This document shows positions 1 through 64,000 of a stretch of 64,000 nucleotides of DNA, piece after piece; position 1 is the first letter of the stretch; each line of letters starts with the position of its first letter. The notes beneath the pieces are model-generated. The model had not been told where the DNA came from. It did no database searches and saw only the letters and a program-made list of their open reading frames with translations. The DNA comes from Haliotis asinina (Eukaryota > Mollusca > Gastropoda > Lepetellida > Haliotidae), in assembly GCF_037392515.1 (NCBI RefSeq), contig NC_090280.1, forward strand, positions 18,726,001-18,790,000, read 5' to 3'. Made by a program: the position numbers and the translations under genes.

Positions 1-3000
1 GCAAGTCTGTGTGTAGTTTTAGTGTACATGTATACAGTGACGCAAGTCTATGTGTAGTTTTAGGGTACATGTGTACAGTGACGCAACTCTGTGTGTAGTT
101 TTAGGGTACATTATACAGGGATGCGTGTATATGTGTAGTTGTAAGGTAATGTATGTAGTGACGCAAGTCTGTGTGTAGTTTCAGGGTACATGTATACAGT
201 GACGCAAGTCTATGTGTAGTTTTAGGGTACATGTGTACAGTGACGCAACTCTGTGTGTAGTTTTAGGGTACATTATACTGGGATGCGTGTATATGTGTAG
301 TTGTAAGGTAATGTATGTAGTGACGCAAGTCTGTGTGTAGTTTTAGTGTACATGTATACAGTGACGCAAGTCTATGTGTAGTTTTAGGGTACATGTGTAC
401 AGTGACGCAACTCTGTGTGTAGTTTTAGGGTACATTATACAGGGATGCGTGTATATGTGTAGTTGTAAGGTAATGTATGTAGTGACGCAAGTCTGTGTGT
501 AGTTTCAGGGTACATGTATACAGTGACGCAAGTCTATGTGTAGTTTTAGGGTACATGTGTACAGTGACGCAACTCTGTGTGTAGTTTTAGGGTACATTAT
601 ACTGGGATGCGTGTATATGTGTAGTTGTAAGGTAATGTATGTAGTGACGCAAGTCTGTGTGTAGTTTTAGTGTACATGTATACAGTGACGCAAGTCTATG
701 TGTAGTTTTAGGGTACATGTGTACAGTGACGCAACTCTGTGTGTAGTTTTAGGGTACATTATACAGGGATGCGTGTATATGTGTAGTTGTAAGGTAATGT
801 ATGTAGTGACGCAAGTCTGTGTGTAGTTTCAGGGTACATGTATACAGTGACGCAAGTCTATGTGTAGTTTTAGGGTACATGTGTACAGTGACGCAACTCT
901 GTGTGTAGTTTTAGGGTACATTATACTGGGATGCGTGTATATGTGTAGTTGTAAGGTAATGTATGTAGTGGCGCAAGTCTGTGTGTAGTTTCAGGGTACA
1001 TGTATACAGTGACGCAAGTCTATGTGTAGTTTTAGGGTACATGTGTACAGTGACGCAACTCTGTGTGTAGTTTTAGGGTACATTATACAGGGATGCGTGT
1101 ATATGTGTAGTTGTAAGGTAATGTATGTAGTGACGCAAGTCTGTGTGTAGTTTCAGGGTACATGTATACAGTGACGCAAGTCTATGTGTAGTTTTAGGGT
1201 ACATGTGTACAGTGACGCAACTCTGTGTGTAGTTTTAGGGTACATTATACTGGGATGCGTGTATATGTGTAGTTGTAAGGTAATGTATGTAGTGACGAAA
1301 GTCTGTGTGCAGTTGTAGTGTACATGTATACAGTGACGCAAGTCTATGTGTAGTTTTAGGGTACATGTATACAGTGACGCAACTCTGTGTGTAGTTTTAG
1401 GGTACATTATACAGGGATGCATGTATATGTGTAGTTGTAAGGTAATGTATGTAGTGACGCAAGTCTGTGTGTAGTTTTAGTGTACATGTATACAGTGACG
1501 CAAGTCTATGTGTAGTTTTAGGGTACATGTATACAGTGACGCAACTCTGTGTGTAGTTTTAGGGTACATTATACAGGGATGCGTGTATATGTGTAGTTGT
1601 AAGGTAATGTATGTAGTGACGCAAGTCTGTGTGTAGTTTCAGGGTACATGTATACAGTGACGCAAGTCTATGTGTAGTTTTAGGGTACATGTGTACAGTG
1701 ACGCAACTCTGTGTGTAGTTTTAGGGTACATTATACTGGGATGCGTGTATATGTGTAGTTGTAAGGTAATGTATGTAGTGACGCAAGTCTGTGTGTAGTT
1801 TTAGTGTACATGTATACAGTGACGCAAGTCTATGTGTAGTTTTAGGGTACATGTGTACAGTGACGCAACTCTGTGTGTAGTTTTAGGGTACATTATACAG
1901 GGATGCGTGTATATGTGTAGTTGTAAGGTAATGTATGTAGTGACGCAAGTCTGTGTGTAGTTTCAGGGTACATGTATACAGTGACGCAAGTCTATGTGTA
2001 GTTTTAGGGTACATGTGTACAGTGACGCAACTCTGTGTGTAGTTTTAGGGTACATTATACTGGGATGCGTGTATATGTGTAGTTGTAAGGTAATGTATGT
2101 AGTGACGCAAGTCTGTGTGTAGTTTTAGTGTACATGTATACAGTGACGCAAGTCTATGTGTAGTTTTAGGGTACATGTATACAGTGACGCAACTCTGTGT
2201 GTAGTTTTAGGGTACATTATACAGGGATGCGTGTATATGTGTAGTTGTAAGGTAATGTATGTAGTGACGCAAGTCTGTGTGTAGTTTCAGGGTACATGTA
2301 TACAGTGACGCAAGTCTATGTGTAGTTTTAGGGTACATGTGTACAGTGACGCAACTCTGTGTGTAGTTTTAGGGTACATTATACTGGGATGCGTGTATAT
2401 GTGTAGTTGTAAGGTAATGTATGTAGTGGCGCAAGTCTGTGTGTAGTTTCAGGGTACATGTATACAGTGACGCAAGTCTATGTGTAGTTTTAGGGTACAT
2501 GTGTACAGTGACGCAACTCTGTGTGTAGTTTTAGGGTACATTATACAGGGATGCGTGTATATGTGTAGTTGTAAGGTAATGTATGTAGTGACGCAAGTCT
2601 GTGTGTAGTTTCAGGGTACATGTATACAGTGACGCAAGTCTATGTGTAGTTTTAGGGTACATGTGTACAGTGACGCAACTCTGTGTGTAGTTTTAGGGTA
2701 CATTATACTGGGATGCGTGTATATGTGTAGTTGTAAGGTAATGTATGTAGTGACGCAAGTCTGTGTGTAGTTTTAGTGTACATGTATACAGTGACGCAAG
2801 TCTATGTGTAGTTTTAGGGTACATGTATACAGTGACGCAACTCTGTGTGTAGTTTTAGGGTACATTATACAGGGATGCGTGTATATGTGTAGTTGTAAGG
2901 TAATGTATGTAGTGACGCAACTCTGTGTGTAGTTTTAGTGTACATGTATACAGTGACGCAAGTCTATGTGTAGTTTTAGGGTACATGTATACAGTGACGC

Positions 3001-6000
3001 AACTCTGTGTGTAGTTTTAGGGTACATTATACAGGGATGCGTGTATATGTGTAGTTGTAAGGTAATGTATGTAGTGACGCAAGTCTGTGTGTAGTTTCAG
3101 GGTACATGTATACAGTGACGCAAGTCTATGTGTAGTTTTAGGGTACATGTGTACAGTGACGCAACTCTGTGTGTAGTTTTAGGGTACATTATACTGGGAT
3201 GCGTGTATATGTGTAGTTGTAAGGTAATGTATGTAGTGACGAAAGTCTGTGTGCAGTTTTAGTGTACATGTATACAGTGACGCAAGTCTATGTGTAGTTT
3301 TAGGGTACATGTATACAGTGACGCAACTCTGTGTGTAGTTTTAGGGTACATTATACAGGGATGCGTGTATATGTGTAGTTGTAAGGTAATGTATGCAGTG
3401 ACGCAAGTCTGTGTGCAGTTTTAGTGTACATGTATACAGTGACGCAAGTCTATGTGTAGTTTTAGGGTACATGTATACAGTGACGCAACTCTGTGTGTAG
3501 TTTTAGGGTACATTATACAGGGATGCGTGTATATGTGTAGTTGTAAGGTAATGTATGTAGTGACGCAAGTCTGTGTGTAGTTTCAGGGTACATGTATACA
3601 GTGACGCAAGTCTATGTGTAGTTTTAGGGTACATGTGTACAGTGACGCAACTCTGTGTGTAGTTTTAGGGTACATTATACTGGGATGCGTGTATATGTGT
3701 AGTTGTAAGGTAATGTATGTAGTGACGCAAGTCTGTGTGTAGTTTTAGTGTACATGTATACAGTGACGCAAGTCTATGTGTAGTTTTAGGGTACATGTGT
3801 ACAGTGACGCAACTCTGTGTGTAGTTTTAGGGTACATTATACAGGGATGCGTGTATATGTGTAGTTGTAAGGTAATGTATGTAGTGACGCAAGTCTGTGT
3901 GTAGTTTCAGGGTACATGTATACAGTGACGCAAGTCTATGTGTAGTTTTAGGGTACATGTGTACAGTGACGCAACTCTGTGTGTAGTTTTAGGGTACATT
4001 ATACTGGGATGCGTGTATATGTGTAGTTGTAAGGTAATGTATGTAGTGACGCAAGTCTGTGTGTAGTTTTAGTGTACATGTATACAGTGACGCAAGTCTA
4101 TGTGTAGTTTTAGGGTACATGTATACAGTGACGCAACTCTGTGTGTAGTTTTAGGGTACATTATACAGGGATGCGTGTATATGTGTAGTTGTAAGGTAAT
4201 GTATGTAGTGACGCAAGTCTGTGTGTAGTTTCAGGGTACATGTATACAGTGACGCAAGTCTATGTGTAGTTTTAGGGTACATGTGTACAGTGACGCAACT
4301 CTGTGTGTAGTTTTAGGGTACATTATACTGGGATGCGTGTATATGTGTAGTTGTAAGGTAATGTATGTAGTGACGCAAGTCTGTGTGTAGTTTTAGTGTA
4401 CATGTATACAGTGACGCAAGTCTATGTGTAGTTTTAGGGTACATGTATACAGTGACGCAACTCTGTGTGTAGTTTTAGGGTACATTATACAGGGATGCGT
4501 GTATATGTGTAGTTGTAAGGTAATGTATGTAGTGACGCAAGTCTGTGTGTAGTTTCAGGGTACATGTATACAGTGACGCAAGTCTATGTGTAGTTTTAGG
4601 GTACATGTGTACAGTGACGCAACTCTGTGTGTAGTTTTAGGGTACATTATACTGGGATGCGTGTATATGTGTAGTTGTAAGGTAATGTATGTAGTGACGC
4701 AAGTCTGTGTGTAGTTTTAGTGTACATGTATACAGTGACGCAAGTCTATGTGTAGTTTTAGGGTACATGTATACAGTGACGCAACTCTGTGTGTAGTTTT
4801 AGGGTACATTATACAGGGATGCGTGTATATGTGTAGTTGTAAGGTAATGTATGTAGTGACGCAAGTCTGTGTGTAGTTTCAGGGTACATGTATACAGTGA
4901 CGCAAGTCTATGTGTAGTTTTAGGGTACATGTGTACAGTGACGCAACTCTGTGTGTAGTTTTAGGGTACATTATACTGGGATGCGTGTATATGTGTAGTT
5001 GTAAGGTAATGTATGTAGTGACGCAAGTCTGTGTGTAGTTTTAGTGTACATGTATACAGTGACGCAAGTCTATGTGTAGTTTTAGGGTACATGTATACAG
5101 TGACGCAACTCTGTGTGTAGTTTTAGGGTACATTATACAGGGATGCGTGTATATGTGTAGTTGTAAGGTAATGTATGTAGTGACGCAAGTCTGTGTGTAG
5201 TTTCAGGGTACATGTATACAGTGACGCAAGTCTATGTGTAGTTTTAGGGTACATGTGTACAGTGACGCAACTCTGTGTGTAGTTTTAGGGTACATTATAC
5301 TGGGATGCGTGTATATGTGTAGTTGTAAGGTAATGTATGTAGTGACGAAAGTCTGTGTGCAGTTTTAGTGTACATGTATACAGTGACGCAAGTCTATGTG
5401 TAGTTTTAGGGTACATGTATACAGTGACGCAACTCTGTGTGTAGTTTTAGGGTACATTATACAGGGATGCGTGTATATGTGTAGTTGTAAGGTAATGTAT
5501 GTAGTGACGCAAGTCTGTGTGTAGTTTTAGTGTACATGTATACAGTGACGCAAGTCTATGTGTAGTTTTAGGGTACATGTATACAGTGACGCAACTCTGT
5601 GTGTAGTTTTAGGGTACATTATACAGGGATGCGTGTATATGTGTAGTTGTAAGGTAATGTATGTAGTGACGCAAGTCTGTGTGTAGTTTCAGGGTACATG
5701 TATACAGTGACGCAAGTCTATGTGTAGTTTTAGGGTACATGTGTACAGTGACGCAACTCTGTGTGTAGTTTTAGGGTACATTATACTGGGATGCGTGTAT
5801 ATGTGTAGTTGTAAGGTAATGTATGTAGTGACGCAAGTCTGTGTGTAGTTTTAGTGTACATGTATACAGTGACGCAAGTCTATGTGTAGTTTTAGGGTAC
5901 ATGTGTACAGTGACGCAACTCTGTGTGTAGTTTTAGGGTACATTATACTGGGATGCGTGTATATGTGTAGTTGTAAGGTAATGTATGTAGTGACGCAAGT

Positions 6001-9000
6001 CTGTGTGTAGTTTCAGGGTACATGTATACAGTGACGCAAGTCTATGTGTAGTTTTAGGGTACATGTGTACAGTGACGCAACTCTGTGTGTAGTTTTAGGG
6101 TACATTATACTGGGATGCGTGTATATGTGTAGTTGTAAGGTAATGTATGTAGTGACGCAAGTCTGTGTGTAGTTTTAGTGTACATGTATACAGTGACGCA
6201 AGTCTATGTGTAGTTTTAGGGTACATGTATACAGTGACGCAACTCTGTGTGTAGTTTTAGGGTACATTATACAGGGATGCGTGTATATGTGTAGTTGTAA
6301 GGTAATGTATGTAGTGACGCAAGTCTGTGTGTAGTTTCAGGGTACATGTATACAGTGACGCAAGTCTATGTGTAGTTTTAGGGTACATGTGTACAGTGAC
6401 GCAACTCTGTGTGTAGTTTTAGGGTACATTATACTGGGATGCGTGTATATGTGTAGTTGTAAGGTAATGTATGTAGTGGCGCAAGTCTGTGTGTAGTTTC
6501 AGGGTACATGTATACAGTGACGCAAGTCTATGTGTAGTTTTAGGGTACATGTGTACAGTGACGCAACTCTGTGTGTAGTTTTAGGGTACATTATACAGGG
6601 ATGCGTGTATATGTGTAGTTGTAAGGTAATGTATGTAGTGACGCAAGTCTGTGTGTAGTTTCAGGGTACATGTATACAGTGACGCAAGTCTATGTGTAGT
6701 TTTAGGGTACATGTGTACAGTGACGCAACTCTGTGTGTAGTTTTAGGGTACATTATACTGGGATGCGTGTATATGTGTAGTTGTAAGGTAATGTATGTAG
6801 TGACGCAAGTCTGTGTGTAGTTTTAGTGTACATGTATACAGTGACGCAAGTCTATGTGTAGTTTTAGGGTACATGTATACAGTGACGCAACTCTGTGTGT
6901 AGTTTTAGGGTACATTATACAGGGATGCGTGTATATGTGTAGTTGTAAGGTAATGTATGTAGTGACGCAACTCTGTGTGTAGTTTTAGTGTACATGTATA
7001 CAGTGACGCAAGTCTATGTGTAGTTTTAGGGTACATGTATACAGTGACGCAACTCTGTGTGTAGTTTTAGGGTACATTATACAGGGATGCGTGTATATGT
7101 GTAGTTGTAAGGTAATGTATGTAGTGACGCAAGTCTGTGTGTAGTTTCAGGGTACATGTATACAGTGACGCAAGTCTATGTGTAGTTTTAGGGTACATGT
7201 GTACAGTGACGCAACTCTGTGTGTAGTTTTAGGGTACATTATACTGGGATGCGTGTATATGTGTAGTTGTAAGGTAATGTATGTAGTGACGCAAGTCTGT
7301 GTGTAGTTTCAGGGTACATGTATACAGTGACGCAAGTCTATGTGTAGTTTTAGGGTACATGTGTACAGTGACGCAACTCTGTGTGTAGTTTTAGGGTACA
7401 TTATACTGGGATGCGTGTATATGTGTAGTTGTAAGGTAATGTATGTAGTGACGCAAGTCTGTGTGTAGTTTCAGGGTACATGTATACAGTGACGCAAGTC
7501 TATGTGTAGTTTTAGGGTACATGTGTACAGTGACGCAACTCTGTGTGTAGTTTTAGGGTACATTATACTGGGATGCGTGTATATGTGTAGTTGTAAGGTA
7601 ATGTATGTAGTGACGCAAGTCTGTGTGTAGTTTTAGTGTACATGTATACAGTGACGCAAGTCTATGTGTAGTTTTAGGGTACATGTATACAGTGACGCAA
7701 CTCTGTGTGTAGTTTTAGGGTACATTATACAGGGATGCGTGTATATGTGTAGTTGTAAGGTAATGTATGTAGTGACGCAACTCTGTGTGTAGTTTTAGTG
7801 TACATGTATACAGTGACGCAAGTCTATGTGTAGTTTTAGGGTACATGTATACAGTGACGCAACTCTGTGTGTAGTTTTAGGGTACATTATACAGGGATGC
7901 GTGTATATGTGTAGTTGTAAGGTAATGTATGTAGTGACGCAAGTCTGTGTGTAGTTTCAGGGTACATGTGTACAGTGACGCAAGTCTATGTGTAGTTTTA
8001 GGGTACATGTGTACAGTGACGCAACTCTGTGTGTAGTTATAGGGTACATTATACTGGGATGCGTGTATTTGTGTAGTTGTAAGGTAATGTATGTAGTGAC
8101 GCAAGTCTGTGTGTAGTTTCAGGGTACATGTATACAGTGACGCAAGTCTATGTGTAGTTTTAGGGTACATGTGTACAGTGACGCAACTCTGTGTGTAGTT
8201 TTAGGGTACATTATACAGGGATGCGTGTATATGTGTAGTTGTAAGGTAATGTATGTAGTGACGCAAGTCTGTGTGTAGTTTCAGGGTACATGTATACAGT
8301 GACGCAAGTCTATGTGTAGTTTTAGGGTACATGTGTACAGTGACGCAACTCTGTGTGTAGTTTTAGGGTACATTATACTGGGATGCGTGTATATGTGTAG
8401 TTGTAAGGTAATGTATGTAGTGACGCAAGTCTGTGTGTAGTTTTAGTGTACATGTATACAGTGACGCAAGTCTATGTGTAGTTTTAGGGTACATGTATAC
8501 AGTGACGCAACTCTGTGTGTAGTTTTAGGGTACATTATACAGGGATGCGTGTATATGTGTAGTTGTAAGGTAATGTATGTAGTGACGCAAGTCTGTGTGT
8601 AGTTTCAGGGTACATGTATACAGTGACGCAAGTCTATGTGTAGTTTTAGGGTACATGTGTACAGTGACGCAACTCTGTGTGTAGTTTTAGGGTACATTAT
8701 ACAGGGATGCGTGTATGTGTGTAGTTGTAAGGTAATGTATGTAGTGACGCAAGTCTGTGTGTAGTTTCAGGGTACATGTATACAGTGACGCAAGTCTATG
8801 TGTAGTTTTAGGGTACATGTGTACAGTGACGCAACTCTGTGTGTAGTTTTAGGGTACATTATACAGGGATGCGTGTATGTGTGTAGTTGTAAGGTAATGT
8901 ATGTAGTGACGCAAGTCTGTGTGTAGTTTCAGGGTACATGTATACAGTGACGCAAGTCTATGTGTAGTTTTAGGGTACATGTGTACAGTGACGCAACTCT

Positions 9001-12000
9001 GTGTGTAGTTTTAGGGTACATTATACTGGGATGCGTGTATATGTGTAGTTGTAAGGTAATGTATGTAGTGACGCAAGTCTGTGTGTAGTTTTAGGGTACA
9101 TGTATACAGTGACGCAAGTCTATGTGTAGTTTTAGGGTACATGTATACAGTGACGCAACTCTGTGTGTAGTTTTAGGGTACATTATACAGGGATGCGTGT
9201 ATATGTGTAGTTGTAAGGTAATGTATGTAGTGACGCAAGTCTGTGTGTAGTTTTAGTGTACATGTATACAGTGACGCAAGTCTATGTGTAGTTTTAGGGT
9301 ACATGTATACAGTGACGCAACTCTGTGTGTAGTTTTAGGGTACATTATACAGGGATGCGTGTATATGTGTAGTTGTAAGGTAGTGTATGTAGTGACGCAA
9401 GTCTGTGTGTAGTTTCAGGGTACATGTATACAGTGACGCAAGTCTATGTGTAGTTTTAGGGTACATGTGTACAGTGACGCAACTCTGTGTGTAGTTTTAG
9501 GGTACATTATACTGGGATGCGTGTATATGTGTAGTTGTAAGGTAATGTATGTAGTGACGCAAGTCTGTGTGTAGTTTTAGTGTACATGTATACAGTGACG
9601 CAAGTCTATGTGTAGTTTTAGGGTACATGTGTACAGTGACGCAACTCTGTGTGTAGTTTTAGGGTACATTATACTGGGATGCGTGTATATGTGTAGTTGT
9701 AAGGTAATGTATGTAGTGACGCAAGTCTGTGTGTAGTTTCAGGGTACATGTATACAGTGACGCAAGTCTATGTGTAGTTTTAGGGTACATGTGTACAGTG
9801 ACGCAACTCTGTGTGTAGTTTTAGGGTACATTATACTGGGATGCGTGTATATGTGTAGTTGTAAGGTAATGTATGTAGTGACGCAAGTCTGTGTGTAGTT
9901 TTAGTGTACATGTATACAGTGACGCAAGTCTATGTGTAGTTTTAGGGTACATGTATACAGTGACGCAACTCTGTGTGTAGTTTTAGGGTACATTATACAG
10001 GGATGCGTGTATATGTGTAGTTGTAAGGTAATGTATGTAGTGACGCAAGTCTGTGTGTAGTTTCAGGGTACATGTATACAGTGACGCAAGTCTATGTGTA
10101 GTTTTAGGGTACATGTGTACAGTGACGCAACTCTGTGTGTAGTTTTAGGGTACATTATACTGGGATGCGTGTATATGTGTAGTTGTAAGGTAATGTATGT
10201 AGTGGCGCAAGTCTGTGTGTAGTTTCAGGGTACATGTATACAGTGACGCAAGTCTATGTGTAGTTTTAGGGTACATGTGTACAGTGACGCAACTCTGTGT
10301 GTAGTTTTAGGGTACATTATACAGGGATGCGTGTATATGTGTAGTTGTAAGGTAATGTATGTAGTGACGCAAGTCTGTGTGTAGTTTCAGGGTACATGTA
10401 TACAGTGACGCAAGTCTATGTGTAGTTTTAGGGTACATGTGTACAGTGACGCAACTCTGTGTGTAGTTTTAGGGTACATTATACTGGGATGCGTGTATAT
10501 GTGTAGTTGTAAGGTAATGTATGTAGTGACGCAAGTCTGTGTGTAGTTTTAGTGTACATGTATACAGTGACGCAAGTCTATGTGTAGTTTTAGGGTACAT
10601 GTATACAGTGACGCAACTCTGTGTGTAGTTTTAGGGTACATTATACAGGGATGCGTGTATATGTGTAGTTGTAAGGTAATGTATGTAGTGACGCAACTCT
10701 GTGTGTAGTTTTAGTGTACATGTATACAGTGACGCAAGTCTATGTGTAGTTTTAGGGTACATGTATACAGTGACGCAACTCTGTGTGTAGTTTTAGGGTA
10801 CATTATACAGGGATGCGTGTATATGTGTAGTTGTAAGGTAATGTATGTAGTGACGCAAGTCTGTGTGTAGTTTCAGGGTACATGTATACAGTGACGCAAG
10901 TCTATGTGTAGTTTTAGGGTACATGTGTACAGTGACGCAACTCTGTGTGTAGTTTTAGGGTACATTATACTGGGATGCGTGTATATGTGTAGTTGTAAGG
11001 TAATGTATGTAGTGACGCAAGTCTGTGTGTAGTTTCAGGGTACATGTATACAGTGACGCAAGTCTATGTGTAGTTTTAGGGTACATGTGTACAGTGACGC
11101 AACTCTGTGTGTAGTTTTAGGGTACATTATACTGGGATGCGTGTATATGTGTAGTTGTAAGGTAATGTATGTAGTGACGCAAGTCTGTGTGTAGTTTCAG
11201 GGTACATGTATACAGTGACGCAAGTCTATGTGTAGTTTTAGGGTACATGTGTACAGTGACGCAACTCTGTGTGTAGTTTTAGGGTACATTATACTGGGAT
11301 GCGTGTATATGTGTAGTTGTAAGGTAATGTATGTAGTGACGCAAGTCTGTGTGTAGTTTTAGTGTACATGTATACAGTGACGCAAGTCTATGTGTAGTTT
11401 TAGGGTACATGTATACAGTGACGCAACTCTGTGTGTAGTTTTAGGGTACATTATACAGGGATGCGTGTATATGTGTAGTTGTAAGGTAATGTATGTAGTG
11501 ACGCAACTCTGTGTGTAGTTTTAGTGTACATGTATACAGTGACGCAAGTCTATGTGTAGTTTTAGGGTACATGTATACAGTGACGCAACTCTGTGTGTAG
11601 TTTTAGGGTACATTATACAGGGATGCGTGTATATGTGTAGTTGTAAGGTAATGTATGTAGTGACGCAAGTCTGTGTGTAGTTTCAGGGTACATGTGTACA
11701 GTGACGCAAGTCTATGTGTAGTTTTAGGGTACATGTGTACAGTGACGCAACTCTGTGTGTAGTTATAGGGTACATTATACTGGGATGCGTGTATTTGTGT
11801 AGTTGTAAGGTAATGTATGTAGTGACGCAAGTCTGTGTGTAGTTTTAGTGTACATGTATACAGTGACGCAAGTCTATGTGTAGTTTTAGGGTACATGTGT
11901 ACAGTGACGCAACTCTGTGTGTAGTTTTAGGGTACATTATACAGGGATGCGTGTATATGTGTAGTTGTAAGGTAATGTATGTAGTGACGCAAGTCTGTGT

Positions 12001-14970
12001 GTAGTTTCAGGGTACATGTATACAGTGACGCAAGTCTATGTGTAGTTTTAGGGTACATGTGTACAGTGACGCAACTCTGTGTGTAGTTTTAGGGTACATT
12101 ATACTGGGATGCGTGTATATGTGTAGTTGTAAGGTAATGTATGTAGTGACGCAAGTCTGTGTGTAGTTTTAGTGTACATGTATACAGTGACGCAAGTCTA
12201 TGTGTAGTTTTAGGGTACATGTATACAGTGACGCAACTCTGTGTGTAGTTTTAGGGTACATTATACAGGGATGCGTGTATATGTGTAGTTGTAAGGTAAT
12301 GTATGTAGTGACGCAAGTCTGTGTGTAGTTTCAGGGTACATGTATACAGTGACGCAAGTCTATGTGTAGTTTTAGGGTACATGTGTACAGTGACGCAACT
12401 CTGTGTGTAGTTTTAGGGTACATTATACAGGGATGCGTGTATGTGTGTAGTTGTAAGGTAATGTATGTAGTGACGCAAGTCTGTGTGTAGTTTCAGGGTA
12501 CATGTATACAGTGACGCAAGTCTATGTGTAGTTTTAGGGTACATGTGTACAGTGACGCAACTCTGTGTGTAGTTTTAGGGTACATTATACAGGGATGCGT
12601 GTATGTGTGTAGTTGTAAGGTAATGTATGTAGTGACGCAAGTCTGTGTGTAGTTTCAGGGTACATGTATACAGTGACGCAAGTCTATGTGTAGTTTTAGG
12701 GTACATGTGTACAGTGACGCAACTCTGTGTGTAGTTTTAGGGTACATTATACTGGGATGCGTGTATATGTGTAGTTGTAAGGTAATGTATGTAGTGACGC
12801 AAGTCTGTGTGTAGTTTTAGGGTACATGTATACAGTGACGCAAGTCTATGTGTAGTTTTAGGGTACATGTATACAGTGACGCAACTCTGTGTGTAGTTTT
12901 AGGGTACATTATACAGGGATGCGTGTATATGTGTAGTTGTAAGGTAATGTATGTAGTGACGCAAGTCTGTGTGTAGTTTTAGTGTACATGTATACAGTGA
13001 CGCAAGTCTATGTGTAGTTTTAGGGTACATGTATACAGTGACGCAACTCTGTGTGTAGTTTTAGGGTACATTATACAGGGATGCGTGTATATGTGTAGTT
13101 GTAAGGTAGTGTATGTAGTGACGCAAGTCTGTGTGTAGTTTCAGGGTACATGTATACAGTGACGCAAGTCTATGTGTAGTTTTAGGGTACATGTGTACAG
13201 TGACGCAACTCTGTGTGTAGTTTTAGGGTACATTATACAGGGATGCGTGTATATGTGTAGTTGTAAGGTAATGTATGTAGTGACGCAAGTCTGTGTGTAG
13301 TTTCAGGGTACATGTATACAGTGACGCAAGTCTATGTGTAGTTTTAGGGTACATGTATACAGTGACGCAACTCTGTGTGTAGTTTTAGGGTACATTATAC
13401 AGGGATGCGTGTATATGTGTAGTTGTAAGGTAATGTATGTAGTGACGCAAGTCTGTGTGTAGTTTCAGGGTACATGTATACAGTGACGCAAGTCTATGTG
13501 TAGTTTTAGGGTACATGTATACAGTGACGCAACTCTGTGTGTAGTTTTAGGGTACATTATACAGGGATGCGTGTATATGTGTAGTTGTAAGGTAATGTAT
13601 GTAGTGACGCAAGTCTGTGTGTAGTTTCAGGGTACATGTATACAGTGACGCAAGTCTATGTGTAGTTTTAGGGTACATGTGTACAGTGACGCAACTCTGT
13701 GTGTAGTTTTAGGGTACATTATACTGGGATGCGTGTATATGTGTAGTTGTAAGGTAATGTATGTAGTGACGCAAGTCTGTGTGTAGTTTCAGGGTACATG
13801 TATACAGTGACGCAAGTCTATGTGTAGTTTTAGGGTACATGTGTACAGTGACGCAACTCTGTGTGTAGTTTTAGGGTACATTATACTGGGATGCGTGTAT
13901 ATGTGTAGTTGTAAGGTAATGTATGTAGTGACGCAAGTCTGTGTGTAGTTTCAGGGTACATGTATACAGTGACGCAAGTCTATGTGTAGTTTTAGGGTAC
14001 ATGTGTACAGTGACGCAACTGTGTGTAGTTTTAGGGTACATTATACAGGGATTCGTGTATATGTGTAGTTGTAAGGTAATGTATGTAGTGACGCAAGTCT
14101 GTGTGTAGTTTCAGGGTACATGTATACAGTGACGCAAGTCTATGTGTAGTTTTAGGGTACATGTATACAGTGACGCAACTCTGTGTGTAGTTTTAGGGTA
14201 CATTATACAGGGATGCGTGTATATGTGTAGTTGTAAGGTAATGTATGTAGTGACGCAAGTCTGTGTGTAGTTTCAGGGTACATGTATACAGTGACGCAAG
14301 TCTATGTGTAGTTTTAGGGTACATGTATACAGTGACGCAACTCTGTGTGTAGTTTTAGGGTACATTATACTGGGATGCGTGTATATGTGTAGTTGTAAGG
14401 TAATGTATGTAGTGACGCAAGTCTGTGTGTAGTTTCAGGGTACATGTGTACAGTGACGCAACTGTGTGTAGTTTTAGGGTACATTATACAGGGATGCGTG
14501 TATATGTGTAGTTGTAAGGTAATGTATGTAGTGACGCAAGTCTGTGTGTAGTTTCAGGGTACATGTATACAGTGACGCAAGTCTATGTGTAGTTTTAGGG
14601 TACATGTGTACAGTGACGCAACTCTGTGTGTAGTTTTAGGGTACATTATACAGGGATGCGTGTATATGTGTAGTTGTAAGGTAATGTATGTAGTGACGCA
14701 AGTCTGTGTGTAGTTTCAGGGTACATGTATACAGTGACGCAAGTCTATGTGTAGTTTTAGGGTACATGTATACAGTGACGCAACTCTGTGTGTAGTTTTA
14801 GGGTACATTATACTGGGATGCGTGTATATGTGTAGTTGTAAGGTAATGTATGTAGTGACGCAAGTCTGTGTGTAGTTTCAGGGTACATGTGTACAGTGAC
14901 GCAAGTCTATGTGTAGTTTTAGGGTACATTATACAGTGACGCAAGTCTGTGTGTAGTAGTTAGGTACATC
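1..14970. repeat. 162-bp satellite array (about 92 units, 324-bp higher-order period)
   Basis: The unit recurs exactly every 162 bp (for example at 1, 163, 325 and 487). Each unit holds four related subunits of about 40.5 bp, seen as GACGCAAGTCTGTGTGTAG, GACGCAAGTCTATGTGTAG, GACGCAACTCTGTGTGTAG and GGATGCGTGTATATGTGTAG, each followed by TTTAGGGTAC-like sequence. Adjacent units usually alternate between a form with TTTTAGTGTAC plus ATACAGGGATG and a form with TTTCAGGGTAC plus ATACTGGGATG, giving a 324-bp higher-order repeat. The array decays between about 14,880 and 14,990. Open frames inside it are by-products of a stop-poor repeat whose length is divisible by three, so no coding function is proposed. 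Confidence 0.98.
5450..13110. repeat. 3,726-bp tandem duplication (23 satellite units) inside the array
   Basis: Rare marker variants recur exactly 3,726 bp (23 x 162) apart. GTGGCGC has its variant base at 6,479 and 10,205. AGTTATAGGG occurs at about 8,036 and 11,762. GTGTATTTGTGTAG occurs at about 8,067 and 11,793. GGTAGTGTATG has its variant base at 9,383 and 13,109. Matching fails near 5,350 versus 9,070 and again after 9,540 versus 13,267, which brackets the duplicated block. The copies are not quite identical (near 8,110 versus 11,840), so some time or gene conversion followed the event. Confidence 0.85.
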
Positions 14971-15400
14971 TATTACATAATGAAACAGTTCTGTGTGTAC
15001 ATGTGTAAAGGTATGCTCATTTACGTGTGGCAAGGTATCTTTGAGGTATATGTATGTAGCGATGCCAGTAGACGTGCATTATTGTGTACTGTACACCCAC
15101 GTCAATATTACACACAGACGTGCATCACTATGAATATTGGCAGCTGCACCTAAATTTGGTCCATACTCATGGTACAGGTTCGGTTGGGATACTTGCATAT
15201 CCTAATAGTACTCGCTGATAGACCTTGTAGTTTGAGGTAACATCACTTGAAGACATAATTCAAAATTATCGTTTTTCGTTCAATCAACTTCAGTTAGTTA
15301 TTGTTATCAATTCTGACATTATTGTTCGTTTATTTCGTTTAAGTAATGTGTTCGGGTATACGTCAGATACTTCAGTTTTTCGGTTTGGTGTATTCAGGAG

Positions 15401-15560
15401 GGTAGTGGGACAGCTTACTGAATAGAGTGTTTGTTCGTCATGTAGAACACCCGGGATTGATTCCCCAGATGGGTACAAAGTGTGAAGCCGATTTCATGTG
15501 CACGTTGCGGTAACAATGTTGGGATAATGCTAAAAGCGGCGTGAAACCTCACTCACTCAG
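15401..15560 (+). mobile_element. tRNA-derived SINE
   Basis: A tRNA-like head beginning GGTAGTGGGACAGC carries a degenerate B box (GGGATTGATTCCCC). The body with TGTGAAGCCGATTTC follows, and it ends in AAAAGCGGCGTGAAAC plus a CTCACTCACTCA tail. The same body and tail recur in other copies in this window. Confidence 0.75.
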
Positions 15561-15854
15561 TTGTTCAGATTAGTTTCGTTTGTCTTCGTTTGAGAGTAAC
15601 TGAGAGTTAAAACACGCACCAGTTCTTCTAGTGATAGAAGCTTTCCCAAGGCTGGTCCCGTATTGTGGAATTCAGCCTCAGGAACGGTAACATTCAGACA
15701 TTCGGTGACTTTAAGCCTTGTTTAAAAAATCGCTTCTTCGAAATGGCATCCAGCTGAACAAATTGTGTCACAGGTCCTGTCAGTGCCTTTTGCAGACCTG
15801 TAGGGAGAAATAGAAACGGACACAATATGTATGACTAGTTTGATTTTAATGTTT

Positions 15855-16005
15855 ACAGCATTTTTCAAGTGATATCACGATGGGAAATACACGAAATGGG
15901 CTTCACACATTGTTCCCAAGTGGAGATTAAATGCTGGGTCATCAGGAGACAGGGCACTTGTTGGAGCAAAGTGCCCTCCTAGTACGGGTACTTTTAACCA
16001 CTTAG
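15855..16005 (-). mobile_element. Diverged tRNA-derived SINE
   Basis: Read on the minus strand, an AAGTGGTTAAAAGTACCCG head is followed by CAATGTGTGAAGCCCATTTC, the same body as the neighbouring SINEs. Both promoter boxes are worn. Confidence 0.5.
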
Positions 16006-16107
16006 AGCTGACGTGTGTGTCCAGCTCTTGGATGAGGGAGACTCGTATCATCACAGGCGTACTTGAAAGTCAACATTTCGTTTAACTAGTGTCGAGTGTT
16101 CATTTTG

Positions 16108-16260
16108 CGAGTGAATGAGTTACGTTTTACGCCGCTTTTAGTAATATTCCTGAAATATCCCGGTGGGAACACCAGATATGGGTTTCACACATTGTGCTCA
16201 TATAGGGAATCGAACTGAAGCCCCTACGTGTCGAGCGAACGCTTTAACCACTAGGCTACC
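16108..16260 (-). mobile_element. tRNA-derived SINE with good A and B boxes
   Basis: The reverse complement starts GGTAGCCTAGTGGTTAAAGC (a pol III A box) and continues to AGTTCGATTCCC (a B box). It then runs through TGTGAAACCCATATCTGGTG and ends in AAAAGCGGCGTAAAAC with a short ACTCATTCACTC tail. This is the cleanest copy of this SINE type in the window. Confidence 0.85.
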
Positions 16261-16517
16261 GTTAACGCCGCATTTTTCAGGCAAACAAGAGTCAATACTG
16301 AATCGGTTCCTGTCAAGATCTGTCCTTCTTGTACGCTATTGACGACACTCGTTAGTGTTCGTGACCCGCAATGGCGGGACATGGCGGTTGCTGGGTAAAA
16401 TAACATTATTTTTCTCTAGACAAGTCACACATCTGCAGATATGTCGGCCAATCATTTGAATTCACTTACATTCGTAATTAAAGGCGCTAGGCATGCTTGA
16501 AAAACATGAAGAGGAAT

Positions 16518-16616
16518 AGTGAGTGAGTTTAGTTTCACGCCGCGCTTAGCAATATTCCAGCTATATGGCGGCGGTCTGTAAATAATCGAGTCTGGATCAG
16601 ACAATCCAGTGACTGA
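16518..16616 (+). mobile_element. Abalone-type SINE core, truncated
   Basis: GTGAGTGAGTTTAGTTTCACG is followed by the CAATATTCCAGCTATATGGC and CTGTAAATAATCGAGTCTGG core and breaks off after ATCCAGTGA. Confidence 0.8.
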
Positions 16617-17147
16617 AGAGGAATAAACCCTGAAATCTTTCACGCACACATATACACTTATGGTTTCTAATTCTGAGGGAGGGGAAATATCATGTCAATT
16701 TATGTCATCTGAGGTAAATCTAAAGATGATGACATTGTTTGGTGTTTGGTTTGATAAAAAGTAAACATAACTTTTCATCAGAATGTAAACTTAACACGCT
16801 CTAAGAGAGACGTTAGGGATAAATTTCTGAAGTATGATATGCGAAAGTCCAGATATGACCGTGCAAAAGAAAGAATTTGTATATAAATTCAGTATGCAAG
16901 GGAGGTAGACGCCGCAGTCAGAACAGGACGTAAAACACAGCCTGGTTTCCTGGGTCTGTTGCGCCTGCGCTAACGATCAGACACTGACCCATGCAACCAC
17001 TGCCGAATGGCGGCCTTCATTGCAGATGGAAGCGCCATACATTTACTATAAGAAAACCTATAAGAGTCCATTCATAAAATGGAAAGTGTTTAGCAAAACA
17101 CAGTTATTTATATTTCATAATGTGTTCATTTCCTATTACATAAAACA

Positions 17148-17988
17148 GAGACCATACTTCTGACCCCAGAATTCCAGTCAGTTTTCGAGAAGTTTGGACA
17201 AGGCTGTTCCCTTTCATCTGACAGAGAACAGTTATGGATAAAGTTTCATCAGATGCGACTGAATGAAGAATTACAGGCAGGCATCCGTGACATTTTGGTC
17301 AAAGTGACATGTGAATCACACAGAATTATACATATCTTTGCCCACGATTTGTTGGACCGCATCATGAGAAACATTCTTCAGTACCCATCAGAAACAATTC
17401 AGAAACAGTCACATCAAACTGCATCAGCAATCAGTGACAATGACCAAGCAGTGTTGTATTATGTGTCTGGATACATACTGCACGCTCTTTTGAAGAAAAA
17501 AATGATCTTTAAGAAGGATATAGAGCAACACCTTGAAGAACTCTTTTCCACGTCTGATGGGACATCCAAAGAAAACTACATTGCCAGATTTAGTAGGTGG
17601 GCACAGAAAATGAATAGAGTTGTTCAAATATTCCCCAGTGACAACTTTTTTTCTGCTGGTTAGATCATTTGAAATTGAAATGAGAAAAAATGTTCAACTC
17701 TCTCAGTTGTGTGTCACCTCTTTAATCTGTGATAAACTTAAAGAGACCCTAATGACAAATTACATGGTCTCCTACTACTGGGACAAATTAATCTCCTCTG
17801 AGGATGAACTAAAACTCAAAGTATTGGAGTTCATCGTTGACTAATTTCTCCGTGTACGTGGAGGTGCTGTGGCCAGATATTCAAAACGTCAGCTTCAGAA
17901 GGAAATGAGGGGGATGAAGAATCGCAAGGGAGTTAAAAGGAGCAGATCTCTCAGGGGAACATTGAAGGATCAGGGAAACACAAAATAG
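17148..17988 (+). pseudogene. Transposon-type ORF fragment of unknown family
   Basis: I do not recognise this with certainty. An open frame begins just after a plausible splice acceptor (TTACATAAAACAG, ending at about 17,147) and includes an ATG at 17,253. It contains YYVSGYILHALLKKK, a hydrophobic YxxGY-type segment of the kind found near the C termini of many invertebrate transposase-like proteins. The frame shifts near 17,650. The shifted frame runs to a TAA at 17,842, and in that same frame a basic stretch (FLRVRGGAVARYSKR and following) stays open to about 17,988. It points toward the P-like transposase on the other strand. It could be a second gene of that element, part of a different element inserted tail to tail, or a decayed host exon. 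Confidence 0.45.
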
Positions 17989-18124
17989 ACTGTACTGCGA
18001 GAATTGCATATGTATAATATCATAGCTGTTGTAAGATTATTGAAAAGCCTGATGTTGAGTCTCTGTACCTCAGTTTAAAGTTCCAATGTCGTGTTATTCA
18101 TAAATGAATGAACAAGTGACCATT

Positions 18125-20515
18125 TTATTGCAAACGCTTTTCTTTCTTTCTTGGCATAGGGGTGTCATCAACAGTTATCCTTGCTACCGCTGCACCTCTC
18201 TTTTGTGAGATATTGCCTCTGATAGGTTGCAGGGCTGCTGAACCTATAACTTTCAGCTCAGTAATCATGTTCTTAATGTTGTACACAGACAGATTGTCTT
18301 TGGCACCTCCTTTTTGCCGATACTGGCCAAACTGTTCCTCAACGGGGCCTTGGTTAAATCTGTGCTTCAAGATGTATTCAGCACCTTTACTTAATAGGTA
18401 CCTTACACATTCTACAATTGACTTCACGGACATTTGCAGTCGTTTCAGTGTCTGATGACTCAGTATCATGCGTCTCCTTTCTGCTAATGTCATGTCACCC
18501 GGACGCCTCATGACGCTCTCCTCCCACGACTGGAAAAATTCCAGAAAATCATTAATTAAATAATCCAACCGAGGATCATTAACATCCCTGTATTCCTTCT
18601 TGTTTGGATTTCTGGAAATAACTCCTTCTCTTAAACTTCTGGTATTTAAACCGTCAAAGAACTTGTCCATGTGCCTTATGAAGTTTCTTTGATTCATCGC
18701 CATAGTGTTCCTCAAGAGCATTAGCTACAGTTGAGCTAAACACTTCTGCAGCTAAATTGACTTTCATTGCTGGAAATGACGTCAAGTCAATGTGATCTCT
18801 TGTAAGTTTGTATGTTTTACAAAAAAGTGAGTTTTACACAACTTGTTCATACAGTCTCACAATCTGCAGCCAGCATATATCACAATTGTCTTTCCACAGC
18901 TGTCTAGACATTTTGTGAGAACCTGAATTGGCAAAACAATTTAATGTGATTTGAGCAGATGAGGCACATCCGATATGAAATATAATTTCCGTTTTGGAAA
19001 TGAATATGGATTCTATGTCCAGTAGGTATTCCCCTGTTGTGGCACATGAATTCAAAACATTTTCTATTTGGGGTAGCACCATCACACGTGATGAAAGGAT
19101 TCATCAATCCAATGTTCTGTAGAGTTAGAACAGAATCCCACAATATGGAGTATAAAAACGATGATTCGATGCTTCTAGTGGCAAATGCTGTATACGGATA
19201 CCGGAAATCGACTAAAATTACTCGGGTCATTATCACTAGAACAGTACGGGCTAAATGGGGTTGTGTGTCTTTCAATGAATCTTCCAATCGTAGCAGTTCA
19301 TTCCCAGTTTTATCCAGGTCCACATAGCCAACTAATTCCCCAGATGATCTGTCATACACGAGTCCTTCTGATACTTTCATCTCGTCCTGCAAAGTGCCAA
19401 ATAGGATTTAACATCAGTCTCCAGCATGCTACAGGCATTTGCTTCCTGCATCAGATGTTTAGCAAATTCTGGATGGAAGCCAAGAATGCTGGGCAAAGAA
19501 TGGGAATAATCAAATAGGGTTCTCTTGCTTGGCAATTTCATAAAACCTGTATCCCGTGCAGCATCATAAGCTTTTCTGCTCTTGCTCCGCAAGTAAAGGC
19601 ACCATTTGATCACCATAGGGTGCCATCTCATGGAACATTTGTCAGATAGGTTTGAATACTTCACTTGTTGTTCCCAAAATAATCTTTGCGGGGGGTTTTC
19701 ATCAGGATAACTTCTTTGCACTTCAGAGCTGTATTCTTTCAGGATGTGTCTGAAGTCCTCATCACAAGTAGTATTTAGTTTTAGTCCCTTACCTCCAATT
19801 GTACGAAAAACCTTTTTTTCAGTTGAGCTAATTCACTCTTAAGTGCCTGGTTCTGTGATTTAACAGTTTGAAATTTGTTCACAAGTTCAATTTTGTGTCA
19901 TGTCAGGGTGTGGCTGACATGGATTAGGAGATAAGCTGTCGCGAGACATTGTTTTCCTGAGACTAGAACGATACCTAGAACAATGTTCACATCCTGTTTT
20001 CCCAAAAGCTAGCAGGGCACAGCGTGTTGTCCGGATTGTTGAACTAAATTCAATGTCGTTGATGTTGACGCCAAAGTCACATTCTCTATATGCTGATATG
20101 CCAGAAGCAGCAGACTGACTCCACCCAACACCTATTGGAACAAGATGGCTGTATTTGTCTTAATAATTTCCAAGGCAGACATGGTAAGAAGACAACTTTG
20201 ACAGAAGTTTCCTGACATCTGAGAGAGTCGAAAAGAACTTGGGCAAAACAATCCAAAAATCATGCTCATGTGAGTACTGTTGATATCTTTTTTGATTAAG
20301 TATGCCAGTGCCAACGTGGTCCAGATTGTCATTAGGGTTGTACTGGTGCATCTTGCCCACAAGCACATAAAACGCATCAGCTGAGCAGTTGTCAGAATCT
20401 GTTGATTCACCATGACTAGGAGGTTCACTTGCAGCTGCTTCTTGGTGGTGTTCAGCGGGACCGATGTAGAAAGCTGCCCAAGCATCAGCCCACTGTATTT
20501 GTCTAATGCTGAAAC
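18125..20515 (-). mobile_element. P-element-like (THAP9-related) transposase remnant
   Basis: Reading from high to low coordinates, a frame opens after a strong acceptor (TTTTTGTTTCAG, about 20,513). It contains a segment with KTGCEHCSRYRSSLRK (about 19,970-20,010) and a probable coiled coil with KSELAQLKKRF (about 19,810-19,880). Next come RWHPMVIKWCLYL and LPSKRTLFDYSHSLPS (19,377-19,721), QDEMKVSEGLVYDRSSGELV (19,392 down), TCDGATPNRK, and C-terminal LNTRSL and GPVEEQFGQYRQKGG (18,125-18,700). These are hallmark stretches of the P-element/THAP9 transposase family, a DDE/RNase-H-type DNA transposase. No THAP DNA-binding domain is visible upstream. The frame is disrupted: a TAA follows CLGNY at about 20,160, there is a frame change near 19,385, and two more fall near 18,840 and 18,690. 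An AATAAA overlaps the terminal stop. It is a dead DNA transposon or a pseudogene of a domesticated copy. Confidence 0.85.
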
Positions 20516-21205
20516 AAAAATTAAGATATCAAAATATAATGATACTGCTCTATTTATTAAGATTTCGTTATAAATAATGAGAGCGTTCCAAACATCTGTG
20601 CCTATTCATGGAGATACACAAAAGTTACCCGTGAAGGTTCCAGTTTGAATATTGCTGAGTGTGGCATAAAACTAAACTCACTCACAAAATAAGAATTGAC
20701 CACATCTTCGTTAGGCTGCTAATATTTGGTTGAAGTGCAGTCACTGGGCATTAAGTAATTTATATTTTTGTCATGCACGGTCAATAAAGGGTAATGGTGA
20801 GCGGTTAGCTTCCTCGTAGGGTAATGGTAGGGGTGTGTGTTCAGATATTGACAGTGTCCCCGACAACCAGTGGTAGCATATTCAGGGTGTTCTATGCCCT
20901 TAGGAAAGCAAGGTTGTGTTGTTGCCTCCCGATGCCCAGCTTATAATTAGCCTTTCCTCGTGATCGGTGTATTGGTTGATGGTGTTTACACGCCTGTTTA
21001 CAGTCACATCCATGTTTACTGGGTATCAGTGGATGAAGAGCGTCTTGTGTGTCATCTCTCAACCTGCAGTGCCACAACACAACCATCAGCACCAGCTACA
21101 CACTTAAACCAACGGCACCAGCCTCCATTCATCAGCCAAAGACATCAGCCTACCTCTCACAACCAATAGAATTAGCCTACATCTCATAACAAGCGACACA
21201 AGATT
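20516..21205. other. Gene-free stretch between the P-like element and the receptor tail
   Basis: It holds a 40-bp SINE-core remnant on the minus strand (about 20,648-20,686, GAATATTGCTGAGTGTGGC) and no convincing exon. Confidence 0.5.
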
Positions 21206-21325
21206 ACATCTTCAAGCAACAGAGTACATCTCTGAACTAACTGTAACAGTCTGCAACCCCAACCAACAGCACCCACCTACATTCCTCAACCAGCAGTACC
21301 AGCCTACATTCCTCAACGCTCCATT
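21070..21325. repeat. Degenerate minisatellite of about 28 bp
   Basis: Imperfect repeats of CCAACAGCACCAGCCTACAT-like sequence, each followed by TCCTC or TCTCA. The clearest are the last units near 21,260-21,320. It lies just downstream of the stop codon of the minus-strand receptor tail. Confidence 0.6.
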
Positions 21326-21453
21326 CAGGTATTTCTCCTCTCTGTTTTGAAAGGTCTGTGTGCGGTTGGTTTCAACCAGCGCTGCCTCTTGCCTGACGTC
21401 ACTATAAACGTACTGGTTGGTGGCGTCAACGAGCGTGGTGACGTTGTTAGACG

Positions 21454-21680
21454 TCATGTCGATGTACCCAGTGGCATCGGTGGGAAGAAAGAGCCTCTTC
21501 TTGCATTCGTCTCCCTTTCAGCATTTGTCATCGAGATAGACGGAGATATTTCACTGTAGATCGTGGACGAATTACTGTTAGTGCGGTGCAGAGGTGATCT
21601 GGAAGGTTCCATCTCGCTGTAGATATTTCTTGGTGAGGATTCTGGGTCACGGAGAGACCCCAAAGTATTTAGTGGTGATA
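21454..21680 (-). CDS. Cytoplasmic-tail exon of a type I receptor with ITSM/ITIM-like tyrosines
   Basis: The exon follows an acceptor (ATCTAACCACAG) and starts with two bases that complete the phase-1 codon left by the transmembrane exon upstream. It then reads 74 codons to a TGA at 21,454. The product is hydrophilic and rich in Ser, Pro and Arg, with no second hydrophobic stretch, as expected for an intracellular tail. It carries two similar tyrosine motifs: RNIYSEMEP, and STIYSEISP, which fits TxYxx(I/V), the immunoreceptor switch motif. Spacing, phase match and motif content support a signalling tail that binds SH2 proteins when phosphorylated. The partner proteins and ligand are unknown. 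A second frame over the 3' part contains further tyrosine motifs (see findings), so the annotated C terminus may be incomplete or degenerate. Confidence 0.6.
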
Positions 21681-21800
21681 CTGTGGTTAGATATGTTCCA
21701 CAAGGTAGTGTGTGTTGGAATAAAGGTCTTGTGTTGTTCAAGGCTTTGTTTGGAAATGATCAACATATCCGCCTGTTTAAAACTAATACCAGACAAGCCA

Positions 21801-21966
21801 GTCAGCAATATTCCAGCTATATGACGGTAAACAGTGTTCAACAGCATGGACATCGATCAATGCAATTGGGATACAGTGACATGTGTCAACCAAGTCAGCG
21901 AATCTGACCACCCGATCCCTTTAGTCGCCTTTTACGAAAAGCATGACAAGACCAAATCTTCACGGG
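21801..21966 (+). mobile_element. Abalone-type SINE core
   Basis: GTCAGCAATATTCCAGCTAT, then CATGTGTCAACCAAGTCAGC, CCACCCGATCCCTTTAGTCG and a terminal CTTCACGGGC. It sits in the intron between the receptor's transmembrane and tail exons. Confidence 0.85.
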
Positions 21967-22047
21967 CATAATGAGGTCTATAGTTACATACAAATGACAC
22001 AGTCTTTCATATTTCTCTTTCATGCTACTTTAGGCCACACAGGTGAT

Positions 22048-22160
22048 GGGTAGTCTAGTGATTAAAGTGTTATCCAGACACACTCTGGGTTCGAATCCCT
22101 CGAGGTGTTCAATGTTTTAAGTGTACCCCACCATGATAATGTCAGAATGTTTAACGCATG
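22048..22160 (+). mobile_element. tRNA-derived SINE
   Basis: GGTAGTCTAGTGATTAAAG is an A box and GGGTTCGAATCCC is a near-perfect B box. The body is worn. It lies in the same receptor intron. Confidence 0.75.
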
Positions 22161-22192
22161 AGAGTGACATGTTCTCCAGCTTGGGATGTTAC

Positions 22193-22297
22193 CTGACAAA
22201 ACATGTCGTCGTTTCCGTCGAATAGTTACGTAGAAGTATATGATGATGGTGAGAACGCCGCCTTCCAGGCCAGACAGTATATATACTAGTGTTGTAC
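22193..22297 (-). CDS. Transmembrane exon of a type I receptor
   Basis: A 105-nt exon lies between an acceptor (GATTATTTTTCAG) and a donor (TTTTGTCAG, then GTAACA). It is phase 1 at both ends. It encodes TTLVYILSGLEGG, then VLTIIIYFYVTI, then the basic stop-transfer signal RRKRR. That is a single membrane span followed by a cytoplasmic anchor, typical of a type I receptor. The next exon in frame is the tyrosine-motif tail at 21,454-21,680. I could not find the extracellular exons, which should lie at higher coordinates on this strand. The 82-bp satellite starts at 23,930, so they may be beyond it or lost. Confidence 0.65.
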
Positions 22298-22384
22298 CTG
22301 AAAAATAATCCATATGTGGGATAAACATTTTTATGTAAAGTACACATAATGTATTTATTTGATTTATTTATCAGTGTGTCCGTC

Positions 22385-22531
22385 TGTCCGTCCGTCGGTT
22401 CATTCATTCATTCATTCATTCATTCATTCATTCATTCATTCATTCATTCATTCATTCATTCATTCATTCATTCATTCATTCATTTATTCATTTATTTATT
22501 CATTTATTTATTTATTTATTTATTTATTTAT
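22385..22531. repeat. (ATTC)n then (ATTT)n microsatellite
   Basis: About 25 perfect CATT/TTCA tetranucleotides pass into TTTA tetranucleotides. The plus-strand frames here (FIHSFIHS and similar) are artefacts of the repeat. Confidence 0.98.
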
Positions 22532-22577
22532 GGGGAGGGGATTCGAACCCACACTTTCAGAGTGAGACATCTTATGG
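22532..22577 (-). mobile_element. SINE head fragment
   Basis: GGGGATTCGAACCC is an inverted tRNA B box directly beside the microsatellite. This resembles a SINE whose simple-repeat tail expanded. Confidence 0.45.
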
Positions 22578-23930
22578 GTTTACCGATCTTATATATATGT
22601 CAGTGTTATTGTAACGTCTGCAGGCGGTTTGAAGAACTAATTAACAAGTATCCCACCCCATGGTACACCCCAAACTCTGTATTTTTGTACTCCCGAGACA
22701 CCAAACTGAGCAATATTCCTGCAATCGAATATGGACAATCCAGTGAGTGACATCATGAGCATCATTCATGCAATTGATATCTTCTCAAAACAGATCCTCT
22801 GTCTACCATACATATATTCTTTCATGGTGTTTATTGTTTCCTTAATTCTGTTTACTATGGATGGATGTTTGGCACTCATTGCATATTTCGTAAGCTCACT
22901 CTACCAAAATATTATCTGCATTTGAGATCAACTGTTCCGTTTTGGGGGTTGCTTTCTTCAGTTTGAATCACATAAGACCTAAACACTTACCTGAAATAAA
23001 TGACTCAAACAGCTCCAACCAATTATGTTGTTAGCTCCATCATCGCTGATTAAGACAGATTGAGTGAGTGAGTGAGTGAGTTTGGGGTTAGCGCAGCTTT
23101 TAAATCTTTGATTTAGATCACCGTGCGACTGTTTAACGATGAGCTAGTCTTACCTGAGTGAGTGAAACTACAGGTGTACGCCTCCTTTGTCATATTCCAA
23201 CAATTCCCCTCAATCATGAGACACCAGAAACTGGCTCCACAGATATACCCTACTACCAAGACATTGGTCCAAATGGATCACAAATGGAAAAAAATCATAA
23301 ATACTAGAAAACGAACCACATGGATTGGACAAGTGGAAAGAAGATAATAAAGACAAGATCTAGACTCAAAGGTCGTGGGAAATATATCTCAAAGAGAAGT
23401 AATTGTACCATGGAAAAAAGATAAAAGCAAACAAAGATGCTTGCCTGTGTCGTTATGTTGTCAGCAAGAATGCACATGGTTATGAGGATAAAATTATACA
23501 ACAAAATTACCGGCAGGTGCAGCTGTCGTCTCATGAAACGGTTTACGATTTACCAGACCGTTACATATCGCTAACATGTCCAAGCACCTCCGTGTTAAGT
23601 CAGAAAGTCAACAAGGAAACTGGTTAAACAAATGATTTTGATATAAATACGTAACTAAATAATGAACTGAATCAAATATACGTTTAGATTTCCTTCTCAA
23701 TACTGTGCAAAAGTTCAGTTGATAACAGTCGCTGCACAGATAAGTAAGCTTTGTGAACTCAATAGCCGAACTATCACAAGCACCATTTCTATACGTTTGT
23801 GACCAGTGAATCAAACAAAAGAATTCGAGAGTCCCGCAGTGTTACACAGCACTAAGAACTTCACCATTCCACGCATGCGGTGGTATCGGGAAGTTCCATG
23901 ACTTGAGTGGTCCTTGCCGTCGTATGACTC
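22578..23930. other. Gene-free stretch
   Basis: It contains a short SINE-core scrap (about 22,708-22,765, GAGCAATATTCCTGC and GACAATCCAGTGA) and a (GTGA)n run at about 23,063-23,081. A lone strong donor on the minus strand (TTTCAG, then GTAAGTG, about 22,989) has no open frame I can attach to it. Confidence 0.5.
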
Positions 23931-26900
23931 ACTGATCATTGTAGTCTCGTTACATACCTGAATTATGCGGTGATCATTGTAGTCTAAGCACCATTACACA
24001 TCTGAATAACACAGCGATCACTGTAGCACTGTTACACATCAAAATGACGTACTGATGATCATAGCCTAATTAGCATAACACATCTGAATAACACAATGAT
24101 CACTGTAGTACCATTACACATCAAAATGACGTACTGATGATTATAGTCTAAATAGCATTATACATCTGAATAACACAATGATCACTGTAGTACCATTACA
24201 CATCAAAATGACGTACTGATGATCATAGCCTAATTAGCATAACACATCTGAATAACACAATGATCACTGTAGTACCATTACACATCAAAATGACGTACTG
24301 ATGATCATAGCCTAATTAGCATAACACATCTGAATAACACAATGATCACTGTAGTACCATTACACATCAAAATGACGTACTGATGATTATAGTCTAAATA
24401 GCATTATACATCTGAATAACACAATGATCACTGTAGTACCATTACACATCAAAATGACGTACTGATGATCATAGCCTAATTAGCATAACACATCTGAATA
24501 ACACAATGATCACTGTAGTACCATTACACATCAATATGACGTACTGATGATTATAGTCTAAATAGCATTATACATCTGAATAACACAATGATCACTGTAG
24601 TACCATTACACATCAAAATGACGTACTGATGATTATAGTCTAAATAGCATTATACATCTGAATAACACAATGATCACTGTAGTACCATTACACATCAAAA
24701 TGACGTACTGATGATCATAGCCTAATTAGCATAACACATCTGAATAACACAATGATCACTGTAGTACCATTACACATCAAAATGACGTACTGATGATTAT
24801 AGTCTAAATAGCATTATACATCTGAATAACACAATGATCACTGTAGTACCATTACACATCAAAATGACGTACTGATGATTATAGTCTAAATAGCATTATA
24901 CATCTGAATAACACAATGATCACTGTAGTACCATTACACATCAAAATGACGTACTGATGATTATAGTCTAAATAGCATTATACATCTGAATAACACAATG
25001 ATCACTGTAGTACCATTACACATCAAAATGACGTACTGATGATCATAGCCTAATTAGCATAACACATCTGAATAACACAATGATCACTGTAGTACCATTA
25101 CACATCAAAATGACGTACTGATGATTATAGTCTAAATAGCATTATACATCTGAATAACACAATGATCACTGTAGTACCATTACACATCAAAATGACGTAC
25201 TGATGATTATAGTCTAAATAGCATTATACATCTGAATAACACAATGATCACTGTAGTACCATTACACATCAAAATGACGTACTGATGATCATAGCCTAAT
25301 TAGCATAACACATCTGAATAACACAATGATCACTGTAGTACCATTACACATCAAAATGACGTACTGATGATTATAGTCTAAATAGCATTATACATCTGAA
25401 TAACACAATGATCACTGTAGTACCATTACACATCAAAATGACGTACTGATGATTATAGTCTAAATAGCATTATACATCTGAATAACACAATGATCACTGT
25501 AGTACCATTACACATCAAAATGACGTACTGATGATCATAGCCTAATTAGCATAACACATCTGAATAACACAATGATCACTGTAGTACCATTACACATCAA
25601 AATGACGTACTGATGATTATAGTCTAAATAGCATTATACATCTGAATAACACAATGATCACTGTAGTACCATTACACATCAAAATGACGTACTGATGATT
25701 ATAGTCTAAATAGCATTATACATCTGAATAACACAATGATCACTGTAGTACCATTACACATCAAAATGACGTACTGATGATCATAGCCTAATTAGCATAA
25801 CACATCTGAATAACACAATGATCACTGTAGTACCATTACACATCAAAATGACGTACTGATGATCATAGCCTAATTAGCATAACACATCTGAATAACACAA
25901 TGATCACTGTAGTACCATTACACATCAAAATGACGTACTGATGATCATAGCCTAATTAGCATTATACATCTGAATAACACAATGATCACTGTAGTACCAT
26001 TACACATCAAAATGACGTACTGATGATTATAGTCTAAATAGCATTATACATCTGAATAACACAATGATCACTGTAGTACCATTACACATCAAAATGACGT
26101 ACTGATGATCATAGCCTAATTAGCATAACACATCTGAATAACACAATGATCACTGTAGTACCATTACACATCAAAATGACGTACTGATGATTATAGTCTA
26201 AATAGCATTATACATCTGAATAACACAATGATCACTGTAGTACCATTACACATCAAAATGACGTACTGATGATTATAGTCTAAATAGCATTATACATCTG
26301 AATAACACAATGATCACTGTAGTACCATTACACATCAAAATGACGTACTGATGATCATAGCCTAATTAGCATAACACATCTGAATAACACAATGATCACT
26401 GTAGTACCATTACACATCAAAATGACGTACTGATGATTATAGTCTAAATAGCATTATACATCTGAATAACACAATGATCACTGTAGTACCATTACACATC
26501 AAAATGACGTACTGATGATTATAGTCTAAATAGCATTATACATCTGAATAACACAATGATCACTGTAGTACCATTACACATCAAAATGACGTACTGATGA
26601 TCATAGCCTAATTAGCATAACACATCTGAATAACACAATGATCACTGTAGTACCATTACACATCAAAATGACGTACTGATGATCATAGCCTAATTAGCAT
26701 AACACATCTGAATAACACAATGATCACTGTAGTACCATTACACATCAAAATGACGTACTGATGATCATAGCCTAATTAGCATTATACATCTGAATAACAC
26801 AATGATCACTGTAGTACCATTACACATCAAAATGACGTACTGATGATTATAGTCTAAATAGCATTATACATCTGAATAACACAATGATCACTGTAGTACC

Positions 26901-29900
26901 ATTACACATCAAAATGACGTACTGATGATCATAGCCTAATTAGCATAACACATCTGAATAACACAATGATCACTGTAGTACCATTACACATCAAAATGAC
27001 GTACTGATGATCATAGCCTAATTAGCATAACACATCTGAATAACACAATGATCACTGTAGTACCATTACACATCAAAATGACGTACTGATGATCATAGCC
27101 TAATTAGCATTATACATCTGAATAACACAATGATCACTGTAGTACCATTACACATCAAAATGACGTACTGATGATCATAGCCTAATTAGCATAACACATC
27201 TGAATAACACAATGATCACTGTAGTACCATTACACATCAAAATGACGTACTGATGATTATAGTCTAAATAGCATTATACATCTGAATAACACAATGATCA
27301 CTGTAGTACCATTACACATCAAAATGACGTACTGATGATCATAGCCTAATTAGCATAACACATCTGAATAACACAATGATCACTGTAGTACCATTACACA
27401 TCAAAATGACGTACTGATGATTATAGTCTAAATAGCATAACACATCTGAATAACACAATGATCACTGTAGTACCATTACACATCAAAATGACGTACTGAT
27501 GATTATAGTCTAAATAGCATTATACATCTGAATAACACAATGATCACTGTAGTACCATTACACATCAAAATGACGTACTGATGATTATAGTCTAAATAGC
27601 ATTATACATCTGAATAACACAATGATCACTGTAGTACCATTACACATCAAAATGACGTACTGATGATCATAGCCTAATTAGCATAACACATCTGAATAAC
27701 ACAATGATCACTGTAGTACCATTACACATCAAAATGACGTACTGATGATTATAGTCTAAATAGCATTATACATCTGAATAACACAATGATCACTGTAGTA
27801 CCATTACACATCAAAATGACGTACTGATGATTATAGTCTAAATAGCATTATACATCTGAATAACACAATGATCACTGTAGTACCATTACACATCAAAATG
27901 ACGTACTGATGATCATAGCCTAATTAGCATAACACATCTGAATAACACAATGATCACTGTAGTACCATTACACATCAAAATGACGTACTGATGATTATAG
28001 TCTAAATAGCATTATACATCTGAATAACACAATGATCACTGTAGTACCATTACACATCAAAATGACGTACTGATGATTATAGTCTAAATAGCATTATACA
28101 TCTGAATAACACAATGATCACTGTAGTACCATTACACATCAAAATGACGTACTGATGATCATAGCCTAATTAGCATAACACATCTGAATAACACAATGAT
28201 CACTGTAGTACCATTACACATCAAAATGACGTACTGATGATCATAGCCTAATTAGCATAACACATCTGAATAACACAATGATCACTGTAGTACCATTACA
28301 CATCAAAATGACGTACTGATGATCATAGCCTAATTAGCATTATACATCTGAATAACACAATGATCACTGTAGTACCATTACACATCAAAATGACGTACTG
28401 ATGATTATAGTCTAAATAGCATTATACATCTGAATAACACAATGATCACTGTAGTACCATTACACATCAAAATGACGTACTGATGATCATAGCCTAATTA
28501 GCATAACACATCTGAATAACACAATGATCACTGTAGTACCATTACACATCAAAATGACGTACTGATGATTATAGTCTAAATAGCATTATACATCTGAATA
28601 ACACAATGATCACTGTAGTACCATTACACATCAAAATGACGTACTGATGATCATAGCCTAATTAGCATAACACATCTGAATAACACAATGATCACTGTAG
28701 TACCATTACACATCAAAATGACGTACTGATGATTATAGTCTAAATAGCATTATACATCTGAATAACACAATGATCACTGTAGTACCATTACACATCAAAA
28801 TGACGTACTGATGATCATAGCCTAATTAGCATAACACATCTGAATAACACAATGATCACTGTAGTACCATTACACATCAAAATGACGTACTGATGATCAT
28901 AGCCTAATTAGCATAACACATCTGAATAACACAATGATCACTGTAGTACCATTACACATCAAAATGACGTACTGATGATTATAGTCTAAATAGCATTATA
29001 CATCTGAATAACACAATGATCACTGTAGTACCATTACACATCAAAATGACGTACTGATGATCATAGCCTAATTAGCATAACACATCTGAATAACACAATG
29101 ATCACTGTAGTACCATTACACATCAAAATGACGTACTGATGATTATAGTCTAAATAGCATTATACATCTGAATAACACAATGATCACTGTAGTACCATTA
29201 CACATCAAAATGACGTACTGATGATTATAGTCTAAATAGCATTATACATCTGAATAACACAATGATCACTGTAGTACCATTACACATCAAAATGACGTAC
29301 TGATGATCATAGCCTAATTAGCATAACACATCTGAATAACACAATGATCACTGTAGTACCATTACACATCAAAATGACGTACTGATGATTATAGTCTAAA
29401 TAGCATTATACATCTGAATAACACAATGATCACTGTAGTACCATTACACATCAAAATGACGTACTGATGATCATAGCCTAATTAGCATAACACATCTGAA
29501 TAACACAATGATCACTGTAGTACCATTACACATCAAAATGACGTACTGATGATTATAGTCTAAATAGCATAACACATCTGAATAACACAATGATCACTGT
29601 AGTACCATTACACATCAAAATGACGTACTGATGATTATAGTCTAAATAGCATTATACATCTGAATAACACAATGATCACTGTAGTACCATTACACATCAA
29701 AATGACGTACTGATGATTATAGTCTAAATAGCATTATACATCTGAATAACACAATGATCACTGTAGTACCATTACACATCAAAATGACGTACTGATGATC
29801 ATAGCCTAATTAGCATAACACATCTGAATAACACAATGATCACTGTAGTACCATTACACATCAAAATGACGTACTGATGATTATAGTCTAAATAGCATTA

Positions 29901-30670
29901 TACATCTGAATAACACAATGATCACTGTAGTACCATTACACATCAAAATGACGTACTGATGATTATAGTCTAAATAGCATTATACATCTGAATAACACAA
30001 TGATCACTGTAGTACCATTACACATCAAAATGACGTACTGATGATCATAGCCTAATTAGCATAACACATCTGAATAACACAATGATCACTGTAGTACCAT
30101 TACACATCAAAATGACGTACTGATGATTATAGTCTAAATAGCATTATACATCTGAATAACACAATGATCACTGTAGTACCATTACACATCAAAATGACGT
30201 ACTGATGATCATAGCCTAATTAGCATAACACATCTGAATAACACAATGATCACTGTAGTACCATTACACATCAAAATGACGTACTGATGATCATAGCCTA
30301 ATTAGCATTATACATCTGAATAACACAATGATCACTGTAGTACCATTACACATCAAAATGACGTACTGATGATTATAGTCTAAATAGCATTATACATCTG
30401 AATAACACAATGATCACTGTAGTACCATTACACATCAAAATGACGTACTGATGATCATAGCCTAATTAGCATAACACATCTGAATAACACAATGATCACT
30501 GTAGTACCATTACACATCAAAATGACGTACTGATGATTATAGTCTAAATAGCATTATACATCTGAATAACACAATGATCACTGTAGTACCATTACACATC
30601 AAAATGACGTACTGATGATTATAGTCTAAATAGCATTATACATCTGAATGACACAATAATCATTGTATGT
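23930..30670. repeat. 82-bp satellite array (about 81 units)
   Basis: The sequence AAAATGACGTACTGATGAT recurs every 82 bp (24,041, 24,123, 24,205 and on). Each unit is two related 41-bp halves, one starting ATGATCACTGTAGTACC and one starting ATGATCATAGCCTAATTAGC. Two main unit types differ at linked sites: GATCATAGCCTAATTAGCAT and GATTATAGTCTAAATAGCAT. They occur in recurring patterns such as one of the first followed by two of the second. The first copies (23,930-24,040) and the last (30,640-30,670) are degraded, as expected at array edges. No coding potential. Confidence 0.98.
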
Positions 30671-30679
30671 AATTACCGT

Positions 30680-32700
30680 GCACACCTGATGGAAGTACCG
30701 ACCATTATTATTCTCATTCATTAGTCTCAAAATAGCTTAACAGCCATTCAGCATAGTTGTTGTGTCTACCGAGCGAAAGCTCACGGAATTGTGGCATGTG
30801 TTGTTGAGCTCGACGACAATCGTGATATGTGTTTCGAGTCTAACGATTTTAAAGGCGCATGAGTGGTATTGAGTGACTGGGGGTATTTTGTGTGTATACC
30901 ACTTTGAACAGGTTATCTGGATGATTTCATTTTTATGATATGGTGCTTCTACAAACTAATTAGTTTCTGTCCATAGTATGCGCTCTTCAGCATGGCATTA
31001 AAATTATGGGGAACATTAAACTACGGTTATTAGCAACTCAAAGGTGCCGCTGATACCATTGCTGTCCGATACAACCGCGGGTCCTTGTTTACATGTAGAC
31101 TAGAATATATAGTCATTCATTTCAGATATGATGAAGATTAATGCGAAAATTCTGTCTGCATAGACTACCAGTATTATCAGTCATTTGTTATTTCTAAAGC
31201 AACAAAAATATGTGCTATTTACCAAGTATCTATTCCATGAACCCGGATATACATAAATTTATACGTCTTCTAAATACTACGAACCATAACATTATTCTCC
31301 GTCTTGCAATTTTTGTAAATAAAATTTTGTCCAGGCGCTCTGTAATAATTTAACACAAGATGTCATTGTGTACTATTGGCCTCATGGCCATATCTACGAA
31401 ATAAACCTGTCTGTCTGTCTGTCTTTGTGTCTGTCTGTGCTATTTTGAAAATCAGGAACACGACACACTGTTATCTTGTTTTTGTTTTCTGTTTATCGCG
31501 GCATAAAGCAATATTCCAGCGATCGATAAATCGATAAATAATCGAGTGTGGAGCAGGCAATCCAGTGATCATGAGCAAGGATCTGCACAATTTGCAATAC
31601 GACTGCGTGTGTCAACCAAGTCAGCGAGTCTGACCACCCCGTTAGTTTAAGGTTCCATCTTCTTTTGTGGCATCAATCCAGGGAGTGCAAAAAATATCTA
31701 CCTGTCAAGTGACGCTGTAACTTCCAGCTTGTCTTTCAATGTTTAGCAGTTAATATGAACAGAATATTAATATTGTATCTGTTATATATTATTATATATG
31801 TTTTAACTCCATATTCGTTGACGCCATAACATCTCTAACATACCGAGAAGCCAGTTAACGCACTTTTCTTTAAATAAATACAAATTTCTAATGAATCAGA
31901 TGATACCAACTAACCAAAATGTAGACCCTTTATGTTGTACCTCAAAATCGTGTGTATCATTGCCTTCGGGACTTTTTGTAGTGACGGTACCTTCATATTT
32001 AAGCAGGAACTGACCAGTTTCAAATCTCTTCTACTGTAAACACCTCTTCCTGTAATGAGTGGATTTCCAGAGCTACATCATAGGAACTTCCATGATTGTA
32101 AAAACTATTTTCATTAGATATGATTTTTTTACCTTATTGCGTAAAAGTTCTTATTACTTATTACATTCTAAATGTCTGAACCATCCGTATTAATCTGTAC
32201 TCGAAAATCCTATTCCAAACGTACTGTTGACCTTGTCCCTTTTATTTATTTTTTCCGGATCACCTTGTCTCTGTGAAGTACCATAATAGCTATTAAATCC
32301 ATGCTGGTAAATTTAATGTAAAATACATTACAAACATTTTGGATGCTGCCATCAGTACACAGTAGCTAGTCTAGCTTGCTATCACTCGATATTAGGTGCA
32401 TAAAGAATGCACTTTCTGGGTGCATAATGGTATTGCAGTGCATAAAATGCAAGTTGTATTCATTTGACAAACCGAGCAGCAAATCACAGACTGCGTATTA
32501 TATTAATCAAAACATCCTCGCCATGCAAAGCTGACCTCCACATTTGAAGGGTTCGTTCTGGTACAAAACTATGGTTGCAAACTGATATCAGGATTTGAAG
32601 AACTTATGATAAATATAATGAACTTAGAAATCCAGATTAAACAGAAACGTGTATTAAGAAACCTTTACTTGTGACCATTTAATGAATAAAATAGGAGTTC
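30680..32700. other. Gene-free AT-rich stretch
   Basis: I see no exon. It holds a (TCTG)n run at about 31,410-31,440 preceded by AAATAAACCTGTC, resembling the 3' tail of a retroposon, and one SINE core listed separately. Confidence 0.5.
31493..31645 (+). mobile_element. Abalone-type SINE core, diverged
   Basis: Contains AGCAATATTCCAGCGATCG, AATAATCGAGTGTGGAGC, GTGTCAACCAAGTCAGCGAG and TCTGACCACCCCGTTAG. Confidence 0.75.
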
Positions 32701-32744
32701 AAACAAACCATGAAAGAAATGATGGCTATGCCAACATTATGCCA

Positions 32745-34763
32745 AGTGGATTGTTTCTCATTACACTGTGCCTGTAATAAGGTGGATTGTTTCTCATTAC
32801 ACTGTGCCTGTAATAAGGTGAATTGTTTCTCATTACACTGTGCCTGTAATAAGGTGGATTGTTTCTCATTACACCGTGCCTGTAGTAAGGTGGATTGTTT
32901 CTCATTACACCGTGCCTGTAGTAAGGTGGATTGTTTCTCATTACACTGTGCCTGTAATAAGGTGGATTGTTTCTCATTACACTGTGCCTGTAATAAGGTG
33001 GATTGTTTCTCATTACACTGTGCCTGTAATAAGGTGGATTGTTTCTCATTACACTGTGCCTGTAGTAAGGTGGATTGTTTCTCATTACACTGTGCCTGTA
33101 ATAAGGTGGATTGTTTCTCATTACACTGTGCCTGTAATAAGGTGGATTGTTTCTCATTACACTGTGCCTGTAGTAAGGTGGATTGTTTCTCATTACACTG
33201 TGCCTGTAATAAGGTGGATTGTTTCTCATTACACTGTGCCTGTAATAAGGTGGATTGTTTCTCATTACACTGTGCCTGTAGTAAGGTGGATTGTTTCTCA
33301 TTACACTGTGCCTGTAGTAAGGTGGATTGTTTCTCATTACACTGTGCCTGTAATGAGGTGAATTGTTTCTCATTACACTGTGCCTGTAGTAAGGTGGATT
33401 GTTTCTCATTACACCGTGCCTGTAATAAGGTGGATTGTTTCTCATTACACTGTGCCTGTAGTAAGGTGGATTGTTTCTCATTACACTGTGCCTGTAGTAA
33501 GGTGGATTGTTTCTCATTACACTGTGCCTGTAATAAGGTGGATTGTTTCTCATTACACTGTGCCTGTAGTAAGGTGGATTGTTTCTCATTACACTGTGCC
33601 TGTAATAAGGTGGATTGTTTCTCATTACACTGTGCCTGTAATAAGGTGGATTGTTTCTCATTACACTGTACCTGTAGTAAGGTGGATTGTTTCTCATTAC
33701 ACTGTGCCTGTAGTAAGGTGGATTGTTTCTCATTACACTGTGCCTGTAATGAGGTGAATTGTTTCTCATTACACTGTGCCTGTAATAAGGTGGATTGTTT
33801 CTCATTACACCGTGCCTGTAGTAAGGTGGATTGTTTCTCATTACACCGTGCCTGTAATAAGGTGGATTGTTTCTCATTACACTGTGCCTGTAATAAGGTG
33901 GATTGTTTCTCATTACACTGTGCCTGTAGTAAGGTGGATTGTTTCTCATTACACTGTGCCTGTAATAAGGTGGATTGTTTCTCATTACACTGTGCCTGTA
34001 GTAAGGTGGATTGTTTCTCATTACACCGTGCCTGTAGTAAGGTGGATTGTTTCTCATTACACTGTGCCTGTAATAAGGTGGATTGTTTCTCATTACACCG
34101 TGCCTGTAATAAGGTGGATTGTTTCTCATTACACTGTGCCTGTAATAAGGTGGATTGTTTCTCATTACACTGTGCCTGTAATAAGGTGGATTGTTTCTCA
34201 TTACACTGTGCCTGTAATAAGGTGGATTGTTTCTCATTACACTGTGCCTGTAGTAAGGTGGATTGTTTCTCATTACACTGTGCCTGTAGTAAGGTGGATT
34301 GTTTCTCATTACACTGTGCCTGTAGTAAGGTGGATTGTTTCTCATTACACTGTGCCTGTAGTAAGGTGGATTGTTTCTCATTACACTGTGCCTGTAGTAA
34401 GGTGGATTGTTTCTCATTACACTGTGCCTGTAGTAAGGTGGATTGTTTCTCATTACACCGTGCCTGTAATATGGTGGATTGTTTCTCATTACACCGTGCC
34501 TGTAGTAAGGTGGATTGTTTCTCATTACACCGTGCCTGTAATAAGGTGGATTGTTTCTCATTACACCGTGCCTGTAGTAAGGTGGATTGTTTCTCATTAC
34601 ATCGTGCCTGTAATAAGGTGGATTGTTTCTCATTACACCGTGCCTGTAATAAGGTGGATTGTTTCTCATTACACCGTGCCTGTAATAAGGTGGATTGTTT
34701 CTCATGACACCGTGCCTGTAATGAGGTGGATTGTTTCTCATTACACTGTGCCTGTAATAAGGC
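32745..34763. repeat. 36-bp minisatellite (about 56 units), open in several frames
   Basis: The unit is GGTGGATTGTTTCTCATTAC followed by ACTGTGCCTGTAATAA. Its length is a multiple of three, so frames persist for the whole array. One plus frame starts at an ATG at 32,710 and reads 665 codons of the 12-residue KVDCFSLHCACN. Another reads VPVIRWIVSHYT. The minus strand reads 691 codons of RNNPPYYRHSVM. The few variable sites (AAT/AGT and CTGT/CCGT) change an amino acid in at least one position of every frame, so no frame looks preferentially conserved. I treat the array as a minisatellite. Expression of a repetitive secreted or structural protein is possible, but nothing flanking it (signal peptide, splice sites) supports that. 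Confidence 0.92.
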
Positions 34764-37700
34764 GTGTGCCTGACTGAATCCCTTTTTAGGTTTCGATGCA
34801 CAGATGTAGCATCAATAAGTACATGTATTATCTACATGATACAATGATAGAGTAAAAGATAAAATCTTAATGCAATACAAATATCTTAAAATCATTAAAA
34901 TAGATCATAACAACGTAGCATTTACGAGACAACGTTCTTGCCCCTTCATAAGGTAAATGCCAGAATGTGATTTAATGGCAAAATATGCAAAATGTATAGT
35001 ATTGCATAATAGTATGCATGGAAGTATGATTGTATCAATAAGAATTAATGTAAATGTGAATAAAGAAATAGTCCACCAACTGGTCACTTGTAATATGACT
35101 GGACTTCCATAGAGTGAACATGTCCCATGTAGGTGGAACTGGGTATTCGAGATACGGATAAAGTAGTCACTTGTAACTGGCATATGTTTCCTTAAGGTTA
35201 ACACTTGAACACGTAATAGAAGTTACTGAGAATACAAGGAATGGATTTGTGTAGAGTTGCAGTTCAGACTGATGTAAGTGTGTCGATAAATGGTTCCGGA
35301 ATACCAACAATGGAATAAGATTATAGGTGGGAAAGATAAGATAGCCTTAAAGTACAATGCAGGTGACCAGTCGAGAACTTTAACTTGGGGTTTGAGTTTA
35401 ACTTCAAGAACCGAGAAGAAGCACCGTCTAGTCTCTATGCATAAATAAAGTCCAACGAAATTTGTAATCGTCTGGGTATTATTTTGAAGGACTCCTTGTC
35501 TCTATTAGAAGAACTCCTTTTCAAAAACGTATTCTATCTACCCCTCCACATATAGAAAATGAACATAAAGCCTAATGCATCAAATAATATTTCATAAAAA
35601 GGTATAACTATCCACAATTATATATGAAAAACGCCATCCTAAAAGAATGGTCCCGTGTATTGTCTGTTTTCCTCACATCGTCTTTTTTGTCTGTGCATAG
35701 AAGAAACAATACGGAAATACGTTAAGGATGCATAGACTTCATGCATATACATGGTGTCATGCTTGCTTCCATTAGTTTTCAAAATCACATTATTATCATT
35801 CACATATGCACTTTCACCATACCTTCGTGGACAGAATCTTGGTTTGTTAATTGTTTCTGGAGACATTTATTTTTTGTTGACGTAAGCTAAATATCACACC
35901 TTGCAAATCAGTATTTCATGAAACATACATGTCTTTTAAAAGTGATAGAGATATGGCTTAAAGTTTAACATGGTCGGTTCAGCGAGGTTTTGAGCAGTTA
36001 TTACCAACAATATCATATAAGGATTTATTTAAATTGTGAATTTAATTAAAAAAACTCATCTCCCCTCTTTCTAATGTCTTTCTGAATCAGCTCAATATAC
36101 GTTCTACCTTCTGTCTGCCCACTGTAGGCAAAGTGACACTCAAGTCCATATGTCATTTTTATTACTTTATCATAGTCACGTGAAGAAAACTCTTAAGTAC
36201 CTCGAAGACATTTCACATTGAACACCAAGTATTGAATAGTTTGTTACTCATAAAAGTAATTTTTAGTGAACAATTATCTTCTTGACAGATACATAACAGT
36301 GAGACACAATTAACAGTCTAAAAGGTTTGTACTAATAATTATGCATACGATCAACTTAAAACATTGCACCCTCCATTGCAGACCTCGCCACAATGTTCGA
36401 CAACTCTGTCAAAGTAGGGAACCATGACTGTGCATAGAGATGCACTAACAAAGTAACCTGAAATTATCTCAAGGCCACGGCACTAATCTGTGTATTTATT
36501 TCATTTTCCATTTTATCTTATCCTGTATGGCAACCACGTGACGTGTGTGTGCACTTTTTTACTCTAATCGTCAACGACAATGGCTGTTACCAGTGTATCC
36601 AATGTTTTGTTTCTGTATGTTAGTCTGTTTACCAATGTATTACTATATTTTGTTCTTAACTTGTATGTTAAGTGTGTGCCAATGTGCGTTGCTTTAACCT
36701 TCATCGTTTTACATGTTACGCGGTAACCATTGTTTTGTTCTGACCATGAACGCCAGTCTACTGTCAGCACATGCATTGTTTTTTCTTGCCTTTCTGTCAA
36801 GAAGAAACCCTGTCTGCTGTTTTGTTCATATTCTGTACGTGACGCTACTAAGCTATCTATGAGTTGTATTAATCTTATCGTAAACGTGAATCTACTAGCC
36901 TGTATGTTCCAGATACTGATATATTTCTTATGTCAGGCTACTATCCAGTGTATGTATGGAAGTGTTCTGATCTGTCAAGTTACTAAGTTTAGTGCTAAAG
37001 GTTAAACCGCGTTAACCTATGCATCTGTTTTAGCTATTTTATGTCATTTTACTTTCTCACGTGTGAATTACTTGCCCTGGTTGTTCGGCTACAATCCTGT
37101 GTATGTTATATTGTGTTCCTGCCCTGTATGTCAGGCTACAATCCTGTGTATGTTTTATTGTTTTCCTACCCTGTATGTGAAGCTTCAATTCTGTGCATGC
37201 TTTGTTTTCCCATTATCCTAATGTTATGCAACAAACCTGTAATTGCATTGTTTATACTTTTATCCTCGTTTCAACGTACTCACTTGGACATGTATTGTTT
37301 TGTTTGCTCCACGTTGTTAGTTTTCCGCCTCTACGGTCTCAGCACCTCTAGAAAGCCTGGACTTAGTGGTACCCTAAATTTTAAAAAAACAACACATCAG
37401 ATATGTTTAAAACTTTTACTGAAAAGCCTGTAGTGTATCCAACCATATGGAATCTTCCATTTATATATTCTACGAATAAATACATTTAACTCTGCACACA
37501 ATATCTCAAGTCGGTATGTACCTAAGCCATGATGGATAATTGTAACCTTGCACGTGATAACTGGAGCTAACTAAAAACATGTGCAATTGCATGCTGAAGA
37601 AGTTGTAAGGTATTCGATTCGCAGACATATGTGCTCCGTTCTGCCGACGTACATCTGAGATCAACTTCGTCCAGTTCATGTATCTTTGAGGTGTTTGTTA

Positions 37701-38850
37701 ACTTGAAGAGCTGTAACTCAGACGAGCTCATCCATCTCTTAAGTGGAGCTCCCCACAGTTCCCGTGAATGTGTGAAGTGTGAAGTCGAACGCCTGTGAGC
37801 ACACACGTGAGAGTTGCTACGCTGCTCAGTTCATGCATATCTGAGCTGGTAGAATAGGTCAGCTCCTCTATGCCTTAACTTGAACTAAGGTCATTTATGT
37901 CAGGGCTTCCCCCAGCTCTTTTTCAGGTGAAGCTTCCCAAAGTTCTTCTATGGGAACTCAGCTGAGGACAAGCAATTCAGCACACATCATGTTTGGCTGA
38001 AGTAAACTCCGCATATCTGAGGTAAATCTAACCTAGACGGCCACTCACATCTATGTCTGAGCTGGGACTCATGTCAGTTCCTGCAGGTCTGAGCTCACAG
38101 ATGTCTAATATGATCCAGCAGATCCAGCAGAATGTGGAGATTACGAACCTGTTGTTGGGACAAATGGTGATCGTAATAATTACCAAATCAAACTGAACAA
38201 AGTTTGGCAAAGGCAAAAGCATAAACCTGGCATGATGTTTCGTTTTGTATGCAAACCGACGCATACCTTATTGAATCAGTTGTGACCAGGTATGTCACCA
38301 TGTCGGGTTAGATCGTTGTGAGGAGAATATTGAAGAACGTCTGAACTAATTCAGCTATAGTCCACTATAGTCCGCACAAGCTATAGTCTAATTACCAACG
38401 CGTGGAGAACGAAACTGTGCCCGACGATTTTCACATTCATCACGAATATCTCAGAATAACTATAGGCGTATTTCATTGTTTCGACAATGTTGAACAATAG
38501 CAAAATCAATGTATTTTTGAGTGCAAAAGGGCAATATTTTGATTTACTCATCAAATCTTTCTTCGATTATACAATGCTTTTCTAAACTGTCATCAACTAT
38601 TGACTTTATGAGAGGAAAATGAAAGGGATGACGGGGTTTGTATGCCATCCTCTACAGTCAAAAGGATACGCTTTACAACCAAGACACGAAACACATACTT
38701 ACGTACTATTCTCGGGTGTTTCGACCATGTGAACTATAAGCAAAATGGCAACACTTCAGGTGAGCATGTTGCAGACTGAAGAAACATGTGTGGTGGAGTA
38801 CTCTTGAAAACGCTTGTAAAAGCTCTTATATTCAGTTTTTAATACTCATT
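34764..38850. other. Gene-free stretch
   Basis: I see no supported exon. Between about 36,580 and 37,300 a loose, degenerate repetition of CTGTATGTCAGGCTACAATC-like sequence followed by CTGTGTATGTTTT suggests an old minisatellite. Confidence 0.45.
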
Positions 38851-38851
38851 G

Positions 38852-39052
38852 TTAGAAACCGTTAAGTTTGGTAACTTGCTGAATGTATGCTTCAGTAAAG
38901 GAGTAAACAGTAAAATATAAAATGACGAAGTCTCCTTCATCAGGTTGGATGTTTCTTTGAGCATCTCCACTTACGGCTTCGTTATAGACAGATACTCCCT
39001 CTGTGACAGCGCTCACCGCCATCGTCAGGAACACAACAACAGGGATCTTCAT
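38852..39052 (-). CDS. Short secreted-peptide ORF or signal-peptide exon
   Basis: Starting at the ATG at 39,052, 66 codons read MKIPVVVFLTMAVSAVTEG and on. The N terminus is a good signal peptide: one Lys, a hydrophobic core, and small residues near position 14-16. Two donor-like sites fall inside, GTGAGC after codon 12 and a perfect GTAAGT after NEA (about codon 26). So this may be the first coding exon of a spliced secreted or receptor gene rather than a complete peptide. A possible acceptor (CATCGTTGCAG) sits just upstream of the ATG. I did not find the downstream exons. The family is not recognised. Confidence 0.35.
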   Translation of the reverse strand: MKIPVVVFLTMAVSAVTEGVSVYNEAVSGDAQRNIQPDEGDFVILYFTVYSFTEAYIQQVTKLNGF

Positions 39053-39069
39053 TCTGTCTCCTGCAACGA

Positions 39070-39325
39070 TGACATTCGAAATTTAGTTTTACGCCGCACT
39101 CAGCAATATTTCAGCTATATGGCCGCCGTCTGGAAATAATCGAGTCTGGACCGGACAATTCAGTGATCAACAGCATGAGCATCGATCTACGCAATTTGGA
39201 ACCGATGACGTGTCAACAAAGTAGGCGAGTCTGACCACTCGATCCACTTAGTCGCCTCTTACGACAAGCATAGTCGCCTTTCATGGCAAGCATGGGTTGC
39301 TGAAGGCCTATCTTACCCCGGGACT
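39070..39325 (+). mobile_element. Abalone-type SINE core, nearly full length
   Basis: Runs from TTTAGTTTTACGCCGCACTC through CAATATTTCAGCTATATGGC, GAGTCTGGACCGGACAATTC and CGCCTCTTACGACAAGC to ATGGGTTGCTGAAGGCC and CCCCGGGAC. It is the longest copy in the window. Confidence 0.9.
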
Positions 39326-39339
39326 AGCAAATTTTTAAC

Positions 39340-40800
39340 CGTAACAAAATTGTCGCCTCGTCCGGGATATAATTCATTTGACATTCGAGACCATTTGTGA
39401 CATTTATTCCAACTTTTGTAATTTTGCAGTATTTTAATTGAACTTGAGAAGTTTTTTTCACATTTCAAACTTGATGCCAAACATGCAATGAGGATATTTC
39501 AGATTTTGAAGATTGTGTTGAATCACTATATAGAGGGAGATTTTGAACATGATGTTTTGGAAATGGTGCCAGAGGAATGTTCAGACCTTTACCCAATGGA
39601 CTAGTACCCCTTTACATGAGAAAGAAGTAGACAAATATTTTCTACATTTTGAATAGGTTGTTGATAATCTAAAGTAGTCTAGGGAGTCACGGACTATGCT
39701 ATTGCAACTGTTTTGAAGGGTAAAGCTCAGGATGCTTATTCAGCCTTGTCAGCACAGCAAAGTTCAAACTATGATCTTGTCAGGTGTACACTTTTGAAAG
39801 CTTATGAGTTAGTGGCTGAGGCTTATCGTCAGAAGTTCAGAAATGCTCACAAAAAGGGACAATGAGACTTTTGTAGAGTTTGCTAGGAAAAAGAAGCATT
39901 GTTTGATAAGTGGTGTGGGTCTAAGGAAGGCACAAATTTTGATAGTTTGAGGCAGGTAGTTTTGATTGAAGATTTCAAGCAGAGTGTTCAGTCTGACCTT
40001 AAGACTTATTTGGATGAACAAAAGGTTGATGACTTTCATAAGGAAGCAATGTTGACAGATGATTATTATTTGACTCCCAAGAGTTCCTTTAGGTCTCCGG
40101 GTAATACAAAGTTTTCTGGTCTAAAGGGCTTTTTAAGGACATGCAGGTTACAGTGGTGTTAGAACAGGTTCAAATTCTAGTGGCAAACAGTCACATACTT
40201 TTCAGTCTAAGCATAAGACTACCCGTGGTTGTGATCCTGTTTGTGCATATTGTAAGAAGCCAGGTCATTTGAATTCTGCATGTTACAAATTCCAATTTAG
40301 AAATCAGGCTACAGGTTCGACGAATGCTTTTGTGTTCATCGTGCCTAAGCTGTTCTTTCCAGGTGGTTCTAAGGAGAGTTTTATTTGTGAGAGTAAGTCC
40401 CCAGATTCTAAAGTTCGGAAGGAGTTTTTGCCCTTTGTATATAAGGGTTCTGTGTCGCCTATGGGAGATAATTTCTTCCAAGACGTCTTTGCCAAATTAT
40501 TCCATTTATGATTTGTCAGGCAGGTACATTCATGGATCATCCTTTGTGTGAGGTAGAGGCTGATGACTTATCTTCAAAGAGTAGTAGCTTTTCGGGATAA
40601 GTCTGACAGTTTGTCAGGTGGTGATCACATTCTTTCCAGAGAGCAGCTTATTAGTGCGCAGGGTGAGGATGTTGGAGTGCAGAAGTTGGCAAGTAAGGCT
40701 GTTTCTTGTGAGGAGGTTAGCAAGGTTCAAGTTTCTTATTACTACAAGGATGGTGTTCTGATGAAGACATATAGATCGCCGGATCAGTGATATACCAGAA
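39340..40800 (+). mobile_element. Fossil gag region of a Ty3/Gypsy-type LTR retrotransposon
   Basis: A primer-binding-site-like stretch at 39,351-39,368 (TGTCGCCTCGTCCGGGAT, resembling a tRNA-Pro-type site) is followed by fragments of a gag protein. A capsid-like, SCAN-type helical region lies at about 39,700-40,100. A CCHC zinc knuckle (CAYCKKPGHLNSAC) lies at about 40,245-40,290. No LTRs, protease, reverse transcriptase or integrase are recognisable. The region is broken in many places (roughly half a dozen or more), so it is an old, inactive copy. A SINE lies immediately upstream where an LTR would be expected. Confidence 0.7.
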
Positions 40801-41900
40801 ATATATGTGAAGAAATCAAGGTCGTAAGGACAACATTCTGACAGAACTACTTGATCTTGGACTGCACATGAAAGTCTGGCATTCCAGATGTTTACCACTG
40901 TCATTCAGAATCGTTTGTGATCAGGCTAATTTGAGCATGTTGAATCAGGCCACCTATCCCATTATGATATACGAATTCTGAAACCTATTCGATATGTAGT
41001 TCAGCCTCCACTAGACATACATTCACAGGCTGTTCCATGGCTGTGGAACGTAAGTCAGAGGGTGGTGATGGGATGGGTCAGCCAAGGGTAACAGGTGCAT
41101 GACATGAACATCTTAAAACGTAATTTCTTTAAAACTGCATATTGCCAGTAATGAGGAATCGTTCTTATAGTTTGTGTGTGGCGGCAACGTCGCATACGTC
41201 TTGCTACCGGTCTAATGAATATCCTACGCCGTAGTCATCCTTCTGCTTAGTTTTACAATCCTGACATTGGTCATCGTATTATTCAAAAGTGTCACTTTTA
41301 CAGGAGCCGAGAAATACAAATGTGCCAGTAAGATCCAAGTAGGTCTGTCTTCCTTCAGTTTACACTTTTGAACTGCCAAACTATAATTTGAATAATTTAT
41401 GACAATTTACAAATTATGACTAATTATTTTGGGTAGGAGAATTCCAGCATGTCTTGAAGTGTAGCCATAACACATATCCTGTCGCTTTCGGCGTCAGTGA
41501 CCTCACCTCTCGAAATCCCAACACAAGGTCAGTGTTGGTCTGCGTTTGTGATTACACGTTTCCGTTTTAGGAAAGATAAATGGCGATTTAAGTCAGGAAA
41601 AGGCTCCCTGTGACCCATGCTGGTTGTAAGAGATGACTAGGCAAGATTGACTAGACGCATGTCAACTTGACAACTTTTCCATTTCATTCCGAAGGTTCGC
41701 CCTTACATTATCATGAACCACGTGTCCTTCGTGTGTTTGACATGGTATGACCTTGGCGTGTCACTTCAGTTGACACACCAAGGTCATACAGCTCTCATGA
41801 ACACACTCTCATAGCCTGTGGATTCAAGAAGGAGGTATTGTTCATACGCACAGGTATGTGTGTCTTTGGAACAGTCTTTGTAACAATAGTTTCTTTCAAA
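40801..41900. other. Gene-free stretch
   Basis: No coding signal is supported. The one clear structure is the palindrome at 41,746-41,788, listed separately. Confidence 0.5.
41746..41788. repeat. 43-bp near-perfect palindrome
   Basis: TATGACCTTGGCGTGTCA and TGACACACCAAGGTCATA are inverted copies with one mismatch, around a short CTTCAGT centre. RNA from either strand would fold into a stem of about 18 bp. Confidence 0.85.
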
Positions 41901-43330
41901 GGCATTTTAGAAGTTGTATTGATGAAGGAAAACCAAGTTCTATGGATAGTCAACTTCTTTATTGCAATGTAGGCGACGTTTCGGTGTAGGTACTTACACC
42001 GTTAACCAAGTAATTATACGTGGAGTTGTAACACAGCTGCAAGTGTGTATATACAATTAACAAGGTTGATGTACACAAGATTGCTGGTGAATGATTTAAG
42101 CAGAGTAAGTTGATGTACAGAGTAACAGTGATTACAACAATATGCTGGATGAGTTTCTACAATAGATACGTTGATGAATACTGATATTGTTCAAGAGAGT
42201 ATGTCTGTCCTAATCTTGTAGTCTGAGCGATTGGATTCAAGGATTCGGATGTTGTCCCATAGGATGAGAAGGGTTGGCTTGGTGTGGTCGGCTATGGCGG
42301 ATTTGGAGTCTTTTTTTCTGGACTGAAGTTTTGTGTTCTTTAATTCGTAGTGGAAGAGAGCGGGACGTTTCACCTATGTAAAACTCTCCACACTGGTAAT
42401 TGATCTGATAGACTGCTCCTATTGGGTCTTCAACAGTTGTTGATGGTGGTTTGCTTGTGGCTTGTGGGAGGTTTTGGATGGACTTGCCTTTCTGGAACAG
42501 AACGCGTATACCTGCTTGCTTCTGAAGAGTCGTCTTATCTGGCTGCTGACTGCTGGGGTGTATGGGATACGTATTACAAAGGGAGCTGATTGGCGAAGGG
42601 GTTCTTTACCTCTTGGGTTAAGGCTGGATCTGATGACGTTGTTAACTAACTCCTCGGGATACTTATTATAATGAGTGCAGACATGGCGGAGTTGGCTACG
42701 TTCTATTTATAGGGCATCTGTTGTCAAACTGATGTTGTTGGCTCTTCGGGTAAGGGTGGAAATTACATGTATACGTTCCTTAACCTGCAGATGATGCTTA
42801 GAGTTGACGTGGAGGTATTGGTCGGTATGAGTGGGTTTCCTGTAGAACAGTGGTGGAGAACTTGTTTTCTTGTTTCTTTACCAGGACATCGAGGAAAAAG
42901 GGTTTGTTGTCCGATTCTTCTTGCATTGTGAACTGCATACGGGGACGTTGAGAACTGAGGTGGTTGACGAGGAGTTCGGGGTCTTCGTCGGGGTTGACGA
43001 CTACAAAGGTGTCGTCTACTTTTCTGCACCAGCATATTGGAGTGATGGGCGATGTCTGCAGGACCTTGTCATCCAGTTCCGTCATGTATATCTAAGTGAT
43101 GTAATAATAGACAATGTGGCAATGCTTCACATTGGTATCTATATTATCACTGGCATAAACACCACACACACACTTACCATCGCTCCACAGTTGCATAACA
43201 TACTTAGTGATACACGACACATCCATCCCACTGACACCGAAGGTATGCTTTACTCAAGTACTGCATTTAGTGTGACGTGTAGACATTACAGGTAATGGGA
43301 TCTTCACTGAATGGCATTTTAGAAGTTGAA
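41900..43330 (-). mobile_element. 5'-truncated Penelope-like element (reverse transcriptase plus GIY-YIG endonuclease)
   Basis: On the minus strand, 43,085-42,798 encodes the end of a Penelope-type reverse transcriptase: CWCRKVDDTFVVV with the YxDD-like VDD catalytic site, then NKPFFLDVLVKK. About 42,450-42,300 encodes a GIY-YIG nuclease start (AVYQINYQCGEFYIGETSRS), followed by a region to 42,191 with KSAIADH and ILWDNIRIL. This domain order is specific to Penelope-like elements. The 3' end (about 41,905-42,010) has CACCGAAACGTCG and TGCAATAAAGAAGTTGACTA, a terminal motif that recurs at 57,815-57,950. GGCATTTTAGAAGTTG occurs at both ends (41,901 and 43,314). The N-terminal RT is missing and the rest lies in several frames, so the copy is inactive. 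Confidence 0.85.
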
Positions 43331-44258
43331 ACATGTACTATCGAACAAACTGTATGAGTAACAAATTTAATCTCTTTCGTGAGTACGACGTATCCATACA
43401 GAATCGTGTACTGTTGTCAAGCACAATTGCAGTCATCAAAGAAATATATTGAGGAGGATAAGATTGTAAATGGTGGGTAAAGTGACAAGAACGATTGTGA
43501 GTAAACTGTTCTGACGTGTGTATCCTCAGTTCTATAGAAAAGATGACTTCCTTTATACTTATATGTATTCATAGATGAAATACCACGACCATGTATCTGT
43601 ACAAAAATTAACCTTCAGGAACATAAAAATGGTGTGCATCCACCGATTTTGTCAACAGTTGTGATGATCAAAGACTGTTAGAAGTTGTTGGATGACTTCT
43701 ACCTTTGTTGTGTGTTGTCTTACATAACTGTTATCAGTACTGCATGTTGTCTGTACACCAGTGGCTGAAAGTATACAGTTCTAAAGTGTGTATCAATGTA
43801 TAGACGTAGCTATTCTTGTACACCACACTAACTACAGTTCTCTTGTAATTAGCAGTACGGGTTACCTGAATGCCAGTGTCTGATGTATACAGTTATCCAC
43901 TGATGCTAACTGCAGTTCTGTAATCAACACTAGATGATACATGTACGCCAGTGTCTGATGTATACACTTCTAAAGTGTGCATCAACGCATAAATGCATAA
44001 TAGCATAATAGGATAATTGGTGAATTCAGAAATCTCCCCTTCATGAGTTTCATTCCTTGTAAAGATTTTAAAATATATATAATGGTATCAGTGAGGAATT
44101 AGATACATTCGGGACCTAATGACTGATTCAGGACACTTAAAAGAATTCAATGTTTTGAAGTGCGAGTTCAGATTAACTGACAATTGCATTTCTTACCTTA
44201 GACTGATAAGTTTCATAACAAAAACATGGACTAACATTTCAAAAGATAACCCGATTAA

Positions 44259-44335
44259 CATTCTCTTCCCACAAAGGTTACTTGTCATATCTTTCATAAG
44301 AAGATATGACAAGTAACCTCTGTGGGAAGAGAATG
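44259..44335. repeat. Inverted repeat, 35-bp arms, 7-nt loop
   Basis: Left arm 44,259-44,293 (CATTCTCTTCCCACAAAGG onward) and right arm 44,301-44,335 (through CCTCTGTGGGAAGAGAATG) are reverse complements with one mismatch. Such a tight hairpin could be a young palindrome, a miniature foldback element or a small-RNA precursor. Confidence 0.85.
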
Positions 44336-45794
44336 CCCGATTAATAGAACAAATTTAAATGCTAATTGTAAGATTCTCACAGATATTATCTCACCACTAG
44401 ATTGTATATTTATCTATAAATTGATTTGTAATGATGAGGTATTTGTTCTCTTCAAGATCTTACTGCTAAATGGAACTCAAAGTTGGATGCACATATTTCA
44501 TAAAATTTAAAGACTAGAACATTCATTTTTTTTTCCTGTCAATTCAAACTATGATAAATGAGTTCAAAATTTGGAATGAAAGAAGAACCTACTTAAAATT
44601 AGATATAAATATGAGCAATTTCCTTCTTGGCGATTCAAAGCTGAAAATTCTTGAAAACCACCTTTTTCTAATTACAAAGCATTATGACTGTTCCCATATT
44701 TACTCAATTATTACCGCTAATAAAGTATAACCACAACATAGAAAAATAAAATTCATTCCTGGAGAGACAAAATTTAGTGAAAAATGGGCTCCCATACGAA
44801 TATAGATGGACGCAAACCAGTGTTTGATCATATCTTCCCCTCTCATCTCTTGCTCTCCTAAATCTCCTATTCCTTTCCTTTCTACTATATTCATACAGTC
44901 ATCTAACTTACGTTGTCTCCCATGTATTCGAATATTGATGGTTGTAAACGAATGTCCTCTCTCTTACTCTCCTAAATCTCCAATAGTGACTATTTATATT
45001 ATATTCTTACACACATTTAAATTATGTTGTCTCCCATGTTTCCATAGTTTAAATATATCCCTCTCTACATTAACCAGTCGTATGAATACAGCATCGGTTA
45101 TATCCTTCCCATCGTAATAATAAAATCCCCTTTAAAAATTAATCACATATCGTGACAGTCTTGGCGCTAACAACAATCCTCAATTCTCTAAAACGATATT
45201 TGCTTTGTTTGAAAATATTACTTTAATTACTGTAACTATGGCATGTAATGAACACTGCTCGTTTGGTTTGTTCATGGCCTCTTAGAATAATTCTCCAGAC
45301 GAATATCTTACTTAATCTAGCAAATACTGGAAATCTAAGTACAGATAGAATCATGTAGCTCAGTTGCTTTCATTGAAAACCAGAAATATTACATTTGTTG
45401 TTTGCCAGAATGTATTTCTGTTGGTGTCAGTTTATACACTGCATCAATCTTGAAATATAAACTTGTAAATTGCTTGTACATTTTATTGAGGATTTGGCTA
45501 TAGGCTATAAACTCCTATCGCCACTTCAAAGATTTCACATGAAATATTCTATATTTAATGGAAATGTCTTCTATTTCGACATGGTTAGCCCAACGTCATT
45601 AGGTGAAACAGAATGGACGGGTGTTTTACAAGTTACAGAAACCAAATTGCACATCAATATGTAATAGCTGCAATACATTCTCCTATAATGCAACCAACGA
45701 ATGGATAGACACATTTCCTACTTGTACGTTAGATAAACTCCAATAATTAAAGGTTGATCTGAACTGAACCTTGTACTACAGACGGGTAACTACC

Positions 45795-45836
45795 ATGTTT
45801 CAGGAACAGAAAGTCCCAACTCTTGGAAACCAGTAA
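45795..45836 (+). promoter_or_regulatory. Possible upstream ORF of the Ig gene
   Basis: An ATG at 45,795 opens 13 codons ending in a TAA at 45,834-45,836, two bases before the signal-peptide ATG. If transcribed it could damp translation of the Ig gene. However, CCATGTTTCAG at 45,790-45,800 could be a splice acceptor, which would remove the upstream ATG from the mRNA. Confidence 0.3.
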
Positions 45837-45838
45837 CA

Positions 45839-45893
45839 ATGAACCCGTGTCATCCCTTTTGTCTTCTGATCTTCATGACCTTTCTCTCTGCAA
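45839..45893 (+). CDS. Signal-peptide exon of an Ig-superfamily gene
   Basis: The ATG at 45,839 opens 18 codons, MNPCHPFCLLIFMTFLSA, then one base and a consensus donor, GTAAGT. The hydrophobic core FCLLIFMTFL followed by SA is a typical secretory signal. The exon ends in phase 1, exactly what the Ig exon at 46,678 needs. The joined codon is ACC (Thr), giving a mature N terminus near TTGASLTTSPS. The intervening intron is 784 bp. Confidence 0.7.
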
Positions 45894-46677
45894 GTAAGTA
45901 CAGACACTGTGCTGCCAGACAAACGTTATCAAACAAGACAGCCTTCTATTGTAGAGCTGTGGTTGTATTGCTGTAAATCGATACGCACACGTAAATGAAT
46001 ATACGCATATTTGTGAGATATGTCCAATGTAACAAGCATAAATTCTCAACCGACACAAAGTGGGTCCAGTACGAGGGTCCAGTTTCTTCATGAACAAAGA
46101 AAACGCAATGGTGATACTTGTACATAAAACATTTTGACTCTGTCGACATATTCATTGTTGTACATCCTGCTTCTCCTATGCCAGATATTCAGCTCGAGTG
46201 TTGTATACAGGAAAGGCGCTAGTTACAATGGTTTGTTTTTTTTAAATTGTACATTACACAGAACACAGAAACCATGAATAGGAAGCAAATGTACTGTAAG
46301 TCCTCATGGTCCTTAGTATGGAAATCTACCTTTAGTTGTTGGCAACCTATAGCTCATTTTTATATTGCACTGTCCTCTACAAATACATTGTTTTAGGTCT
46401 AATCACTAGTTTTACATTCTACTCTGTGATATTCTAATTAGTTTTACTGTCCTTCTTTAACAGGGTTTTACAATGTATGTGCTATTATTCCATTTGTATT
46501 TTTTATAATTAATCGTTCCCGTCACGATATGTCTGCAATACTGAAGATGTGACGTTAAATATTAACGCACTCACTCACTATTTGAATCTTGTGACATTAC
46601 GGTGTTACACTTTTATGATACATATTTTCATGGTTTTCATGTTGAATTGGTGTAAATTCATATACTTGCTTTTTCAG

Positions 46678-47058
46678 CCACTGGGGCAAGTCTGACAACA
46701 TCACCAAGTCAAATAACAATAGGGAGCTGTAACCCAACAACTCAGTTGACCGTAAGTTGCAGACCAAATGCACCTGGGATAACACAAGTGTTTGACATGG
46801 AGATAGGCAAGAAGTCTGTTTCTGGCAACAAGCAGCCTATAATACGAATGACCAACACAGATGCGTCAGTACAGGTTGTGGACACAAGTCTACAACAGCG
46901 AATGACAGTCTCGGGGTTTATTAGTGGAGCAACAGGCAGTATACAGTTCATCCTGACAGATCTGAGATGTGATGATGATTCTACGTACTACTGCAACACG
47001 TTGTACTTGGCGGGGACAGCTGGAACTGATGAGGCAACTGCCAACATCACAGCCAGAA
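46678..47058 (+). CDS. Ig-like domain exon 1
   Basis: A 381-nt exon between TTGCTTTTTCAG and a GTGCGT donor, phase 1 at both ends. It encodes one Ig fold of V type: an early beta strand SQITIG, the B-strand Cys in LTVSCRPN, 77 residues, then DLRCDDDSTYYCNT with the F-strand YYC motif. It ends ATANITAR. An additional Cys (IGSCNP) is not shared by exons 2 and 3. With the upstream signal peptide the product is secreted or a receptor ectodomain. No transmembrane exon was found downstream on this strand. The family resembles invertebrate immune-type IgSF genes, but the ligand and exact family are unknown. Confidence 0.75.
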
Positions 47059-47216
47059 GTGCGTAATGATAATGTTAACTAAAACTGATTCAGAAACATT
47101 TGGTGACCTTGAGATACAATACACACGCACACAATATTTGACGTCACACTTTTGTGATACATATTTTCATGCTTTTCATGTTGAATTGATGTAAATTCAT
47201 ATACTTGCTTTTTCAG

Positions 47217-47597
47217 CCACTAGGGCATGTCTGACAACATCACCAAGTCAAATAACAATAGGGGGCAGTAATCCAACATCTCAGTTGACCGTAAGTTGCA
47301 GGCCAAATGCACCTGGGATAACACAAGTCTTTAGCATGGAGATTGGCAAGAAATCTTCTACTGGCTCTAATCAGCCTATAATACGAATGACCATCACAGA
47401 TACGTCAGTACAGGTTGTGGACAGAAGTCTACAACAGCGAATGACAGCCTCGGGGTTCATTAGTGGAGCAACAGGCAGTATACAGTTCATCCTGACAGAT
47501 CTGAGATGTGATGATGATTCTACATACTACTGCACAACGTTGTACTTGGCGGGGTCAGCTCGGAGTGATGAGGCAACTGCCAACATCACAGCCAGAA
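47217..47597 (+). CDS. Ig-like domain exon 2
   Basis: Same length (381 nt), borders and phase as exon 1, starting exactly 539 bp later. The intron before it is 158 bp. It differs at scattered sites, several of them amino-acid changes: FSMEIGKKSSTGSNQ in place of FDMEIGKKSVSGNKQ, and SARSD in place of TAGTD. Both canonical cysteines and YYC are kept. Confidence 0.75.
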
Positions 47598-47755
47598 GTG
47601 CGTAATGATAATGTTAACTAAAACTGATTCAGAAACGTTTGGTGACCTTGAGATACAATAAACACGCACACAACATTTGACGTCACACTTTTGTGATACA
47701 TATTTTCGTGGTTTTCATGTTGAACTGATGTAAATTCATATACTTGCTTTTTCAG

Positions 47756-48139
47756 CCACTGGGACATGTCTGACAACATCACCAAGTCAAATAACAATAG
47801 GGGGCAGTAACCTAACAACTCAGTTAACCGTAAGTTGCAGGCCAAATGCACCTGGGATAACACAAGTGTTTAACATGGAGATAGGCAAGAAGTCTGTTTC
47901 TGGCAACAAGCAGCCTATAATACGAATGACCAACACAGATGCGTCAGTGCAGGTAGTGGACACAAGTCTACAACAGCGAATGACAGCCTCGGGGTCTATT
48001 AGTGGAGCAACAGGCAGTATACAGTTCATCCTGACAGATCTGAGATGTGATGATGCTGCTTCTACATACTATTGCACAACGTTGTACTTGGCGGGGACAG
48101 CTGGAACTGATGAGGCAACTGCCAACATCACAGCTAGAA
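47756..48139 (+). CDS. Ig-like domain exon 3
   Basis: 384 nt, one codon longer than exons 1 and 2 because of DDAASTYYC in place of DDDSTYYC. It starts 539 bp after exon 2, and the intron before it is again 158 bp. It is phase 1-1 and the frame is intact. It shares VSGNKQPIIRM with exon 1 and the GGSN start with exon 2, suggesting gene conversion between copies. Confidence 0.75.
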
Positions 48140-48303
48140 GTGCGTAATGATAATGTTAACTAAAACTGATTCAGAAACGTTTAGTGACCTTGAGATACAA
48201 TACACACGCACACAATATTTGACGTTACACTTTTATGATACACATTTTCGTGCTTTTCACGTTGAATTGATGTAAATTCAAATACTTGCGCATGCTTTTT
48301 CAG

Positions 48304-48540
48304 CCACTAGGGCATGTCTGACAACATCACCAAGTCAAATTACAATAGGGGGCAGTAATGCAACATCTCAGTTTTTCTGTAGGTTGCAGAACAAATGCAC
48401 CTGGGATAACACAAGTGATAGGCAAGAAGTCTATTTCTGGCAGTAAGCAGCCTATAACGACCAACACAGGTGCGTCAGTACAGGTTGTGGACACAAGTCT
48501 ACAACAGCGAATGACAGCCTCAGGTTCTGTTACTGCTTTA
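48304..48540 (+). pseudogene. Decayed fourth Ig exon
   Basis: It starts after the same TTTTTCAG acceptor, 548 bp after exon 3, and matches the other copies to about 48,530. It has a frame-breaking extra base in the B-strand region (CAGTTTTTCTGTAGG where the others have CAGTTGACCGTAAG). It lacks 12 bp and 6 bp further on. It diverges completely before the F strand, so the second Ig cysteine is gone. It is a pseudo-exon, and the array's 3' boundary lies here. Confidence 0.75.
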
Positions 48541-49977
48541 ACTTCACATATAATGTTAATGTGTGTTTTGGACTCATGTATATAGCCACTTAGACTAAGA
48601 TTATAATAAATTTTATTTTGGCTGGGTTTCTTTACCACGTGAGTGTATAGTGTATTTGACTAAAACACATACCTGATAAAAGCTAAAGTTTGTCCGTGAC
48701 GGGTAATCTGGTTTCCGATTTATCGCAAAAATGCCATTTAACACTTGCAGATATCCTGTCGTATGAAGAGCTTCATGTTCTACTCAAATGTTTTCAACTT
48801 TCTATACCAGAACGACAAACATTCAAACCGAAAAGGTGTATTTAAAATGCAAGGAGCTCGTTTCAAGTCGGTATCTAAATCAGGCCTATATTTGTGTTCT
48901 GCACATGAACCTTATACGTCACCCTTGTAGCAGGGTCAGGACTACTGCCTTATCTGCTCTGTTTTCATCCAGGTCAACAATAACCAAGGGAAACGTCTGT
49001 TGAGACCAGCAGTGGGATAACCACCATGGAGAAAAAAAAGAATATTATACGTGTTGTTTTCAACTGTGCATTTGATCGAGAAACAGTTATCTGGAGCAAA
49101 ACCAGCTGCTCAAATCGTGTCTTCAATTTTACCTATGATTGCTGAAAAATACTAAAGGCAGCACTCCATGGTCGATGTCCGCCTGGATAGCATCGAAGAG
49201 CGAAAAAAGAAGACACGTGAAACTGAAACGAAATAAAATTAATATTCATGCGCTTTACTGTAATCATTATACCTTGGCATTGGGTGAGTGCGGGTTCAAG
49301 CTTACCATAAGGAAACAATGAATGATGAGTTAAAAGGTCCATTTTAAGTTCTCTCCCCTTGAAGTTCATTTCCGCTTAAGCACTTAGTGACTTCCTTTTC
49401 CCAATATTTTAAGCCTCCAAGTAATGTTGTGTTAACATTATTGCGGGTTTTGAGTTCTGCTCCGGAAACGAAGCCCACCTAACCATTAGACTAACACCAA
49501 AACGTTTCCATGGAAAAACAAAAAAATACAAGTACCAAAACTCTGGAAACAGCAAAAGGCACAACCATAGGTTCAGATTATAATATCTATCAAATTTAGT
49601 CTAAAAATATTGAACATTTTTTGTGTTTTGCTCAAGCAACAAAATAGGTGAAACTGTCAAGGTACATGATGCCGGCATATTTACCCTTTTTGTGTAATAT
49701 TTACCATCAACCCCTGCTGCCTGATGTGGATATGGTGGTCAGACTCAATGACTTCTTTGTTGTCTTGCATCAGCTAGGTCTCAATGTTTGCAGTAGCTAA
49801 GATACACAGCGTTCACAAACATCAACGCTATGTATCTTAGCCAGGGTTGGGGGTACAGGCAGAACTCTTACCGTAATATATAGCGATGTTTTGAAACACG
49901 TTTATGAAAAAATATGTGAAATTTAGTATACTGGCCGTGACAACGTGATTTTCATTATATGGACAAGACTTTTTTTT

Positions 49978-50131
49978 ATGGATGACAACTTCGTTAATGT
50001 GAAGAGTCACGACGTTTCGAAGTATGTTCTTATTTCTTCATCTCACTTCCTCACCATCAAGGTGCTGATGAAGAAGTAAGAACACACTTTGAAACGTCGT
50101 GACTCTTCACAGTAAAGAAGTTGTCATCCAT
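49978..50131. repeat. Inverted repeat of Penelope-terminal type
   Basis: Arms 49,978-50,042 and 50,067-50,131 are about 90% reverse-complementary over 65 bp around a 24-bp loop. The right arm contains GAAACGTCGTGACTC and AAAGAAGTTGTCATCCAT. Compare GAAACGTCG and AAAGAAGTTGACTATCCAT in the Penelope-like end at 41,930-42,000. CTGATGA precedes the GAAAC, as in hammerhead cores. It is probably the head-to-head termini of another Penelope subfamily. Confidence 0.6.
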
Positions 50132-50596
50132 CAAAACTCGTGTCTTTATGTGTATTATTTCTAAATGCCCGTCGAAGACTCTATGAAAGTGAGAGTTAAC
50201 AGGTCTGTGTCTTAAGCCAGACTTGGGATAAGGGTACTGGCCAATTTGTTTGAAATGACACAGCAAGGTCTTTGAGCTTGACCATCTGAAGTTAAGCATG
50301 GGGTGCTGAGGACCAAAATATCTATACTGGACATCCCACCAACACCAGATTGTGTGAAGCCTGTATCAGTAAACATAAAACACATGGTAACACGATGATG
50401 CTTTGGACAGTCTGCATGTTAATCCACTAGAAATAACTTTGGAGATGCTTTTTTTTTGTAAGCTCCTCTATACCATCAAGCCAATGATGCATTCCACTTA
50501 CCCATGAAACACAACTACAGAGAACATGCAATAAGGATCATGGCACACATAAGGGACATAACTCTGAACATTCACCCCTCAGATGACTGTCCCCTT

Positions 50597-50820
50597 TTCG
50601 ACTCGCTTTAGACCTGATGTTCAATAACCCATGCTTGTCGAAAGAGGCAACTAACAGGATCAGGCTGCTGACAATGACGCCAATTGTCATCGAGTCCCAA
50701 TTACGTAGAACAATGCTTACGTTGTTGATCACTGGATTGTCCTCTCTTGACTCAATTACTTACAGACAGCTGCCATATAGCTGGAGCATTGCTGAGTGCA
50801 ATGTAAATCATTCACTCCCT
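50597..50820 (-). mobile_element. Abalone-type SINE core
   Basis: The reverse complement contains GCACTCAGCAATGCTCCAGC, TAATTGAGTCAAGAGAGGAC, AATCCAGTGATCAACAACG and CCATGCTTGTCG-type motifs in the usual order, shortened and diverged. Confidence 0.8.
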
Positions 50821-51269
50821 AATTCACTGTCTCATTCCTATGAGTTACCACCATATTGTAAAGTAATCCGTGACATTCACATAATTCAACTAAAATTTTA
50901 TTCAGATTATATAAATCACAAAACATAAAAGAATGAAAATCTAAATTGAGAAACCTCCAGCAACAATTATATCTATATATTAACATGGCATTGTATACAT
51001 GTGTATATGGATATATCTCTTCCAGCTAAAGCAACAACAATGTAAATAAGATCTAACACACTTTTAAATAATATAACTATACCTGAATTTACATGTCACA
51101 TGCCTTCCTTAAAAAAGTGGGTGGGGGAGTGCAGGAAGACAAGAGGGTATATTCCCAGGTACTTTCCAAATAACTGGTTAATGTTACAGCACTTATCAAT
51201 GCACTGTAAAATCGTGAAACTATACTTTCAGTACAAATGAGAAACTTTCTGAATAATATGTGGAGAGGC

Positions 51270-51420
51270 CGGGTAAGTTGATTTATAAATCTTCTGGCAA
51301 TACTCCAGCAATATCATGGCCGTGACACCAGAGAAGAGGGCTTCACAGATTGTACCAAACAGGGGAATCAAACCCAGAACTTACACATCCCGAGTGAACA
51401 AATTAACCACTGGGCTTCAA
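51270..51420 (-). mobile_element. tRNA-derived SINE
   Basis: The reverse complement begins GAAGCCCAGTGGTTAATTTG (A box), has GGGTTTGATTCCCC (B box) and a TCTGTGAAGCCCTCTTCTC body. Confidence 0.8.
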
Positions 51421-52602
51421 TACAATTAAGAATAATATGTGTAGGACATCTGACTAGTCTGGGTTTTTTGAAAAAGCCATAAATTATGGTGTGATCCAAG
51501 AATTGGATGTTCAATGATCCATCTAGGATTGAAACTGTCAAGGGATGACATAAATATGTCAATGATAAAAACAAACAAAATTCTGCTTATCAGTTTACTC
51601 CAAACTGTTCAGTATATGGTTTGACATCAAGGTCATTATCACAGAAGACATCAGATAAAGGGAGGTAACTGAGAAAAACACAGAGTTTAAGGTCATGAAC
51701 CTTTCACTTTATCAATATATTACTTCCTTTGATAGATAAGATAGAATATTTCATAAAAAAAAAAACTAAAATAAATAAAAACTATTTCATATTCTTCAGA
51801 TATGGTTCACCTGAGATCTTCACGATCTGGAATGATTACTTTTAAATTAACCACTATTTTTCTTTGGCTGATCTTGAGAATGTTGATATGCTCAAATCCT
51901 TTTACACGACTAGAATATCGTTACCTATTTTCTCGCAAATTTGTGTCCAAAACAGATGTCTCTTTGGGGTGGGGTGCGGGGGTTTGGCGGGGGTAAATGT
52001 TTCATTTCTTTTATATTAGAACTGACATCTGTAGTATCCAAATTTATGGCAACATAATGACAGCATCAGGTGTAAAGTATACAAATCTGCACACCTATTT
52101 ATGCTAATACCTGCATAAAGGTACAAACATGCTGACATCAACTCCTATGTCAATAATAAAAATATCTAATGATAATAATCTTAATATTCATCATTTACAT
52201 GCAACAGACTTTAGACAAGGACACAAAATTCATGACATCTTTCAGCGCACACTACTATATGTAACCACTTGCCCCATTCCATGACCCACAAAAAGACTTG
52301 TTGCAGAACAGTATGCCATTATTGCCAAGATTCGTGGCAAAGCAGTCAAATTGTACATAGGAAAATGTATTTTGATTCATAAAAATGATGGCACAAACTT
52401 TGAAACTTTGCTGAACTATGGAAAGCATAATATAAACAAATAGTTCTAGGCCACTTTCATCTCCCTGCCCTTTTGTTTTTAGACAAGGCTCAGTCATAAA
52501 CATAGCCACGGGAGGGGTACAAGTTGCCATCCAGGATGCCAGAATGACACAAGTAGTTACAAATGCACAAACTACAAAAAAAGCTTAGCTCATACATTTG
52601 TC

Positions 52603-53106
52603 CATCCTCGATATCTCCAGGGTATACGTTCCGAAAAGTCTCCACTATACCCATCTACAGGTTGGCCCTGATAATTTTATTAACTCCCTTTGCGGGCTCC
52701 GCTTTCTCACAGTAGCCAATCAGCATGGTCGCCGCTATAACCGAACTTGCCAGTGCCAATAAAGGTAGCAGTTGCAACTGCAAAGGTTTGCTTGCCGTGT
52801 GACTCACAATTTGGGGAAATCATACAGGCAACTTTATAGGTCTGAAACCTTTTTAAAAACATATGCAAGAAATCTATCTACCTCTTTCAGAGAACCTACA
52901 CATGGTTTGTTTGCCAAGTTTAATCGGTTAGAGAATTTAAAAAGCGAAAGTGACTTGTGACTGGTTTGCTCAACTTAACAGCGTAGACACCTGATTGGAT
53001 AAAAAGCCAGCCAAGGAAGGTAATAAATTTATTGGGATGAGCCGTAAATGCATCCAGGGTATAGTGGAGACTTTTTGGAACGTATACCCTGGAGATATCG
53101 AGGATG
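52603..53106. mobile_element. 504-bp MITE with 50-bp terminal inverted repeats and a 9-bp target duplication
   Basis: Left TIR 52,603-52,652 (CATCCTCGATATCTCCAGGG onward) and right TIR 53,057-53,106 are reverse complements with one mismatch visible. ACATTTGTC flanks both ends (52,594-52,602 and 53,107-53,115). There is no transposase frame, so it is non-autonomous. A 9-bp duplication with long TIRs fits Mutator-like elements best. Merlin or hAT relatives (8-9 bp) are alternatives. The near-identity of the TIRs suggests a fairly young insertion. Confidence 0.85.
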
Positions 53107-54074
53107 ACATTTGTCAGCCAATCAACAAATAGTAACTACTGTCTCTACAGAGACCGTTTTCTTCTTTATGAAAACATAAACGGAACATAGGAACTACTTG
53201 CTTGGTCAGCCAATCAAACATCATAGAATCACTTGCACTTTATACAATCATCTTCAATAAAGAATATATTTTGCAAGTCAGTATCTATAACAGACAGGTT
53301 CTAACATTGTAAGTGTATTATATGGGTACACACATTTGATCACTCTTGCACAACATTTCAACATCAGCCGAACAACAAAATTATATGAAAGTACTGGGCC
53401 TAGATTTTTGAAGCTCTCTTAGCACTAAAACACGTACCATACACGTAGTGCCACACATTACCAATAAGTTACATCTTAGTGCTGAGACAGCTTTGAAAAG
53501 CCAGGCCCTGAATAAATAGCCAAACACTATATACATTATAATAATAGAAGACTAGTATATTTTAGTACAATACACAAAAAATTGAGCACAGTGTGACTAG
53601 ACATATTGGAAACAGTGGGGACAAAATATACATATACATGAAAAAAATAATGCATTCGGCAAAATATATTGACTAAAAGTAAAAAAATATTTTCAACAGA
53701 TCAGATTATACTGAGGGAAAACATAGAGGATCCCATAAAAACACAAGTGTTCCTTTATCTATTGCCTAGGTTTCCTCTGAAGTTGTGTGGTACAAAGCTT
53801 GTGAAGGAACCAGGCAACTAAGGAGCTTATATGCTTTCATGTGATCCCTTATTTTTTTTCCCCCAGTATAGGTCATATCTGGATTATAGCAAAGTTGACA
53901 AGATCATTTCATACCAGATTAGAATATTTTCTAAGGCTCCTTTGAGCAGGAGGTTTACAGGTGGACTAAATGAGTTTAAACCGAATTGCCCACATCTCAA
54001 TTCACATTTGTTGCTGATGAATCGTCGACTTTTGAAAGCAAAAGGACCTCTGTCCAAATAGCAACAAGAAGATA

Positions 54075-54700
54075 AAGTCATCAATACCCCAAATATGCCT
54101 ACTAGTTATGAGTACACCACTAGATCAAGCTATGTGCCAAGTCTAGTGAAGAAATAGTGAATAGTTGTAGACTCCAGAAAAGAGCACTACCACAAGTTTC
54201 AGTCTAAGTCAAACTTGTTGCCATGGAGATGCCAAAAATATATTATTCAGAATTCAAAAACTACCTAAAGGCACCAGTACACCAACATGCCAATCAATGT
54301 GTCAAGTTTGGTGTAGAAATAGTGACAGGTTTTAGAGTTTTGCTCCGGAAAAGAGCACTACCAATTGCATTTGAAGTCAAACCTGTTGCCATGGAAATGC
54401 AAAAAATATTTTATTCAGAAATCCAAAACTATCAAAGGCACCAGTACACCACCAGAGAAAGCTATGTGTCAAGTTTGGGGAATAAATAGTGAATGGTTTG
54501 AGTTTTGCTCCAGAAAAGAGCACTACCACCAATTTCACTCGAAGTCATTTGATGCCATGGAAATGCCAAAAATATTTTAATTTTGTATTCAGAATTCCAA
54601 ACCTACTAAAAGGCACCAGTACACCACTAGGCCAATCTATACGCCAAGTTTGGTGAAGAAATAAAAACAGTTTTAAAGTGCTCTGGAAAAGATAAATGTG
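54075..54700. repeat. Tandem repeat of about 172 bp, three to four diverged copies
   Basis: AAAAGAGCACTACCA recurs at about 54,180, 54,350 and 54,526, each followed by TTGCCATGGAAATGC-like sequence and AAAGGCACCAGTACACCA. A single related fragment (GCTGCCATGGAAACGGG) lies at about 62,400, so the unit may be a dispersed repeat that duplicated locally. Confidence 0.75.
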
Positions 54701-55390
54701 CACGGAGGGCATTTTAATTAATACCCCTCACAAAACGCGCTTCGGGGTACAACTAGAACTAGGTCAAGAGCATGTGCACCCATAACAATAAAGAAACTGA
54801 AACAAACATCTATGATTAAGTAAGAAGAAAGGTGAAAATTGAAAGGTCAGTGACTATTTCTAATCCATGTAAATAACATTGTGTTTCAGTAAACTGAACT
54901 TATTGAACAGTGTTTTTTTGAAAAAGAAATGTTTTCACAGGCTCAAGTTTATTTTGTCAGGCTTGTTAACAAACAATATACAACAGGATGTCTTTCAGTA
55001 TTATTTCAATATTCATGAAGACCAACAAGCAAACAAAGTAGTAAGAATACACAGATGAAAGGAAAACTGTCACCACTGTGATGGTCAGTTTTGTCAGCAA
55101 GAATTCTATTATTGACATAATGGGTGTATATAAGAAGCATGACTTCTTGTGACTTTTGAGCATCCATAAGTGGATTAAATGCACACTGTTATCCTGCACC
55201 ACATGGGTCAATAATTTATTCTGCAAAATCTGCAATAATGGGTGTCAACAAAATGATGCTGTGAGATTGAGCAACAATACACACCACACCTCACCATATC
55301 ACAATTTTATAACATCAACAATAGGGGTTTGTCAACAAAAGCTGGAAATATCTAAAGCATGAGTTCAGGCACAAACAAACACAATAATTA

Positions 55391-55522
55391 AGTGAATGAG
55401 TGAGATTGGTTTTACACCATTTATAGCAATATTCAACCAATATGACAGTGCGGGATACCAGAAATGGCTTCATGCATTGTTGAGAATCAAACCCAAGTCA
55501 TAAATGTGACCACCCACCACAA
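55391..55522 (-). mobile_element. tRNA-derived SINE, diverged
   Basis: AGTGAATGAGTGAGATTGG is followed by TAGCAATATTCAACC, TGGCTTCATGCATTG and an inverted B box (GAATCAAACCC). Confidence 0.65.
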
Positions 55523-55689
55523 GCAAACTCAATAAGGTAAAATCAGTTCTGTGGTCAAAGTTTATTCCAGTGGCTCAAGGACACTGACTAATTGCTGCGT
55601 CTGAAAAGACAAATAAACCTTAGTGATAAATCAGGCACAGACTCAAACCCATGATCAACGAAGTCTGGCATCCATTAGGAAATAATACT

Positions 55690-56550
55690 GGAACAAGTGT
55701 TCAAATGTGGAACATGTAGAATGTGGATCTGTGGATATGTAAAATCAGGTTCTGCAGAATGTGGCTCTGTGGAACCAGGTTCTGTAGAATGTGGATTTGT
55801 TGAATCAACTTCTGCAGAATGTGGATCTGCTGAATTAAGTTATGTAAAATTTGGATCTGTTGAATCAAGTTCTGATTAAAGTGGATCTGCTGAATCAACT
55901 TCTGCAGAATGTGGATCTGTAGAATCAGGTTCTGCAGAATGTGGATATGTTGAATCAACTTCTGCAGAATATGGATCTGTGGAATAGGAATCTCTGGCAG
56001 GAGAATATGTGGAATGTGGTTGTACAAAATGAGGCATATGGATCCTTTATGGAGTGTAGATCTATGGAATATGGTTCAGTGTGACCAGTGGAATGTGCAT
56101 CTGTGGAATACATACTGTGGTATCTGAGAACCAGTAACTTTGAAACATGGATCTGTGGATTGTGGTTCTCTGTAATATGGAGCCTGATACTTTTGGAGTG
56201 TGGATATATGAAATATGGAACCTGGAGCCTTGGGGCTAATGAGTAGGATAGGTGTTTGTAGACATAACAAGCAATCAAGGATATGACGGGTGTCTGTGGA
56301 CAAGATATGAGTGTGGATATGATGGTTATCTGTGGATATGATGGGTGGGCCTTTGGGTATGTCAGGCGTCTGTAGACATGACATGTATCTAAGGATATGA
56401 CAGATGTCTTTGGATATGTCAGGTGTCTGTGGAAATTTCGCGTGGGTCCGACAGGTGTCTAGATATAACAGGTGGGCATATGGAATCAACAAGTATCTGT
56501 AGATATGACAAAAGTCACGGAGGACAAAAAGCTGTGGATTACAACAATCT
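55690..56550. repeat. Minisatellite of about 30 bp, grading into diverged units
   Basis: Between about 55,730 and 55,985 the unit TTCTGCAGAATGTGGATCTG followed by TTGAATCAA repeats roughly nine times. To about 56,550 the repetition is looser (TCTGTGGATATGACAGGTG-like). The short frames across it are by-products. Confidence 0.85.
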
Positions 56551-57285
56551 GTGGATAGAATGAGATATGTTTGTGAATAATACTGCTATGTCAGACATTA
56601 ATTTGACAAAAGTATATTTTCAAGAAAACTATGGGAGCATCATCAGCAGCAGCAATATGATGTCAGAATACTTGACTGATTCCAGTATTTCACATTAAAT
56701 GAAAGACATCGTATATGTGAAGCCAATACATAGGGCCCTATTGTCCCTCTGCAAGTGTCAAATCCAACTGGTATGACTGTAAGTATGCAGATTATTGTAT
56801 TTGCTACCAAAGCTGACAAAGAGTGTTCTCTTCCATTTAACACTTACAAGATGTCTTTTAAAAACTTTGCTAATCCCTTAAAACATGAAGATGTTAAACA
56901 AAAATGAGACCTCAGAAAACCTTGGCCTTTCTTTCCAAACTTCAACTTTAACATAACATATCACTGTTGATAGATTATAAAGACAATGCAAGGGAAGCAA
57001 CTCTTTGATCGATCAGTCCAAGTTGTGTAGTGATGTCACATACCATGTAATCTGGACATCCCTATCACATGTCAATTCAGCATTTTCAAAGAAGAAAATA
57101 TATCTTTTCTCTCAGATCTGGATGTGGTCATGCTTAGGAGAGATTCTTGGAACAGACCCTGGAACAGACTCCTGGAACAGATTCTTGGCACTGATTTCCT
57201 GGAATTGATTCAAGACAAATTCCAGGATCTGATTCCTGGTCTTAATACCTGCAACCAGCACTCTTGACCAATTCCGAGGTCTCCC

Positions 57286-57447
57286 TTACTGATCCTTCTC
57301 CGGGTCATCAAGATGAGGCTGGTATCCCAAGGGAATCTCTGCCCACTTCTGCCTCTCCCCTCCTGCCAGGATCCCATACATGATGGCACCACAGCCATAT
57401 ACAGCTGCCGCCAGATAGAAGATGATCTGCCATTGACCAGCATTGCC
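57286..57447 (-). CDS. SLC17 last coding exon
   Basis: Follows the acceptor AATGGTTTCCAG, phase 0. It encodes GNAGQWQIIFYLAAAVYGCG, the last membrane span, and a charged cytosolic end with GERQKWAEIP, then PEKDQ and TAA. Confidence 0.9.
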   Translation of the reverse strand, partial: GNAGQWQIIFYLAAAVYGCGAIMYGILAGGERQKWAEIPLGYQPHLDDPEKDQ

Positions 57448-60400
57448 CTGGAAACCATTCCAGAGATGGGTTAAAATAATGTTTTGCATCAGCATTATCA
57501 TTTACATATGGTAAATATAGATTTCTGTAGATATTCAATATAAAGTTCTCGCCTGGGACAGTTATCTTTTCGCTTTAACGTAATTTTTATTTTTCTATTT
57601 TCATGCACTGAAACATGTCACTCATTTATTCATTCATTCATAAGAAGAAGATGTAGAGGAACACAGAATGCATACAGGTACAAAAGCTATGGAAAACCTG
57701 CCTTGTTATCATCCTAAGCCTATTAAGACTTTAGAACCCGTCAAGATAGATATTTAGCAGCAGCTATTTGTTGGAATATGTGACTAACAGGATCCAGTGG
57801 ACAGGTTCAGACTTCCTTGAAAGTCATTTCAGAAGTTGTACAGATGAACAAAAATGGATAGTCAATTCCTTTATTGCAATGGGTGTGACGTTTCGGTGTA
57901 GGTACTAACACCATTATCGAGCATCACAAAGAACTTGGTTTTCCTTCATGTTCAGACTTGGTGTACACATTTCATCATATCCGAATGTGGATTTATCATG
58001 GTTTATGATGTCATCAGATTGTCTGGTCTAAACTTGATTATTTTCAGACCAGAATAACAAAACTGGAATTATCCTGAGTGCAGTGATAAACTGGTTGGTT
58101 GGTTCTTTATATGGTGGCAGTCTGTAAATAACTGAGTCTGGACCAGACAATCCAGTGATCAACAGCATGGACATCAATCTAAGCAACTGGGTTACAATGA
58201 CCAACCAATGGTCAACCAAGTCAGCCAACCTGACCACCCAATCCCATAAAACAAGCAAACAAACAAAGAGACATCCAGTTTGGCAAAGGGGGACAACTGC
58301 AGCTACCTTGCTGGTAACAATGGCACTGGTAAGGCTCGGGGAGATGATTCCAGGAATGGTGGCAAATGTGTTGGACAGCCCCATCAGGATGCTTGCATAC
58401 TGCGGGGCAATGTCAAGATGGTTGACACTGAATCCAGACCAGGCAAATCCCCCTAGACCGACGGCAATGGTCAGACATGTCATCCCAGCAACAGGTGTCA
58501 TGAGATAGCCAGCGGCTATCATAAACACTGCCTGGATAGCAAATGCTGAAAAACAGATGTAGAGGCATCATGACCATGGTGACCTTTAAAATGACTATGG
58601 TGTTTGATTGAATCAGAACAGGAAATAGTTACAAACACAGACACAGACACACAGAGACACACACACACACACACACACAGACACACACACACAAACTCAG
58701 ACACGAACTCAAGTTGCCGTCATTTTGAAGGTGTCCAGTAATCAGATTATGTGATTAATAATGGTACATCCTCATATAATTATTCCATGCAATGATTTAC
58801 ACCCTGTACTCTGATGATTTTGACCTGCAATGGAGTCCACCTTCACAAGATCGAGACCCAACATAGGAAATCATGTAGACCACTTTTGCCATGTCCACAA
58901 GCTTTTCTAATGGCAGATTTCACACTGCCCGACCTTGACATCAATTCATCCAAGTATGTAGATAAGAAACGATTCATCAAGGTTCAAACATCCACCAAGA
59001 CTATATAAACAAACAACCCTCAGAACAAAAATAGTTCACTTCAGAAACCCGAGCCATCAGTCCAAAAAGGCTGCTGTTTAGTCACTGTCCCACCTTACCC
59101 CCACAAGTAAATATCCTCCTGACGATGCCAGTGGACACGCCAAGTGGACCCCGCATGATGTCAGCAAGATGGCCGCTAGTCAACACAACCAGGCCCATCA
59201 CCAGGTATGGCAGAGCAGCCAAAAATCCTCCCTGAAACAGATGCAGGTCAGAATATATGACACAGTTACATGCACTCAAACTTCACACATAAAATGAAAC
59301 AGTATACTCTTCTGAAACATAACAGATAAGATAAAACTGTTCATTCTTCTGAAACTCAAACATTGCATAGTCATAATATTATATCAGTAAGGGGGCAACG
59401 AGGTAGCCCTTAAAGCGTTTGCTTGTCTTGACTAAGAAACAGGTTTGATGCCCCATATGCACAACAATGATATTGCTGAAATATTCCTAAATAGAGATAA
59501 TTCTTCATTAGTTTTCAATGACAATGTACATCTGTCAACACTGTAGTACTATCAGAGGGGTACACAAAGAACGTAGTCTAGACTACCAGTTGTCCGACTT
59601 TCATTTTGTGGAAGTCGCGGTGGCTGAGCGGGTTAGGCGGCAGACTTTGTGTGCTGGCGATTAGGTGCCTGACTCGGTGCGAGTTCGAATCCCGGATGGG
59701 ACTCAACCAAAAAAGTACTAGAATTTGTACTTTACTGAGAAAGTGAAATCCCAAATATGACATATGTGACATATGTTGTGTAAGGTATGTAATAATACTG
59801 AGAAAATGATCAATTCTCAGGTAAGGTGAGCTAACAAATGCACCTGATCCAGTGCAGTGTGTTGATACTTACCCCCAATATTATGGCAATCTAACACCTT
59901 GGATTAGCCAGGTAAGTTATACTAACAATACTAATCAAATAAGGTGAGGTATACTCACCACTAGGTAAGGTGAGGTAATAACAGTCATCATCTAGATACC
60001 TTGAGCTGGAAACACTCATCAACTAGGTAAGGTGAGGTAATAATAGTCATCAACTAGGAAAGGTGAGCTAGCAATACTCATCAACTATCTCTGGTGAGCT
60101 AACAATATTCATCAACTGTCTATGGTGAGCAAACTCATGAGCTAGGCATGGTGAGCTAATAACTCACCTGATCCAGTTTAAAATGCAGCACAGAGTTGAG
60201 GAAAGTAGGCAGCTCAGTCAGCCAGGTATAGAAGCCCCAGTTCTCGGCAAAGTGAGCCACGACAATTGCCCACACCGGCAGTGACGTCAACATGGACAAC
60301 CATGGTGGGTGGATCCTCTGTAACACAAGGCGACTACTACATGAAACACATACTTTTGGCACTGAGTACACTTCTGTCTCATGGAGGAATGCTTTGTGAC

Positions 60401-62734
60401 TAGAAAATACAGGTAAGCTTGTGATGTCATTACAATTCTTGTTTTGTTTGTGTCATATTTCTGGGTTACATCAGCGTATGAAATGGGCTAGATTTCTGTC
60501 AGATTGTCACAATTTACAGCTAGCTAGATCAACGGTGTGGTAAAATTTTCAGAAAACATGTTCCTTACATATGAGTAAATTCACCTTATCTTAAATTCTA
60601 TTTATTAAACTGAGCATTATATTTTGACTTAACAATTCCTGTTTGAACATTTAGCTATTGCATCATGTCTCTGGCTCAGTGAATTATTTGTTAAGCGATA
60701 TTTGTTCAGAATGTCTGGTCTCATTCAGTTCATTTTGAGCTGGTAACATTTTGATGTTGCCAGCCCTGATGGCTGGCTGGGTTTTTGGCTTATTTCATAC
60801 ACTGGTAACAAATGTTACCGTATATACCAGTGCATACTGCAAGTTTTTCATACCTAGAATGAGGGGGTCCCATCATACGCGGGTATACACGGTACATTTG
60901 AATTTGACCACTTTCTAAAGAGCATTGAGGTGTTTTTAAGATTCTCCATTTAGAAATGATGCCAAATCAGGCGTTTCAATGTAAATTTCATCATCTAACA
61001 CACTCCAATATTGTATATTATTTTGAACATGTTATGTTTTTTAATGTACTGTGGCTCTCTTACTCTTCACTTGTTTCACGTTGCATCCCATGTGATCAAT
61101 CAGATCTGTCTGAAGTGCTCATAAAATCTCCAGTAAAGTGAATGCTATCTGTTGAGCCATGACGATCCAAGTTAGAACTGGACTTCAGGTACCCAAGCTT
61201 GTCGTAAACGGCATCTAACAGGACCGAGTGATCAGGCTTGCTGACTTGATAGACAAATGTCATTCTAACCCAACTGTGTAGATCAATGCCTATCATATTT
61301 GTCACAAGCTTGTCTTGTCCAGACTATAATTATTTTCAGACCGCTGCAATATAGCTGGAATGCTACGCTACCTTTGTTTGTTCATCTGTGTAGCCTATAG
61401 CCTGTTGGATGTACTCCAGCTCAAAGTTGCTGATGGTTGGATGTTTGGCTGGACTCTCCGAGATAAAGATGCACCAGAAGAGGAACCACAGAATGCCCAC
61501 TGACCCTGAAGAGATAATAATCATAATTAAAACAACTATCAAAGTCTTTGGAATTGGCCCATATGCAGCCAAAGATGTATCTAAGCACCTACTCCTTGAT
61601 AAACACAAATGGAATTAGGTATATAACTGTATAGACTGCACGCCACAAATCAGTTGAAGTTAAGCAACACTGGGTGCAGAGCGTCCTAGAATGGGTGACC
61701 ACCTTTGGCAGCTTGACTTCCGGGACTTTCCAGGATTTCAGTCCTGCCCAAGAACGGGGTACATGTGATACATGTGGTCCCACCTTAGGCAGGTGAGTTT
61801 GTTCAAACTTGCCTCTGTCCATCAAGCAGAAGATGGATACCCTGTGGGATAAGTTGTGAGACTAATAACCTTCTAGTGCCTTACTAGCTTGGGTTATCTG
61901 GGGTAATAATGATCAGATTGTGCACTTTGAGCTGGATATCTAGCCTGGAAAAGGCACATTATAAATATTCTCATTATTTTATTAAATTTGTAACAAGTAA
62001 CTAAATCTCTGTCAAACAGAAGATCAAGAAGTGGTAATACAAAAACAAAAACTGGTCGTCTTGGGGATAAGTCTAAAACACACTCTGACAACTGAGTCAA
62101 CTTGTTGACACGGTAACAAGAAACATAAAAATAAATAGTAAAAGGCGCCATTTGACAATGTGATCAGTGTGTGTGTTAAGGTTTGCGAATGAATAGTCAC
62201 TAGTTTTTATCTGGACATGAATACAACCGTAGTCATAGAAATGAATAAGTGAAGACAAGAAAGTATATGTGATCCTATACTGCTTTCATTGTATGCTGTA
62301 ATAGTAATTTGAGTGAAATTCTAGAAATATATATTGGAACACTTGTAGTTTCATGTTTTCCTTATTCATTTCCATGATTACATGAACAGAGTCAAAGCCA
62401 AACATGCTGCCATGGAAACGGGAAAAATAAAAAATCTAGAAATCCCTAAACAGCAAAAATCACTACTTGTTAACCTGCTCTTGGTGAGTGCAATGTCTAG
62501 TGGATGAGTTTCCTTTTGTTATTGAGAAACAAAAAGGACGGACGGACAAACGAAAAACGCACAGATATGCGGATCACTGTATCTTTGAAGGAGAAACCAA
62601 CATTACAATAGCTTGACTCTGAAGAACAGAGGTCCCATTCTTACCAAAGACATAGAAAATTGATTGCCATCCACCCGAGCTTGCTGCGAGGGACCCACAT
62701 GCAGGCATTGCCAACACAGTTCCCAAGTAGGCAC
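57286..62734 (-). CDS. SLC17-family transporter (sialin/VGLUT-like), six 3' exons
   Basis: Six exons join in phase: 62,734-62,645; 61,505-61,372; 60,317-60,168; 59,231-59,099; 58,545-58,307; 57,447-57,286. Together they give 908 nt, about 302 residues of a family usually near 500. The N-terminal third lies beyond the window. SLC17 members are 12-span major-facilitator organic-anion carriers (phosphate, sialic acid, glutamate) of plasma, lysosomal or vesicle membranes. The hallmark NHLDIAPQYASILMGLSN is present, with FATIPG after it. LTSLPVWAIVVAHF, WLTELPTFL, SALPYL-like AALPYLVMG and the final QWQIIFYLAAA are also family signatures. It ends PEKDQ at a TAA. All splice borders are GT-AG. The substrate cannot be told from this part. 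Introns are loaded with repeats, but every exon visible is intact. Confidence 0.92.
57815..57950 (-). mobile_element. Penelope-like terminal fragment
   Basis: The reverse complement has GATAATGGTGTTAGTACC, CTACACCGAAACGTC and TGCAATAAAGGAATTGACTA, matching the 3' end of the Penelope-like element at 41,905-42,010. GAACTTGGTTTTCCTTCAT here is inverted relative to its place in that copy. It is a solo terminus in an SLC17 intron, and no coding part remains. Confidence 0.7.
58110..58248 (+). mobile_element. Abalone-type SINE core
   Basis: TATATGGTGGCAGTCTGTAA, GAGTCTGGACCAGACAATCC, GTGATCAACAGCATGGACAT and GTCAACCAAGTCAGCCAACC. It sits just downstream of an SLC17 exon donor. Confidence 0.85.
58307..58545 (-). 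CDS. SLC17 exon with the NHLDIAP signature
   Basis: 239 nt between CTGTTTTTCAG and a GTAGCT donor. It enters in phase 1 and leaves in phase 0. It encodes spans with VFMIAAGYLM and LTIAVGLGGFAW, then NHLDIAPQYASILMG and a further span ending LTSAIVTSK. Confidence 0.92.
58636..58695. repeat. (CA)n-rich microsatellite
   Basis: ACACAGACACAGACACACAG grades into uninterrupted ACACAC. Confidence 0.95.
59099..59231 (-). CDS. SLC17 exon
   Basis: 133 nt between CATCTGTTTCAG and GTAAGG, entering in phase 0 and leaving in phase 1. It encodes GGFLAALPYLVMGLVVLTSG, then HLADIMR and RRIFTCG, the span and loop of the second half of the carrier. Confidence 0.92.
59392..59490 (+). mobile_element. tRNA-derived SINE, 3'-truncated
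   Basis: GAGGTAGCCCTTAAAGCG head, B-box-like AGGTTTGATGCCCC, then GATATTGCTGAAATATTCC. Confidence 0.65.
59612..59770 (+). mobile_element. tRNA-Leu/Ser-like SINE head
   Basis: Perfect pol III boxes: TGGCTGAGCGG (A) and AGTTCGAATCC (B). The tRNA-like part runs 59,612-59,702 with a long variable region. The acceptor stem does not pair properly (AGTCGCG against GGGACT), and a non-tRNA body (AAAAAGTACTAGAATTTG) follows. I favour a SINE over a working tRNA gene. Confidence 0.55.
59815..60155. repeat. Degenerate minisatellite of about 37 bp
   Basis: Imperfect repeats of AACTAGGTAAGGTGAGGTAA followed by TAATAGTCATC in an SLC17 intron. Each unit carries a donor-like GTAAGGTGAG. Confidence 0.75.
60168..60317 (-). 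CDS. SLC17 exon
   Basis: 150 nt between CCTTGTGTTACAG and GTGAGT, phase 0-0. It encodes RIHPPWLSMLTSLPVWAIVV, then AHFAENWGFYTWLTELPTFL, a strongly family-typical central stretch. Confidence 0.93.
61190..61362 (-). mobile_element. Abalone-type SINE core
   Basis: The reverse complement has ATTCCAGCTATATTGCAGCG, then GTCTGAAAATAATTATAGTC, GGGTTAGAATGACATTTGTC and CTTGTCGTAAACGGCATC equivalents. It abuts the SLC17 donor at 61,371. Confidence 0.75.
61372..61505 (-). CDS. SLC17 exon
   Basis: 134 nt between TTATCTCTTCAG and GTAGCG, entering in phase 1 and leaving in phase 0. It encodes SVGILWFLFWCIFISESPAK, then HPTISNFELEYIQQ, the end of the first six-span half and the start of the central loop. 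Confidence 0.93.
61640..61740 (+). repeat. 5S rRNA-derived sequence
   Basis: GAAGTTAAGCAACACTGGGT and GAATGGGTGACCACC, with the spacing between them, match the internal promoter half of eukaryotic 5S rRNA. The 5' part is recognisable only as a short scrap and the 3' third is not 5S. It is either a 5S pseudogene or the head of a 5S-derived (SINE3-type) SINE. Confidence 0.65.
62645..62734 (-). CDS. SLC17 exon, first in the window
   Basis: 90 nt between TATGTTTCTGCAG and GTAAGA, phase 1-1. It encodes AYLGTVLAMPACGSLAASS, then GGWQSIFYVFG, a family-typical span pair. The next upstream exon is outside the window. Confidence 0.92.
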
Positions 62735-62774
62735 CTGCAGAAACATAGATACATTAACCATGGACACATGTATA

Positions 62775-63062
62775 AATACACTAGATGCATAAATGCCGGA
62801 AGACACGATGTATAGAGGCTGGAACACCAGATGTATAAAGGCTGCGACACTGGATGTATAGGAATTGAAACATTGGATGCATAGAGGCTGGAACACCAGA
62901 TTTATAGTGGCTGGAACACCAGATTTATAATGGCTGGAACACCAGATTTATAGTGACTGGAACACTAGATCTATAAAGGCTGGGACACTGGATGTATAGG
63001 AATTGGAACATTGGATGCATAGAGGCTGGAAAACCAGATGTATTGAGGCTGGAACACTAGAT
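62775..63062. repeat. Minisatellite of about 21 bp
   Basis: GGCTGGAACACCAGATGTAT-like units repeat about 13 times with substitutions, ending at the Tc1 insertion. Confidence 0.85.
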
Positions 63063-63065
63063 GTA

Positions 63066-64000
63066 CAGTATGGTTCAAAATTATTGAGAATAGCTAAAGC
63101 ATTTCATATTATTAAACGAGAACAAATCAGGTAAAATTGAATGTATTGTGAAAGTGAAGTGACCTTTTCATGTTGTGTAGGTAACAATTTAATATTTTAT
63201 CAAGTCTCCTTGAGCTTCACGGCACAGTCTAAGACGGGTAGGCATACTTCCTATCAGAGAGGTTAGTGTCTCGTGAGTTATGCTGTCCCAGTATCGGACC
63301 ACTTCTCTCTTCATGTCTTTAATTTTTGTCAACCCCTTTTGATTCACACATTCCTTCATCATCCCCCAAATGTTCTCAATGGGATTTAAGTCAGGACTAT
63401 ATGCAGGAAATGGTAATGCAGTCACATTTTTCTCCTGAAACCGCTGCTTGGCATGTTTTGCGGTGTGTTTAGGATCATTATCTTGCTGCAAAATCCAGTC
63501 ATTTCCATAAAACACATGTGCACTTGGAAGGAGAAAATTATCTAATATGTTAGTGTAGCGTTGACTTGTCAGATTTCCCTCAAACACACACAGCGCGGTC
63601 GTTCCTAATAAGGATATCCCTCCCCATACATGAAACTTTGGGCTGTATTTAGGTCGTCGATACAACGGTGCTGACGCAGACTTTGTCCATATTTTCACAT
63701 TATTGGGATATACCCATATTGAGCTTTCATCAGTAAAAATCACATTTTCCCAGTCAAAGTTTTCATGTGCCAAACACCACTCAACACGCCTGTCTTTATG
63801 TTCTTGTTTCATGAGAGGAGAAGTAATTCCAGTCTTTTTCTCCCATCCAAGATCAATCAAATTTCTTCTAACTGTAGATTTTGATACAACTGTTGATCCC
63901 CTTTCTATCATTTCATACCTGATGTTGGAGATGCTTGCCCTTTGCTTTTTAGACGCTAAAATTCCTAGCCGGACGCGATCTGAGAAGTCCAATTTTCTGG
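63066..64000 (-). mobile_element. Tc1/mariner element, cut by the window edge
   Basis: After a TA at 63,064-63,065 the inverted-repeat end CAGTATGGTTCAAAATTATT begins, as in Tc1 elements. The other end lies beyond the window. The transposase runs inside it on the minus strand. Confidence 0.88.
63189..63998 (-). CDS. Tc1-like DD34E transposase (C-terminal part, open to the window edge)
   Basis: The frame is open from the stop at 63,189 to the last base of the window, about 270 residues of a family near 340. It lacks only the N-terminal DNA-binding part, which continues outside. The catalytic triad is complete: Asp in IFTDES, Asp in LQQDNDPKHT and Glu in PDLNPIENIWG, with 34 residues between the last two. 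A helix-turn-helix remnant (SKSTVRRNLIDLGW) precedes it. WVYPNNVKIW and VWGGIS are also family-typical. The enzyme excises and inserts the element at TA. No disruption is seen, so this copy could be recent. It lies in or upstream of the SLC17 gene. Confidence 0.92.
   Translation of the reverse strand, partial: RKLDFSDRVRLGILASKKQRASISNIRYEMIERGSTVVSKSTVRRNLIDLGWEKKTGITSPLMKQEHKDRRVEWCLAHENFDWENVIFTDESSIWVYPNNVKIWTKSASAPLYRRPKYSPKFHVWGGISLLGTTALCVFEGNLTSQRYTNILDNFLLPSAHVFYGNDWILQQDNDPKHTAKHAKQRFQEKNVTALPFPAYSPDLNPIENIWGMMKECVNQKGLTKIKDMKREVVRYWDSITHETLTSLIGSMPTRLRLCREAQGDLIKY

Follow-up and report, generated by a model that had tools for sequence, protein, structure and literature searches.

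Organization of the locus

The window analysed here is a 64,000-nt stretch of DNA (C1:18726001-18790000) from the 1.14-Gb Haliotis asinina genome assembly of 159 contigs. On its forward strand lie a signal-peptide exon, three intact V-type immunoglobulin (Ig) exons in tandem, E1 to E3, and a damaged fourth copy of the same exon (Table 1). Each intact V exon is preceded by AG and followed by GTGCGT, successive starts are 539 nt apart in both intervals, and the joined frame is open across the signal exon and E1-E3. An initial annotation of this DNA had described a signal exon with a GTAAGT donor, phase 1-1 exons of 381, 381 and 384 nt, 158-bp introns and a 539-bp repeat spacing, all of which proved exact to the base. 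Its count of three intact Ig exons also stands, but the damaged copy at 48304 had been overlooked.

Table 1. Features of the V exon array and its flanks (window positions)
Feature	Position	Strand	Description
5' region conserved with paralogous locus L013	45336..46190	+	upstream flank, signal exon and start of intron 1; blastn 78.7% over 897 columns
Exon 1, signal peptide	45839..45893	+	55 nt, MNPCHPFCLLIFMTFLSA, ends in phase 1, donor GTAAGT
E1, V-type Ig exon 1	46678..47058	+	381 nt, phase 1-1, extra Cys17
Intron between E1 and E2	47059..47216	+	158 bp
E2, V-type Ig exon 2	47217..47597	+	381 nt, phase 1-1, extra Cys4
Intron between E2 and E3	47598..47755	+	158 bp; AATAAA at 47657
E3, V-type Ig exon 3	47756..48139	+	384 nt, phase 1-1, extra Cys4
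Fourth V copy	48304..~48541	+	3' half missing, +1 frameshift; right edge approximate
Homology to part of the L016 C2-to-transmembrane intron	48579..48998	+	blocks 48579-48913 and 48951-48998
AATAAA, candidate poly(A) signal	48605..48610	+	missing at the aligned place in L016

The three exons are ~92-95% identical in DNA. The sole indel among them is one codon, and the introns between them are without indels too. The DDAAS codon retained in E3 is present in the DNA of all nine paralogues compared. Differences are denser in the exon than in the two intron flanks together for E1 and E2 (31 of 381 against 7 of 158 positions) and for E2 and E3 (31 of 381 against 6 of 158); for E1 and E3, they are similarly frequent in exon (18/381) and flanks (7/158). 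In a comparison of the sequences, the loop differences pointed out earlier (VSGNKQ versus STGSNQ, TAGTD versus SARSD) read as quoted. From where they lie relative to R74 and the YYC motif, the variable loops appear to correspond to the C-C' turn and the F-G (CDR3-like) loop.

The array exons encode divergent V-type domains

Searching the PDB with E1 (phmmer) gave 605 matches at E≤10, and the best 60 of these were nearly all antibodies, scFvs or nanobodies, bearing out the assignment of the gene to the Ig superfamily. The best E-value, 4.8e-6, is summed over the chain, with no single stretch passing alone, while the best chain with one passing stretch reached 3e-4. Matches labelled IL-18 agonists, Glue molecule and 230AS-88 are presumably antibody-derived. 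A profile built from 14 family members matched 67 PDB entries at E≤0.01, the best 60 of which were likewise antibody-type (one label was mixed with LRRC8D). The core cysteines, C27 and C105/106 (the second within STYYC), are present in E1-E3. Yet E1 scored just 13.3 bits against the Pfam V-set model, for which the curated cut-off is 26, E2 and E3 had no V-set match at E≤1, and one of the 14 family members matched at E≤0.1 (E 0.0024). Moreover, E1-E3 have no tryptophan in strand C, or anywhere else. On this combination of antibody-type PDB matches, weak V-set scores and the missing strand C tryptophan, we classify the domains as V-type Ig, though divergent. Pfam matches of the V exons to VirC2, which fell below its own cut-off, and to MerB and others, which had weak E-values, were rejected. 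An AlphaFold prediction of the array domains, with three near-identical sequences as input, gave a mean pLDDT of 41, too low for a usable model.

A family of V-C2 genes in the same genome

A protein search of the genome with E1 (E up to 1; 27 candidates) listed 24 places, namely the four array copies, ten close loci and ten distant or doubtful ones. The close loci, which are 62-83% identical to E1 in protein sequence, lie at C1:17.44, 18.93 and 18.95 Mb, with the other seven at 31.06-31.28 Mb. A single V exon is found in each of the ten paralogous stretches (10 kb each), with an acceptor at the expected place in nine (not L011) and a GT donor in nine (not L014). A signal exon that matches the one in the window in length, phase and GTAAGT donor is present at five loci (L011, L012, L013, L015 and L016). 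High identity within the array, recurrence of the V exon at ten more loci and recurrence of the signal exon at half of them together argue that the array is not a product of chance.

Downstream of the V exon, all ten close loci have a C2-like exon, and two distant loci (C1:59.29 and C16:25.08 Mb) likewise pair a V exon with a C2-like exon. The C2-like exon of L011 had no PDB match at E≤1; a genome search with it listed 16 places (18 candidates). L012 is a V-C2-C2 gene, with C2-like exons at 5997-6353 and 6706-7062 (reversed orientation). An exon resembling FN3 by eye is open at L010 and present as a copy with a stop at L009, and none was found at the other close loci within the stretches examined. 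A transmembrane stretch was recognised at four of the ten close loci, by hydrophobicity at L011, L015 and L018 and by homology at L011, L015 and L016; for the other six, the fetched stretch is possibly too short to show it. Read from these exons, the predicted family architecture is signal peptide, V-type Ig, C2-like Ig, an FN3-like domain at two loci, and a transmembrane exon.

Loss is common in this family, as at least three of the ten close relatives carry lesions: L009 has a C2 frameshift and the FN3 stop, L014 a truncated V exon and a C2 frameshift, and L016 a stop near the C2 end and loss of the first V cysteine. In addition, L011 lacks a clear V acceptor. With some members that have a transmembrane exon, a cluster on one chromosome and some members in decay, the V-C2 genes would form a set of candidate recognition receptors. 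Among the titles and abstract openings listed for openly licensed papers, none describes this family or the V array, which is weak evidence of absence. Two distant V-type exons ~1 kb apart at C1:16.899-16.901 Mb (L038) may represent another V-V gene.

The window gene shares its V exon and splice phase with all ten close paralogues and its signal exon with five. Its 5' flank is common to L013 and L016, and among the loci compared L013 is closest on this side. Each paralogue combines a single V exon with C2-like sequence, whereas the window has three V exons, one broken copy and no C2. These comparisons indicate a relationship that the initial annotation had missed: the window gene is, by its exons and flanks, a derivative of the V-C2-transmembrane family that has lost its C2 exon.

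A deletion probably removed the C2 exon

The fourth V copy retains the same acceptor as the intact copies and, besides the lesions listed in Table 1, differs from them by gaps of 12 nt and 6 nt. Spliced at this ordinary acceptor, it could serve as a terminal exon, in which translation would stop at TAA (48444-48446). The candidate poly(A) signal downstream is one of four AATAAA motifs in 46001-52000 and may be there by chance. An internal acceptor at 48382/48383, which would restore the frame downstream, was rejected as weak (score -6.0); 530 of the 3959 AGs in the window score at least as well in a matrix of 17 distinct family acceptors, a matrix that is small and not decisive, the ordinary acceptor of the fourth copy itself scoring just -1.0.

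Sequence beyond the fourth copy matches part of the intron that lies between the C2 and transmembrane exons of L016. Window positions 48579-48913 align at ~75% to L016 8025-8356, and 48951-48998 at ~83% to L016 8421-8468; in L016 the C2 exon (5691-6047), the matched intron and the transmembrane stretch (9716-9844) follow one another in the same orientation. The simplest reading is that a deletion probably extended from the middle of a fourth V copy into the C2-to-transmembrane intron, fusing the two.

Homology searches of both strands detected neither a C2 homologue within the 64-kb window nor a convincing transmembrane homologue in 48141-64000. The best transmembrane-like match, near 61378 (13 residues, E 0.08), and mildly hydrophobic stretches at 49571 (mean 1.93) and 51832 (mean 1.88) were taken as chance. 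Could the V exons instead be spliced to C2 or transmembrane exons outside the searched stretch? The hydrophobicity scans covered the + strand, to ~56140 and ~54140, and the stretch that was read ended at the right end of the window. However, the two-strand homology searches speak against such exons nearby, and among the 16 C2 places listed genome-wide the nearest, at 18.93-18.95 Mb, are on the opposite strand. We regard splicing to outside exons as very improbable.

Because no transmembrane exon is recognised in 48141-64000, we infer that the product is secreted. Our preferred reading, which we put at about an even chance, is that a member of a small family of V-C2-transmembrane receptors was recently rearranged here into a gene of secreted type. 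In this model, unequal exchange would have expanded the V exon to four tandem copies, between which segments were probably swapped, and a deletion would have joined the middle of the fourth copy to the intron beyond the C2 exon, removing C2. A transmembrane exon is no longer recognisable. If transcribed, the gene would encode a secreted product in which three V domains are followed by a short tail derived from the fourth copy. Its most likely role would be that of a soluble binder or decoy for the ligand of the membrane relatives.

Such a locus would provide a compact case in which an invertebrate Ig receptor lost its anchor and gained copies of its recognition domain within one germline stretch, with unrearranged relatives remaining in the same genome for comparison with the array. 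The array is informative on the evolution of Ig receptors and is not a new kind of system.

Substitution pattern of the V exons and the possibility of decay

NG86 estimates of dN/dS are 0.70 (E1-E2), 0.44 (E1-E3) and 0.49 (E2-E3), and the median among eight paralogues (28 pairs, without L014 and L017) is 0.42. These values suggest mild constraint in the V family and give no sign of diversifying selection. The earlier proposal of a diversifying immune-type receptor is not supported by the substitution data.

The same data bear on whether the deletion that removed C2 simply killed the receptor, so that the three open V exons are the young remnant of a decaying gene. Decay would account for the broken fourth copy and for the lack of a C2 and a recognised transmembrane exon in the window, and damage to the relatives L009, L014 and L016 offers precedents. 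The array estimates of dN/dS do not fall significantly below 1 (Fisher p 0.39 for E1-E2, 0.051 for E1-E3 and 0.078 for E2-E3). Furthermore, in simulations a V exon stayed open ~60% of the time after 15 random substitutions, so an open frame by itself is a weak indicator of function. On the other hand, the signal exon, the three V exons and all of their splice borders are intact, and a single codon is the only indel among E1, E2 and E3, although the introns are free of indels as well. Between the array and the eight paralogues dN/dS is 0.32-0.39, most of that history being older than the array. We consider decay a substantial possibility, somewhat short of an even chance. We prefer a secreted three-V protein, on the grounds that the signal exon, V exons and splice borders are intact and that the dN/dS estimates lie below 1 and near the family value.

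Possible exchange between array copies

The initial annotation had proposed duplication plus conversion as the origin of the array. Tandem duplication of the Ig exons is firm. To assess exchange, shared-derived sites were polarised with nine paralogues as outgroup, leaving out ten sites at which the outgroup is split and one ambiguous site. E1 and E3 share seven derived sites, six at exon positions 63-152 and one at 349, the outgroup being divided 6 to 3 at three of the seven; E1 and E2 share six columns (four events) at 200-301; E2 and E3 share one site, at 12; and 28 sites are private. Along the exon, the shared sites follow a modestly non-random order (p 0.015, or 0.040 with doublets collapsed). 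When the exon is divided into a left, a middle and a right block, the block trees conflict, with E1+E3 supported at 0.967 on the left and E1+E2 at 0.933 in the middle, for borders that were chosen after the shared sites were seen.

A GENECONV-like test on 11 sequences (without L014 and L017) gave no globally significant pair involving E1, E2 or E3, the best being E3-L009 (p 0.153), and within-array pairs were absent from the 15 strongest listed. Three pairs of other paralogues passed (p <0.001, 0.024 and 0.037), in a test that rate variation along the exon can inflate. Thus, conversion as proposed finds support in the conflicting trees and the blocks of shared sites and none within the array in the GENECONV-like test, and we regard exchange of segments between array copies as supported in part by the sequence patterns. 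At positions 121-180, E1 and E3 have the same sequence, from which L009 departs at 1 of 60 sites, and at 101-160 L018 is nearest to E2 (3 of 60 different). This closeness suggests that older variants are shared or that loci have exchanged sequence.

Cysteine pattern of the array domains

In seven of nine close paralogues aligned (L014 left out), the V domain has cysteines at 27, 97 and 106 only; the exceptions are L016, without Cys 27, and L017, without Cys 97. Among the distant V domains, L045 has cysteines at 27, 97 and 106 and L046 at 15, 27 and 106. Every array domain has a fourth cysteine, which gives it an even number: Cys17 in E1, and Cys4 in E2 and E3, also encoded by the fourth copy. 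Cys4 is probably one mutation that was spread by duplication. The C2 exon of L011 encodes three cysteines, and the apparently unpaired V cysteine of the paralogues is possibly bonded to the odd one in C2. The cysteine pattern would be explained if the receptors have an interdomain V-C2 bond of this kind and the array has formed new bonds in its place, although L017 is at odds with this. More speculatively, the receptor may have become a soluble multi-V protein at this one locus and then been repaired by selection through the fourth cysteines. We consider this history unlikely; if it were true, the added cysteines would allow bonds within or between V domains, and the array would encode a soluble decoy or opsonin that is stable and multivalent.

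Possible alternative use of the V exons

Because all V exons are phase 1-1, any combination would remain in frame, and the array could act as a diversity device in which copies are used as alternatives, skipped or included to the exclusion of one another, giving one gene several V domains or several product lengths. The tandem duplicated Ig exons of arthropod Dscam offer the likeness (PMC3236188). Short forms would also be possible, through an in-frame stop that directly follows each V donor (SA-stop) and through the AATAAA at 47657, a motif absent from the two other copies of that intron stretch. Unlike Dscam, however, the window has just three usable copies, and these are 86-92% identical with most sites invariant. 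In addition, the one intron that was folded, the first of the array, has no excess of RNA structure (z +1.6, with 193 of 200 shuffled sequences folding equally well or better). We judge a diversity device quite unlikely. Retention of the intron after a V donor would yield a soluble form, ending at the SA-stop. In the predicted fold of the first array intron, the donor GTGCGT (47059-47064) is pairable with ACGCAC (47125-47130). A search of the window against Rfam gave no match at gathering score.

Relation to known Ig proteins

VCBPs combine V domains with a chitin-binding domain. Oyster IgIT / CgIgIT2 receptors, which we take to be transmembrane proteins with ITIMs, differ from the V-C2 family in that the short paralogue tails read show no clear ITIM by eye. 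They are alike in being molluscan Ig-superfamily receptors (PMC11999971). The Lymnaea molluscan defence molecule can be likened to the predicted product as a molluscan protein of several Ig-like domains (PMC11999971). Gastropod FREPs have one or two Ig domains followed by a fibrinogen domain and, like the genes considered here, belong to a germline multigene family with signal peptides and V-type Ig domains (PMC7588048). Four V-C2 paralogues differ in having a transmembrane exon instead of the fibrinogen domain. Membership of the FREPs was rejected, as neither the window nor the paralogous loci appeared among the PF00147 matches listed (150 of 243 candidates scored). Fibrinogen-domain exons do form a cluster to the left of the window, at C1:18.37-18.68 Mb, and the genome as a whole has at least 153 such matches.

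Other features of the window and genome

Egg lysins are known from abalones and their close relatives. Elsewhere in the genome, six exon matches to Egg_lysin (PF01303), from 12 candidates, lie at C14:26.67-26.92 Mb, two of them with stops; none of 14 control genomes matched. Two of the six, compared with solved structures, returned egg or sperm lysins, bar one chance hit (E 0.37), and we take the C14 exons to be abalone lysins. They mark the genome as abalone-like, which supports the initial annotation in placing the gene in a mollusc.

Within the window, an open frame on the minus strand at 63189-63998 resembles a Tc1/mariner-type transposase (DDE_3, E 2.6e-17), with an HTH_Tnp_Tc3_2 match just below the cut-off (E 7.1e-7). 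A minus-strand frame at 58028-58567 resembles by eye the end of an SLC17-type transporter, and a Pfam scan assigned it no family. An inverted repeat at 49973-50136 forms a foldback, its 70-nt arms being 91% complementary and separated by 24 nt. Long tandem arrays occupy 1-14969 (~92 x 162 bp), 23971-30667 (82 x 82 bp) and 32746-34762 (56 x 36 bp).
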